Shown: positions 1 to 64,000 of the stretch, in pieces | Layout: each line of letters starts with the position of its first letter | Position numbering within the stretch: position 1 is the first letter of the stretch | Origin: Mesodorylaimus sp. YZB2_4 | Taxonomy: Eukaryota > Nematoda > Enoplea > Dorylaimida > Dorylaimidae | NCBI GenBank assembly: GCA_030248295.1 | Contig: JASANH010000209.1 | Coordinates: 496,001-560,000 of the forward strand | Reading direction: 5' to 3' | Length of the DNA stretch: 64,000 nucleotides | Program-made: the position numbers and the translations under genes | The notes under the pieces: model-generated | Database searches by the model: none | Seen by the model: the letters and a program-made list of their open reading frames with translations, nothing else | What the model was told of the DNA's origin: nothing

Positions 1-110
1 GGTTGAATTGGGCTGTGTCAGCTAAATTTTGGGTCGGGTCAGGTCAAAACTGGGTCGGGTCACTTTTTTTAAAGATCGGGTCAGACAGGTCAAAGAAACC
101 ACAATTTTGA
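1..110. repeat. GGGTC-rich degenerate repeat block, copy 1
   Basis: The window opens in a block made of irregular repeats of GGGTCGGGTCAGGTCA. It contains the string GTCAGCTAAATTT, which recurs in a related block at 3345-3420. Blocks of this kind look like the subterminal arrays of the hAT-like elements elsewhere in the window, but the outer end lies beyond base 1, so no terminal inverted repeat can be shown here. Confidence 0.6.
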
Positions 111-2370
111 AACGATGTCATATCTGGGCAACTGCAGGATTTGCATAAAGCCTTGCATTCCCATGTTTTCATTTCGCGCAGCTTCCAAGAATGTCAGATT
201 AATTTTAAGATGTGACTTTGACCAAAGTTTTTGCGCAAGGGTCTATTTCTAAGTAAGTCTCATGAACAGTTCTTAGCAAATCTGATATGTGTTGGGACTA
301 GTCATAGTCTAAGAAGGAATTAATACTTTTGAACAGTTCATAGGAGTATACAATCACATTTGATTCCGAAATATGACTAGTAGTTTCTCGGGCATACCTG
401 GCTTGGAAAGCCAGGTGTTCAGTCTGCGTCAAAACACCAACTCTGCGCTAATAATATTCCCTTGACCACCATTCGCGTTACCATTGCAATTTTAATTGTG
501 TGCAAAAGTCACAGGTACTTTTTATGCAGATTCCTCCTGCTAAAAACTATCGAACAGACCCTAGTCGCTTGCAGACCTACTACTGCATTGTGAAGGTATT
601 TTTCAGTTATTCGAGCACTGTTGTGGGAAATATGAAGGAACGCTGTTTTTAAAGGATTTACTAGGAGAAAATTGGGGGTGCGTATAATAAGTTGTCTCCA
701 CCTCATGTTTTTTCACACAGGCACCTTTTTAGTACATTTTTAGAGGATTTGTGCAAGGTTTTTACCCCAAGGATCTTCAGCTTCTTTTAACAAATTTGGG
801 TCAACCCGACTCGGATCGGGTCTGGGGTCTACCTCACTGATCAGGGCCGAGCGAGACCCAGAGGCCGAGCTGACTTTGTTCATCTGTCGTGCAGGACTCA
901 GGATTCTTTGTGGGCAGCACACAAGATTTGCATGACGTTCTAGTTGTGCGAGCGAGAGAATTTTCGAGGTGCATGCTCTAATGTACTGCACTACGTACAG
1001 GGCTCACCCACAAACTCAACCTATTTGTAGTCGGGTCGGATTACTCACGACGTCAGTCTAGACCCACTACGACGGGCGGCGCCAGTCTGGCGGGGAGGCC
1101 CATGGCCGCGCGAAACACAAAACTAGTAACGAGAGCGCGCCTGAAAACAGGTGTCTTGTATGCTGGGCGGCGTTTGTTTGAATTCCTAGCGCCAGATGTC
1201 TGATACCTTTTTTGAGTGAGGCCTTCTACAGTAGATAGCCGCATGACATCGAGAAGACCATCTGCACATTGATAAATGCAGAAAAGCTAATTTTCTTGAA
1301 CCCAGCTGGGTTTTGCTTAGTGAATTTGTCTTATTGCACATCCACAAAGCAGGCTGAACTGTCCTTTGCGAACTTTAGCTACGGTACCTGCATTGGATAA
1401 GTCGTGGTATACCAAAATCATGAAAACTCTATTTATCGTGGCAATAATTTTATAACTCTTAGTTCGCGAAAGCAAACATGGCGACACTGATGAGAAAACT
1501 GAGCTGCTTACAGAACCGGATGCCAGCATTAATATTGACATGGACACAAGCATGGATGCAGACATGAACATACCAGAAGTCCATGTCCAGTTAAACACAG
1601 ATTTGGATTCGAATGATGGAATGGATGACAGATTAGCGTCAAAACGCACTCAAAAACTTCCATGTGAATGGGATCACGCAGAATACGCTTAATTTCTTCC
1701 GCGATTGCGCGCTGATCCCGGTGCAACTGAAAGGAATGAAGGCCACTCAGGATCATCAGTGCCTTGCGCTAGCAGTGCAACAGAAGCCTCAGTTCAATGC
1801 TCGAAAGTTCATGAGGGAAAAAACATTTGCGTCCTGAATTTCACAAAGATGCAGTGGCACCAATCAAGAAATTCGATAGCCCTGATGCACAACTCAGGCA
1901 AGCAGTGATCAATGCAAATCTGGTTTGTTCCGCCTTTAGCACCCATCCTGTCGCGGCTACAGCTGCAGCGTTAGCCGCAACACTGTTAGTGATATCGTCA
2001 AGGGCACTTCAGGAGCTGCAAGCGATTTTGCGACGAAGTCCAAAATGTCGGTACCAGAGAAGTCGCCAGCGGATGCGCCAACTCCCCTGAAAAGACGCGG
2101 GAAGGCTGATGGACAGCTGAGGCAAGTGGTGATCAACGTCCATCTCTCTTTCTCCATGCGTAGCACTAAGCCTGGGGGAGCAACAGCAGCGGCATGTAAG
2201 CACTCCAATGTTTAAAAACGCTCTTTCACAGCCAGATAGGTCACACTAAAACGATTCTTTTCGAGTAGCCGTGGTATATAAAATATTGTGGTCCACCACA
2301 ATAGCTCGCCCTAAAAGGTCAGTAGTAGGCACGATCACGCTCAGGTGCAATTAGCTACCACCGATCTCAA

Positions 2371-2392
2371 CCCCCCGCCCCCCCCCCCCCCC
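2371..2392. repeat. Poly-C tract
   Basis: Six C, one G, then fifteen C. It is one of five C or G homopolymer tracts of 13 or more bases in the window; the G-rich strand could form quadruplex structures. Confidence 0.95.
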
Positions 2393-2527
2393 GTGGCCTC
2401 GTTCATTTGAACCCTATGCGCACTGTTCAAACAACCTGATTTGGAAATGGCATTATTGGAGTCATCGAGCGTGACAGTGATAGCCTTGCGTACCGTATCT
2501 CCCTTCCAGCCACGTATCTCCTTTAGA

Positions 2528-3122
2528 AATGATCAATTTGTCAGACTACGGCCAGTCCCACCCATTCATCAGAGTCGCTAAGAATATTAATGAGAACTCT
2601 CACACATGGACCCTTGCCAAGGCTATCACTGCCACGCTCGATGACTCCAATAATGCCATTTCTAAATCAGGTTGTTCGAACAGTGCGCATAAGGCCTCAA
2701 TACACGAGGTCACCGGGGGGAGTCAACGAGGCCACTTGTATTCTGTCAGAGTTTTTCACATTAATAAAATCGACACCCTATCCCTATTCTTGTCATTGCT
2801 TTGGCTCATACTGTATATCACTTGCGGTTGCAATTATGGCATTTCTACCACAGCTTTGCACCCGTCTCTTTCTAGAAAACCTACTTTATTGATTGAGTGA
2901 GCCAAGGGACTTTGCACACCCTCTGCAGCGCATTGATTTTTTACAGCTTTTGCATGAAACATCAGTGGAAAGGGTTTCATCTTTTCCCGCGCTTTTCAAA
3001 AATAACAACGCTACCTCTACATACCGCAACTCCTTAAAAATGATCAATGTGTCAGACTATGGTTAGTCCCACCCATTCATCAGAGTTGCTAAGAATATTA
3101 TGAGAACTCTCACACACGGACC
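2528..3122. repeat. Pair of about 83 bp direct repeats
   Basis: The segments 2528-2612 and 3040-3122 are about 90 percent identical by eye. Both contain CCCACCCATTCATCAGAGT followed by TGCTAAGAATATTA-like sequence and a run of ACACACGGA or ACACATGGA. The homology stops on both sides, which suggests two short interspersed repeat copies or the remains of one duplicated element. Confidence 0.7.
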
Positions 3123-3344
3123 ATATGCAGAAATTACCAAAAAATTAGTCATTGTCACATCTTACAATTTGGCTGACACTCTTGGAAGTTACGCAGAACG
3201 AGCTCGCGGGATGCAAGACTTTGTGCGTATTAAACAAATTCTGCAAATCCTGGAGTTGGACACACATGAAAAGGTATCTGTTACTGCTAATAGTGGTAAC
3301 TTGCAAAATTGCTGTATTTTTTACCCGTTTGACCCAATCTTTAG

Positions 3345-3425
3345 AAAAATGACCTGACCTGACCCGACCCGATCAAACTCCCAGATCGGGTCGGGTCAGC
3401 TAAATTTCGGTTGGGTGAAGTCTTT
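3345..3425. repeat. GGGTC-rich degenerate repeat block, copy 2
   Basis: This block carries ACCTGACCTGACCCGACC followed by the inverse GATCGGGTCGGGTCAGC, so it is a short imperfect inverted repeat. It shares GTCAGCTAAATTT with the block at 1-110. The two blocks may bound a 3.4 kb element, but no target duplication can be shown. Confidence 0.5.
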
Positions 3426-4809
3426 GGAACAAAAATTCACTGAAGGTAGGCATCTCTCGCCTATGCCTACGGCTCAAACATCAACCCGAGTGGCTGACGG
3501 TTTCCAGCCAGAGGTGAACGATTACTCTCTCCCACTCGCCAAGGCCTACCAGGCACGAGGGTTGTACCAAGCCACCAGAGAGTATCGATCTCACGACCAA
3601 CAGGGATGCTGGTTACAGGGTGTAACTGATGGAGATTTTGCACCAAGCCATTTCGCAGCCAGCCACGTCCATGAAAACCAGCCCTCTGCACTCAGTAAAC
3701 CCGTCACAGCGATGTTTCAGCCGCGATCAGATTAGAAGGCTACGATCAGTTGGCTGCTTTTCAACCCTGAAATGATACAAAAGCTCCTCTCTCTCCAGTG
3801 AAATGGACCACAGAGTCTAATCATCCACAGTAAAGAACCCAGACTTTAATTATCTTTAAATTTCTATTTAAATTCAATTTAAGGATTGAAAAAAATTTCA
3901 ATCCTGAAATTCTAAACCTTTGCAATGACTTTTATCAAAACGGTTGACCATTTGCGGCTGCACTGGATTCAACCTTGAACTAAAAGTTGGTCACTTTCGA
4001 CAAGCCCCACTGGAAACTCCGCTTGATTGCAGTGCCATTCTACACCCCTTTAGGCTTCCGTCGACCGGCCTCACACTATACATACTATAATCGTCACGGC
4101 GCTGAGCCCTTTTCGCCTTATTTCACATCACGCCATGCGCACACAGTCCTCGTATCTCGTATCTCATACCACACGCATTACACAAAATCTCTTCTACAGC
4201 CCGCACAAACATCTTTCACTGATCCAAAATGCCTACATCTCGTCACTCCCTAACGTTACTTCTAGAAAACCTCAGAATAATCCAACACAAAAAAGGCAAC
4301 CCAAACTCACCAAATTCTCAAAAAGAACAAACACAAAATATAAACAACGCATCATTAAGGCACACCATACAGATAACAGCACCCGGCATATGCTTGCTTA
4401 TTCTCACCCCGTCTTTCTCCATCCACCCCTTCTAACCCTCATCTCACACAACAATCGCAGATAAGTGAAATGACCAGACCTAATTAGGCCCCCTCAATAT
4501 CAAGTCATCCCTTCCTAACCACCATGCAACTTGACTAGGTGCCAACTCTGACCTCCACTGACCCTCACTAACCCACCCAGCCTCGACCAGAATTGGTCCC
4601 ATGGGCATCCCCAACTTAGTTACTAAAAGCTATCAAAGATCCCCTTACACCGCCCAAGCAAGTGCCCCCTCAGAATTCGACCCATACTCACACTTCCTTG
4701 GTACCCCACTTATCCACGATCTCCTACACACTTACCTTTCTCTATCCCCAACTTGATTAATGCACACTCTTCACACCCACCAACCCGCCTAGCCTTCGTT
4801 TCTTCCACA
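3426..4809. other. No supported gene
   Basis: Mostly unique-looking, C- and A-rich sequence downstream of the SWT1-like gene. The short frames here have no recognisable domain. The 3'UTR of the SWT1-like gene must lie in the upper part of this stretch, but I see no clear AATAAA signal on the minus strand. Confidence 0.4.
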
Positions 4810-7800
4810 TTACTGACCGAAAGATGACAAGAATTGTTGAATACGATTCGACACTGGCCCAATCGAAGACGTATATTTGCTATTCTTACGACAAATTCCA
4901 TCCAACAAACGATTTAAACGTTTCAAAATCGAAGCTCCAACTTGACTAAATCCTAAAAACGTACAAATTCTATTTTAAAACCAAACTCCAAACAAGTCAA
5001 CTTACCAAAAGTACCAGCATGGCGAACATCCTTGTACAACTGTTCCACACACTCCTTCGATTCGTTCGGACAAACGAAACCAAATACAGCGATCCAATGC
5101 CTGCAAAGTCAAACCAAGATGAGCCAACCCTTCTTTGCTCCGTTTTCCAAAGCTCAAGATTAGAAATTTTGAGCCAAAACATAAAAAGCCAACTCAGGTT
5201 CGACTCCCACTCAGCGTTAAAGTTTTTGATCATTAATGTTCTGTCTTGGCTTCAAAAAAATATTTTTATCCCACAAAAATTACTGCTGTCTCTCTTGCCA
5301 AACTTTGCATTGATCCAATATCCATGTCCCGCATGGACCACCAGACATCAAAGTTGATACTTACTGCGCCATCACATTGAGCACATCGGCCAAATTAGGC
5401 CACGGTGGTTTCACTTTCAACATCTCGATCCACATATCGTCGAATGCGGTTTTCATCTCGGCCTCGATCACCGCACACAACACGTCCTTGCATTGGTTCA
5501 GAATCTCGTCCAACTCAGCAGTCACCTGAAATACAAGTCTTACGTTGGCATTCTTGCGTGCGTGTGCGAGGAAGGCGCCCGCCTCCAAGGGCATCTCAGT
5601 GCTCTCAAAATGTCCTTTCAAGGCAAAAGCAGGGCCAACGGATGGAAAATGTCATTTCCAGGTGATACAGGGATCGTTCGGAATGGCTGTGGCTAGAACA
5701 TCATCGCCAAGGCATAATGCATATCTTCATTCAACCATGGTCAATGACCGCCTTTTAAAGGCAAACTGCACAGGGCCATACAGTAGGATGCACTGACGAT
5801 GGGCTGCACAGTGCCGATGTTCAGCTAATCGTCAGTGCATCCAACAGTAGTCTAAGCTGTGTACACGCAGAAGGCCGATGACCGTGACAAATGCGACACA
5901 GGTCATTTTGCGTGAATCAAAAAATAATCAAGAACTAGCAAAATCAGGATTCTGAAAAAGGGGAACTTGCATGCACATAAATGCAAATTTTCCCGCCTCT
6001 TTCAATTTAAATTTTTCATAGTTTTCATTAAGAACATAGGTTGACGGAGCCCGAGTTTTTCTGATTCCAACCTGTTAGCTTAAGGGTATGACTCAAACAT
6101 GCGAACAACGACAACTTACTGTACATTAATTTTGCCACCCTCGAGAGGGGGGGATAATAGTGTACCGAATGATGGTTGCTAGGCGGAACAGTACCTCCCC
6201 CACCCTTACCTTATTCCGATGACGACGTAGCCCGCTCTTATCACTGGCATCACTTCCCACAGGCGCAATGGTCGAAGCCTGACCATCCGACTGTTCCAAC
6301 GTCATCAGCGCATCCTCTGCCGACGAGGATAAATCTTCCACTGGTCGACAGAGAGTGGCTACTTCTCGTAAGCGATCCAAATAATTTTCCAATTCCTGAA
6401 AAAGTTTTAATCAATAATAAATGAGAATAAAAATCACTAAATTCTATTTTACTTTTTTATTTGCGCAAGCTTGTCCATTGATTCGTGCTTTGTTCAAAAG
6501 ATTTTTATCGTTCGTACACAATATGCTCGCCGATGCCCCCTCGTCATTAGTCGCTCCTAAAAAATACAGTCTACCACTAGCTCCACTGACCCACTGACTT
6601 CCATTCCGCTCACTTCGAGCACTAATTTCCAAGGCACATTTTAGAACACGATCGTCGTTGCAAGTCACTTCGAATCCACTAAGTTCATTCTGATCGGCGT
6701 AACTCGGCTGAAAGATCACCTTACTTCGAGGTCCTTTAGCTAATTGGTCCGACATCCAGCTTATAGCAGCTCGAGCATTTTCCGCCAGGCCATCGCGCTA
6801 AAAATTTTTTGAAAAATTTGAAGCGGGGGTACAACCTGCTTATACCATCAACAAATACATGGATTATATCCTTCTAATTTGTGAAAGCACTGAAACTCGT
6901 GAAATGAAACAGTAAGAGAACACTTACTGTAACCATATTTTACACACTTAGGAAAGCCACTCATGCCAGCCCTTTTACTTCTGTGCCATAGCTCCATTCA
7001 TTAGCGTCTGCTCGGGGGGGGGCGGCCGCCTGGGTTAAAACTGGTTGTCAAATATGTGTTCCTATGCCCTCGAGTTAGCTGTATGGTTCTAGGCTAGGGA
7101 TGAAGTATCACATGACATCTGCTTCGTATGTCAGACCAGAAGCACCAATCTTAACTTGATGTGTAAATTCGAGTTTCAGACAAATCCCATAAACTATCCG
7201 AAAACATATTTGACGCATACCCTACAGATAACCTGAAACATTGCTCTTGCCCGAAGCATATGTACGTACTATGCTCGATGAGGATACACTTTCAAATTTA
7301 ACGCGACAATACAAAAGATTCTTGCATGTATTGGATTTCAGTGACCTGTAAAGTAAAACTTTATAAATCTTACCGATTTTTTATTCTTCCGATCCATCTT
7401 TAAATAATCCAGTTCTTGTATGACTACGTAAGGCACTACGATACGAATAAATCCTAAAATGAAGACGTTTTTAATCAACTTCCTCTTCACGGAGAACACT
7501 TTTATCTGAAACCATATTTTACACACCCGATGCAAGAGAGCAATGCTTAGGTTCTGACATACCCATGATGGATCCCATATAAAAAAGAATCCCGTTACAA
7601 AGTTTAAAAAAATTTAGTTAGCGGCGCGCAGAGCTTTAGCCCTCTAAATCAGGATAAACTGATTTTCAAATCTTTCTAATCTCTGATTTTTGCTGAAGCA
7701 GATAATTTTCCTCGTCATTCTTCGCCTCATTCTTGTTTGCATGTCGTCTGCTTCTGAAAGCTGAAGGTGACAAAGTCATTCACTCAAAAAGGAGCTACAT

Positions 7801-8838
7801 TCTTGCATGGTGTGTAAAATATGGTTTCAGATAGATTTCTCAGCTTGAAGCTTAGAACTAAGAGTGTTCGATATTTTACGGACATACCGTTTTGAGATCG
7901 TTGATCAAGATCGTTGAGCATGAAGAGCAAGGATAGATCGCTGAGAAAAATATTTGTATCCATGACGATCACCATATTCCACATGATCATTTCCGATAAT
8001 ACTGCCGACCAATCGATTATCGGAGTGATCTATAAACAGAATCGCATCTGACTCACTCCTTTTCCCACTAGATCACTAGTTATCTCAAAATTTAGAACGA
8101 AAACATTAGCGAAGGAAAGCTTACCGTCTTCGAAAACTTTGCTTCATTATTTTTCCGTAATAAATTGACTTCTTCGACAATTTCGTCCACTTCCATTTCT
8201 TCTACGACATCCATCTCTTGTTCATTCTTCATTTCATACCGCGTACTAGCCGACGGTTGAATGGGTGACATGATTTGATCTTGACTGGGTGAAAACGACG
8301 TGTCCATCGGTATTGTATTCATGGGCAAGGATCCGAAGTTGCTAGAATGCGAATTATTTGGATTGGCAAGTTTAAAGCTAAAATTGACGGGTTCGGTTTG
8401 GAATGATTGATCGGAAGGTACATCGGGAATATTATCATCGAATCGAGCTCTTTTATCGCCCGATTGGTATTTGGCATTGTCGACGCTGATAGGATCCTTC
8501 GCGACTGACGGCAGCTTCCTTTTTGGCGGCACAGATCGTCTGATCGCAAGATTAATCGGCGGATCTTTGCAGGCCGGAGGAGGCGATATCGGCCGATTAA
8601 TCGATGGCGAGCTGCAGCCGTCCGGTTCATTGCTATCCGAAAAAGGTATTTTAGATTTTATTCCAGGCGGTGGAGACCAGCGAGATTCTTTTGTTTTAGT
8701 ATTGAAGTAAAATAGACGCCCTGGTTCTTGATTTTTCGATTTCTTGGCAATCCATTCATCTTTTACCTTTTCTTCAGCCGAAATATCGGATATAGGTAGT
8801 TTTTTTCGAAGTTTGATAACCTTTCTTGTCGTACTCAT
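4810..8838 (-). CDS. SWT1: SWT1-like RNA endonuclease (WW and PIN domains), 8 exons
   Basis: This gene encodes a predicted nuclear endoribonuclease of the Swt1 family, which in yeast destroys faulty pre-mRNP near nuclear pores and interacts genetically with TREX. Reading the minus strand, exons are 8838-8125, 8029-7888, 7453-7374, 6797-6453, 6395-6210, 5525-5365, 5100-5006 and 4952-4810. All seven introns have GT-AG ends, phases agree, and the total is 1866 nt (621 residues plus stop). Residues 29-57 form a WW domain (Trp29, Trp54, then Pro-Pro-Pro). The PIN domain starts in exon 2 (VIVMDTNIFLSDL) and continues through VPYVVIQELDYLK in exon 3 and NDDRVLKCAL and CTNDKNLLNKA in exon 4. Exons 5-8 form the C-terminal helical region; HWIAVFG in exon 7 matches my memory of the family. 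No frame lesion is seen. The splice sites are predictions without transcript support. Confidence 0.85.
5780..5849. repeat. 57 bp hairpin element in SWT1 intron 5
   Basis: Bases 5786-5800 and 5828-5842 form a perfect 15 bp inverted repeat (GGATGCACTGACGAT) around a 27 bp loop. The hexamer ACAGTA occurs just outside both arms (5780-5785 and 5844-5849), like a short target duplication. It may be a minute foldback insertion. Confidence 0.7.
7504..7832. mobile_element. 329 bp MITE-like inverted repeat in SWT1 intron 2
   Basis: Segments 7504-7537 and 7801-7832 are inverted copies about 34 bp long, differing only by a two-base indel; the arm contains GAAACCATATTTTACACAC. The same core recurs at 6930-6953 inside intron 3. 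No clear target duplication is visible. The element lies inside the intron between exons 2 and 3. Confidence 0.65.
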
Positions 8839-9442
8839 CGTAACTTTACATATTGTACGATAAATACACGATTTTGCAAAAGTATTGAATAAACAAATGT
8901 GTCGATTGGTCTGCAGAAAAAATCAAGAAAATACGGCAGTTGCCGCTCCTAGCAGACAATGCAGCACCTCCACTTAATTTGGCGGCATTTTCAAAATGAA
9001 GATTTTCTCCAAGTCTTTTTTCGAACGAGATGTAACAGCACAGCCCAGGATCGACCGTACCGCCGTCCCGGAGGGTGGTACAGTACGGTACGGGCACGGC
9101 ACTAAAAATAGGCCGGTCCGGCCGTACTAGGGTTCATAATATTTTGTGTGTAATTCAACGCTTCAGAGCGGCCAAAGAGAAAATGAATCTATCAGGTGTT
9201 GGTTTATAATCCCAAACTATTGTTAGATAATTGATTCCAAAAAAGTGACCAAAATTTGAAGTTTTTACTCGCAAAGCATCTTATTTTATTATCTGGATGC
9301 TAGTGGGCTGAGTTTGGGGCTGTGATCCTTATGAATTCTACTAAGTGTCGCTAAAAATTCTGCTTTCTTGAATTGAAATGTGGTCACTTATGGAGTCGCT
9401 GTTGCTGAATTTGAGGCGCTTGCCAGTGGGGGACAGTTCGCC
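8839..9442. other. SWT1 upstream region; no other gene
   Basis: This is the presumed promoter and 5'UTR region of the SWT1-like gene, followed by repeat sequence. Bases 9045-9110 contain a compact block of GTACGGTACGG and GGCCGGTCCGGCC motifs, similar in style to the other reiterated blocks in the window. I see no other gene. Confidence 0.4.
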
Positions 9443-11091
9443 TAGTGCGGGACAAAATTAATCAGACACCTGCAAAAAGTTGGGTATCGGCGCCATATCT
9501 GTGAACTTTTTCCTTATTCGTGCAACAAGAAGCAATAAGTAGGATATGGCTGGATAGAGAATTGTTTGCTTAACAAAGTCCATCAATCGAAATCCAGTTA
9601 TTTTTTACCATTAATCATTGAAACAAGAGAAAAAACGAGTGGCAACAATTAGTTCCAGGACAAAAATAGTCGCACAGCTACAGATTTCCTGGTTTTCCCT
9701 GTTGTCTGAGGCGTTATCTTCAGGTTTGGTTCCTGGTCTGAGGGTTTAAAAAGAGGTGCCTAAGGCGTAGGATATCAGTGTCTCTTTTTTCTACCATCGA
9801 AATGGCGACTCGAAAATCTCATTTGACTATTGGCCAACGGTCATTGGTAGTCGATCTCAAAAACCAAGGTCAATCGTTCGGACAAATCGTCAAAATCACG
9901 GGCTTCAAGCACTCCACCATCTTCTCGATCATCAAAAAATCGAAAATCTCCAAGACAGTCGAAGATTTGCCTGGTCGTGGTCGAAAACGCAAGACGACAC
10001 CCAGAATCGATCTCAAAATAGTGAAAAAAGTCAAGGCGAATCGGCGAATATCGGCGGTCCAAGTGGCCAGGGAACTCGAACAATTAAATAACATCACGAT
10101 TTTGCCCAAAACTGTTTGCCGACGTCTGCATGAGGCCGATTTCCGATCACGCGCTGCCCGCAAAAAACCATTTCTTTCTGCCCGACACATGAAAGCTCCT
10201 CTGCATTTCGCCCTGGAACACAGGAACAAGCCCTCGGAGTATTGGAGAAAGATCTTGTAGTCAGACGAGTCGAGATTCAATCTTGCATTATCGGATGGTC
10301 CAACCAGTGTGGCGGAAGGCAGGTGAAGCCTAAAAGGTGTACCCGTGGGACAGTCAAATTCGGTGGTGGCAATGTCATGGTTTGGGGATGCATGGCGTGC
10401 AATGGCAATGGCCGATTAAAGTTCATCGATGACCGAATGAATGCCGAGCACTATTGTCGCATTTTGGAAAACAATTTGTTCCAATCCGCTGATCAATTGC
10501 ACATGCCAACCGATTTCATCTTCCAGCAGGACAATTACCCCGAGCATACAGCGCGCAGAACCAACGATTGGCTCGACGAATTTGGTGTCCACTTGCTGGA
10601 ATGGCAAGCACAGAGTCCAGACCTCGATCCCATTTGTGGTATCTACTTGAAATCGAATTGGGCGATCGTCGATTCAAGACTAAAAATGAGTTGAAAGCTG
10701 CACTGACCAAAGCCTGGCAACGATTAAGCTTCCAAAAAATTCGCAATCTGGTCGATTCAATGCCGCCGCGGCTGGAAGCAGTCATCAAAGCAAAATGAGG
10801 TCCAATAAAGCACTGATCAATCGTCTGTGATCGATTTTGTGCAAAAAAGTTTCCGTGTGCGAATATTTTTGTCCCTTTACTTTTTTGGGTGATGCTTGGA
10901 AAAACGATTGGCAAACCGCCTTGTTTGGCTTTGATGAAAAACGAACTGATGTATCTTACTCAGCGATAAAAACTGAGTAAAACAAGCTACTAATCAGTTT
11001 CTAAACATAAGTAATAAATTAGCTAAAGCATCTCAAATGCTGCAGACCCCCATTTTTCTTATGTGTCCGATTATTTTTGTCCCTCGCTGTA
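9443..11091. mobile_element. Tc1/mariner element, IR/DR type, decayed
   Basis: The element is bounded by TA dinucleotides at 9443-9444 and 11090-11091. The outer ends share GGGACAAAA followed by TAATC(A/G)GACAC in inverted orientation. A second, inner inverted copy containing GGACAAAAATA lies about 210 bp inside each end (near 9657 on the left and 10855-10880 on the right). This is the arrangement known as IR/DR in Tc1-type elements. Length is about 1.65 kb, typical of the family. It encloses one decayed transposase. Confidence 0.85.
9802..10798 (+). pseudogene. Tc1-like transposase, inactive
   Basis: The first 153 codons from the ATG at 9802 give an N-terminal paired-type helix-turn-helix region (LTIGQRSLVVDLKNQG) and a GRGRKRKT linker. 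The frame then hits a TAG at 10258-10260, exactly where the family normally has Trp before SDES, which carries the first catalytic Asp. Later pieces lie in other frames: KFGGGNVMVWGC, the second Asp in FQQDNYPEHTA, and a C-terminal piece ending at 10798. At the SPDLDPI motif a small deletion and frameshift remove the expected third acidic residue. With a nonsense codon and at least two frame changes the gene cannot make active transposase. Confidence 0.85.
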
Positions 11092-12071
11092 CATGAAAGA
11101 CTAAAGTCATTGCCTTCAATTTTTCGAAAAGGGACCCAATATCTTAATTAAGTTCCAAACAGATGTTTTCTGCAATGTTTTCCCATCCATCCTAATTAAA
11201 AAATTTTTTGGCATCTTTGTTCAAGACATCGAAACAGGAAGCCTCTGGATCTTCAGTATGAGCATGAATCACCGCGCGTCGCGGCACATTCATACCATGG
11301 TGTCATATCATTGTTGCTGCAGATCATGAGTTCATATCTAGTATTTGAGCATATAGGTGCAGTAGCATGATGGAGCAAAATGATTTCTGGTATCTGCGAT
11401 ATCAAAGGAGACCGCTTTGAAGTCAAGTAATTTGGTATCTCGAACCAACGAAAGCGTGTGCATTGCAAAGGGTCACTCAGCAGACTATAAAATTCTCAAC
11501 TCTGCATTTCTTGTACACTCCTAGTATGAAAACGAGACCCAGCATCATCCAATATGGCTTCCCTCGTCTTGCAAAAATCTGCGACCACGCTAGCGATCTC
11601 ATGTTTGGAACAGAAAAGTCCCGTCAGTCGCCGCAGGATCCATTCTATGTCCATTATTGTCTCCCGAACCATCTTTCAAATGAGTCAGACAGACCATAAT
11701 CAGCCTTTTCACTGCGGATATGAATATATCGAACAAAGATTTTTGTGGTGGAATGTTCACTGAAAATGCAATTGTAATTGCTATTAAAAATAAATGCATG
11801 AAATTATCGGAGTGCGATCTTATAGTAGCACGCGATCGACTGGTCACACAAGCCGTCGTGATTACAATGATCGCAAGACACAAATATCAAGATGCGATCA
11901 AGAAGCAACTGCTAGCAAAAATTGACACCTTTACATTCAACGAACACAATAGAGAGCGAGTGCTTTTGCTTCAGGAGGAAAAAACCGCGCTAATCACAGA
12001 ACCTGAACGCCTTTCAGCGAATTCTTGCACTAGCCAGACGATTTCCGCGACTTATTGATAAGTTTCTTTAA
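11092..12071. other. No supported gene; 3' flank of gene A
   Basis: A 112-codon plus-strand frame at 11720-12058 has no recognisable domain and overlaps the 3' flank of gene A. I do not call it a gene. The bases just below 12071 resemble the 3' flanks of the other family members (GTGCAAGAAT on the minus strand). Confidence 0.4.
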
Positions 12072-13427
12072 CTAAGCGCTGGCTTTAGTCGATTTGGGAC
12101 TCGGTATCAAGGACTTGCTGCTGGGTTTCTTCGACTGCATAGCCATGCTGCCACCGATCGTCAGGTCAGCCACCATGCTCGTAGTAGCGCCTTTCTGCAG
12201 AGTTCCTGCACTGATTGAGCGTCCACCACCATCGATCCTATTCGAAGCTGCGGTAGATTTTTTCTTGATCAGCTCCTGCTGCTTTCTGGCTACGGATTTC
12301 CTTTTCATGACTACGATCGCAGCGGCGGCGATCAAGACGATCACGATGAGAGCGACCACGCCGATGATCGCCCCGATCAGCATCCAGTCCGTCTCCTTCT
12401 CTGTGGCCTTGTGCTCCAAGTTATCCCCAGCCGTCGTCATGTTTGTACTAATGCTCGTCGTTGTTGGACACGGGTCGCAGTGGATGTGGTGCGGGCAGTT
12501 CTCCATTCCTGGTGGTGCCGGGCTGGCGGGGTTTCTTTCAATCAGGATGCCGCAGATTACAGTGCAGTTGGGCTTCTGTTTCCAGGGCCACTGGCCATCG
12601 CATTCTTTCCCGCACTTTTCGTCATTGCACGCGAGAGCGTCGCTCAGAGGCACAGTCTGGCATTTGGTGTTGCCATCGCCGAAATAGTCAGGTTGAGTCG
12701 ATTTCAGGCGCAGACTGGGCTCACACTTCTTTGCCCCTTTTTCTAGGAAACGGCAGCCCGTACACAGATCTTGCCAGATGAGATCCTTGAACTTCCAGGC
12801 TTCTTCGACGGCGTCCTTGAAAAATTCGTCGTCCCCCACAGGTTTGTGCCTCTTTGGGGCGTAGATTTCAGCGTATTTTCTGGCTTCCAGGGTCGCACCA
12901 GTGCTGTGCATGATATAGTGGAAAACGCCATTCTGACGCAGAGCTTCAACTGCTTCTTTCAAGTTCACCCAACTGTCTGAAATACGTTTGATATAGAGAA
13001 ATATCAACTTTGCTCGGTCTTGGTTGTCGAAGTTGAACACGTTTTCCCGAATGTGATGAAGGGCGAGATCAATGTTGTACCACTCGTGAAAGGTGTACTG
13101 TGGGAAGCGGTTGATGAAGGCCTGGTACTGAGTGACATCGCCAGAAAGATTGAACCAGACATCGACCGGATCCGATGGCTTCTCGCGTGAAGCGCTGATG
13201 ATGGCCACCCTGACTTTCTGCTCGCCCATGTCGATGTAATCTGGCACTTTGGAAAGCGAGGTCTTCAGATCAGCAATATCATCAGCACCTATGAATCTAA
13301 AAACGAAGGCGATGTCGATTTTGCCAGTGAGTTTGTCGATTTTTAAACCGAGGCCGAGCGAGATCACAGCGAGGACCAGCAACGAAGCAATCAGTTGGGA
13401 CGAAACATTGGAGCTGGATCGGGCCAT
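12072..13427 (-). CDS. Family member A: vWA-like type I membrane protein
   Basis: A single-exon frame of 451 residues. I choose the ATG at 13427 because it starts a signal peptide (residues 1-27, LIASLLVLAVISLGLG) and matches the start shared by the paralogues; the frame opens upstream at 13520. Residues 31-190 resemble a von Willebrand A fold: strand KIDIAFVF, helix, strand KVRVAII, strand DRAKLIFLYI and GVFHYIM. The usual DxSxS metal site is absent. Residues 222-320 hold twelve cysteines. A short Thr-rich stalk precedes one membrane helix (348-373) ending in KRK, then a Lys/Ser-rich tail. N-glycosylation sites include NLS in the vWA-like part and NCT. It is probably a surface protein; ligand and role are unknown. 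The shared upstream module lies at 13500-13546. Confidence 0.8.
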   Translation of the reverse strand: MARSSSNVSSQLIASLLVLAVISLGLGLKIDKLTGKIDIAFVFRFIGADDIADLKTSLSKVPDYIDMGEQKVRVAIISASREKPSDPVDVWFNLSGDVTQYQAFINRFPQYTFHEWYNIDLALHHIRENVFNFDNQDRAKLIFLYIKRISDSWVNLKEAVEALRQNGVFHYIMHSTGATLEARKYAEIYAPKRHKPVGDDEFFKDAVEEAWKFKDLIWQDLCTGCRFLEKGAKKCEPSLRLKSTQPDYFGDGNTKCQTVPLSDALACNDEKCGKECDGQWPWKQKPNCTVICGILIERNPASPAPPGMENCPHHIHCDPCPTTTSISTNMTTAGDNLEHKATEKETDWMLIGAIIGVVALIVIVLIAAAAIVVMKRKSVARKQQELIKKKSTAASNRIDGGGRSISAGTLQKGATTSMVADLTIGGSMAMQSKKPSSKSLIPSPKSTKASA

Positions 13428-13499
13428 TTTGATATTTTGGTCTTTTTGAGCTTTGACGAACTTGAACGCAGGTGCGCGAAAATCACAGCGAGTGTTGAC

Positions 13500-13546
13500 G
13501 GAGTGAGAAGACAACCGCACGCAGGGACGACAGATTTGGAATAAGG
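13500..13546 (-). promoter_or_regulatory. Conserved upstream module of gene A
   Basis: Read on the minus strand this contains CCTTATTCCAAATCTGTCG followed by CCCTGCGTGCGGTTGTC. Matching modules precede C, E, F, G and H at nearly the same distance from the ATG (about 75-120 bp). It may be the core promoter, but no transcription start is known. Confidence 0.55.
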
Positions 13547-13582
13547 AACATGGATACGCTAGAATTCTAGTGCATACATGTT
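13547..13582. repeat. Imperfect 36 bp palindrome upstream of gene A
   Basis: An 18 bp half-site pairs with its inverse at 15 of 18 positions around the core CTAGAATTCTAG. A closely related perfect palindrome lies upstream of gene C at 19523-19556. Confidence 0.8.
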
Positions 13583-15600
13583 GCTATCAGTGTGAAATGC
13601 TTCCTAACTTTACACTGCCCGTCCTCTTACATAGTTCTGGTTGTGTGCGAACTACCACGCCAATGCAAATGCCATGTTACAAAACCAGGCTGCATGACGC
13701 GAACGCACTCGAGCAGAAGCCGGTTTTTCTGGATGAATGGTAGCTCAGCAAGATTGATAACGAGGAAGGTCGAACCAAAAAGTGCTCTGCAAACCAGCTC
13801 TTTATTAAGTGTGGCGTTCTATGGTTCGCCTTATGTTGCTGCTATGGATAAAGCATGAAGTATGAAAGGCTATCATCGATGCCTTTGAACATGAAATTGG
13901 AGGGTCAGAGGCGATGTCTATTACCATTTCGCCCTCTCTCTGTCCACATACACCACTTTTAATACCTACTTTGCTTTGTTTCTGGTCATCACCGATAATC
14001 AACGAATAGGCAATTCTTTGAATTTTTCATGGAGGTGCCCTCCTTGCCTGCAGTGGTGTATGTTGAAGAGACGCTAGTTCAACGGAGTCGAGTTCGATTG
14101 TTGCAGCAAGGCCTTGCAGTCCATCACTGACCACTACTGTATATTCGCTGTTTGCTAATGGAGAGCTCCCATCAATGTCCGAATCACCATACTGTACTTG
14201 CCAGACAAGTTATGCGAGTCTGACAGAAACTTGTACATCAAGCCCCACCAGCCGTGCTCAAGCAGGACTGGCCTGACCCTCTTTGTGTATTGGCAGCCGA
14301 GGCTCTGGCGAACCAAGCGAACTTTCCAACCAAGCACCATGCGAATCGACTCCACACAATCACTTGTAATCGCGTCACATTGATTAAAGACTTTCATGAG
14401 TCATCATGGCCGTTTTGTTAATTAGCCGCCATGCCCCTCCCTGGATGCACTGGAAGGAATTTTATAAAGACGATAGGGCAGTTTGCCCATGCGGCGCGCA
14501 CACTTTTTCTTGGCGCCGCTTATATCAAATTCAAACTGTCAGGCTGTGCGCGAGGGGTGTGGGCTGAAAATTGGGCTCAATGGGGCAGTGAGTCAGTCAG
14601 CCATATTTGGGAATACTGTGTGCTCCGCCAATGCGTGGTGCTATACTGCCATTTTCCACCAACCCAACTTTTCATGACACTGGAAATGTGCTGTGGATAT
14701 GTCCGTTTCGGGTCTGTTATGAGCTCTGCTGCACAGATGTGGTGAGGAGAACGTGGGAAACTCATATAGTACGTACCTGATGCTACTAAGACCTGATGCC
14801 TTAATGCCTACCTGTATCAGTCTTGAGTGAGCTTTACCCAAATGGCGAGGAAACGAGCTGGTTCCCGGCTGTATTCGGTCTGATTACAATGGAAAAGGCT
14901 TCTGAGAGGGTCAGTCGGAAAGAGTGTCTCCGATGTTGCGTAGAGCGCAGTGGAATTTTGGCGCAACCGCTTGATCGTACAGTTTTATTTGGCAATTTGC
15001 GGACATATTTTAGACACTGGGGGCAGGGAGCTAGAGGTAGATAGAGAACGTTTGTAACTTGCGATTTGCAACAGATTCGACCAAATGTCTTGACAAAAAA
15101 GTATTCAGAGACAGGACTCGAAAAATCGAGAAGTCACACGAAAAAAATTGATTTTTTGTATCGATTTTTAATTAGTTTTATTTTGAATACATTTTACATG
15201 CAGTACCCCGCTGTCAAGTTGTTCAAAAAACAGCTGAAATGTTTAACGTGACACGCCAATTTTTCCACAATAGCTTCACACATCTATGGATCTCTTCCCT
15301 TATCGGTTACTCATTTATCAGTTCACTCGAAAAGCACATCACACAGCAAGGCTAAAATCGAAATCACTACTTATTCAGCGATCATTGGGTAGCTCCACTT
15401 TGAAAACGTTCTATCTGGCAAAAAGTGTTTGCATTTACGCTTTTCTGTCAATTAAATTGCGCAGATACACGCAATAGGCATTGCAGAGGCAGTGAATTGA
15501 AAAGTTTGAACTGTAAGTCTCAAACGAGGTTAGCAGCCCCGAGTGGATTGGTTTACCATCAGAAACCCGTACTGTGTGCCAAAACTGACTTTGAACTTAC
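13583..15600. other. No supported gene; possible decayed exon
   Basis: I see no secure gene. On the minus strand, 14155-14397 and, after a one-base frame change, 14060-14165 could encode a peptide resembling an armadillo-type helical repeat (LLEHGWWGLMYKFLSD, then VVVSDGLQGLAATIELDS). The match is from memory and weak. The rest, including 15040-15480, has no recognisable coding or structural feature. Confidence 0.3.
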
Positions 15601-15803
15601 ATCAAGCATCGCCCCTTTCTTTCGCGATACTTCGTCAATATTCCCGACAGCAAATGATCTAATGGTGGGTCAAACTGGAAACCTTCTGCCATCGAGTTCG
15701 ATGCTGGCACCGCGTTTTCATCCTCCTGCATAAAACCTTCAACGCCATCCTCAGAGTCCCAATCCATTCGCTCGCGATCTTCATTCTCAGAGTTTTCATC
15801 CAT
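15601..15803 (-). CDS. Possible first exon of an unidentified acidic protein
   Basis: From the ATG at 15803 the minus strand encodes about 67 residues beginning MDENSENEDRERMDWD, very acidic, then a more typical stretch PPLDHLLSGILTKYRERKG. A strong splice donor (GTAAGT) follows immediately at 15600-15595. The unspliced frame stops four bases later. I could not find the next exon on the minus strand between 15590 and 13600, so the gene may be a fragment. The function is not recognised. Confidence 0.35.
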
Positions 15804-16127
15804 TTGTTTTCAGTGGCTTCAACCCTGCGAACTTTTGTAATTTTCCAGATTCGACAAAATACTTGACAGTATCATAACCGCACACGTGTTGTATGTATGC
15901 GTTTTCCAATCAGTACATTGGCTCATCTATTTGAACGGAAAAAGGGAGTTTTATGATGGATACAAGCCAGGCGTGTTCGACTTGAGGGAAATTACAGTAG
16001 AACGCATCACTCATTTTCTCTTAAAGATTCGATAAGCACACGCTGGAATCAGAGTTAGTGATTTCACATAAGAAAAAGCAGCACTAATCACCAAGAAATG
16101 ACAACCCTTTTCACGATCAGCCCTGCA
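15804..16127. other. No gene seen
   Basis: Spacer between the acidic exon (which reads away on the minus strand) and the 3' end of gene B. Nothing recognisable except sequence resembling the family 3' flank (GTTAGTGATTTCAC-like) near 16060. Confidence 0.4.
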
Positions 16128-17354
16128 TTAGGCGCTGAATTTCTGTGGCCCGCGACCAGATTTCATCGATTTGGCACCAGATTTCGCCGATTTCAAATTG
16201 GGCTGCATTGACTTGTCGCTGGTTTTTTTCGACTGCGGGGCTGTGCTTTCATCGATCGACAAGTCGGCACCTATGCTGGTTTCAGCACCTTTCCCAATCG
16301 CACTGATGGAGGCCTCACCATTATTGCTCCTCTTCGAACCAGCAGCAGATTTTTTGCTTATCATTTCCTGCTGCTTTTTGGCCATGGCTTTCTTTTTCTT
16401 GACCACGATCACAACGGCGACGATCACGACGATCACGATGAGAGCTACCACCGCGATGATCGCCCCGATCAGCGTCCTGTCCGTCCCCTCATCTTTCTTC
16501 TCTTCGTCTGGGCTCCTCTGCTTCGCATGCAGCCCACTCGCGGTCATTGTGGTCGTCTCCGTGGTCATCGTCCTTGTTGCAGCGGCCGTCGAAGTCGAGT
16601 CAGATGTAAGTGGCGCAGGCGTAGTTGCAGCATTGCTTTTCGTCGTCTCATCGCGAGTAGTTGTCGTGCTTTGGTCATGGCAGTGGGGAGGACACAGGTC
16701 GCGCATGATGAGGTCTTTGAAGCTCCACGCTTCCTCGATCGTGTTGTTAAAAAGATAAATTTCTGGCACGCCTTTGTTTCTGCCTGGGGCATAGACTTCG
16801 CACTTTTCTTTCAGTAGCTGGTCAGTTTCATTAAAAATAATGTACAGATGGGCGCCTTTATGACGCAACGCATCCACTGCTTGTTGCGTTCTGTCCCAAT
16901 TGCTTGTAGCCTGCGTGAAATAGGTGAACACCACCTTTGCTCTGTCCTTGTTTCTGAAGTCGAACACATTTTCTCGCACGTAGTTTAGAGCGTTAAAATG
17001 TGCGTCATAAGGTAATAATTTCCATGGCGGAAATTCGGTAATGAACGCCTGATACTTGTTGACGTCACCAGAAAGATTGAACCAGACTGTTGTCGTGACC
17101 GGTTCACCCGATCCAGCGGTGACTATGGCCACTTTTACTTTCTGCTCGCCCAGGTCGATGTATGTTGGCAGACGGGAGAAGGCAGAGCGGACGAGTTGGT
17201 AGTTGCTGCGGTAGGCCGAAACGGAAAAGACGATGGCGATGTCGATTTTTCCAGTGATCTTTTCGATGTTTGAAGGGTATCCGATCGAGATCATAGTCAG
17301 GGCCACCAACGACGTGATCAGATACGAGGACGCTCCGAAATCGGATTGCGCCAT
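16128..17354 (-). CDS. Family member B: vWA-like membrane protein lacking the Cys module
   Basis: A single-exon frame of 408 residues from the ATG at 17354 (signal peptide LITSLVALTMISIGYPS), the position matching its paralogues; the frame opens upstream at 17441. The vWA-like region is complete (KITGKIDIAIVFSV, WFNLSGDVNKYQAF, DRAKVVFTYF). Directly after DLCPPHC, where all other members enter the twelve-cysteine module, B passes into a Thr/Ser/Ala-rich stalk of about 70 residues. It then has a membrane helix near residues 295-320, KKKK, and a Lys/Ser-rich tail. The frame is clean, so the loss looks like a natural variant rather than decay. A weak version of the family upstream module lies at 17439-17490. 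Confidence 0.75.
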   Translation of the reverse strand: MAQSDFGASSYLITSLVALTMISIGYPSNIEKITGKIDIAIVFSVSAYRSNYQLVRSAFSRLPTYIDLGEQKVKVAIVTAGSGEPVTTTVWFNLSGDVNKYQAFITEFPPWKLLPYDAHFNALNYVRENVFDFRNKDRAKVVFTYFTQATSNWDRTQQAVDALRHKGAHLYIIFNETDQLLKEKCEVYAPGRNKGVPEIYLFNNTIEEAWSFKDLIMRDLCPPHCHDQSTTTTRDETTKSNAATTPAPLTSDSTSTAAATRTMTTETTTMTASGLHAKQRSPDEEKKDEGTDRTLIGAIIAVVALIVIVVIVAVVIVVKKKKAMAKKQQEMISKKSAAGSKRSNNGEASISAIGKGAETSIGADLSIDESTAPQSKKTSDKSMQPNLKSAKSGAKSMKSGRGPQKFSA

Positions 17355-17535
17355 TCTGACTTCTTGCGGGTTCTGAACTTTTAGGTTGAGGGTCGAACAA
17401 GACGGTTGCTTCGAGAGCCCAGCACTTGGGACACCCGGCACAGGGGGTGAGGGGTTTGCAATGAGGGGCTGACTGACAGCGTGGAATATACAGTATAGCC
17501 CAGCTTTGCATTGCCTTCAGGTGGGGATAATTCAA

Positions 17536-17943
17536 CGTTCTGAACTTGCACTTGACGCTTGTCCGTGCTTTGATTCAGCAGCGAAGTGCGTTATCAGGCA
17601 ATTAGTCGGTGGAAATGACGCAGAAAGTAAACACATAAGCTCACGACTAAGAGCCCTCTGATCAAGGTATCACACCCCCCCCCCCCCCATTTTTATTCGC
17701 AGTCGCTCTGAATAGGTTGTACTCGGTGATTCAAGGATTGGCATAGAAGCAAGAAGCTGTCGCCGAGGGCTGTACTGCACAGTTTTCGCTTTGCATGCGC
17801 GTGTGTGTGTGTGAGCAATAGGAAGGGGCAGCTCTTTTGCCTCCTCTGTGCAACCATTGCACACAGTCAGATTCAGAGCTCGCGATTTCACAACAGGAGA
17901 AAACCAGTCATTCATCACCGTCAGCATCATCCTTTCACTCATC
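17536..17943. other. Spacer between genes B and C
   Basis: No gene is seen. It holds a 14-base C tract at 17675-17688 and a short GT repeat near 17802-17813. The minus-strand 3'UTR of gene C lies in the upper part. Confidence 0.5.
17675..17688. repeat. Poly-C tract
   Basis: Fourteen consecutive C on the plus strand. Confidence 0.95.
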
Positions 17944-19362
17944 TCATCCTTCAATCTGGCATTGCGCGCCCGACTTCCGCGTCGTACCATCAGGTTTCTC
18001 CGATTCGATAATCGACTTCATCGACTTGCCTTTGGGTTTCTTCGTGTGCAAAGCCTTTGCGTCATCGTCGGACAGGTCAGCCATCACGCTGGATTCGGCA
18101 CCTTTCCTTCCTGCCCCATCGAAGCCGGACTCACCACCACTGATCTTCTTCGAGCCTGCTGCAGATTTTTTCTCATTGGATTGCGCAGTAGCTTTTTTCG
18201 TCTTCGCATCAAGCTTCTTCTGCGCCGCCAATTTCTTTTTCTTGAACACAAGCACACCGGCGACGACAACGAAGACCAAAAGGATAGCGCCGACAAAGAC
18301 GATGACGCCGAGCAGTTTCCAGCTGCTCATCCCTTCCTCCGTTTTTTTATCGCCAGGGACCCTCTGCTTCACGTTTTTTTCACTCGCGCGCATTTCAGTC
18401 GTTGTGGTCGCCGCTGCAGGGCACGGGTCGCAGTCGATGTGGTGCAGGCAGTTCTCCATTCCTGGCGGCGGGGGGCTGGCTGGGCTCCTCTCGATCCTGC
18501 CGCAGATGCCAGTGCAGTTTGGCTGGTGATTCCAGGGCCACATGCGATCGCACTCCCTCTCGCACTCTTCCTGGCTGCACGTCAGATTGTCGCTGGGCTC
18601 GACATTCTGGCACTTAGCATTGCCATCTCCAAAATAGTCAGGTTGGCTCGATGGCAGACGCAATTCCACCTTGCACGTCTTCCCGCCTTTGTGTTGGAAT
18701 CGACATTGAGAGCACAGGTCCCGCGTGATTTGGTCTTTGAAGCTCCAGGCCTCTTCGATCGTGTTGTTAAACAGGAGAAAGCCTGGCACGCGCTTGCTTC
18801 TTTTGGGGGCGTAGCTTTTCAGAGACTCGTCATTTTCTTGGCGGATAAAGTACTGATAACAGCCAGCTTGACGCATTTGGTCCACCGCTTGTTGCATTTT
18901 CCACCGCTCGCTTGGAAAGGACTCGAAGTAAATAAACACCAGCTTGGCTCGATCGTGGTCATTGAAATCGAAGACTTTTTCACGGACGTAGTTCAGAGCA
19001 GAAAAGTGATTATCATGCAGTGCAGGGCGCCATGGATGGAATCGATCAATAAACGCCTGATACTTATTGATGTCGCCGGAAAGATTAAACCAGATTGTTG
19101 CCGCCAAGGATTCATTTAAGCCAGTGTCGATGATGGCCACTCTCACCCTCTGCTCGTCCAAGTCGATGTAGTTGGGCAGAAGGGAGAATGCGTTAGGCAA
19201 GAGTCCACGATAGCCCTCGTGGTTTGACGTGGGAACGATGAAGGCCATGTCGATTTTGCCAGTGATTTTTTCGATGGACGTACCGAGGCAAATGGAAATC
19301 AAAACGAGGACCAGCAATCCGACGATCAGGTGGGGCGGCGAGTTGGAACCAGAGTTTACCAT
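17944..19362 (-). CDS. Family member C: vWA-like type I membrane protein
   Basis: A single-exon frame of 472 residues from the ATG at 19362, where a signal peptide begins (LIVGLLVLVLISICLG); the frame opens upstream at 19521. Order of parts: vWA-like region (SIEKITGKIDMAFIV, WFNLSGDINKYQAFI, DRAKLVFIYF), Cys module (CSQCRFQHKGGKTC through MENCLHHIDCDPC), short Thr-rich stalk, membrane helix near 348-372, KKKK, and a tail rich in Lys, Ala and Ser. C is the most divergent in its tail: it lacks the KPS/KST repeats of D, E and F and has an acidic DLSDDD patch. It lies 589 bp upstream of gene B in the same direction, so B and C look like tandem duplicates. Confidence 0.8.
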   Translation of the reverse strand: MVNSGSNSPPHLIVGLLVLVLISICLGTSIEKITGKIDMAFIVPTSNHEGYRGLLPNAFSLLPNYIDLDEQRVRVAIIDTGLNESLAATIWFNLSGDINKYQAFIDRFHPWRPALHDNHFSALNYVREKVFDFNDHDRAKLVFIYFESFPSERWKMQQAVDQMRQAGCYQYFIRQENDESLKSYAPKRSKRVPGFLLFNNTIEEAWSFKDQITRDLCSQCRFQHKGGKTCKVELRLPSSQPDYFGDGNAKCQNVEPSDNLTCSQEECERECDRMWPWNHQPNCTGICGRIERSPASPPPPGMENCLHHIDCDPCPAAATTTTEMRASEKNVKQRVPGDKKTEEGMSSWKLLGVIVFVGAILLVFVVVAGVLVFKKKKLAAQKKLDAKTKKATAQSNEKKSAAGSKKISGGESGFDGAGRKGAESSVMADLSDDDAKALHTKKPKGKSMKSIIESEKPDGTTRKSGAQCQIEG

Positions 19363-19435
19363 ATCGACTTTTTGAGCGATTTTTTGTCTGAAAGATGAAT
19401 GTTTTGACAAAACGCAGCACCAGCCAGCAACGACT

Positions 19436-19482
19436 GAGAATGTAGCCGCACACAGGGATGACAGATTCTCAATAAGAGGCTG
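19436..19482 (-). promoter_or_regulatory. Conserved upstream module of gene C
   Basis: On the minus strand this reads CCTCTTATTGAGAATCTGTC, then ATCCCTGTGTGCGGCTAC. It is the same module as upstream of A, E, F, G and H with several substitutions. Confidence 0.5.
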
Positions 19483-19516
19483 TCTATTAGGGTGAAAAAA
19501 GCTCAACTTTACACTG

Positions 19517-19564
19517 CTCATTCCATGGATACACTAGAATTCTAGTGTATCCATGGCTCATTCC
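19517..19564. repeat. Perfect 34 bp palindrome flanked by an 8 bp direct repeat
   Basis: Bases 19523-19556 are a perfect palindrome with core CACTAGAATTCTAGTG and ends CCATGG. The octamer CTCATTCC occurs at 19517-19524 and again at 19557-19564, so the palindrome looks like a tiny insertion with a target duplication. Gene A has a degenerate relative upstream at 13547-13582. Confidence 0.85.
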
Positions 19565-19760
19565 CGCATATTGCTCTTGCACATGGATCAATATGTATAC
19601 TCAAGGAGGTCATGCGATAGATCGATCGATTATCGATCATTGTAGTAGTGTGTTTACGCTGGGGCCACTCTAGAATTTTTTTTCAGGGTTGGATGCCTAT
19701 TATTTTTCTGGTGCCCCTACTCCGCAGTTGTAATGCTTGTCACTAATCCAGGTTTAATAG

Positions 19761-21350
19761 AGCCGCGGTGGCTCAGTTGGTTAAGGCGTTGGTTCTGCAT
19801 TGCTTGGGGCAGCAACCCTGACTGGGAGGCTGTAGTTCTGCTCCAGCTTAGTATGCAGTTTGCTAAGCCCACTCTCAGAGAGAGACCCGAACGAGTAGGA
19901 AGTCAGGAAACTGCTCCTCAAACACCAGTTGGGAAGAAACCACCCTTCTCGGCCACTATCATCCTGGGACGCGTGCTGGCACTAGCGTTGTTACAGTTAA
20001 ATGAAACTGAAACTGAAACTGAATCTCCTCGCCAAAACTGAACTTAACTGTAACTGAATCTTTTTAGAATCAGTTAAATTCAATTTTCGAGTTACTACGC
20101 TCTTGAAAATTAGTAATCTGTTTGCCGATGTTCGTGCAGATCTCAAAGAGAAACGAAACGCAGCTAGACGAATTGCTGGTTGGAATCATCTTAATCGCGA
20201 GTTTGAGGTGTATTTTGTTCTCCTTAAAACGCTGATTATTGTAAAAGAAATCGATCCATTCGAATTTTGGTCCAAATGTAGAGAGAAGTTGCAAAATCTT
20301 AACGAATATTGCAGTGCTTCATCATTTCCTGCAGGCTAGCGCCGAGTGAAAGAGTTATAAGCTAAGCGAGGTCCATGTTGAAAAGCAGTCGGTACAGTAT
20401 AATAAAATAAAAGTAAGTACAGTATATGAAAAACGGCTTCTTCAGTTTCAATCATTTTATTACAAACATTTTAAAGTTACATCTTCTTGATCTTATAGAG
20501 CTTTGCCAACCAGTGAGTTGAACTCGACATGCTTACGTGTTCCATAATTCCCAAATTCCTGGTGTGGAAGAAAGCTCTACTGAAAATATTTGGCCCTTAT
20601 GGCCAGCTGGTCAGCAGCGGTCGGCTCGTAAAATCTTGCGGGTTTTATTAATTCGTGTGTTGCGAGGCGACAAAAAGTTGAGAAACACTCGCAGGGCTCT
20701 TCTGAACCCGCTGTTATAGGCCTTGGTTTCGTCTTCCAGGCTTCTGGTTCTGAATTTTTTTGCACAAAAGACCCGACGAAGCGAGAATGTTTCCAAAAAT
20801 CTGCAGGACTTCGCCCGCTGAGCTCTGCTGAGTAGTTAGCCTGACGAACTAAATATTTTGCTCAGAGCTTTCTTTTGGACCAAAAGAAATTACAATCATG
20901 AGCTATGGCAAGTTCGAACTAGAACGGCTACAAGGTTCAGGTACTTGGTCTGTCTGCGGATTTGTTGGTGGGTGGACTGTTGAGACATGGTCGTGCATCG
21001 CTGTGCTCATTAAGGACCCTCTGGTGTTGACTTCGGTCTTTACTGCGCCTTGTGAGCTGTGTAAAGTTTTAAATGCGGAAGAGGGGTTCTTTGAATGAAG
21101 ATAAGTGGAGATTGTTCTCGTCAAGTATGCACATCTAAATGCGAAATGCTTTCTAAGGAAAAACTGAATCATTCAGTTGAATTCAGTTAACTGAATCTTT
21201 TGAGATCCAGTTAACTGAAACTGAAACTAAATCTTTTTTTCCAAAACTGTATCAACGCTAGCTGGCAAAGGATGCTCTCGTGTGGAGGTGCTCCGAGTGC
21301 ACATCAGAGGTACCCTGCCGTGCGAGCTAGTCACCTCACTGCCTCGCTTA
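19761..21350 (+). mobile_element. tRNA-derived SINE, copy 1, split by an hAT-like element
   Basis: The head has a pol III A-box (TGGCTCAGTTGG) and a degenerate B-box near 19845. The body continues to 19982, is interrupted by the element at 19983-21260, and resumes with CTCGTGTGGAGGTGCTCC. A second copy at 43581-44370 matches both halves, for example GCAACCCTG(A/T)CTGGGAG, ACACCAG with GGGAAG, and CTCGTGTGGA(G/T)GTGCTCC. Two copies sharing a tRNA-like head suggest a SINE family; the exact 3' end is uncertain. Confidence 0.65.
19983..21260. mobile_element. Non-autonomous hAT-like element with AACTGA subterminal arrays
   Basis: The ends are inverted: TAGCGTTGTTACAGTT at 19983 and the inverse of TAGCGTTGATACAGTT ending at 21260. 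Flanking octamers GCTGGCAC (19975-19982) and GCTGGCAA (21261-21268) match at 7 of 8 positions, the target duplication size of hAT elements. Just inside both ends lie arrays of AACTGAAACTGAA (20000-20080 and 21165-21235). The 1278 bp element has no transposase-like frame, so it would depend on one supplied elsewhere. Confidence 0.8.
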
Positions 21351-22045
21351 TCATCATGACTGCTGGCTGGCTCCTGGACAAACAGTTTGATGGAACAGTT
21401 AGGTCCTTTTGCATATTAGGTACATTAGACCAGTTGTGCTGTGATTTACAGTACATAGAGGCTCTATAGTGTTGCAATTGACGTCAATGTCCAAGTCAAA
21501 CTCCTGTCAGCATCGTATTTTTCAAAATTCCGTTAAAGTCATTATCAATGTCAAAAAATTTATGGCCTCAGTCAAAGTCAATGTCAAAGTCAAAAATTTT
21601 TTGGAGCCACTGTCAAAGTCAAAAATCTCGCGAAAAGTCAAAAAAATTTTGACATTTTGGCGCATGCATTATCCTAAGCCATTAGCCAAGACCAAGAGGT
21701 TATGTACGAAGTAAGGTTTTTCCTAGCAATTTCTTTACATCGTTTCAAATCGTTCGTGTATTCGTCGATGTCGATGTCGATGTCGTTTCAATACATGCTG
21801 AGCCACTTCCTCACAGTTTTATAAGAGATTTCAGTTCCAGTTTGTGGTGCCTGTTAGTGTTAGAAATGACCTCAAGGTCAATGTCAGAATTCTGTCAAAA
21901 CCCCGATTGACCGACCCTTGGTCAAAGTCAGGGTCAGGTCAGAATTTCTTGCACCCGGTCAGAGTATTCTGACAGCAAAATAAGGTAAATTTAGTGAAAT
22001 GTTGGTGGAAACATTTCAAGCTCCTGCCTTTCTGAATAGGGATCT

Positions 22046-22058
22046 GGGGGGGGGGGGG
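22046..22058. repeat. Poly-G tract
   Basis: Thirteen consecutive G on the plus strand. Confidence 0.95.
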
Positions 22059-22059
22059 C

Positions 22060-23880
22060 AGTTTTACAGTTTTAAATCCCAAGGCATGTCCTAAATTCTA
22101 GGGCAGTCCAAAGTCATTTCACAATCAGCTTGGTATCCCACCCAAGGACATCAGGCTGTCTTAAGTTTAGGACGACCTCGACCATGTCCTAAGACACTCC
22201 CTGGTGTCTTTTTTCCCACGCTTTAGGCGCAGGGCCTCCCTAGCTATGGCAAGCTGATCTTTTAGAACATTTGGGCGTCTTGCATTTTGCTTACTCTCTC
22301 AGCCAAAATGGGCCATTTCCCCTTGATCTATGGGGAAATTTTGTGGTCACCTCTTATCCCCAAATACCTAAAGTCCAATTCTATTATCTTAATTTCTCCT
22401 TATTAACCTAATCAAATACATTACTAGGAATTTAATTTAAATATTTATACATATTAATTAAATCTTTACATACCACCAAAAAAAACATAACTAAAACCCA
22501 AAAAAAACATAATTTCAAAAAAAAAATAAAAAAAAAAAAATAAAATTTTTTACACAACCACCAACCACACCTTAAAACCCATTGTAAACCTTATAAAATA
22601 AGCCGAATTTGGCACGCTTACAGAGCTCATATAATGTGGACCAGCCTGCCATAGCCAAGGCATCCTAGTAACATAGTAAAATTATTTAGATACAGTCGCA
22701 CAGCAAAATTCGACTACTAATGGGTGCCCAGCTTACACGTACAGTATTTATTTCCCGCGTTAAATTTTGTGGTCTGCTAAAATGTCTTGAGTCAACCTTT
22801 TTAATTATGAAACAAGACGAGACCTGTTTTAGGACATGCCTGAATCTACGGATAAGGCACCCCTATGTAACCAGCACCTCTCCGTGCAAGTGGTGCCTCC
22901 ACCCTCATCCGCATGGCACGTGTGTTTCCAGCACGTGTTAGTACTTCCGCGTGTTCTGCCCGCTTGGCACAGGGTCAGATCTAGCCAGATCAAACCGGTA
23001 TCTCTCCGTACTGGTTTTAGGCCGTCAGCCCACCTGACACGGTGTGGTCGCTAAGTCCTCAGTTCACGTTGGTGATTTCGTCTAGTACGGCCGTGTCAGG
23101 CTACTAGGTTCGGCTTCCCTACTCCTCGCATATTATACCCGCTCGTGTATTTGTGTCCGACCGATCTGTCGTGGAGGTGTCCGCTAGTCGGCATAGTAAA
23201 CAACGCATCTACCTTGCTATCGTCCGGCTTTTGGGACCGCGCAGTGAGTGATTCGTACCTGCAGAGACCCGTGTAGGCTACCCCACCCGTACGTAGGGTG
23301 GAAGTCACACCTAGAACAGCTATTGTGACACGTCCTGAATTGGTGTCTCAGCGTTGTCCCAAGTTGCTGTCTAATAGTGCCCTGAATTCGTACTGTAAAA
23401 AATTAGGATCGCACTGTGAAACTGGCCCCTGCTGATTGTGAGTCTCGTGCTGTTGCATTTGTCTTACTCGTCCAGTCCCCTACCAGCCCAGCTGCATAGA
23501 CGACTGTGTGCCAGCGTGGTGCTCGCTTGCGAATGCCATCCATCCGTGGCATAGCCATAACTATCTCTTCCCATTCGTTCATATCCAAACTTGGCGTCAT
23601 TCGAGCGAGGTATTCTGGCTGTACCAGCCACTTCCAGCCTAGTAAGGCGCTTTTTCTCGGATTACGGCGAAAAGAAATCGATCATGCAGCAGGCAGTTTG
23701 AGCAGCTTCTCTAGTTTTCCCAAAGCCGTGAAAACAGCTTAATATATCTTTTTGAGCTTGATAAAAATTCAGCTTCTTGGACTGCCCGTGAAATTTCACG
23801 TAATGCCAGAACATTGTCAGCTGTAGTGAAATTTCAAGCACAGAGAAGATTTGCTGCTAGTGCCGATTAAGCAAAATTTT
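22060..23880. other. No supported gene; A-rich tract
   Basis: Bases 22480-22545 are nearly pure A with a few C and T. The remainder, including CG-rich sequence at 22850-23320, has only short frames without recognisable domains. It lies inside the putative hAT-like element(s). Confidence 0.4.
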
Positions 23881-24060
23881 TTGTCCGATCAATGTCAAAG
23901 TCAGAGCCAGAAAATTTACAATTCCTCGCAGGTCAACGATCAGGTCAGAAAGTTTTTTTTGGTTCGGTCAAGGTCAAGGTCGGGTCAGAAAATTTTTTGA
24001 GGGGTCGGTCAAGGTCAGGGTCAGGTGAGACAGTGAAAAACCCAGGTCATTGGAACACTA

Positions 24061-26060
24061 TGTAGTGCCAGTAAATAAGTGTAATAAGGCGGGGTTGTTT
24101 CACTTTCGCTGAATCTTTTTAATAAGATTGTTCTGCTTTTTCCTGTGCCAGTAATAGCATTCAGATAAGTATCGAACCAAAACTACGTAGCAAAAAGAAG
24201 CAGGACAAAACTGACGCTTCATTGAATATGAAAGAAGCGGAAATGAGTCGTAAATATTACAAAAGATTTTCTATTGACTTTTAGTAAGATAATAAGGCAA
24301 GATGGTCCACCTGGTTTTCTGGTAATATGAAAAAGAATCACAATAAGGACAGCGGTTGATCCTTGGTTTTCCTTTGAACAAAACAACCTTCTACTCAAGA
24401 TTAAGTTAGCTCAGCGATTTGAAAGTTTATGAAGAAATCCACTCAGTAATCTGACCCAATCAAGGACAGGCAATAGGAAGCACGTGGAAATTCAATGAAC
24501 TGTCGTCAGTGAACGATGACCGACAACGATCTTCTGCTACATCTGGCAAGATACGATGCGATGGATCAGAGTGCACCTGGCATGCTTACGCCTTTGTAAA
24601 CGTTCTGCATAAACACTAATGCATGTCATTTTTAAACAGTCAATAACAGTCAGGGTTTTTGCCCCAAAACCCGGGTGCTGTAAGCTTAAAGCATAAAACC
24701 CGAAAAGCGGGGTTTGGAAAAAGCCCTGAATGTTTTTCTCAACGCTCGGGCTCCTTACCATACAAGAATTCAAAAATTCTCAGGACTGTAGGGCTCTGCT
24801 GATCAATTGGCCACACGACCCTGATATTTTGCAAAAAGCTTTTTCTTACATCCAGGAACGGATTTTCAATTGTTTTTTCTGGTCTCAAATAATAATATTG
24901 AGGAGTCGACTTGTAACCCTAATTTTGCGCAGAAGAAAGAAAGCATCAATGCAGATAGCGATATTATCTCACTCATCACACTATAGAGTGGTTGGAGAAA
25001 AACTGAGCGCAACAGTTGGTTGTTTGCCAAGGGTCATTGCAAACACCATCGGCTTAGAATGTCGGATCGAAGTGTTCAGATTGGATAATCCGATCCGAAT
25101 TTTCAGATCGGATCGCATATCCAGTCTGAACAGATGAAATCCTATCCGATACGGCTTTGATACCGAGACAGGCTCGCCCGTAGCCAGCCTCCAGACTTGG
25201 GCGAAGGCTTTGAAAAGGAGGGGCGGCATGCGAGCTACCTGGTGGGACAATGGGCGTGTCTGTGGAGCCCTTTTGAAATTTTTGCAAAAGGTCAATTTTG
25301 AGTCAATGTCAAAATGCATATTTGCCCCGTCAAAGTCAAAGTCGAGGTCACAAAATTTTTTTGTCTTTGTCAAAGACCCCTGTCAAAGTCAAATTGAAAA
25401 ACCGTCGTCATTTGCAACACTAGTTCTAATAAAGCCACACAGGCAGCCAAGGTAACGATATAGTTTATTACTATTGTGGCATCCACTGCACCACACCCAG
25501 GGGACTCACGCGGAATTGATGGCGCCAGCCACAAAAGTTTGAGTCGTCAAGGAAAACTGACTGATCCTAAAGTGCCTAGGCAGAGAGTAGGGCGATGCTC
25601 GAGTCCAGAAACTACAGTAGCCTTATCAGACCCGCGCACGATAGGAAAACAAGTCAGCTCTGCCTCTCGGTCTCGCTGCGCCTTGATCAGGGGGAAGACG
25701 AGTAGTCTGTGCATCTTGGGTGCACGCCAGATTTTCTATGCTAATAGAGTACACTGACATGAGGCACTATTACAATAAAAGGGGAAACTGAGGCGACGCC
25801 TGGCCCAGCCCAAAAAAGTTGAAAGAAACACCCAGGTTTATTACTCTGAAAAGTCAGACATATGGTAGTTTCACTTGTCTCTCAGAAAGTTCAGGTCTGA
25901 TCGACAACAGGTAGCACTGGTCAACTGCAATGGTGCCAGCGATGTGGGTTTGAAACTGCGAGTCGTGTCCTCCCCACGATTTCATAAATACGTTCAGTCG
26001 TGTTCACTGGTGGTTTTTTTTCACCATCTGCACTATGGATATGTGATCAAAATAAACGTT
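24061..26060. other. No supported gene; repeat relics
   Basis: Short frames lack recognisable domains. The stretch includes the imperfect hairpin at 25075-25132, the right end of the GTCAAAG element at 25290-25422, and a plus-strand peptide (QVSSASRSRCALI, about 25650-25690) that resembles one at 740-991 on the minus strand. Confidence 0.4.
25075..25132. repeat. GGATCGGAT-type hairpin block, copy 1
   Basis: An imperfect inverted repeat of about 27 bp per arm: GTTCAGATTGGATA on the left pairs with the inverse of GTTCAGACTGGATA on the right, around TCCGATCC/GGATCGGA. A second block of the same motif lies at 29862-29975. Confidence 0.65.
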
Positions 26061-26074
26061 CGAATGAGAATGTC

Positions 26075-26212
26075 GACGGGAAATGCAAGCAAAGCAAAAA
26101 TTTCGGATGAATGCAAATCATTAGATGCGATCAGAAAGCGGGAGACAACAATCCAGCGCACGCCGGCTGCTTGTTCTGATCACGAAGCGCAAAAATCGTG
26201 GAACGAGACCCT
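26075..26212 (+). repeat. Left arm of a 130-140 bp inverted repeat flanking gene D
   Basis: This segment (ATGCAAGCAAAG through GTGGAACGAGACC) matches the inverse of 29695-29835 at roughly 95 percent by eye. A shorter relative occurs in the same relative position downstream of pseudogene G at 48960-49040. Confidence 0.8.
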
Positions 26213-27855
26213 TTTTGATTCCTCTCACCTGACTTTAAAAATGTTTTCATGTCCAAAGGACCTGGTCGGGATGGTGCTTCGGCGCCAGTCTGGGGTTACG
26301 GTATGTGTAGGGTGGGTCCCTTTTGTTTGGTTATTTGGGAGAGTCGGGTAAGATGCGTGTATTTGGTAGACTGCTCATTAGAACTGTACGTTTTGGTGAT
26401 ATGATCGTTTTTTCTGTACCTTCGAACTTTGTGACTGGGTCTGGTCATGTTGTCTGATGCGCCCCTGAAGTGTTTTGCGTGGATCTAAACGTGACCTGCG
26501 CAAAGCTAACATCCCGGTTGCATGTGGTCGTTGAGAGCAGTGATGGGAACTGTCTATTGCAGTGAACCCTTCGGCTGTAATCACGATGTATCCTCTCACT
26601 GAAGATAACCGGTGTGCTGAGCGAAGGGATCGGATAGTGAAGCGTGGACTATGAACAAATGACATTGGCGTGATTTGTCTTTTTTCTGACGAATGCATTT
26701 CTGTTATTTGGGTTTGCCGGGTACGCTTTTTGTGAGTCTTCGTAATTGGGCTTATCACGTGGTCAAGGGTTAATGCAGAACAATGTTTGGGATTTGTATT
26801 GTGGGGTATGGTATTTTTGTGAGTCTGATGATGGCTACTTTCTGGCCTCCTGAGTGTCGAGAAATGTTTTCTCGTTGAGCCTTTTTTCTGTCGAATGGCA
26901 CTGGTGAGACAGGTTTCTTTGATAGGTCAAAGTTCAGATTTGTTAGAGCAAAGGTGTCCTTCGGTTTTTTGTCTGAAACCTGTTCTCTTTGTGGTATTTT
27001 GTGCACTGAGACTAGGAAAGGGAGGAGGCAGTCATAACATCTTTTGGGAGCCATTGCGAGCGGTCCGTACGTGTTTTTCTGTGCTTTGGCCACGTAAAAT
27101 CAATTTGTCTCTTGTCGCCTATTTCGCTCAAGACCCACTGCTGCAAGGCGACACCCTCAGCTCTCGAGTGCGTTGTTAATGCTCCGATGTATGACTGAAA
27201 AATTTTGCTTCAGTGACAAAAAATATGCTGATACACTTAAAAATCCCGCTTTCTTTAAATCTGTATGTGCAACTTAATCCTCAATATCCTCTAGCCATGA
27301 TCCTCATCAAAAGCATATCACTCCTAATTCGCGCCAATTGCAGACATGCCCACAAAGGTGCGGTCATTCCGCCATCTACCGCCAAAAGTTCACGCGCAGG
27401 CGAACTAGGCGAATTTAAACTTTTGGCGGAGAGTGGCGGAATGCCCGCCGCTTAGTTCCGACACAAGCTCATTTCCAGCACAATATGACTCTGTGAGCAG
27501 CGTCTTGAAAAGTAGAAGCATACTCCAGCGTGGGTTAATATACACATATTTAGGTATTTCTTTGACTCCATTCTTTGACTCCAAAAGTTATGCAAGTAAT
27601 TTTGATTCGTTAAATCTTAGCTAAATACTAGCGTGATATACGGACCTTGCTCGCTCTTCAGTTAAAATTTAGTTAAATTCAAACGCTTATCACAAATTCG
27701 AGTCGACACGACCAGAAATTTCTAGTCATGGACGACTTTCTCTGCTGATTTCACCACCTTCATAGAAGCAGTACTGCACGCAGACAAAATAAGCAATGTA
27801 AAATTGACCTTTCTGACGCTGCTATCCTCTGTATTCAAATCTGCATCGCTGGCTG
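26213..27855. other. No supported gene upstream of gene D
   Basis: Minus-strand frames at 26378-26758 and 26770-27093 show no known domain. A peptide in the second (PQREQVSDKKPKD) has a degenerate relative on the plus strand near 30705-30735 (SQREQVGDKD), so both may be relics of one repeat. A 26 bp imperfect inverted repeat lies at 27365-27443 (arms CATTCCGCC...CCGCCAAAAGTT, 22 of 26 pairs). Confidence 0.4.
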
Positions 27856-27933
27856 CGGTTGTGTTCCCTCCCTCCCTTTGCCGACACGCGCCTCGCTTTT
27901 CTGATCATTCCGATTCAACTTCAGCAAGTCAAA

Positions 27934-29556
27934 ATGATCCAATCTGGTTCGCCCCATCTGATCACTTCGTTGCTGGTCCTCGCTGTGATCTCGTTCGGCC
28001 TCGCTTCAAAAATCGATAAGCTCACTGGAAAAATTGACATCGTCTTCCTTCAAGCATTCTTATCTTATGATGGCAATTATGATCTGAAGGCCTCGCTTTC
28101 CAAACTGCCAGATTACTTCGACCTGGGCGAGCAGAAAGTCAGGGTGGCCATCATCAGCGCTGGAGGTTGGACACCAACCACTTGGTCGCCGGGAAGTATT
28201 TGGTTTAATCTCTCTGGAAATGCCGGTCACTACGCTGCCTTCATCAAAAAGTTTCCAGAATATGCTTTTCTAAATTATCTCAACTTTGGTTTAGCTCTAG
28301 ACTACATTCGAGAAAATGTATTCGACTTCAGCAACAAAGACCGAGCGAAGATGGTGCTTATTTACATCAAAAGCATCGTATCTTCTTGGGAGCGCACGAA
28401 ACAAGGGGTCGAAGCCATGCGTGAAAATGGCGCCTTCCAATACGTCATCTACTCGTCCGAGGGAGCCAAAACATACTCTGAAATCTACGCCCCAAAGAGG
28501 AACAAAGCTGTGGCAGACAACGTAATTTACAAAAACGCCGTCGAAGAAGCCTGGAAGTTCAAGGACCACATCGTGCAAGATCTGTGCACGAGCTGCCGTT
28601 TCCAGGAAAAAGGGGGGAAGAAGTGCGAGCCCAGTCTGCGCCCGAAATCTTCTCAACCTGACTACTTTGGCGACGGCAACGCCAAATGCCAGACTGTGGC
28701 TCCCAGCGATGCTCTCACGTGCAATGATGAAAAGTGCGGGAAAGAATGCGATAGCCAGTGGCCCTGGAATCAGAAGCCCAACTGCACTGGAATCTGCGGA
28801 ATCAGGATCGAAAGGAACCCTGCGAGCCCGCCACCGCCGGGAATGGAGAACTGCCCGCACTACATCGAGTGCGACCCGTGTTCAACAACGAAGACTACCA
28901 CAACCACGACCACAACCAAGACTACCCCAACCAAGGCCACAACCAAGACTACGTCGACCAAGGCCACAACCAAGACTACGTCGACCAAGGCCACAACCAA
29001 GACTACGTCGACCAAAGCCGCAACGACGTTGACGACCGTTGCTCCAGCGACAAGTACGACTACGATGATGACGACAGCTGAGAAGAATGTGGAGCAAAAG
29101 GCCACAGACGGAGACAAGGAGATGGACTGGACGCTGATCGGGGCGATCATCGGCGTGGTCGCTGTCGCCTTGATCGTCGTGATCATCGCCGTTGTGATCG
29201 TGGTCATGAAAAAGAAATCAGCATCCAAGAAACAGGAAGAAATGATGAAGAAAAAATCTGCGGCTAAAAAGCAGCAGAAACTGATAAAGGAAAAGTCTGC
29301 TGCTGCTTCTGCTGCAGCTTCGAGGACGATCCGTGGTGGTGGAGGCTCAGTCAGTGCAGGGACTGGAAGGAAAGGTGCTGATACGAGCATGATGGCTGAC
29401 TTGACGATCGGAGGCAGCATGGCCATGCAGTCGAAGAAACCCAGCAGCGTGTCAATGAAACCCAGTTCAAAATCGCCCAAAGCCAATGCCGAATCGAAAA
29501 ACCCGATGAAATCGGGGAAACCTGCTGTTTGCCGAGTGCGAAAATCGCGTGGCTAG
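27934..29556 (+). CDS. Family member D: vWA-like type I membrane protein with Thr-repeat stalk
   Basis: A single-exon frame of 540 residues; I take the ATG at 27934, where the signal peptide starts (LITSLLVLAVISFGLAS), although the frame opens at 27859. Parts in order: vWA-like region (KIDKLTGKIDIVFL, IWFNLSGNAGHYAAFI, DRAKMVLIYI), Cys module (CTSCRFQEKGGKKC to MENCPHYIECDPC), a long Thr/Lys stalk with four exact or near-exact 9-residue repeats, a membrane helix at about 399-426, then a tail with two KKKSA segments and KPSS/KSPK motifs. It is the longest family member because of its stalk. The upstream module is weak (27856-27895). The gene sits inside the inverted repeat 26075-26212/29695-29835. 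Confidence 0.8.
   Translation: MIQSGSPHLITSLLVLAVISFGLASKIDKLTGKIDIVFLQAFLSYDGNYDLKASLSKLPDYFDLGEQKVRVAIISAGGWTPTTWSPGSIWFNLSGNAGHYAAFIKKFPEYAFLNYLNFGLALDYIRENVFDFSNKDRAKMVLIYIKSIVSSWERTKQGVEAMRENGAFQYVIYSSEGAKTYSEIYAPKRNKAVADNVIYKNAVEEAWKFKDHIVQDLCTSCRFQEKGGKKCEPSLRPKSSQPDYFGDGNAKCQTVAPSDALTCNDEKCGKECDSQWPWNQKPNCTGICGIRIERNPASPPPPGMENCPHYIECDPCSTTKTTTTTTTTKTTPTKATTKTTSTKATTKTTSTKATTKTTSTKAATTLTTVAPATSTTTMMTTAEKNVEQKATDGDKEMDWTLIGAIIGVVAVALIVVIIAVVIVVMKKKSASKKQEEMMKKKSAAKKQQKLIKEKSAAASAAASRTIRGGGGSVSAGTGRKGADTSMMADLTIGGSMAMQSKKPSSVSMKPSSKSPKANAESKNPMKSGKPAVCRVRKSRG
28912..29019 (+). repeat. Four 27 bp tandem repeats coding the stalk of D
   Basis: Units 28912-28938, 28939-28965, 28966-28992 and 28993-29019 each encode nine residues, TTKTT(P/S)TKA. 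The length divisible by three keeps the frame; such repeats vary in number easily and would change stalk length. Confidence 0.9.
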
Positions 29557-29694
29557 TGCAAGAATGTGGTGAGATGATGAGAGAAAAGGTGATCAACTTG
29601 TTTGATGAGCGTTTTTTTCTCGAAGTAAAATCACTAACTCTGGTGTGTGATTTGTGTTCGTTGGATTCGCAAGTGTCCAATCTTGCATGACAGT

Positions 29695-29835
29695 CTCGTT
29701 CCACGATTTTTGCGCTTCGTGATCAGAACAAGCAGTCGGCGTGCGCGGGATTGTTGTCTCCCGCTTTCTGATCGCATCTAATGATTTGCATTCATTCGAA
29801 ATTTTTCTTTGCTTGCATTTTTCGTCGACGAGAGT
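29695..29835 (-). repeat. Right arm of inverted repeat flanking gene D
   Basis: The inverse of this segment matches 26075-26212 over nearly the whole length, including GATGCGATCAGAAAGCGGGA and GATCACGAAGCGCAAAAATC. It starts about 140 bp after the stop codon of D. Confidence 0.8.
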
Positions 29836-29861
29836 GGCGGAATAATGCTATCACAAGTACC

Positions 29862-29975
29862 ACGGCCAGATCGGATATCTGATCAGACTCGATCCGATCT
29901 GATCATGACAACCACTATCCAACAATTTGAATCGGATAATCGGATCTGAACTATCCGATGCGAAATTCTGAGCCG
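29862..29975. repeat. GGATCGGAT-type block, copy 2
   Basis: Reiterated GATCGGAT and TCCGATC motifs in both orientations, related to 25075-25132. Inside lies CAACCACTA, which on the other strand reads TAGTGGTTG, an hAT-like end sequence; no partner end is identified. Confidence 0.5.
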
Positions 29976-30269
29976 ATAACCGCTGGCAAGCAAATATGTA
30001 TTTTCCCTTTAGCCGCTGTACTATATTGCTTAATGAATGAGTTGCAATCAATTCTGCATTAATGCTTTCTTTTTTTCTGCTCATAAATAGAGCTGGAATT
30101 GTCGTCTTCTCATTATTATTATTCGAGACCAAGAAAACATGCATAATTCAGATTTTGCAAATGTTTGGAGTCGGACGGCAGAAATATTTGTGAGCAGTGA
30201 GAATGAAATGGCAATATCCGTTTTTATGAAAACATTTGAGCCCCCACGAAACCTCCATCCGATCCAGCC

Positions 30270-30420
30270 GTGACGCTAGTGGCCTTGGAAACAAACTACA
30301 AACTGTACTGTATAGGAGCCTGCGGTAGGAAATAGAGAAGTCCGGCCAGCCATCTTCAGGAAGGAAGAACTTTCTGTTCCGCATCGACTGCGACCCATGT
30401 CCTTCAACGACGATTATCTC
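30270..30420 (+). pseudogene. Relic of a vWA-family gene (Cys-module fragment)
   Basis: On the plus strand, GTGGCCTTGGAAACAAACTA, then CTGTACTGTATAGGAGCCTG and GCATCGACTGCGACCCATGT correspond to the WPWxxxxNCTxICG, NPASP and DCDPCP parts of the Cys module of A, C and D. Frame changes and stops break it. No vWA, membrane or tail parts are found around it, so this is a small fragment of a lost copy. Confidence 0.7.
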
Positions 30421-32173
30421 AACCAAGGCTCCGAGTTCGAGTGGGGCTCGACGGCTGCAGCTCCAAAGAGACGAGCAGCATCGCTGCCTGTAGTCATTGT
30501 CATCATTATAATCGTAATGTGGTCTCACCTGTTTTTGGGCATTAGCACTCGCCGTCAGCATCGTTTTCTCGCTACTTTCCTAATTTTGCTATCTGGATAT
30601 ATTGCATGTTTTCTCGTTGAATTTTAAAAATTGCGCGTTGCATTCTTCCATACACGAGCAGCTCTCTTCCCGTTCCTTCATAATCTCATCAGGTCACATT
30701 ATATCACAAAGAGAACAGGTTGGAGACAAAGATATTATTGCCCTGGCATCTTCAAAGATCTGCACTTTCTCCTGTCTATCTTATCAAAGGAAAACCTGTC
30801 AGTTCGCGGGCTTACGCAGGCGGGCGCGCTCCGGCTTACACGAGCATGCAAACTATGGGCACGCGTAAAAGCAAAAAGCATAGGTGTAGCACAATAAAGC
30901 ATAGCAAAAGGCATAGAATATACAGTGTGACATGAGCCCTGACCTGACCTGATATCAGAATTAAGCATGCTGTGTCAAGATAGAAGATAAGGAGCCAGTC
31001 CATTTAACATCCTGTAGATTAGTTACCGTCACGCCAAAGGGAGGGTGCACTGGATGGTGTGGACGAAAGAGAGTCGGATTAAAAGATGCAAGCTGCTTAG
31101 ATGCTTAGAATATCCTCTTGATGCAGGAGAAAATCGGCGAAGGGAGGCTAGTTGTTGCGTCCTTTTCGGCGGATCATCAGCAACAGCAGCAAGTTTTTGA
31201 ACGGTTTCAGTAAGTCAACCTGAGGTTTAACCTGTCAAAGTTGTGGAGGTATTGACTACAGTACCGACTGGTTCTCGACTTGCATTGATACTAAACTGCT
31301 GTCTTGTGCCTATCAGTGTGCGTCTTTGGCGGCCCTCTCATAATCAATTGGGAATCGGGCCACTGTAGTGAATGTTTGCTTTAGTATGGCATCCTGGGTC
31401 AGCCCTCTATCGTGTGAAGGGGCGGCTAGTTCACTGTTGTGCGTTGGGCAGGTTATCATTTGATACTGCTCTTCGTTTCAGGCCACTCGATATCCCACAG
31501 CCAGGGGCTGTGCTACCGATCAAGAGAATCAACGACCATCGCTGGAATCGATTCGGCCGTCACCTCAAGTCTCGCGTTCACCTTTGCTCTTCACAGCCGC
31601 TGGCTGTCGCAGGTATGACACGAATTTCTCACTGAGCGTATGTAGTGGCGGTCAATGAGGCGAAAGATAATTCGGGAAGACCTTAACCATTGAGCGCTGT
31701 TGGCATCCTCACGTGATCTACGTGCTGTAAGCGCGCCAGAATGGCAGACAAGGGGCCGTAGGAATACGATGTCGCATGCAAACGAGCTTTTTTTAACCCC
31801 CCCCCCCCCCCCGCCGTACAAACCGTTTTTTATAGACCCCTCTCAAAACGGCCCAAAACTATGTCGTAAAATCGTTTGGGTGTTGTGCCACTTGTGCGCG
31901 CACATTGTACTTGTGACCCGAGTCACTTGCGCACGCCAACCGCGCCACTTGTGCACGCGCATATACTTTCTACATGCTGGGCAAAGCTGTCTTGGCGTGT
32001 CTCGTGTTGTCTCTGTCTTGTAATGTAGATAGAATGGCAGCTGCCTTTGGAGTTCCTGAAAAATTTATGACGCAGTTTTGGAAAACTGAACTGATTCGAG
32101 TAAGATCTGATTACGACGAGAACCAGTCGTACGTTTTGTCGTACAAAGCCACCCCACGAAGTTGGCGATATCA
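30421..32173. other. No supported gene
   Basis: Short frames without recognisable domains. The stretch includes a 16-base C tract at 31797-31812 within a dispersed repeat copy (31768-31885). Confidence 0.4.
31768..31885 (+). repeat. About 115 bp dispersed repeat, copy 1
   Basis: Contains AGCTTTTTTTAACC, CGTACAAA, CGTTTTTT and CAAAACGGCCCAAAACTA in the same order as the inverse of 48460-48570. Both copies carry ACGTCGTAT-like sequence at or near their ends, as in a short MITE. The copy here includes a run of 16 C at 31797-31812. Confidence 0.65.
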
Positions 32174-34070
32174 TTAAAGGTATCCGTTCATGTGAAAAGC
32201 TAGGATTCAGAATTTATTTAAATTCAAAGCATATTTAGTAAATAGGTTCAGAATACTTTCGAAAAACATAATTTCCCACGTGGTCACTCCATTCGCTGAC
32301 CGCTCGTATTTATTTTATTTGGAGAAGTACCCTCCCCCATATCAGTTTGGAATGGATATAATCGAAAAGTGTGCGCGCAAGGCGGCCGCCGGGTGGTCCT
32401 GCCCTATTGTCAGCACGGCCGTTGCCCGTTGGTATAGCCTATGTTTGGGAGGAGCATTGAAACATCAAATGCTTCTCGAGTGTCCAATAATTTGCATCTT
32501 GCATTTGGACGAACATCATGAAATAACCCTTGGATTTTGTGCTGGCTGAGATAAGCTGGTGCACCATGCATTGATTATCTGTCGGCCGCATTGCTTGGTA
32601 TTGATTTTGTTTTGCCTCAGATTTATTGGGGATTATTTTTTTCGGTACCCGCGACTGTGGTGCAAGTCAGAAAACTTTTTGAGCCCTGGATAAACGTAAG
32701 TATGTGCTTACATTTGTGCTGTTTGCCACATTACTCCTGTTTTAGTTTTCGTTTGGATGATGTTCTTTAGTTCGGCAAGTTCACGGGTTCTGTAGCAGCT
32801 CTACATACCAGCTGCTCCTACTACTAGGCTAACTTGTGACACACATAATAGAAGTGGGGCGAATTTTTGTTGGCTTTTGTGTTTTTGATTCTGTGACTCC
32901 TGCATTGTGTGAGATACAGGATATACGTACTCGTTTACTTGTGTACATTTGGAAAGGTCTCTAGCAATGTCTAATGCACAATAAAAAACGAAACATCGCT
33001 ATCGCAATACATAAAAAACCCGGAGACAAATCATTATCGTCGTTCATAAGAAAAGTCCTACTGTAGCTTGTTTGAAAACGCGTAACAAGCAAACTCAGTT
33101 ATAGAAAGCAGTGGCTTCATCTTTCGAAGCGCGTCGTGCAGTACTCACATTTTTATCCCATGGACAATTTAAGAGCAGGCACTATTGGGTTATTAGCCTT
33201 TCCACGTCGAGTATATCAGTCCGCTGCTTCCCGACGACAAAGCTTCTCAGTAAGTTGTGTTCCATCCGCTACTGCTGTCCGACGTCGACAAGAAAAGTGC
33301 CGATCCCCGTACGAGCCAACGTCGACCATTTTGTGACTTGGTGTATCCTAAAGCGGACACTTCTTGCAGTCGGGGACATTTTCAGAATGAGTTGACTTTA
33401 AGTAATCCTTTTCAATGTAGTTTTCCCCCTTCAAAAAAGTCCTGAAGTAGACCTCATCCCCCTTTTTCATTTAGAAGATCCTAAATCACTTAGTGTTCAC
33501 TCTGCGCGGAGCGATAGAAAACCTAAAACTTCATGTCGATGTTCTAATTTACCAAATGGTACAACACATGTAGGAACATACAGCATATTGGCATATTATT
33601 AGCATGTAACATATTCTTACCTGGGCCGGCCTAGCTCCCATCCAACTGTGGAGCTCGCTCTTCGTCCACCAGCATTCGCAGCCACTCAGCATAGCCCAGA
33701 GGCAAAAGTAAAAAACCTGCTATTGCCACATCGTTGTCACTTCTAGATAAATTCATTATTTCAAAATAAATTCAATATTTTTTCTTTCTTTCCATCAGTC
33801 CTCATACACGCCAGTTTCACGTGGACTGAACCATGCTGGCAATAGAGCCACCCGGTGGCGGCCTCGCACGCACACATTTCGATTATATCCATTCCAAACT
33901 GATATGGGGGAGGGTACTTCTCCAAATAAAATAAATACCAGCGGTCAGCGAATGGAGTGACCACGTGGGAAATTATCTTTTTCGAAAGTATTCTGACCCT
34001 ATTCGCTAGATATGATTCGAATTTTAACAAATTTTGAATCATAGGTTTTCACATGAACGGATACCTTTAA
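32174..34070. mobile_element. 1.9 kb element with 240 bp inverted ends
   Basis: Bases 32174-32420 match the inverse of 33833-34070 at about 85-90 percent: TTAAAGGTATCCGTTCATGT at the outer end and GTACCCTCCCCCATATCAGT further in. The 1.4 kb centre has no recognisable gene. A third, more diverged copy of the arm lies at 54557-54775, just before a THAP-domain relic. No target duplication is obvious. Confidence 0.7.
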
Positions 34071-35100
34071 AAGCCTTTGATCTTGCATGTCATGCAAGCG
34101 TCTCCGGAAAAAAGATCAGGCTTTGCAAGTCGGTGGTTCAGTTTGTCAGCTACACATCTAACATGTCCATCATAAGCTGGCTATCACGTTCGTTACGTTG
34201 AAGAGTCACATGCCAGCAGTGAAGCTGAGAAACATCAGAGAGAGATGAACAAGGATGTGCGAGTTGGTAGAAAGTGTATACACCCTATCTTTTCCATTGC
34301 CTATGTCTTACCATACCATGTAAAAAGTGTATGCGCGTAGAACAATGCGCATGCACAAGTGGCTCACGATCAAGTCGTTTACAGCTCCTCTAGTGCCCTT
34401 GACGATACAATCCACCAACAGTCTTGCGGTTAAGTCTCAATGCTGCATGATTTCCTTGTGCAAATGAAGTCGGTTTCCTCAGGCCTCTGTTCGTGAGCTG
34501 ACTTTTATTGAGCTGGTCGAAGCATTAAATGCGCGAGATATTCATTTTGCGTGACCAATTCGCTACAGTATCCATGTAAAACAATTTTGAAAAGTATAAA
34601 AATATGTTTGAAAGATTCTTTTGCGATTTGAGCAAGCACACGCAGCCCGATGTGTTGATATTCGTCAATTCGAATTCCCGCGTTTCCCTGATTTACCTGA
34701 GCAGCTCAAACTTTTTAGTGCGCCTGCTTACCCGAAATCACTAATCATCTAGCTGAATTCGGAATGCTAGTGGAGTCTTCCAATTTTATGCAGACCTACT
34801 GTACCATATTTACTCTGTGAGTAAAGAAGGAAGACTAATGAATCTATAAGATTTCTATAAATCGGAAAAGATTGGAAGGAACTAATGGAGCCATCTTCAA
34901 AGATGAATGGCAAGGTCTGAACGCAGGAAGGCGTAAGGCGAACTTGCCATATATTCCCTCACCTCCTTTTCCTTCTGAAAGCATCGGCTTCAGCTAGAAG
35001 CAAACATGATTTCCGCGAAACCACAGGGGACGGGAGCGACTTGTCAAACAACCAAGAATGGTGGTCCGCTAAAGTAAACGTCCATCAAGGGGATCAAGGC
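34071..35100. other. No gene seen
   Basis: Unique-looking sequence between the inverted-repeat element and the gypsy LTR. I find no long frame, RNA gene or repeat. Confidence 0.4.
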
Positions 35101-35312
35101 TGTAGTATCGTCGGGTTGAACCTTACTGCAATCCCAGCGCGACTGGCATAAGATTAAACAGGTTTATTCTTCCCAAGATAGCGTCCTAACACACCTATTT
35201 CCCAATTAGTCATATCAGTCTGAAACACAGCACGAACAGGTTTCAGGCAACGGCCTTCGCCTAATCAATAAAGACTACTGGGGTGTTAGTCAACAAATAT
35301 CACTCCATCACA
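35101..35312 (-). repeat. 3' LTR of the gypsy element
   Basis: On the minus strand a purine tract (CAGGGGGAGGGA) is followed at 35312 by TGTGATGG, and the segment ends at 35101 with ACTACA. It therefore has TG...CA ends, is 212 bp long, and contains an AATAAA signal. No second LTR is found upstream, because the element is cut near 38870. Confidence 0.6.
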
Positions 35313-35324
35313 TCCCTCCCCCTG

Positions 35325-36660
35325 TCATTTGCGCCTCGGATCCGCTTGATAGAAGTCAGGCTTCTTCCTGATCTGAACGGGATGTTGTCGTCGTTCCACT
35401 GGAATCACCTCGCTCGCTGTTTCCATAGGTGGCATAGCTTCATTCGTGGTCTGGGATGTTGTTGGTTGATCCGCCCCTGGCGCAATGTCCTTCTCGACCC
35501 GATTGTCTTCAACGCAGGGTGTGTTCTGTTGATTGTCCGAATTGGCCTGCTGTCCAATTGGTGTTGAAACCACGGGTTGTTGAACTGGAAGCACGATCGG
35601 TTGCTGCACAGTCGGATGCCCCGCCTCGACAGTTGGATGCCCTGCATATGGTTCCACCTCGTCCTCGACATGTTCTAGTCGAGGTGACACTCGTTGTCGC
35701 ATCTTATCGGCATGAGATCTTCGAATCTTGCCGTTGGCCTGAAGCTCATAGGAATACAACCCTGTCTTCCTTACCACGGTTGTGGCTTCGAATCCTTTCT
35801 CACCAATCTTCTCAACCCATACCGCCTCCCCTTCAAAAAAATCTCGAGGAGCGGCTTTGCGATCGTGATTGGCCTTTTGTCGTACCAATGCTTGATCCAT
35901 GCGTACCACTGAATTCGGCTTGAGTAGATCTAAGGCTGTTCGAATCCTTCGACCAAAAAGTAACTCAGATGGCGTCTTGCCCGTACCCGAAGGCGGCGCC
36001 GAACGGGAAGAAAGCAAAAACCCCCCAACCTGAGATCCGCATCGTCCTTTGAATTTCGTGAGGCCCCATATCGATCCTTGAATGTCCAAACTGCCCGTTC
36101 CGCTAGACCATTCGTCTTGGGATGATATGGTGTTGACCGCACATGTTTGATTCCATTTCGGGTGCAAAACTGCTTTAACTCATCCGATGTGAATTGTGGG
36201 CCGTTGTCGGATACAATCAAATGAGGTAATCCCAACCTTGCGAACGTGTCTCGCAGCAGTTTGATCGTCTTCTTGGAGCTGGTGTTCATTGTTGGTAGTA
36301 TCTCGAGCCATTTCGAATGCGCGTCGACGATCACTAACCAAAGCTTACCCTCGTATGGCCCCGCATAGTCAATGTGGATTCTCGACCATGGTTCTGCTGG
36401 AATCGACCAAGAATACAATGGGACTTCCATTTGGTGCGCACGATTTCCCTGACAGTCCTCGCATTGCTTCACGAACTGCTCGATGTCGCTGTCGATTCGT
36501 GGCCACCATACATGGAACCTCGCCATTCCTTTCATTTCACTGGACCCTGGATGTCCTTCGTGGAGAGTGTGGAGGACCTTCCTCTAGATTCGTTCTGGAA
36601 TCACAATTCGGCCCTGCCAGAGCAACAGATTGTCTTCCACTGACAACTGTTCTCGCTTCT
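35325..36660 (-). pseudogene. Gypsy integrase region, frameshifted
   Basis: The zinc-binding region (CEDCQGNRAHQ) and catalytic core are readable in one frame from about 36535: first Asp in HIDYAGP, second in VSDNGPQF, Glu in NGLAERAV. After about 36050 the frame shifts by one, and the C-terminal part continues in another frame (TPSELLFGRRIRT, WVEKIGEKG, YSYEL) to the stop at 35325. The RNase H frame ends upstream at 36674 before this region begins. At least two lesions separate the parts. Confidence 0.85.
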
Positions 36661-36673
36661 CGAAGAAAGTATG

Positions 36674-38776
36674 CTAGTTTGCGTCCACTAGACGTTTTTC
36701 AGTCGGCCAACCTCTTTGATTGTACGCGACCACCTTCGGAAGCAACTGATCCCTTGCTGTTTGGTTCTGAAGTTCGCGTTTGGTAACTGGAATATCATCT
36801 AGCTTCAAGTGGAGCAACTGATACTTTGGTCCAAGCTTCTCGATTTTGCTGACGTTGCTAGCGACAGGTAATCGAGACAGCGCGTCCGCTGGACTATTCT
36901 GGCGCCCTTCGACATATTGAATCTCGTAATCGTACGTTGACAACGTCAGTGCCCAACGTGTTAACCGATTGTTCAATATCTTCGGAATCTCCCGATTTGG
37001 CCCAAATATTCGCTCCAACGGTTTGTGATCTGTCCTGAGCGTGAACTTTAGCCCATACAGATATTGATGAAATTTTGTTACGCCGAAAATGATTGCAAGC
37101 GCTTCTTTGTCGATCGTAGAATACCGTTTCTCGACCTCGGACAACGCTCTTGACGCGAATGCTATCGGCCGTTCCGTTCCATCCTTGTACTTGTGCTTCA
37201 GGACCACTCCCAGTCCCTTGTCGCACGCATCGGTGTAAAGTACGATTGGTTTCTCCATATCGTAGTGTACCAGCGTGTCGTTCGACGTGAGTCGTTGCTT
37301 GAGCCTCTGAACTGTGTCCTCGTCGGCCTTCGTCCAATTCCAGCGAACGCCCTTCTTCGTTAGCCTGTGCAGACCAGAACATAAGGATTGTAAGCACGGA
37401 ATGAACTTACCGTAGTAGTTGACAGAGCCCAAGAATGACCTCAAGTCGGGTACATTTTGCGGAGTCGGTAACTTGCGCATCGCTTCGACCCGTTCCTCCG
37501 TAGGGTGGATGCCGAATTCATCGATCCGATGTCCAAGGTAGTTGACTGACTGCTGTCGGAACTTACACTTGGCCACTTGCGTCTTGACGTTGGCTTGCTG
37601 CAATCGTCCAAAAACCTTCCGAACCCGTTCATCGTGTTCCTCGACTGTCTTCCCCGCCACGATAATGTCGTCGATGTACACTGCCGTACCATCGAGCCCA
37701 GACAGAATCGCCTCCATTGTTCTCTGAAACAAGGCAGGTGCGAAGTTAACCCTAAACGGCAACCGTTTGTAGCGATAGTAGCCTCTGTGCGTAGCTATCA
37801 CCAGGAATCGTCTGGATTCAGGTTCCACTTCCATCTGCAAATACGCATCTTTGAGATCGATCACCGAGTTGTACCTCCCACCATTGAGCTTCTCTGTGAT
37901 TTCTTTGAATCGAGGCAATGGATGAGGATCATTGATAATGTGCGGATTGATCGTGACCTTGAAATCACCGCAAATCCGAACTGCACCTGTCGGTTTGACC
38001 ACACACACCACTGGTGATGCCCACTCGATCGGGGTGACTGTTGCATCGACTGGTTCCAGGATACCGCCCTGGACCAACCGTTCGATTTCACTGTTAACAA
38101 GCCGTCTCATAGGAAATGGTACTGGCCTTGGCCGGAACACTTTGGGTTTCGCATCGTCACGTAGATGGACCACCGCTTTGTGCCCGATAATTGTACTTGT
38201 ACCATCGCCCGTATCGAAGACCGATGTGAATTCTTTGACCAACCGCCCACCCAGTTCGCCACCCGCTGGCTTGTCACCTGGCGTGGTTGTTGTCGCTGCT
38301 GTCAGTGCTGGTGTCGCAGAAGAGCCCACTGGGCCTGGTTCCGTCACTGGAGGGCCCCCTGAGCCTGGTTTCACCTTGCAGATGGTGACCCCCGGAGGTA
38401 GTTGCAGTTTGAAACCAATGCACCAATCGAGTCCGAACAGGGGTTTGTGTGTGGTCTTCCTTACGACATATACTTCCAACTTCTTCGACTTCTTGAATGC
38501 TTGCACAGTGACTTGGGCCTTGCCCAACGTTTCGACTGGAATATTGGTGTACGCCACTAGCGCTGGAGTCTGCTCCAACCTGGGGGAACCAATTCTCTTC
38601 CATGTTGACTCGCCAATCACCGTGAATGCTGCACCTGGATCGTACAGCATTTTGAGCCGCTGACCATTGACCACCGCGTGTAGGAATGCTTGTCGACCTG
38701 GACCTTGCATCGCCCTGAGTGTCTGGACCTCGCCCTCTGTGTCGCTGCTCCGATCGCTGCTGGCTCCACCAGTCAC
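36674..38776 (-). CDS. pol: Gypsy protease-reverse transcriptase-RNase H
   Basis: An open frame of 700 codons. The protease active-site motif reads LYDPGA (Asp46), where most relatives have D(T/S)G. Reverse transcriptase follows, with LKDAYLQMEV and the catalytic YIDD near residue 366. RNase H has YTDACDKG near residue 512 and DKEALAI, followed by TDHKPLE. This part alone is intact, but the element lacks gag, a 5' LTR and a continuous integrase, so it is a relic. The first codons continue upstream into the zinc-knuckle frame (GHFASVC), so the ATG at 38776 is not a natural start. Confidence 0.9.
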   Translation of the reverse strand: MTGGASSDRSSDTEGEVQTLRAMQGPGRQAFLHAVVNGQRLKMLYDPGAAFTVIGESTWKRIGSPRLEQTPALVAYTNIPVETLGKAQVTVQAFKKSKKLEVYVVRKTTHKPLFGLDWCIGFKLQLPPGVTICKVKPGSGGPPVTEPGPVGSSATPALTAATTTTPGDKPAGGELGGRLVKEFTSVFDTGDGTSTIIGHKAVVHLRDDAKPKVFRPRPVPFPMRRLVNSEIERLVQGGILEPVDATVTPIEWASPVVCVVKPTGAVRICGDFKVTINPHIINDPHPLPRFKEITEKLNGGRYNSVIDLKDAYLQMEVEPESRRFLVIATHRGYYRYKRLPFRVNFAPALFQRTMEAILSGLDGTAVYIDDIIVAGKTVEEHDERVRKVFGRLQQANVKTQVAKCKFRQQSVNYLGHRIDEFGIHPTEERVEAMRKLPTPQNVPDLRSFLGSVNYYGKFIPCLQSLCSGLHRLTKKGVRWNWTKADEDTVQRLKQRLTSNDTLVHYDMEKPIVLYTDACDKGLGVVLKHKYKDGTERPIAFASRALSEVEKRYSTIDKEALAIIFGVTKFHQYLYGLKFTLRTDHKPLERIFGPNREIPKILNNRLTRWALTLSTYDYEIQYVEGRQNSPADALSRLPVASNVSKIEKLGPKYQLLHLKLDDIPVTKRELQNQTARDQLLPKVVAYNQRGWPTEKRLVDAN

Positions 38777-38865
38777 ATTGTTTGCACCTCGTCGTTTCCT
38801 CGCTCTCTGGTCGCCCTTTACCTTGTTCTTGGCTCGGCATACTGAAGCAAAATGTCCTTGTTTGG

Positions 38866-39309
38866 AACAATTACGTGCGACAGCACACGACGAAACTCAA
38901 GCCGAAAAATCGATCCGCCATCAATGCCCCACCTCAACCGACGACCGAGATCAAAGGCGATGGCAACTGTCTGTTCCGAACCTTGAGTCATGTTATTACT
39001 AAACCGGAGGAAAACCATTTGGCCCCGCGAAAATCAACCCGGGAAAAAACCGGCCAGAACGAAAGCCGATACCTGCAACAGCCCGCCGAGGACTACTTCC
39101 AAAAGACAAAGATGCGAGAGAATCACTCGTGGGGCTCAGATGTCGAGTTGCAAGTTGCTGCGGATCTATTGGAGACCGAAATTTGGTGTTACAGTCCACA
39201 GGTCAGTGGGTTTGCTTGGGTCCAGTTCAAGCCGAAGATTCGTTCGTCCGATGAAGCGATTTTTATTGTCAATCGTTCGCATCATTTCGCGCCTTTGTAT
39301 AAATGGTGA
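38866..39309 (+). CDS. OTU-domain (deubiquitinase-like) fragment
   Basis: The plus-strand frame encodes a compact OTU-type cysteine protease core: the catalytic Asp and Cys are in KGDGNCLFRTLSHVI and the His in NRSHHFAPLYKW, with the expected WGSDVELQVAADLLE between. OTU proteases cleave ubiquitin chains. The frame is open upstream to 38719, but that part is antisense to the gypsy gag-protease, so coding before about 38866 is not credible. It has no own start codon in the OTU part, so it may be the 3' exon or truncated remainder of a gene. The domain, about 125 residues, is near full OTU length. Confidence 0.65.
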   Translation, partial: NNYVRQHTTKLKPKNRSAINAPPQPTTEIKGDGNCLFRTLSHVITKPEENHLAPRKSTREKTGQNESRYLQQPAEDYFQKTKMRENHSWGSDVELQVAADLLETEIWCYSPQVSGFAWVQFKPKIRSSDEAIFIVNRSHHFAPLYKW

Positions 39310-39475
39310 CTTTTGCTTTGTTTTAATGATATATGATGTTACGACAGTACGGAAGAGTCCTCCGCCGACAGAAGATTATGTCAATCGTTTGCATTATTTC
39401 GTGCCTTTGTATTCATGGTGACTTTTGCTTTGTTTTGATGATATATGGTATGATATATGATGTTACGACAGTACA
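39270..39475 (+). repeat. Partial tandem duplication of the OTU 3' end
   Basis: The sequence around the OTU His motif, stop codon and 3' flank (39266-39340) is repeated at 39379-39475 with a few differences: TGTCAATCGTT(C/T)GCAT(C/T)ATTTCG and GGTGACTTTTGCTTTGTTTT. The second copy is not in frame with an OTU domain. Confidence 0.8.
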
Positions 39476-39513
39476 TTCTACATTTGGATCGACTTAGTTG
39501 CTTTTGAGCCACC

Positions 39514-39606
39514 CAGACGCATTATGACACCCTCGGACTCATTATGACGTCATAATGAGTCCAGCCGGACGCATTATGATGGCGGACGCATTATGTCATG
39601 ACACCG
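39514..39606. repeat. GGACGCATTATGA repeats with a 28 bp perfect palindrome
   Basis: Five GGAC(G/T)CATTATGA-type units lie in both orientations. Two of them meet head to head at 39535-39562 to form a perfect 28 bp palindrome whose centre is ATGACGTCAT, a consensus CREB/ATF binding site. There is no evidence it is used. Confidence 0.85.
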
Positions 39607-40204
39607 GCTGCACGATTCACTCTACCAAGAGCGAGGCAACCGCCTTTCACACTTCAACTCCATCCACACTCGCTCATCCTCACGCACACCCGCTCACTAG
39701 CATACAACACTGATGCGCAGGACAATCATGGCGCCACATTCAAATCACAAGGACAGCACAACCTCACTGCACTTGTAAGATAGTAAGTACCCAGGTGAGG
39801 TCTCAGGTTGTTCATGAAGGAGTCCAATAACCGAATTTGCGGGTGCAGTCAGATTAGCTCACGCCAGTTTATCACCAGTTGAATAAGCTGCTTCAGGTAT
39901 CCCTGGAGACCTTTCTGAAGGTAGATGAAGATGCGAGCGGGTACGACTCAATCAGCTGCTCAAAAATGTGTTCATCGTAAGGTCAACTTTGAGAGTCAAA
40001 CTACCCGGTGCCCTGGGGAGGCCAGGGGAGATTCTTCCAATAACCTCTCAACTTCTCTCTGGAGGAAGACTTTCGAGAAAAGCCACCATGCGAGGACCGC
40101 TTTCTGTCAGGTCGCTTAGTAAAGAATGATAGCATTTACACAGAAATGTGTGTCATATTGATAATTTACTTCACTGAACAAGAGTGGTTCTTTTGGGTTT
40201 CAGT
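39607..40204. other. No gene seen
   Basis: Short frames only; nothing recognisable. Confidence 0.4.
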
Positions 40205-41276
40205 CAATTTTTCAAAAAATATGGGCTCTTATGGGCTAGGTTTGGGTTCGATTGCGAATGCGTTGAATTTCAGTTTGGATGGGTTTGGGTTTGGGTTTGG
40301 GTTGGGTTTTGGATTGGGTTCGACTTCAAAATTTTTGGGTTGGGTTTGGGTCGAGTTGTGAACCCATTGTCGGACCTGGCCTTCCAAATTGCCCTGTTGC
40401 GAGAATCTTTTCTGCGAATGCATAACTTTTCGTAGAATGCCAGAGGATAGAATGCTACAAGCCGCCTGGAATCAGCTCCTACAATCTTGCACTGATATGC
40501 TGCTATCTGATAAAGGTTGTTGCCATATCGGTCGGGCGCTTTAGTTAAGAAAAAAAAGAGGAGGACAAATTATGGACAGAAAATAGAAAATAGGCACTAC
40601 AAATGTCATCACGCACAGTGTGTGGCAATAGTCAACGTACATAGTACGCTGACTTTTACATGTTAGGGGACAGAAGTGGAGGCTATAAGATTTACAGGAG
40701 ATAGAAGCAAGGGGGAGACATAGAAGTTGTGCAAGCTTATGTGCTTTCCACATGTCTACTGTATGCAAGCTTATGTGCTTTCCACATGTCTACTGTATGC
40801 CTTTTGCTTTTATGCGTGCCCATAGTTCGCAAGCTCGTACAATGTTTTTGTGCGTTGCGATCATCACGATCATGGCTGTTCGTACAATATGTTCAACAAG
40901 GGCGCAGCGTTTGGAGGGGTCCCTATTGATATTGTTTTTTTTTGCAGCATGGCTCTTGATATTGAACTTTTTTCAAGACGTGATGACGCCACAAGCAATT
41001 TTTTTAATTCTCGAGAGAACACATGCAATAAACTTAAGTAGCAAAATTTTTGACTACTAGTCGATGGAGCCTGATTTTTCCACGCTCGCAAATAGAGCAG
41101 TGTTAACAGCGAATAAGCAATGTGAAGTTATGCCGCACAGTATCACGCTGATAGCCACCCCCTTATTCCAAACCTGTCAACCCCACGTGCGGTTGTGCTC
41201 TCGCTCTCTGCCAGCTGACGCTGTGTTTTTGCAAACCTTCAAATTCATTACAATTCGAGAAGCTCGATCAATCGAA
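40205..41276 (+). repeat. Upstream part of segmental duplication, copy E
   Basis: This segment matches 45335-46202 upstream of gene F: a GGGTTTGGGTTGGG block (40235-40365; 45345-45440), the string ATAGAATGCTACAAGCCGCC, GTACATAGTACGCTGACTTT and the gene upstream module. Copy E has an extra 34 bp tandem duplication (40731-40764 and 40765-40798) and carries at 40855-40980 a segment absent from the corresponding place in copy F. Confidence 0.85.
41160..41205 (+). promoter_or_regulatory. Conserved upstream module of gene E
   Basis: CCCTTATTCCAAACCTGTCA followed by ACCCCACGTGCGGTTGTG and CTCTCGC. It includes a CACGTG hexamer also present at G and H. Confidence 0.6.
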
Positions 41277-42839
41277 ATGGCTCAGTTCTCCGCCAATGCT
41301 TCGTCTTATCTGATCGTCTCGTTGCGGGTCCTCGCCTTGATCTCGCCCAGCCTCGCCTCGAACATCGAAAAACTGACGGGAAAGATGGAGATCGTCTTCA
41401 TCGTTGGCCCCGTCTCACATTATAATCAATCTGATCTGAAGACCGCACTCTCGAAATTGCCAGACTACATTGACCTGGACGAGCAGAAAGTGAGGGTGGC
41501 CATCGTCTTTCCTGTGACAATACGCTACGACGTCCCATTCTCCACGAGCAATGTCTGGTTCAGCCTTTCTGGCGATGTCACTCGGTACCGGGCCTTCATC
41601 AACCATTTCCCATTAGCGATGGGGTTGCCATATCTCGCACAATACGAATTCGATGCCGCCCTTCGCCACGTTCGTCAACACATGTTCGACTTGAACAATC
41701 AAGACCGAGCCAAGTTGATCTTTCTCTACATTCACTCTTCCGCTGACTCTTGGGAGGAGGTGAAAACAGAGGTCGAGGCTCTGCGTCAGAATGGCGTTTT
41801 TCACTACATCGTGTACAGCACTAATGCGGCCGACAGCACCAAAACCCATGCTGAAATCTATGCCCCGAAGAGGAACAAGGCCGTGGCAGCCAACGTGTTT
41901 TTCAAAAATGTCGTCGACGAAGTCTGGAACTTCAGGGACCTCATCTGGCAAGATCTGTGTACGAGCTGCTATTTCTGGGAAGATGGCGGAAAGAAGTGTG
42001 AGCTCGGTCTGCGCCCGAAACTGAGTCAACCCGACTACTCGGGCGACAGCAACGCCAAGTGCGCGGTTGCGCTTGTGAGCGACGTTCTGAAGTGCGATGA
42101 CGAAAAGTGCGAGAAGGAATGCGATCGCCACTTCTCCCAGGGACAAGAGCTCGACTGTGCCGGTGTCTGCCCACCACCACCAGGAATGGAGAGCTGCCCG
42201 ATCTACAACAAGTGCGGCCAATGTACAGCGACTGCTGCATCGACCATGGCTCGGAGCACAAGCATGACTAGAAAGACGACCGCGGTGAACACGACTGGGG
42301 AGAACGTGCAGGCGAAGGAGACGGACAAAGAGGAGGACACAAACTGGATGCTCATCGGGGTGATCATCGGACTGGCCGCTATCGTCATGATCATCGTGAT
42401 CATCATCGTCGTCCTCTTAGTCAAGAAAAAGAAAGCGGCGGCCAAACAATCGAAGAAAAAAGAATCTGCCTCCATTGGCGGTCAAAGTGCCATCAGTTCG
42501 TCGAGGAAAGGACGTGCTGGAGCCAGCGCGATCGGTGGAAGCATGGCTAGGCAGTCCAAGAAACCGAGCTACATGTCTGTGAACCCCAGCCCCAAATCGA
42601 CCAAAGCCAGCGCCGAATCGAAGAAACTGACGAAATCGGTGAAACCTGGCTACGTCAGTGTGAAACCTGGTGCCAAATCGACCAAACCCAATGCCGAGTC
42701 GAAGAAACTGACGAAATCGGTGAAACCTGGCTGCGTCAGTGTGAAACCTGGTGCCAAATCGACCAAACCCAATGCCGAGTCGAAGAAACTGACCAAATCG
42801 GTGAATCCTGGCGGCCGTACGCAGAAACCGCGTGGCTAG
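41277..42839 (+). CDS. Family member E: vWA-like type I membrane protein
   Basis: A single-exon frame of 520 residues from the ATG at 41277 (signal peptide LIVSLRVLALISPSLAS); the frame opens at 41064. The vWA-like region contains NIEKLTGKMEIVFIV, VWFSLSGDVTRYRAFI and DRAKLIFLYI. The Cys module is a variant shared with F and H: after CDRH/CDHQ-type sequence it has LDCAGVCPPPPGMESC without the WPW motif. A Thr-rich stalk, a membrane helix at about 357-382, KKKK and a long basic tail follow. The tail ends with two complete and one partial 27-residue repeats (KKLTKSVKPG...). From the membrane helix onward it is about 95 percent identical in DNA to F, while the vWA-like parts share only about half of their residues. 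Confidence 0.8.
   Translation: MAQFSANASSYLIVSLRVLALISPSLASNIEKLTGKMEIVFIVGPVSHYNQSDLKTALSKLPDYIDLDEQKVRVAIVFPVTIRYDVPFSTSNVWFSLSGDVTRYRAFINHFPLAMGLPYLAQYEFDAALRHVRQHMFDLNNQDRAKLIFLYIHSSADSWEEVKTEVEALRQNGVFHYIVYSTNAADSTKTHAEIYAPKRNKAVAANVFFKNVVDEVWNFRDLIWQDLCTSCYFWEDGGKKCELGLRPKLSQPDYSGDSNAKCAVALVSDVLKCDDEKCEKECDRHFSQGQELDCAGVCPPPPGMESCPIYNKCGQCTATAASTMARSTSMTRKTTAVNTTGENVQAKETDKEEDTNWMLIGVIIGLAAIVMIIVIIIVVLLVKKKKAAAKQSKKKESASIGGQSAISSSRKGRAGASAIGGSMARQSKKPSYMSVNPSPKSTKASAESKKLTKSVKPGYVSVKPGAKSTKPNAESKKLTKSVKPGCVSVKPGAKSTKPNAESKKLTKSVNPGGRTQKPRG
42612..42836 (+). repeat. 81 bp tandem repeats coding the cytoplasmic tail of E
   Basis: Units 42612-42692 and 42693-42773 plus a partial unit to 42836 encode AESKKLTKSVKPG(Y/C)VSVKPG followed by AKSTKPN. 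Gene F has one complete unit (47520-47600) and one partial. Confidence 0.9.
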
Positions 42840-43580
42840 TGAAAAAGTGTGCTGATAATGAGAAGAAGGGTGAAATGTGATCAGCTAGTGTGATGAATGC
42901 TCGTTTTTTCTCGAAGTAAAATCATTAACTCCGGACTAACATGCGTGCTATCGATCGGCGAGAGTCAAATTGTGGTGCCGCTCGGTATTTGCTAGTGTGA
43001 TCATCATGATCACGGCTGCTTACAAAAAGTCTTCAGGTAAGGGCGCAGGATGCGCTTGCGTGGAGTCTCTGCTTTTATGTAGCTCGATGCATAGATCTTA
43101 TAGCCTGCCACTTCTCAAGACATTGGGTGGCAGCATTTACTCTGGCCATACGCCGAATTAATGTGGCGTCTGGCATGCGACTGTGCCCTTAACTCTTGCT
43201 TCTCTAGGTCGCTCTCGTCGATGCCAATCCGTTTCGAATGCGGGCGCAAATAGGTGCAATTTTATTTTGCGATTCTCGTTATCGATCGATTTTCGATTGG
43301 GCTTTGCGAATTCTTCTACAAGACAAGGGTTTGCAAAAATGCAATGTATGATACTGTCTCTTGCTATAGGTTGGAACACCTTCACGTGTGCTAGCTTTAA
43401 ATCACTCCTGCACAGTCCCCACCGCAACTGAATGATAATGACAGCCTCTATTACACAACCCTCTATCATTCGAAACTGTTCGTCTCCTTTTCTCCTCAGT
43501 CGTTCGTTCTCGAAAATGATTTCGGGTTCATCAGGACTTTTATTCCCAGCTGGAATGGCATCTGATCCAAAAAGGAGAAG
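42840..43580. other. 3' flank of gene E; no gene
   Basis: The first 170 bp are the conserved family 3' flank (ATGCTCGTTTTTTCTCGAAG, then TAAAATCATTAACTCCGG). The sequence to 43070 is a diverged relative of 47760-47890 downstream of F. Beyond that I see nothing recognisable. Confidence 0.5.
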
Positions 43581-44370
43581 TCGGGAGGCGATGGCTCAGC
43601 TGGTGAAGGGTGTTGATCCGCCTTTCTGGCCGGCAACCCTGTCTGGGAGACCGAGGTTCTATTCTGGTGGAGGACGACACTTTAGTAGTTTGACGCTGGC
43701 TTTAGACACCTGGCTCTTGGCGCCACCCCTGCTACTGTCAAATGGCGGACGCCCACCCAAGGGATACAGAATTGGGAAACTCCTCGAACACCAGCCGGGA
43801 AGGTCCCTAAGCTAAGCCTGAGCCCCTTCTCACCCAGTATGGCCTCGTGTGGATGTGCTCCCGGTGAAGACACATTGAACCCGCTGTGAGAGCGTGGTCG
43901 GGCCTCCAGGGATAGGTCGGGATCACCTTTTTCTGGGATCGGGATCAGGGCAAGCCCGATCGGGATCGGGATTTTTTGTTTGAGGTCATACATTGTCTGC
44001 ACACGCGAAGGAGATGAGTCTATTTTCCTCACTAAAGCACACTTTAGTCATCCAGGTTTTTGATCAGGTCGAGTTTCAGTCATTGTAAATAAGCTTAAAT
44101 TGATGAGTACATTCGCAGTTTCGATAAGCGTCCAGTGAGGTTAGCCTAAGATAAGTAAAATCAGTGTTGCTATCATTACCGATTTGAGTCGATGTTGCTG
44201 TTGCCTCTTCATGGCAGATATGATGGATCAGAGTGTACCATGCTTATGCATATCATAATCATTAGCATAATCCCGATGCCACGATGTCAGGATCAGGATC
44301 GGAATCGGGATCCCAACCTACCCCTAGTCATCTCACAGGTTTGTTTATTGTATCTGACTAACCCAGGCCA
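43581..44370 (+). mobile_element. tRNA-derived SINE, copy 2, split by an hAT-like element
   Basis: The head GATGGCTCAGCTGGTGAAGG contains an A-box and GAGGTTCTATTCTGG a degenerate B-box. The body matches copy 1 at 19761. It is interrupted at 43907-44326 and resumes with GTCATCTCACAGG, corresponding to GTCACCTCACTGC at 21331 in copy 1. Both known copies therefore carry a later hAT-like insertion, at different sites. Confidence 0.6.
43907..44326. mobile_element. 420 bp hAT-like element with GGGATC arrays
   Basis: Ends are inverted: CAGGGATAGGTCGGGATC at 43907 and the inverse of TAGGGGTAGGTTGGGATC ending at 44326. Both subterminal regions are reiterated GGGATCGGGATC. The right flank GTCATCTC and the left flank GTCGGGCCTC could be one target site altered by an indel and substitutions; the uninterrupted copy 1 has GTCACCTC at that position. 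No coding capacity. Confidence 0.6.
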
Positions 44371-45334
44371 GCTAATATGATTAAAAGTCCCATGGAGAAT
44401 TGGGCTGACGCGGCCGAACCCGCAAAACTTTTTAAAAAACATAGGGACAAGCTGTGGGAAAAGTTTGTGTAGGCTTTTATAAAATAGAAATCCGCTCCAT
44501 GAATCAAAAAAAGATTGTCTTCGAAGGAGAGGGCACCTTGTCGAGCTCAAGAAAGCATAAGATGAAACATTTCACAAAACAGCGTTTGGAAATGGGGTGG
44601 GGGGTATGGCTGAAGTGGTCGACCATTTTTGAAGGGGGTTCGCGGTCGGCATGCGGTCAGGGGGAAGGTCGAGATTTTGTGCGGTCGACCTTTAGGGATG
44701 GCCCCTTGACGATTACTGACGAGCAGTCAGAGGGGCCGCTCACGAGACTGTGCGGGCAACCTGAATCAGTACTGTAGTAGAACCAGTCAGGATTAGATCT
44801 AGCCCCGCTCTACTGTATACCTCACGTGAGGCCTGTGCGCGGAAGTGCGGTATTCACGCGCGGCAAAGCGGACAGGGAAGAAATCCTTATCTAGAGATGC
44901 CAGTTACACTGTGCCGAATGAGACCCATTGGCGATCAATATGGTAATGCCTTCTTTTGAATTCACCAACCACCAGTCCAGGTTTCCAGCTCCTTTGTGGC
45001 TCTCCTGACCATTTATAGCAGAAAATGTCTGCTGGAGCTTGTTCAATGCAGAGGAACGAGCTTCCACAGTACCTATAATGTGCATAATTGTTTCAGTCTT
45101 ACAAGCGGAATGATCTTACAAGCGAGCGGTCCAAGATTTTCATGGCCCAAGCCTGGTGGAAAAGCTCATCCTGCAGAGTATCGATCACTAAGACATCGAC
45201 TCCTACGTCAGCCCCTCATCAATGGTGCATGGCGTGCCCCTGGGTGCCTGCATCTGCTCTGAGCGATGACACAATAGCTTAACTACTGGTCGAATGCACC
45301 CAGTAAGATGCCAAGCTGACGACCAGGTCCAATC
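44371..45334. other. No supported gene
   Basis: Short frames on both strands lack recognisable domains. Confidence 0.4.
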
Positions 45335-46202
45335 TGGACGGCGCGAATGGGTTGGGTTTCAGTTTTTAAAAATGGGTTTGGGTTGGGTTTTGGATTGGGT
45401 TCGACTGCAAAATTTTTGGGTTGGGTTTGGGTCGAATTGTGAACCAATTGTCGGACCTGGTCTTCCAAATTGCGAGAATCGTATCTGCGAATGCATAACT
45501 TTTCGTATAATGCCAGAGGATAGAATGCTACAAGCCGCCTGGAATCAGCTCCTACAATCTCACACTGATATCGGTGCAAATATTACTGCCGCGCTGCTAT
45601 CTCATAGAAGGTTGTTACCTTATCAGTCGGGCGCTTTTGTTAAGAAAAAAAGAGAAGGAAAAATTATGGACAGAAAATAGAAAATAGGCGCTACAAATGT
45701 CATCACGCACATTGTGTGGCAATAGTCAACGTACATAGTACGCTGACTTTTACATGTTAGGGGACAGAAGTGGAGGCTATAAGATTTACAGGAGGGGGGG
45801 GGCATAGAAGTTGTGCACGCGTATGTGCTTTCCACATGTCTACTGTATGCCTTTTGCTTTTATGCGTGCCCATAGTTCGCATGCTCGTTCAACGCTCCGT
45901 GATGACGCCACAAGCAATTTTTTCAATTCTCGAGAGAACACATGCAATAAACTTGAGTAGCAAAATTTTTGACTACTAGTCGATCGAGCCTGATTTTTCC
46001 AAGCTCGCAACTAGAGCAGTGTGAACAGTGAATAAGCAATGTGAAGTTATGCCGCACAGTATCACGCTGATAGCCACCCCCTTATTCCGAATCTGTCATC
46101 CCCGCGTGCGGTTGTGTTCTCACTCTCTGCCGACTAACGCTGCGTTTTTTCACGCCCCCCGTCTTAATACTGCATCAGTATTCGAAATCTCGAAAAATCA
46201 AA
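45335..46202 (+). repeat. Upstream part of segmental duplication, copy F
   Basis: Matches 40205-41276 (copy E) but is shorter, lacking the segment found at 40855-40980 and the extra 34 bp tandem unit. The GGGTTTGGGTTGGG block lies at 45345-45440. Confidence 0.85.
46079..46125 (+). promoter_or_regulatory. Conserved upstream module of gene F
   Basis: CCCTTATTCCGAATCTGTCA, then TCCCCGCGTGCGGTTGTG. It has GCGTGC where E, G and H have ACGTGC. Confidence 0.6.
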
Positions 46203-47666
46203 ATGGCTCGATTCTCTGCTGATGCTTCGTCTTATCTGATCACCTCGTTCTTGATTCCCGCTTTGATTTCGCCAAGCTTCGCCCCGAACATCGAAAAGAT
46301 CACTGGCAAAATCGACATCGCCTTTATCGTTGCCACCAACGAAGAGACTGAGCACAAGGATCTGAGGGAGGCATTCTTGGATCTGCCAAACTATGTCGAC
46401 CTGGGCGAGGAGAAAGTCAGGGTGGCCATCGTCAGCGCTCTGAGGGGGTTTTTCATCTGGAACGTCGCCTGGAATCTCTGGTTTAGGCTGTCTGGCGATA
46501 TCGATCGGTACCTGGCCTTCGCCGAAGAATTCAAATGGACAGGAGCAGCGTTGAACGAAAAATACGAGTTCCATACAGCCCAAAAATACGTCAAAGAATC
46601 CCTGTTCAATTTCAAGGACCAAGAGCGAGCCAAGTTGGTCTTTCTCTACATCAAATACTACGCGCAAGATTGGACGCTCTTGAAACGAGAGATCGACGAA
46701 ATGCGTTCGGAAGGCGTTTTCCACTACATCGTGTACAGCACTGATGCGACTAAGAGCACCAAAAACTACTCTGAAATCTACGCCCCCAAGAGGACCAAGG
46801 CTGTGACGAAAAGAGCGATGTTCCGATATACTATCGAAGAAGCCTGGAAATTCAAGGAGCTCATCTGGCAAGATCTTTGCACGAGCTGCTACTTCCAGCA
46901 GAAAGGAGGGAAGAAGTGTGCGCCTGCCCTGCGCCCGAATCTGAGTCAACCTGACTACCTCGGCGATGGCAACACCAAATGCCAGACTGTGGCTCCAAGC
47001 GACGTCCTGATGTGCGATGACGGAAAGTGCGAGAAGGAATGTGATCACCAGTTTCCCCAGGGACAAGAGCTCGACTGCGCCGGCGTCTGCCCTTTGCCAT
47101 CAGAAATGGAGAACTGCCCAGCTTACAGCAAGTGTGCCCCATGTCCGACAACGACGATCATGGCTACAAGCACGACTATTAAGACGTCCACGATGAGCAC
47201 GGCTGGGGAGAATGTGCAGGGAAAAGACACGGACAAAGATGAGGACACGAACTGGATGCTAATTGGGGTGATCATCGGACTGGCCGCTATCGTCATGATC
47301 ATCGTGATCATCATCGTCGTCCTCTTGGTCAAGAAAAAGAAAGCGGCCGCCAAACAATCGAAGAAAAAAGAATCTGCCTCCATCGACGGTCAAAGTGCCA
47401 TCACTTCGTCGAGGAAAGGACGTGCTGGAGCCAGCGCGATCAGTGGAAGCATGGACAGGCAGTCCAAGAAACCGAGCTACATGTCCGTGAACCCCAGCCC
47501 CAAATCGACCAAAGCCAGCGCCGAATCGAAGAAACTGACTAAATCGGTGAAACCTGGCTACGTCAGTGTGAAACCTGGTGCCAAATCGACCAAACCCAAT
47601 GCCGAGTCGAAGAAACTGACCAAATCGGTGAATCCTGGTGGCCGTACGCAGAAACCGCGTGGCTAG
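46203..47666 (+). CDS. Family member F: vWA-like type I membrane protein
   Basis: A single-exon frame of 487 residues whose first ATG at 46203 begins the signal peptide (LITSFLIPALISPSFAP), supporting the same start choice in the paralogues. The vWA-like region has NIEKITGKIDIAFIVA, LWFRLSGDIDRYLAFA and ERAKLVFLYI. The Cys module is of the E type (LDCAGVCPLPSEMENC). The membrane helix is at about 351-376, and the tail has one complete and one partial 27-residue repeat. It lies about 3.4 kb downstream of E in the same direction, in a duplicated segment, and is its closest paralogue in tail and flanks but not in ectodomain. Confidence 0.8.
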   Translation: MARFSADASSYLITSFLIPALISPSFAPNIEKITGKIDIAFIVATNEETEHKDLREAFLDLPNYVDLGEEKVRVAIVSALRGFFIWNVAWNLWFRLSGDIDRYLAFAEEFKWTGAALNEKYEFHTAQKYVKESLFNFKDQERAKLVFLYIKYYAQDWTLLKREIDEMRSEGVFHYIVYSTDATKSTKNYSEIYAPKRTKAVTKRAMFRYTIEEAWKFKELIWQDLCTSCYFQQKGGKKCAPALRPNLSQPDYLGDGNTKCQTVAPSDVLMCDDGKCEKECDHQFPQGQELDCAGVCPLPSEMENCPAYSKCAPCPTTTIMATSTTIKTSTMSTAGENVQGKDTDKDEDTNWMLIGVIIGLAAIVMIIVIIIVVLLVKKKKAAAKQSKKKESASIDGQSAITSSRKGRAGASAISGSMDRQSKKPSYMSVNPSPKSTKASAESKKLTKSVKPGYVSVKPGAKSTKPNAESKKLTKSVNPGGRTQKPRG

Positions 47667-49304
47667 TGAAAAAGTGTGCTGATGATGAGAAGAAGGGTGA
47701 AGAGGTAACGAACTCGTGTGATGAATGCTCGTTTTTTTTCTCGAAGTAAAATCATTAACTCCGGCTCTGACATGTGTGCTATCGATCGCAGGTCGAATTT
47801 CGTTAGCGCCGCTCGATTGTTGATAGTTGCGATCATCACGATCATGGCTGTTCGTACAATATGTTCAACAAGGGCGCAGCGTTTGGAGGGGTCCCTATTT
47901 ATGTTGTTTTTTTGCAGCATGGCTCTTGATATTGAACTTTTTTCAAGACGCTCAATGGAAGCATCAACTCTGGTTCTCTATTCGATCTGTCGAGTCTATG
48001 TGGCTGCTGATCTCTAGCTCTTCCTTGGTCCTCTTCGTTGAAACAATCAGTTGCATATGCGGGCGCCAATAGGAGCAATTCTAATTGTGAATTTTTTAAA
48101 TGACATCGAAATTCGCCATTGCGACGTTAAGCTCGCTCTGCTGGCATAATTAGATGGGCGATCGAAAAACGCTCACAGAAGTCGATGAAGCGAATATTAC
48201 TTGTTTTATTAACTAATTAAAACCCCCTTTTTCGCACGATATTCACCACCTGTTCTCTCTTCACCAGCGCCATCGGAAAAACACAACAGCAGGCGAGCGA
48301 CGCCAGTCAGTCAGTCTTGTTTTTTTGTTGGTGATCAGTTTGAATCGCGCTTAGACAGTCTAAAGGTCCACCAAATTTGAAATTAGAAGTTAAAAGCTGA
48401 GGGTGATTTTGGAATTGTTTTATCAGAACTTTGAACTCTGCTTAGCAGGGGGTGCTGCCCATACGACGTAGTTTTGGGCCGTTTTGAGGGGGCCTTTGAA
48501 AAAACGATTTTGTACGACAGGGGAGGGGGTGTTAAAAAAGCTTATTTTCATACGACGTCGTATTTGAATAGCTCCAACCCACAAAATTCTTACGCTGCAA
48601 AAAATCACATCAAAAACCCGTCGTTGATTATGTACCTGGTCGCTGACCTTGCACGCCAGGGGGTGGGATGGTCGAGCTGCTTTGACAGTGAGAAGGAAGA
48701 TGGAAGCCGCACGAGGAGACATTGTCGGCTGTCGAATAGGCAAGGTTCAAAGCCCGCCCGCCATCGCCCGAGGAAGTCAGTGTCGAAAGCAGGGTGCCGT
48801 CGAGTAGAGTTGCTCCCAGTAAAGGCACGCTGTGTGTGCTGGTCCCCGCACAGCCGAGCTTATAAGGTTTGACTGACTGCTAAAGGCAAAACGGGCTTCG
48901 GGCCATTTAAAAAACCTATGGATATGTCGATCAAAAAGCATGTTCTAATGGGAATATCGACTGGAAATGCAAGCAAAGCCGCACTTTGCCATGAATGGAA
49001 ATCATAGAGGATGCAATCACAAAGCGGGAGGGCGACCACAATTCGAAGGAGTTGGACATATACAGTAGGTGATAGAAGCGTATATTACATATTTGTCCAA
49101 ATCCTTGACAACCCAGCACAAGCAGATTTCTTGAGATGCTCATGACGATGGCAAATATCGATGAATGAGCCTGCCATACAAGATTTGGCATCCATAGATT
49201 CAAGGAGCGCACATCATGCAAAAGAGTTAGTGATTTTACTTGGAGAAAACACGATCACACGAGTTGATCACCTTTTCACTCATCATCTCACCGCATTCTT
49301 GCAC
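47667..49304. other. 3' flank of F and dispersed repeats; no gene
   Basis: Bases 47667-47765 are the family 3' flank. Bases 47826-47950 are nearly identical to 40855-40980 upstream of gene E. Bases 48460-48570 (inverse) are copy 2 of the repeat at 31768. Bases 48960-49040 resemble the inverted-repeat arm at 26075. Bases 49220-49304 are the 3' flank of pseudogene G. I see no gene. Confidence 0.6.
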
Positions 49305-50224
49305 TAACTACGCGATTTTCGCACCCGCCTAGCAGTAGGTTTCCCCGATTTCATTGGGCTTTTCGCTGGCATTGGCTTTAGGCGATTTGGAACTCGGTTT
49401 TATGGACACATTGCTGGGTTTCTTCGACTGCATGGCTGGCCATGCTGCCTCCGATCGTCAGGTCAGCCATCATGCTCGTATCAGCACCTTTCCAGACAGT
49501 CCCTGCACTGATTGAGCCTCCACCACCACGGATCGTCCTCGAAGCTGCAGCAGCAGAAGCAGCAACAGATTTTTTCTTCATCAGTTTCTGCTGCTTTTTA
49601 GCTGCGTCATGTTATGGTCATGTTTGTACTCATAGTCGTCGTTGTTGGACATGGGTGGCACTCGATTTAGTGCGGGCAGTTCTCCATTCCCGGTAGTGGC
49701 GAGATGGCGTGGTTCCTCTCGATCCTCCCGCAGATTCCAGTGCAGTTGGGCTTGTGTTTCCAGGGCCACTGGCCATTACATTCCTCATCGCATTTTTCGT
49801 CATTGCACACGAGAGCATCGCTCGGACCCACAGTCTTGCATTTTGTGCTGCTGTCGCCAAAGTAGTCGGGTTGACTCGATTTCAGGCGGAGGCCAGGCGC
49901 ACACTTCTTCCCACTCTTCTCCTGGAAACGGCAGGTCGTGCACAGATCTTGCCAGTTGAGGTCTTTGAAGCCCCCTGCTTCTTCAACCGCTTTTTTGAAC
50001 AGAACATCAAGCGGCATGGCCTTGTTCCTCTTTGGGGCAAAAATCTCAGGATATTTTTTGTTTTTCATGAGTGATGTTGCTTCGTCCTGGTGTGAAAAGA
50101 CCAAGGCGATGTCGATTTTGCCATTGATCTTTTCGATTTTCGAAGCCAGGCTTAGCGAAAACAGGGCGAGGACCAGTAACGAGGTGATCAGATGAGACGA
50201 AGCATTGGAAGTGAATCGGGCCAT
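49305..50224 (-). pseudogene. Family member G: broken vWA-family gene
   Basis: On the minus strand an ATG at 50224 starts a normal signal peptide (LITSLLVLALFSLSLAS) and the first vWA-like strand (KINGKIDIALVF). About 140 residues of the vWA-like domain are then missing, the frame resuming at IFAPKRNKAM. The Cys module follows but ends at a TAA at 49667-49669, just after MENCPH. The stalk and the membrane helix are deleted; tail sequence (KKKSVAAS, GGSISAGT) continues at 49581-49378 and then loses frame. The tail and 3' flank are closest to gene D. The upstream module is intact (50300-50350), so the locus could still be transcribed. Confidence 0.85.
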
Positions 50225-50299
50225 TGTCATTGTTCGAGCTTTTCGAATTGTGATGAACTTGAAGATGGCGGCTTGATAAAGGCAAGGTGAGTTACAGTA

Positions 50300-50350
50300 G
50301 CAGAGTGAAAACGCGACCGCACGTGGGGATGACAGATACGTAATAAGGAG
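50300..50350 (-). promoter_or_regulatory. Conserved upstream module of pseudogene G
   Basis: On the minus strand: CTCCTTATTACGTATCTGTC, then ATCCCCACGTGCGGTCGCG. The module remains well conserved even though the gene is broken. Confidence 0.55.
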
Positions 50351-50400
50351 CTGATACTGGTCAACTTTACTATTTGCATGGACCATTCTGTCGATTTTAT

Positions 50401-50960
50401 CAAAATTATTAGAAAAACATGTGGACAGATTGCTGCGTAATTATATTCAGATTTCGCCTGTTTAACATGGGTTCTGGAAGTGTGGTGAAGTTGGATTTTG
50501 GTTGATGGTCCACCTGTCTAGGGGTAGGGATTGCTGACAACTACACCACACCAATTAGTGCTTACCCAAAGTACGTCGACCATACGGCGTAAATCGACGG
50601 TGTTAACTTCGAGAGGGAAAACGAGCCATTGACTTTTATTACTACGTACGATGATATATGTCTGACCCACAAGAGAATACACGTCCTTATATACCCTCAA
50701 AAAATGCACCGAGCCTAGCCAGAAAATAAGTATGTCCAATAATTTGGATATATGCAAACCAGGCAAATGCACAGGACCTGGAGAAGGCGAACTGTTCTAA
50801 CGGAATAGAAAAGTATTCCGACCAGTCTTATGCGCCCAAGCATCCTCAAGACAGGTTGAAAGGTCAGTCCAGGACAAGAACTATATCACTGCTGTTGGTC
50901 TTGGCCAGAACTGTTGATTGTCGATATATTGAGCGGGAGATCAAATGAACTTCGCAACAG
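50401..50960. other. No gene seen
   Basis: Spacer between pseudogene G and the LINE relic; nothing recognisable. Confidence 0.4.
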
Positions 50961-52150
50961 ATCTATGATTGGTTGGATAGTCCTAATTATAAGTTCGTCC
51001 TGGCAGTTTATTTCGATTTGGCGAAAGCCTTCGATAAGATTCTTCATTGCTCTTTATCGTCGACACACCAAAATCATCATCGTGTCCCAGTCAAGTTGCT
51101 TGCGTGGATCAAGTCCTATTTATCGAGTCGAACCCAGCATGTCTCAATTCGTGACTGCGCCTCAGCTGACTTGCCATTGGTCAGTGGCGTCCCTCAATGC
51201 AGCGTGCTTGGGCCTGTATTATTTATCGCCTGTGTGGATCCTCTACTTGTGGATATCCTGACTTTTCCTTGGCTGCTTTTGCGGATGATTGTCGGCTTCT
51301 CGCTCCTATTAAAAATCTGGATGAAATAATTGGTAGACTTGCATTCAATACCGACAAAAAAATCCGTTGTTTATCGTCTCCGGGTATAGGGCATAGGGCA
51401 CAAGTAGTTCCCTGACCTGGCGCAGAAGAACAAATCTTACTCACAATAGACATGACTAGGTCGACCAGCAAATCAGGCGATATGCAAAGCACACTACACA
51501 CTATACATAGGGGGGGGGGGGGGGGCTGGATCTCCTTGACTCACGAGTAACAGCCAAAGTCAGGTTCCAACACATGCAAAATGCCCTCGACTCTCTTGAT
51601 CTCTGTCTGGTTCTGCCATACTCTATCCCGATTGGACTTTGATCCCAAACGAATATTCAGTGGCGTGGTGGAAGGCAACAACATTGCAAAAGCTTGAGTA
51701 TGGTGGCGTTTGTTGGGACCCTATTCTGTCCAAGGATATTCTGGAACTTGAAAGAGCTCAGAAGCTAGCCGCTCGATGCTGCTTCAATGACTGGACTTCC
51801 TTACGAATCTGCTTTGAATAAATTCGGTTAGTTATCTCTTAAAACCTGTCGTAAGCAACTGAAGCTTATCCAGTTTTATAAATTTTTTTATGGAATTCAG
51901 GAATATCACCACCAATACAAGAAACAAGTCGATTCTGGTCGTCGTCACAGCCAGAGATCAGTCCAGCCTCACCATCTTGTGGTCCCTGCTCATCATACAG
52001 TCGCTTACACGCAGTCGTTTGATTTTTCTGCAGTCACCTTATGGAACAAGTTACCAGCGGGCATAGCCGAGAGCAAGCTCAAGGGATCTTTTTATCGTCA
52101 CTTAAAAACACGATTTTGTAACTTTTCGATTGGTTTGCGTCTTCCTTGAC
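50961..52150 (+). mobile_element. Non-LTR retrotransposon (LINE) relic
   Basis: Pieces of a non-LTR reverse transcriptase lie in successive frames: FDLAKAFDKI near 51010, then SYLSSRTQHVSI, SGVPQCSVLGPVLFI, and the FADD active-site region near 51280 in a different frame. After a G tract, KLEYGGVCWDP near 51690 and ERAQKLAARCCF follow, and then the C-terminal part (AVTLWNKLPAGIAESKLKGSF) near 52030-52110. The order is that of the 3' half of a Jockey or CR1-like ORF2. Stops and frameshifts show it is dead and 5'-truncated. Confidence 0.8.
51510..51525. repeat. Poly-G tract in the LINE relic
   Basis: Sixteen consecutive G interrupting the reverse-transcriptase relic. Confidence 0.95.
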
Positions 52151-52500
52151 CAATACTTATTCTGGTAGTTTTTAATGTTCTGCTCTTCTCCATGTCTTTC
52201 AATGCCTGAGTGCAGTCTAACTGCTTCATTGAAAGTGTCATAAGTCATAATCCACCATAAATCAGCCCGCACTATTCGTGAAGATGTTTTTCAAGCAGCT
52301 GTGATAACGAATAGAGCAATATCAGAAGAAAGTGCGAGGCGAACGCAAAATTTGGCAATCGCAGATCGAGAGCACTAATGGTTAGAGTCTCCAGTGGAGT
52401 TAATAATTGAACTTCAAGAAAAACGAGCATTGATCACACGAGTTCATCATCACCTTGTCACTCGTCATCTCAATGCACTTTTGCACTCGCCACGCGATTT

Positions 52501-53865
52501 CTACGGCCGACCTCCACGTTTCACCGATTTCGTCAGCATCTTTGATTCGACATTGACTTTGGTCGATTTGCCTCCGGGTCCCGCGAAAATGTAGGCAGGT
52601 TTCTTGGACTGCACAGCCATGCTGCCACCGATCGCGCTGGTTCCAACACCTTTCCTGAATCCACTGCTGCTACTTTTCTCGCCATGGGTCATCTTCGAAG
52701 CCGCGGCACAGTCTTTTTTCTGCAGTTCCTGTTGCTTTTTGGCCGCCGATTTCTTTTTCGTGACCACGATCGCAACGATGACGATCACGACGATCACAAT
52801 GAGAGCGACCACGCCCATGATCGCCCCGATCAGCGTCCAGTTCGTCTCCTTTTCGCCCGAGGTCGTGTTGTTCTCGCTCTTCTCATCGTCAGCCATGGTC
52901 GCGTTCGTTCGTGTAGACATGGTCGATGCAGTGGCCGTGGTACACTGGCCGCACTTGAGGTAGATCGGGCAGTTCTCCATTCCTGGCGGTGGTGGGCAGA
53001 CACCAATGCAGTTGAGCTCTTGTCTTTGGGGCAGCTGGTAATCGCATTCCTCCGCGCAGTTTGGATCGCTGCACTTCACAACGTCGCTCACAGTCACAGT
53101 CTGGCATTTGGCGTTGCCGTCGCCGATGTAGTCACGTCGACTAAATTGGGAACGCAGGCCAGGGCCACACTTCCATGCTCCTTTTTCCTGGAAATAGCAG
53201 GTCGTACACAGATCTTGCCAGATGAGGTCTCTGAACTCCCAGGCTTCTCTGACAGCGATCTGGAAAATCACGTCGCCCGCAACAGCCCGGTTCCTATTTG
53301 GGGCGTAGGCTCTACCGAAGTCTTCGGCATCCGCGGCTGCACGGCTGCAAACGATGAAGATGGAAACGCCATGCCGACGCATAGCCTCGACCTCTAGTCC
53401 CAAGAGATTCCAAGTGAAGTTTGAACTTGTAATGTAGAGAAAGACCACCTTCGCTCGGTCTTGATCGTTGAAGTCGAACACTTTTTCTTTGACGTGATTC
53501 AAGGCGCCATGGAAGTCGTAGTAGTCCAAGAACACATCTCTGGGGATTCTGTTTATGGAGGCCCAGTACTGAGTGACATCGCCAGAAAGGTTAAACAAAT
53601 CGTACCTAACCTTCGATCTGCGTGAAGCTAACACAGCGGTGATAATGGCCACTCTGACTTTCTGCTCGCCCAGATCGACGTAGTTTGGCAATGCCGAGAA
53701 CGCAGTCTGTATTTCCTCGAACTCATTATGCATAAAGGGGGAAACAAGGAAGGCGATATCGATTTTGCCGGTGATCTTTTGGATGCTCGAGGCGAGGTCG
53801 AACAAAGTCAAGGCGAGGACCGAGAACGAGGCGATCAGACGAGACGACGCAAAGAATCGAGCCAT
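52501..53865 (-). CDS. Family member H: vWA-like type I membrane protein
   Basis: A single-exon frame of 454 residues from the ATG at 53865 (signal peptide LIASFSVLALTLFDLAS); the frame opens at 53934. The vWA-like region contains SIQKITGKIDIAFLVS, FNLSGDVTQYWASI and DRAKVVFLYI. The Cys module is of the E/F type (LNCIGVCPPPPGMENC, LKCGQC). The stalk has NAT and NNTT glycosylation sites, the membrane helix is at about 343-368, and the tail is shorter with KSTKVNVESKMLTKSVK, a single version of the E/F tail repeat. It reads toward the LINE relic. The family 3' flank follows the stop at 52500-52400 on the minus strand. Confidence 0.8.
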   Translation of the reverse strand: MARFFASSRLIASFSVLALTLFDLASSIQKITGKIDIAFLVSPFMHNEFEEIQTAFSALPNYVDLGEQKVRVAIITAVLASRRSKVRYDLFNLSGDVTQYWASINRIPRDVFLDYYDFHGALNHVKEKVFDFNDQDRAKVVFLYITSSNFTWNLLGLEVEAMRRHGVSIFIVCSRAAADAEDFGRAYAPNRNRAVAGDVIFQIAVREAWEFRDLIWQDLCTTCYFQEKGAWKCGPGLRSQFSRRDYIGDGNAKCQTVTVSDVVKCSDPNCAEECDYQLPQRQELNCIGVCPPPPGMENCPIYLKCGQCTTATASTMSTRTNATMADDEKSENNTTSGEKETNWTLIGAIMGVVALIVIVVIVIVAIVVTKKKSAAKKQQELQKKDCAAASKMTHGEKSSSSGFRKGVGTSAIGGSMAVQSKKPAYIFAGPGGKSTKVNVESKMLTKSVKRGGRP

Positions 53866-53924
53866 TTCGATATTTCGAGCTTTTTGAATTCTGATGAGCT
53901 TGAAGACAGAGGTTTGAAAAAAAA

Positions 53925-53972
53925 GTGAGAGCACAACCGCACGTGGGGATGACAGATTCGAAATAAGGGGCT
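53925..53972 (-). promoter_or_regulatory. Conserved upstream module of gene H
   Basis: On the minus strand: CCCCTTATTTCGAATCTGTC, then ATCCCCACGTGCGGTTGTG and CTCTCAC. It is the best match to the module of E. Confidence 0.6.
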
Positions 53973-53974
53973 GG

Positions 53975-54556
53975 CTACCAGCGTGGTAGCATTGATCTCG
54001 ACTTTACATTGCTATTCTCTTTCCTTGAAACATGGGCATAATCAGCCTGCAGCCATGATTCGACCAGACGTGCCCGCGAGATTTATAAGAGTTGTAACGC
54101 TACTTTATTCCTTTTTTCCTCTTAATGCGATACTTTTTGGGTGTGTTTTATGCGCTGGGTAGGAAACAGAGACCATATTTACTGGCTGTTCTGTCGGGTA
54201 AAGAAACATTGTGGCGCTCCCTTTTGAAAGTCAATTTGAAATTTTTGTGCTCTTTCGAGACCCATGTACTCCTTCATACGTATGTGCTATACGGGTGCCT
54301 GATTTAAGTTCCCGCCTTACTTAAAATCCAATATCTCAATAATCATTCAACCGAATCAAAAATAATTTTTCTCCACCTGCTCGAACATGAATTGGCGGGA
54401 TAAATCACATCAGACATTCGAACCGTCCTTCTCAAGCTTTCTTTACAAGCATTTAAATGTTCAATCAATTGTCGACTGTTGTGGCGACTTTTCCCACATA
54501 AGCCACTCGACCGTTCACAAACTCTTTTACTCCGAGCTACACACACATCCTTTCCA
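53975..54556. other. No gene seen
   Basis: Spacer beyond gene H. Nothing recognisable. Confidence 0.4.
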
Positions 54557-54775
54557 TTAAAGGTATCGTTTCAAGTGTAACGCTAGGAGCTAGATTTTGG
54601 CCAAACTGAATTCAAAAATAGCACAAGGGGTCTGAAGAAAGGGCTAGAAAAATATTTTCCGATTTGGTCACTCGGCCAGGTGACCAGCGCCCATCCTTTT
54701 TGATAGCGATGATAGGACCTATAACAAGTGCGGAATGGATATAATTGCCAGGTGTGCGCGCTCGAGCGATGAAGA
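54557..54775 (+). repeat. Third, diverged copy of the inverted-repeat arm of 32174
   Basis: Begins TTAAAGGTATCGTTTCAAGT and ends with GCGGAATGGATATAAT and GTGTGCGCGC, as in 32174-32395, with much divergence between. It lies about 130 bp before the THAP exon. Confidence 0.5.
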
Positions 54776-54907
54776 CGTCAACAAGTTTTTGGTTTTTCGC
54801 ACGTGGATTGGTCTCTTTACTTCGCTAACAGATAATATAGTTTCTTGACGTGATAGTAACTAGTTACTTTTATAATAACTTTCTAACAATTTTGATATAC
54901 TCGTGAA

Positions 54908-55173
54908 ATGCCTCACAAGTGTTTAGTTCCTAATTGCAAATCGGATGGGACACGCATCCACTGACATCGTTTTTTGGATTACCAAAAGACGAGCAACGAC
55001 GGGCAATATGGCTGAAGAACATGCACGCTGTTGGCCAAAAGCTGCGAGCGGAACCGAAGATTCGCATTCTTCATTTTGAAGAACATTTCCTCGTAACTGA
55101 TCGAAGCCGTTTTACATTGAAGAAGACGCTGTACCGACAATCGTTGCTCCGCATGCGCCTAGGGTCCAAGTAA
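54908..55173 (+). pseudogene. THAP-domain exon, frameshifted
   Basis: From the ATG at 54908 the frame gives MPHKCLVPNCKSDG, the first two cysteines of a THAP zinc finger, then stops. One frame away the domain continues as FFGLPKDEQRRAIWLKNM and KIRILHFEEHF to 55165. The third cysteine expected before LHF is missing. A splice donor (GTAAGT) directly follows CCAA at 55172, so this was probably exon 1 of a longer gene. THAP domains are DNA-binding parts of P-type transposases and of host factors. The neighbouring inverted-repeat copy suggests a transposon origin, which is inference. Confidence 0.6.
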
Positions 55174-55478
55174 GTCGTAACTTAGGAATAGAGTAGAAAA
55201 AGTATAGACGAGGGGTGGGGTGCGTATGTTTTGTGTGTGTGGCCTGTGGAAAGTACAGATCAGCATTTTCGCACCGGCCGCGCGCATGTGGTATAGCACG
55301 GGGGTATGCATGGTCACGTGTTGAAGGCGTGGCGGCGGGTGGCAGCGAGGTGATGTTATGATCAGTGTTTTCTCGAAATTTTTAGTGATGACATAGGTAT
55401 TTTATGGATGAAGTGTGTGGAGAATTTTGCGCTGGACAAGATAAAAGTAATTTCGAGGTTTTTCTAGGTGGGATGAGG
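55174..55478 (+). repeat. Repeat following the THAP exon, copy 1
   Basis: Contains TTAGGAATAGAG, GCGTATGTTTTG, GGTATGCATGGTCACGTG and GGCGGCGGGTGGCAGCGAGG. It recurs at 59140-59400 and 59570-59780, so three related copies lie within 5 kb. Confidence 0.75.
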
Positions 55479-55481
55479 TAA

Positions 55482-57636
55482 AGGCTCCTGCATACTAGGC
55501 GCGTGGACGCGTGCGGGCGTGCGAGCGCGCGTGCGTGAACGAAACTTTAAGGCCCGTACATACTCTCGTCGTATCGACGTTGACGTAGACGTATCGACGT
55601 CGACGTAGACTGAGTGACGTAAGGGCCGCGTTCATACTAGCAGCGGAGCGACGTATGCGTATCGTCGTTGACCTAGATTTTGCAGGAGTGCCCGCGTCGA
55701 CGTATTGGGGTGCGAGCTACGCAGAACCAGTCCATGTGCGTAATAGGGCCTGGCACTCGTTAGAAAACGGCGCGTTCATACTGTACCAACGAAACACGAA
55801 TAATAATTTGTAGATTTGACGGCAAATTACCATGCTGGGATAGGTATGTTCAGGACAGTCGATACTAAATTACTGATTAGTCGGTACCGATTAGTTCTAT
55901 TCTGGCTCGTGCTTATGAGGTCTCAAAATTCAAAAGTCACATTCAAAGTTGTATTAAACCATCATTATCATCAACGTCATGATGAATGTAATCCTAGTGA
56001 GTGTCGATATTATCCGAACCCTTCGCCAGGGGGCACTACAAGCAAACAAAAACTGCGTTTCAACAGTAAAAAGCGAAAAGTTGTGTTGGTGCCACAGTTG
56101 GAGCCAAGTTGTGTTGTGTTGGTGAAAAATGACCCTCAAAAAACACAAAATAAAAATAAGTCCGCTCAACTAACAACATTTCTGACTCAAAATTTAGAAT
56201 CTACGATTAAAATTCTCCATGAAACCACAAAATTTTGAATTTTGAACAAATTTTCGATTCATCTGATCAACAGACGTAGCAGCGTAGTTTTTGCAGAAAA
56301 ATCGTAACTTTGTGCAATAGCTTCGTCGACGTAGTTGCTACGTCCGTAACCAAACCAACTCCGTTTGGTCGTTCATACTTGTCGACGTAGGAGCAGATTG
56401 ACGTAGGATTCCCGACGTAGCTACAGTATGCCGTGCCTGCACATCATTAACTTACACAGAGTGTGTGCTACGTCTATTTTGCTACGTCTACGTCGATACG
56501 ACGAGAGTATGTACGAGCCTTCACGCGTGAAAGCTAGCGTGGGCGCGTGCGTGAAGATGGCGCGTGCGTGAGAGAATGGGGGGAGGGGGTCGCGTGAACA
56601 CGTGACGCCGCCTTGCGTGAGCCTCCGTAGCCCGATCAGTCTGCTAGGGGGCATGGTTTGGCAGTCTCACTCGTGAAATCGAAATGCCATATTTTGTGTT
56701 TACAGCAGATCGATATTTTGAAAATCCTTGTTGAGAATGCTTTTTAATTTGTTCCAAAAAAGATCTAGCAATAACCGCATTGACGTTCTAATGAAAAATA
56801 ATATGTAACAAGTAAAAAAGGCAGCTTTTGATTTTATCTTTTTGAGCTGTCATGATTCCGAAAAATGACGTAAATAACATCTGCAGTCATCTATAGTATC
56901 TAATCTCAATCGCTTAGCCCCGCAGCGTGGTCAATCCACCAAGCATTTCATTTGAGTGGCCCTGTGCCCTGTGCGGGGACATTTGAAGTCTGAATTTATG
57001 CGGGAGTATCTCACGAATGGTAAGACCTGGAATAAAGTTAAAAAAGGCGTTCGAAAGCTCATCATCTTGCGGCTCAATACATTTGAAATCCTTCTAAGAC
57101 CACGTGCTAGGGACATATGGGCCAGATCGCCCAAGTACACATTTTTATGTGTATTTTCATAAGGAGGGGGTGAAACGTATATTTGACTTTTGCATCACCA
57201 TGCACTCATGGGGTACTTACTACTGAGCACGAAAAATAACGGGGTCAAATTTTTCACTTGGATAAGTCTCGGTCGACCCTTGCAGGAACCATGTCTTAAA
57301 AAAATCATTTTTCAGTAATCCATGACGTAGATTGTTGACTTAACTGTCGTGTTGTTTAATAAATTCAACCTCTTTCTGAACTTTTTCCTTTTTACTACTG
57401 AAAAAACAAGTGAGATTCAAGGCTCCACGCGCATGCGTGATTGATCCAGGAAAAGTCAATTTTGGTCCGCACGCCACGCGCAGCGTTCACGCGACCATCA
57501 CGCGAGCTCAACTTTTCCGACCGGCATACTTCGACGCGGCGCGTGGCGTGGCCGCGTGATCACGTGACCGACCGCCACGCGCTCACGCCACGCACGCACG
57601 CCCGCACGCGTCCACGCGCCTAGAATGCAGGAGCCT
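55482..57636. mobile_element. 2.2 kb PIF/Harbinger-like element with GC-rich inverted ends
   Basis: The left end AGGCTCCTGCATACTAGGCG, continuing CGTGGACGCGTGCGGGCG, is inverted at the right end (57600-57636) with one or two differences. TAA flanks both sides (55479-55481 and 57637-57639), the 3 bp target duplication typical of PIF/Harbinger elements. A paralogous site without the insertion is present at about 59400. It contains another element at 55550-56520 and no recognisable transposase. Confidence 0.75.
55550..56520. mobile_element. Nested 971 bp element with related inverted ends
   Basis: The ends AGGCCCGTACATACTCTCGT and the inverse of AGGCTCGTACATACTCTCGT match, continuing through CGTATCGACGT. 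Flanks are TTA on the left and TCA on the right. The ends resemble those of the enclosing element (AGGCTCCTGCATACT), so both belong to one broad group. A 140-codon plus-strand frame at 55816-56238 is Lys- and Asn-rich with no recognisable domain. Confidence 0.7.
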
Positions 57637-57739
57637 TAAAAAAGTGAGAGGAAGGGGGTTTGTGGCGAGACGCGATGTAGGTAGCCGTGCGTGTTTGTTA
57701 TAGGCAGCCGCGTTGCGGTGCGTTGTGCAATTTATTTTA

Positions 57740-57925
57740 AGGCTCCTGCATACTAGGCGCGTGGACGCGTGCGGGCGTGCGTGCGTGGCGTGAGCGCGTG
57801 GCAGTCGGTCACGTGATCACGCGGCCACGCCACGCGCCACGTGATCACGTGCATACTGGGCGCGTGGACGCGTGCGGGCGCGCGTGGCGCCCGCACGCGT
57901 CCACGCGCCCAGTATGCAGGAGCCT
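57740..57925. mobile_element. 186 bp MITE of the same group with a 30 bp hairpin
   Basis: Starts AGGCTCCTGCATACTAGGCG and ends with the inverse, flanked by TTA and GTA. Inside, 57851-57880 and 57888-57917 form a perfect 30 bp inverted repeat around a 7 bp loop, so a second palindromic end (GCATACTGGGCGCGTGG) lies within the element. It is over 70 percent G plus C. Confidence 0.8.
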
Positions 57926-59139
57926 GTACGTCGGGTGAACGTTCGGAAGGATGCTCGCGGTTTGATGTCGCCGTGATTGTTTGTGGCAAGATCTGTTTAC
58001 TAAGCTATAACGTTTGGTTGGTTAGTTATTTCACAATTTTCGCATATAGGGGTAAGTTTTTAAAAATGTTTGGAGAAGTGTGTGTGTGTGATGGTTTGGG
58101 CAATTCTTCGGAATGAAGGAAATTTTTTATTGGAGAAAATAGTTGCAGGATGGGTCAGGATATGCCGAAAGTTTTGAGTTTAATTGTGGAAAATGTAGGT
58201 GGTTGTGTGACTGTTTCAAGCGGAAAAGAAAATGGGGGCGTTGCTGGCTAGGGTTTTTTTTGAGGCATAGCAATTAGTACGATTTTTAGTAGAAGTATGA
58301 GTCATGTGTATTGCGTAATAGGGGGCAATAGTCGTGTTCGTGGGCATAGGTAGGCAACAAGTTGGTTGTGGAACAAATTATCGAGGTAAAGGAAAGTATG
58401 CAGGATTGTCGATGGGTGTGAAATGTAGGAATAGGTTGGGTACTGCAGTGCTGTGTTATTGGGCAGTATGACGAGAGTTTCGGGGTGTGGTGGGTGTACA
58501 AACAGGTGGTCATTTACCAAGGTGTCGGTTCAGTGAAATATGATTATTATTAGTAGTTTTGTGACGAATGTTTTAGGCTGTTTTAAAGGGGTCAATATGT
58601 AAAAAATTTGGCAGGTAGTCACCTGGAAAAAATTCTTCTTTCAGAGTTCTTGCAAAATACGGATTTTGCGCTTAGCATTATGAAATGCACTTGATGCTGC
58701 GTCTCCGAGATGAAAAACGCTCATTGATGGAGTTCCAGACACTTTGTTAGGCCCGTGTTTTGAGCTCGTTAGACTTATTTTTCCAAGCAGAGTGGGGCCT
58801 TAAAGCGACGGTATACAGCAAGAGCTGCGAGTATTTCTCCTGTTTTCTCGCCAATGACTGAAAGGCTGCTAAGGGAGGGCGACTGGTTCCCCGGGGTCTC
58901 GGATGCTGAGCACCCAGCGTCCGATGTCACGCGTTTCTTTTATTTTTGTGGGTTGGGCCCCATGCCGTCCCAGTTCCCCCACCAGACTTCCGACCTGTTT
59001 GGCCGATACAGAGCTGGTCAGCGGTCATGTTACGAGTAGGCTGTGAGGTGACCAGCGTTCTCGGCAGCTTCCCTCTGTGCATCTCCACTTTTAGGTTATT
59101 TACATGGTTAGTGGAAGTATGAAATGTGTAGGCGAATAG
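57926..59139. other. No supported gene
   Basis: T- and G-rich sequence with short frames only. A minus-strand frame at 58286-58513 is His/Thr/Pro-rich without recognisable domain. Confidence 0.4.
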
Positions 59140-59780
59140 GACGAAACAGGTTCTAATCGTTAGTGCGGTAACGGTTAGTTTAGGAATAGAGAGTATCGTT
59201 ATAGGCGAGTAAAGGGGCGGGTATGTTTTGCGTGTGAGTTCTGTGGAAAGTATAATGCGGTGTGGACACGGATTTGTTGAAGGGAAGCCGGCGGATGACA
59301 GCGAGGAAGTTATAGGATGACTGTTTTTCGGAAATTTTGAGTGCTGACATAGTTGGTTTAGATATGAAGTTTGTAGAGAAGTTTACGCTGTATAGTGGAA
59401 AATAAGGGTAATTTTTTTGAAATCAAGTGGAAAAGACAATTTTGTCGATGGTGGTACGCGAAATAGCGATTTGACTATTTGGTGTGCTGCGATTTCGTTA
59501 GGTTCGCATGTTTGTTTATAGGCGGGCGGGTTGCGGTTACGTTATGCAATTCATCGTAAGCGCCCGTTAGCTGTGGGAATAGAGCTTAGCGCCATAGGCG
59601 AGGAGAGGGCGGCGTATGTTTTGCGTACCTATCTAAGCTGTCGAAAGTACAGTGGGCGATTTTTGGCACAGTCGGTACGCATCCAAGTATAGCAATGGGG
59701 TATGCATGGTCACGTGCTAATGGGCTGGCGGCGGGTGGCAGCGAGGGGGCCTTATCACCAGTGTTTTCTGAAAACACCAC
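59140..59780 (+). repeat. Two further copies of the THAP-flank repeat
   Basis: Bases 59140-59400 and 59570-59780 both match 55174-55460 (GGAATAGAG, GTATGTTTTGCGT, GGGGTATGCATGGTCACGTG in the latter). Bases 59480-59560 match 57660-57735, so 59140-59560 represents the arrangement before insertion of the 55482 element. Confidence 0.7.
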
Positions 59781-60118
59781 TCTCGCCCAACAGCCACCCA
59801 CCTCAAATACAGCCTGGAAGTCTTCCTCGCCACACTGCCGGTCGTCATCTCCATCGGTATCTGCCAAATCGTACTTGACGACTTGCGAATATGAACTCTT
59901 CGAATTCTATAGTTCCCTTGCCTGAAATCGCATGCACTCCCATCATCTGATCGGCACAACTCGGGCATATTTTCGACCAGAAAACAAGACTTGATGTCGT
60001 CGTGATTCTTAGCAGTGAAATTTATTTGTTCACTTATCTAGTGTCGTTAATTCGGTCGACAAATCATCCACAACGCCAATCATGCCATGTACTACTACTG
60101 GCAACCTGCCAGTAGACG
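59781..60118. other. No gene seen
   Basis: Short frames continue on both strands without recognisable domains. Confidence 0.4.
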
Positions 60119-60712
60119 AGACCCCCACTAAAAAAGGTCCATGAAATGGACCAACCCCTAGGTGCTTAGGAATAGAGAACACAAACCTGCCACCAAAAAA
60201 CCGTGCGAAAAATTTCCCCTCTCCACGCGCTTCTCTATTCCTAAGCCCTGACAAATGATACCGTTGTGCGTTGCTGCAGGAACACTGAAGCTTCGTGGCA
60301 TGCGGTCACTACAGTCACGTTCTATGTATAACGTGAAATAAACATTGCACAGGAAGCTTGCTCTTTGACACAATGAGTAACCGACAAAGCCATTATATCC
60401 GCACACTTGGCATTCTATTACTTGACCTAGTTTACTTGAAAAACTAAACGAATCTCTGCACCGAACCCATAACAGCAAAATCTCATGCCTCCAACCATGC
60501 AAGCAATGCAGCAAATGCTTCTATGCATTATGACTCGGCATGCAATGTATTCTCCACGCTATACCTAACGCAAGCGTATATCAGGGCTTAGGAATAGAGA
60601 AGCGCGTGGAGAGGGGAAATTTTTCGCACGGTTTTTTGGTGGCAGGTTTGTGTTCTCTATTCCTAAGCACCTAGGGGTTGATCCATTTCATGGACCTTTT
60701 TTAGTGGGGTCT
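60119..60712. mobile_element. 594 bp element with 132 bp near-perfect inverted ends
   Basis: Segments 60119-60251 and 60581-60712 are inverted copies with only a few differences: outer end AGACCCC(C)ACTAAAAAAGG, inner end CTATTCCTAAGCCCTGA. Each arm contains TAGGAATAGAG twice in opposite orientation, so the arm itself can fold. The 330 bp centre has no gene. Confidence 0.85.
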
Positions 60713-60974
60713 TATGAATACGAGCATGTACTGTATGTCGGCTGGCTCCTTGTTTCCTCCTAGCTTTGGGCCATAGCTAAGTAGTATATGTGTGCGTCGC
60801 GCGCCTGCAGCTAGCTGGGGTCGAACCCCCCAGCTTACCATACCAGCTTATTATCACCCCTCAGCTACTGACCATTAGCCTTAAGCCAAGCCCCGCAGGG
60901 CCTTAATTAGCTTACCAACCTAATAATCGTCAGTCCCTTGAGGCCCTTCTTATCACTGTGAGCCCCCTTATCAG
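60713..60974. other. No gene seen
   Basis: Spacer with reiterated TTAGC and CTTATCA words leading into the tandem repeat. Confidence 0.4.
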
Positions 60975-61086
60975 TCATTAGCTGAACCTTATCAATATCT
61001 AGTCATTAGCTGAACCTTATCAGTATCTAGTCATTAGCTGAACCTTATCAGTATCTAGTCATTAGCTGAACCTTATCATCGACCAG
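60975..61086 (+). repeat. Four 28 bp tandem repeats
   Basis: Unit TCATTAGCTGAACCTTATCA followed by (A/G)TATCTAG; the last unit differs at its end (TCGACCAG). Confidence 0.95.
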
Positions 61087-61188
61087 TCAGTAATGCAAGC
61101 TCCAATCGCGCCACATGATCTTCTTATCATATCACAAGTGTTTAATCAACCATTGATGAACAATGATTTTAGAAAAGTGAAAAGTTTT

Positions 61189-61259
61189 GCGCTCGCTAAG
61201 AATCGAACCCGCCTCGCTCGATTGGGAGTCGAAAGTTCTACCAGTTGCGCCACGGGGGC
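61189..61259 (-). tRNA. Degenerate tRNA-Gly(CCC)-like sequence
   Basis: On the minus strand the sequence GCCCCCGTGGCGCAACTGG has an acceptor strand and A-box. An anticodon stem of five pairs holds the loop CTCCCAA, and GGGTTCGATTC is a B-box. The T-stem pairs only three of five positions and the acceptor stem five of seven, so it is probably a tRNA pseudogene or a SINE head. It lies 60 bp from the foldback element. Confidence 0.4.
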
Positions 61260-61343
61260 AGTTTAGCAAGAGGGTCGAGTGTGCACAGTGAAGACAATGG
61301 ATTATTTGAACGCGCAGACATACATGTCATCGAAACCTACAGC

Positions 61344-61915
61344 GGAGCATTCAGAGCTGCTCGTTTAGTGGCAGGAGCAGCTCCTCCTTGGTGAGGAGCA
61401 GCTCGGAGCTGCTCATTTTGTTGCAGGAGCAGCTCCTCCTTGGTGAGGAGCAGCTCGGAGCTGCTCATTTTGTTGCAGGAGCAGCTCCTCCTTGGTGGGG
61501 AGCAGCTCGGAGCTGCTCATTTTGTTGCAGGAGCAGCTCCTCCTTGGTGGGGAGCAGCTCGGAGCTGCTCATTTTGTGGCAGGAGCAGTTCCTCCTTGGT
61601 GGGGAGCAGCTCGGAGCTGCTCATTTTGTGGCAGGAGCAGCTCCTCCTTGGTGGGGAGCAGCTCGGAGCTGCTCATTTTGTTGCAGGAGCAGCTCCTCCT
61701 TGGTGGGGAGCAGCTCGGAGCTGCTCATTTTGTTGCAGGAGCAGCTCCTTCTTGGTGGGAAGCAGCTCGGAGCTGCTCATTTTGTTGCAGGAGCAGTTCC
61801 TCCTTGGTGGAGAGCTGCTCAGAGGTGCTCATTTCTTGGCAAGAGCAGGTCCTCGTTGGTGGGAACTGTTTGGATCTGCTCATTTTATGGCAGAGCAGCA
61901 CTTTGGTAGCAGGAG
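61344..61915 (+). repeat. 52 bp tandem array, left arm
   Basis: About eight good units from 61396 (phase GAGCAGCTC-G-GAGCTGCTC) and two degenerate ones to about 61915. Each unit holds two short palindromes, GAGCAGCTCGGAGCTGCTC and GGAGCAGCTCC, separated by ATTTTGT(T/G)GCA. No frame contains stops, and since 52 is not a multiple of three all three plus frames stay open. Confidence 0.9.
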
Positions 61916-62076
61916 TAGCTCCTACTTTGTGGGGACCTTTCCATTTTATCAGGTGAGCGGCAAATGTGAGAGCATACACCATGCCAGTTTCCTACAAATT
62001 CAGTCAGGGCGTTCACTTTGTACCTTAGGGGGCTTTACTTCATGGTCCATGTTGCACTTATAAGCCTACAACCCCG

Positions 62077-62256
62077 CTCATGTTAGCGGGGTAGCTGCTC
62101 ATGTTAGCGGGGGAGCTGCTCATGTTAGCGGGGGAGCTGCTCATGTTAGCGGGGAGCAGCTCATGTTAGCGGGGAGCAGCTCATGTTAGCGGGGAGCAGC
62201 TCATGTTAGCGGGGAGCAGCTCATGTTAGCGGGGAGCAGCTCATGTTAGCGGTGGA
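62077..62256 (+). repeat. 20-21 bp tandem array, left arm
   Basis: About nine copies of CTCATGTTAGCGGGG(G)AGC(A/T)G, with the tail AGCAG or AGCTG alternating between groups of units. Confidence 0.9.
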
Positions 62257-62413
62257 GCAATCACTGCCCTGATGCTTCCATATATTCTTCCTCATATGAA
62301 TGTGAAGAGAGGGCTAACTGCCAAGTGACGATAAAAGGCAACAGTTTTGTTGCATCTGCCAGTTTCATATTTTTTCGAGTTGGCGAATGGTTCGGTTTGG
62401 ATTACTCTCGAAA

Positions 62414-63028
62414 ATGGTCAACGATAACGATAGCTCGTCTGGCGAAAATGGCGACGATGAATGCACAAAATGTGACAAGACATTTTGTTCGAAATATTCA
62501 TTGAGGCGTCACATGAAATCTGTTCATGGAAAGCGAGCGCGGACCAGTACTGTTGATGGTAGCAAGGATGGTGATAGCGAAGAAGCGGATGGCGGCGGAG
62601 ACAATGACGATGACGATGAAATAGAACCATCCAATAAAATTTGGCGGACATTCTTGAAACGGATCTTGCGTAATTGGAGGGAAGATGATGATTTTCAAAT
62701 GCCAGAAACGGAAGATGATTTTCTAAACCTCAAAGATCAAGTCCGAGAGGAGTTGTACAGTCAAACGGTCAAACTTTTGAACGACTACAATGCACTGGTC
62801 GATTCTCCAATATATAAAAAGATTCGAGTCACTGAAGATCGCCTATTACAATTGATGGATGACGAAGATAGTGATGATCAGCAAGAAGCCTTCCAAACGG
62901 CCTTCGATCAGAGGAAAACATTGCTATTGAATTTTTTGAATGACAACCTAGATGTAGTTGAAAATTATGCAGAAACATCAGACAGTGGAGAGGAAGATGG
63001 AGAAGAAGAAGAAGAGGACAGTGATTAA
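62414..63028 (+). CDS. C2H2 zinc-finger protein inside the foldback element
   Basis: An intact frame of 204 residues from the ATG at 62414 (an upstream in-frame ATG at 62387 would add nine residues). An acidic start is followed by one C2H2 finger, ECTKCDKTFCSKYSLRRHMK with the second His in SVHGK. An Asp/Glu-rich linker leads to a helical region (IWRTFLKRILRNW, FLNLKDQVREELYSQTVKLL, SPIYKKIRVTEDRLLQL, FDQRKTLLLNFL) and a very acidic tail. I recall zinc-finger proteins in other invertebrates with a similar D-P-x-Y-x-K-I and R-K-x-x-L region but cannot verify this. No transposase motif is visible. It may bind the element's repeats; that is inference. Confidence 0.7.
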   Translation: MVNDNDSSSGENGDDECTKCDKTFCSKYSLRRHMKSVHGKRARTSTVDGSKDGDSEEADGGGDNDDDDEIEPSNKIWRTFLKRILRNWREDDDFQMPETEDDFLNLKDQVREELYSQTVKLLNDYNALVDSPIYKKIRVTEDRLLQLMDDEDSDDQQEAFQTAFDQRKTLLLNFLNDNLDVVENYAETSDSGEEDGEEEEEDSD

Positions 63029-63131
63029 TCCACCCAACTGATTTTATAAAACTACTGTGCACAAACATTAATACCTTGATATTCAATCATGATCAATATT
63101 TATGTTTCTTTTAATAAATAGCTACTCACCT
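63029..63131. other. 3' flank of the zinc-finger gene
   Basis: AT-rich, with AATAAA at 63113-63118, a plausible polyadenylation signal for the zinc-finger gene just before the right arm. Confidence 0.5.
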
Positions 63132-63260
63132 GCTAACATGAGCAGCTCCCCGCTAACATGAGCTGCTCCCCGCTAACATGAGCTGCTCCCCGCTAACATG
63201 AGCAGCTCCCCCGCTAACATGAGCAGCTCCCCCGCTAACATGAGCAGCTACCCCGCTAAC
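63132..63260 (-). repeat. 20-21 bp tandem array, right arm
   Basis: Six copies of the inverse unit (GCTAACATGAGCAGCTCCCC), fewer than the nine in the left arm. Confidence 0.9.
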
Positions 63261-63429
63261 ATGAGCGGGGTTGTAGGCTTATAAGTGCAACATGGACCAT
63301 GAATTAAAGCCCCCTAAGGTACAAAGTGAACGCCCTGACTGGATTTGTAGGAAAATGGCATGGTGTATGCTCTCACATTTGCCGCTCACCTGATAAAATG
63401 GAAAGGTCCCCACAAAGTAGGAGCTACTC

Positions 63430-63975
63430 CTGCTACCAAAGTGCTGCTCTGCCATAAAATGAGCAGATCCAAACAGTTCCCACCAACGAGGACCTGCTCT
63501 TGCCAAGAAATGAGCACCTCCGAGCTGCTCCCCACCAAGGAGGAGCTGCTCCTGCCACAAAATGAGCAGCTCCGAGCTGCTCCCCACCAAGGAGGAGCTG
63601 CTCCTGCCACAAAATGAGCAGCTCCGAGCTGCTCCCCACAAGAACTGCTCCTCCGAGCTGCTCCCCACCAAGGAGGAGCTGCTCCTGCCACAAAATGAGC
63701 AGCTCCGAGCTGCTCCCCACCAAGGAGGAACTGCTCCTGCCACAAAATGAGCAGCTCCGAGCTGCTCCCCACCAAGGAGGAGCTGCTCCTGCAACAAAAT
63801 GAGCAGCTCCGAGCTGCTCCCCACCAAGGAGGAGCTGCTCCTGCAACAAAATGAGCAGCTCCGAGCTGCTCCTCACCAAGGAGGAGCTGCTCCTGCAACA
63901 AAATGAGCAGCTCCGAGCTGCTCCTCACCAAGGAGGAGCTGCTCCTGCCACTAAACGAGCAGCTCTGAATGCTCC
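63430..63975 (-). repeat. 52 bp tandem array, right arm
   Basis: About nine inverse units; one (about 63620-63665) is shortened to roughly 35 bp. The two arms thus differ in unit number and in this deletion while single-copy parts of the arms stay nearly identical. Confidence 0.9.
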
Positions 63976-64000
63976 GCTGTAGGTTTCGATGACATGTATG

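Follow-up and report, generated by a model that had tools for sequence, protein, structure and literature searches.

The window analysed here, a 64,000-nt stretch of the 145-Mb genome of the nematode Mesodorylaimus sp. YZB2_4 (contig C11, bases 496001-560000), contains near its right edge inverted arms (363 nt at 98% and 511 nt at 97%) with a zinc-finger open reading frame (ORF) between them (Table 1). A preliminary description of this DNA had reported inverted arms built from two kinds of tandem repeats, an intact 204-residue C2H2 gene and a polyadenylation signal. All three were recovered: the arrays have 52-bp and 20-bp units and are mirrored on the right, the ORF encodes 213 aa (204 aa from its second Met), and an AATAAA hexamer follows it. 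No gene besides this ORF was recognised in the window copy. The arms are long and internally repetitive, and the number of repeats is unequal between left and right.

The ends of the element lie further out than first described, when the arms were given as 61319 to 64000. Position 61319 was rejected as a terminus because the arm homology runs further out, and the right part of the element, past the window edge, was read on a 9-kb stretch (L021). On both sides the homology takes in a tRNA-Gly-like sequence and, further out, a 28-bp tandem repeat before it reaches a terminus, which is AGTAGT at 60780 on the left and its mirror image at L021:4498, 498 bases past the window, on the right. The full length is 3719 bp. 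Both termini are bordered by TAGCTA, a target duplication of 6 bp where one of 8-9 bp had been expected. ARAGORN calls the tRNA-Gly-like sequence in 7 of the 18 zinc-finger loci scanned and in two of three stretches of the partner elements described below (one as tRNA-Glu).

Table 1 Features of the zinc-finger element in the window (positions are those of the window; L021 is the stretch covering the right end).
Feature	Position	Strand	Remarks
Left target-site duplication TAGCTA, 6 bp	60774..60779	.	Partner at L021:4499-4504, past the window
Left outer terminal inverted repeat, type 1	60780..61332	+	Begins AGTAGTATATG, reaches ACATGTCATCG; homologous to the PolB-element terminal repeat
28-bp tandem repeat inside the outer terminal repeat	60969..61078	+	
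tRNA-Gly-like sequence, anticodon ccc, inside the outer terminal repeat	61187..61260	-	
Left 52-bp array, palindrome-rich, 10.5 copies	61354..61899	+	
Left inner-arm spacer, between the 52-bp and 20-bp arrays	61900..62075	+	Source of the genome-wide arm pattern
Left 20-bp array, 9 copies	62076..62259	+	
Zinc-finger ORF, 213 aa	62387..63028	+	204 aa if started at the second Met, 62414
AATAAA hexamer, polyadenylation-signal-like	63113..63118	+	Read from the sequence
Right 20-bp array, inverted copy	63132..63266	-	
Right inner-arm spacer	63267..63442	-	
Right 52-bp array, inverted copy	63443..63965	-	
Right outer terminal repeat, first part	63987..64000	-	Runs on past the window to L021:4498

About 70 bp to the left of the element lies a separate inverted-repeat element (60123-60265 and 60567-60709) with 143-bp arms that are 95% identical and 301 bp apart. 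Elsewhere in the window, retroelement-like frames occupy 35930-38710 on the minus strand, with an rve match at C11:532119-532346 (window 36119-36346). Several similar predicted proteins at 12072-19521, 27934-29556 and 41064-53865 have, by eye, a common N-terminal region and a hydrophobic stretch, and they look as if they formed a local gene family. In the genome at large, many contigs have an rve match in a long frame some 700-1000 bases from their start (C78:717-1013, C128:718-1014, C174:718-1014), and some have one close to their end. It looks as though contigs were bounded by a single retroelement, through telomeric placement or assembly breaks.

The distribution of the element across the genome was profiled with the zinc-finger protein and with an arm pattern taken from the single-copy inner-arm spacer. 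The protein had 55 six-frame matches, which merged by position into 43 gene loci; 21 of the matches span residues 1-213, and 17 of these are stop-free. The spacer was detected at 64 sites with up to three mismatches (0 for the reversed control). A spacer lay within 3.5 kb of the gene on both sides at 19 of the 43 loci and on one side at 18, that is, at 37 in all, with none at the remaining 6, and 8 of the 64 spacers had no gene nearby. The gene is thus usually, and not always as the preliminary description had proposed to check, enclosed by such arms. The same description had set against its reading a single host gene with geneless arms elsewhere; this genome presents a different picture, because the gene accompanies the arms at most loci. 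Residues 32-213 are also encoded at 98% identity at C575:34839-35384, within a 341-aa open frame and with no arm spacer near.

Twenty copies were retrieved with their flanks, three of which (L024, cut by the contig start, L037 and L038) are without at least one end. The copies range from 3.0 to 5.9 kb, and their genes are on average 98.5% identical (16 copies). The element has been amplified recently.

In all 17 copies with both ends found, AGTAGT was present at both, and 16 of the 17 are flanked by an exact 6-bp direct duplication, each of a different sequence. Chance agreement of a 6-mer is 1 in 4096 for one end pair, several candidate ends were inspected per copy, and in L026 a second, implausible end pair also passed the duplication test. 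The remaining copy, L036, has no duplication, and its AGTAGT ends are of two sorts. The 20-base terminus, allowing three mismatches, occurs at 32 genome sites, vs 7 for the reversed control. The outer terminal repeat is of two types, with lengths of about 550 bp (type 1) and about 310 bp (type 2). Both lengths are within the range of Mavericks, and the whole arms exceed that range in some copies (e.g., a 1659-nt self-match in L023). According to the available text of PMC8097293, vertebrate Mavericks have terminal repeats of 46-1447 bp with the end motif (AGT)2//(ACT)2, and their 6-bp duplications are perfect. By the literature label, (AGT)2//(ACT)2 termini together with a perfect 6-bp duplication are the marks of Mavericks/Polintons, and the element carries both.

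The outer ~550 bp of the arm also serves as the terminal repeat of larger elements with a decayed family-B polymerase (PolB) gene. Two of these partner elements, L049 (contig C868) and L050 (C1063), have a type-1 repeat at one end; the terminal repeat of the window copy matches that of L049 at 78% and 85% and that of L050 at 84% and 88%. Their decayed polymerase gene starts 5.0-5.4 kb inward of the terminal repeat and can be aligned, in pieces (36-53% for L049), with a 1114-aa frame that is intact in L052. This whole frame had no Pfam match at E 0.01, though parts of it matched: minus the N-terminal 300 residues, it hit PF03175 (63.2 bits, E 2.9e-17). L049 is 94.5% identical to C269 from the terminus to 2.1 kb inward and 95.5% identical to L050 over the next 5.3 kb, reaching into PolB; in the interval that separates its terminal repeat from the PolB block, L050 does not align with L049. 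The N-terminal part of PolB is present at ≥91% in seven contigs, and a type-1 repeat lies 5.0-6.3 kb outside PolB in fitting orientation in at least four of them (C868, C1063, C510 and C541). The repeat-site counts are lower bounds because just part of the candidate sites was scored (40 of 180, 40 of 154 and 40 of 84 in three site searches). In C904 the repeat near PolB has the opposite orientation, and for C591 and C418 no type-1 repeat near PolB was among the matches listed. None of the stretches read spans a whole PolB element from one end to the other. The partner elements also carry a C2H2 gene with several fingers, whose frames are broken and which has no detectable likeness to the protein of the window.

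A second, separate PolB lineage, on C269, also starts AGTAGTATAT; two copies on C381 and another on C48 fix this start, their match setting in at that point. The C269 repeat and its neighbouring PolB were ruled out as one element: the start of the PolB element lies at L042:3828, and its expected repeat was absent from the six stretches read. Among viral contigs, three stretches fit the pattern of PolB relatives and none was confirmed.

Given these ends and partners, we regard the window element as a non-autonomous Maverick/Polinton derivative carrying one zinc-finger gene, with a probability of roughly three in four. The family-B polymerase gene is absent from the 3.7-kb zinc-finger element and decayed in the elements sharing its terminal repeat, and therefore we speak of a non-autonomous derivative and not of a full member. 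The preliminary description had called the locus a foldback element; it is indeed mobile and foldback-like, but not a classical Foldback, because its end motif and 6-bp duplications are Maverick-like and PolB elements have its outer arm as their terminal repeat. A Maverick integrase supplied in trans would insert the copies, and a protein-primed PolB, likewise supplied in trans, would copy linear DNA starting at the ends. How Mavericks excise is described as unknown in the available part of PMC2836005. 'Non-autonomous Polinton/Maverick' and like phrases had no occurrence in a library of open PubMed Central papers, a scope outside which subscription papers and Repbase reports fall.

As for the genes such a reading would need, no retroviral-type integrase was detected within AGTAGT ends in the stretches read, the rve search having 150 matches listed of 526 candidates. 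One rve frame, on C397, was considered as the Maverick integrase and ruled out, as it is by its letters a Copia-type retroelement. The Pox_A32 ATPase had two genome matches, on C213 and C704, neither among the contigs listed with these ends. The former is a stop-free frame of 266 aa (C213:82662-83258, 3.8e-28), possibly from another virus-like element.

The two types of terminal repeat may bear on how the ends are copied and exchanged. Five of the 20 copies (L023, L027, L031, L033 and L040) have the type-2 outer repeat, in which only the first ~nine bases are common to type 1, and the junction, arrays and gene beyond it are the same. Copies mostly have one repeat type on both sides, with the exceptions of L036 and L039. 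Both ends of L032 are hybrid, type 2 outside and type 1 inside. In L039 one end is built in this way, and the opposite end is a type-2 repeat followed by a gene that also adjoins the repeat in L050. The type-1 copy L022 and the type-2 copy L023 differ at 2 of 837 positions across the gene and near flanks. With gaps counted, the outer 300 bp of 16 copies average 66% identity from element to element, against 94% when both ends of a single element are compared, and in four of the 16 (L025, L034, L039 and L040) an end is less like its partner than like an end of another element. Without gaps, own-end identity is ≥95% in 15 of 16 elements and 83% in L039. A tree of 19 gene copies requires at least two changes of terminal-repeat type, the two hybrid rows being uncounted; 14 of its 16 inner branches are open, and the order of the changes is not given by it. 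Near-identical genes with ends that are far more alike within than between elements indicate, as read from the aligned copies, that very young copies have swapped whole ends, in most cases at both sides, while the gene stayed nearly unchanged. By proximity only, type-2 ends are also associated with L049-type polymerase fragments on C831 (6.4 kb away), C921 (adjacent), C250 (9.2 kb) and C418 (12.7 kb). At C225:61308-76302, two facing type-2 ends are separated by 15.0 kb, which is as long as a complete Maverick.

Under the Maverick reading, the two ends would be made alike by pairing of the displaced strand's ends in replication, or by conversion between copies, and a foreign end could thereby be copied to both sides of the element. 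Ectopic recombination or gene conversion of chromosomal copies, in place of replication through a linear intermediate, could also have changed both ends, and we give this route somewhat less than an even chance. It has been proposed for Galileo, including both ends of one subfamily around the centre of another, in the available text of PMC3573991. Leaning slightly against it, exact target duplications are kept in copies of both end types, so the exchange took place before insertion or else without altering either junction.

The zinc-finger protein has a single C2H2 finger at residues 25-47 (PF00096, E 5.3e-6), and apart from the finger it is long, acidic and mostly helical in a low-confidence structure model (mean pLDDT 44). 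Across 14 gene copies of equal length, one of them (L037) with a stop and the other 6 of 20 excluded, pN/pS was ~0.25. Among the distinct variants of these copies, 22 of 41 were nonsynonymous vs 80.5% expected (p 9e-5 by a simple binomial that ignores the shared ancestry of copies and transition bias). In the 10 nearest gene copies, with L024 left out, the variant counts in the nonsynonymous/synonymous comparison were 7 and 7. The gene is under constraint.

Should the gene instead be a passenger that came from the host or a Maverick and was trapped between the arms, it would have no role in mobility, and the constraint would be a remnant of its earlier function or come from a few source copies. 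We consider this unlikely. It would fit a protein with one finger only, which had no homologue in the PolB-element stretches read and none confirmed among 138 viral-contig stretches that fit the pattern; in other searches the protein matched three unnamed PHROGs families (best E 6e-4) and nothing in NCBIfam. Also, many copies are recent, and neutral change has therefore had little time. Against it stand the depletion of nonsynonymous variants, the open frame kept in most full-length copies, and the lack of a clear host paralogue among the 55 six-frame matches.

A role for the protein is hinted at by a palindromic 9-mer, GAGCWGCTC, that is common to the 52-bp and 20-bp units. It occurs 24 + 7 times on the left and 5 + 24 times on the right, 60 times in the core, vs none in the ORF, two in the rest of the window and none in six partner stretches; tandem copying inflates this number, and both arrays may be of common origin. 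The presence of the 9-mer in both arm arrays suggests that the protein may bind the arms. Our guess, on what is the likeliest use of a single-finger protein, is that it may serve the element by binding this 9-mer.

The element might also be moved by a different DNA transposon of the integrase-like kind that makes 6-bp duplications, Ginger2-like or IS3EU-like, the ends of the PolB elements being convergent. IS3EU has 6-bp targets, and the Maverick integrase was not found with the present ends in the stretches read. Ginger2 also has 6-bp targets, but the available text of PMC2836005 gives it TGTNR ends and RTATAY targets, in contrast to the AGTAGT ends and 16 diverse duplications here, and we regard this origin as quite improbable. 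Even less credible is an element of the Foldback/Galileo kind, from the P or Mutator superfamily, with arms grown by tandem repeats, which would share long repetitive arms, unequal repeat numbers and chimeric copies with Galileo, but Galileo is bounded by 7-bp sequences in the available text of PMC3573991, vs 6 bp in 16 of 17 copies here, and the end motif here is that of Mavericks, with an outer arm that belongs to PolB elements.

The Maverick reading can be extended, tentatively and at clearly less than even odds, to a satellite of Mavericks that would encode just its own DNA-binding protein, hold dozens of palindromic sites for that protein in its arms, and parasitise Maverick replication and integration via captured ends. 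If true, such a satellite would keep moving after one helper lineage dies, by taking both terminal repeats at once. Two mostly matching ends, of unrelated types around a near-identical gene, are a natural record of end copying and exchange, and the element makes it possible to ask concretely if a zinc-finger protein carried by a transposon binds the arms of that transposon.

Among known systems, Drosophila FB-NOF likewise has a gene enclosed in foldback arms; NOF is transposase-like, whereas the gene here encodes a C2H2 protein. Galileo of Drosophila mojavensis, in the available text of PMC3573991, resembles the element in its tandem-array arms, unequal repeat counts, chimeric copies and exchange of terminal repeats, and differs in its 7-bp duplications and P-type transposase, as opposed to Maverick ends and a conserved non-transposase gene. 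The endogenous mavirus-like elements of Cafeteria are Polinton-related too, and terminal repeats on truncated elements must have regenerated there; they are virophage genomes with many viral genes in a protist host (available part of PMC8547959). Relative to Mavericks/Polintons themselves, which measure 12.7-24.6 kb in the available text of PMC8097293, the zinc-finger element is smaller (3.0-5.9 kb), is without a recognised polymerase, integrase or capsid gene, and has arms lengthened by palindromic arrays. It shares with them the (AGT)2//(ACT)2 ends, terminal repeats several hundred bp long and the 6-bp duplications, and its partners in this genome carry the family-B polymerase.
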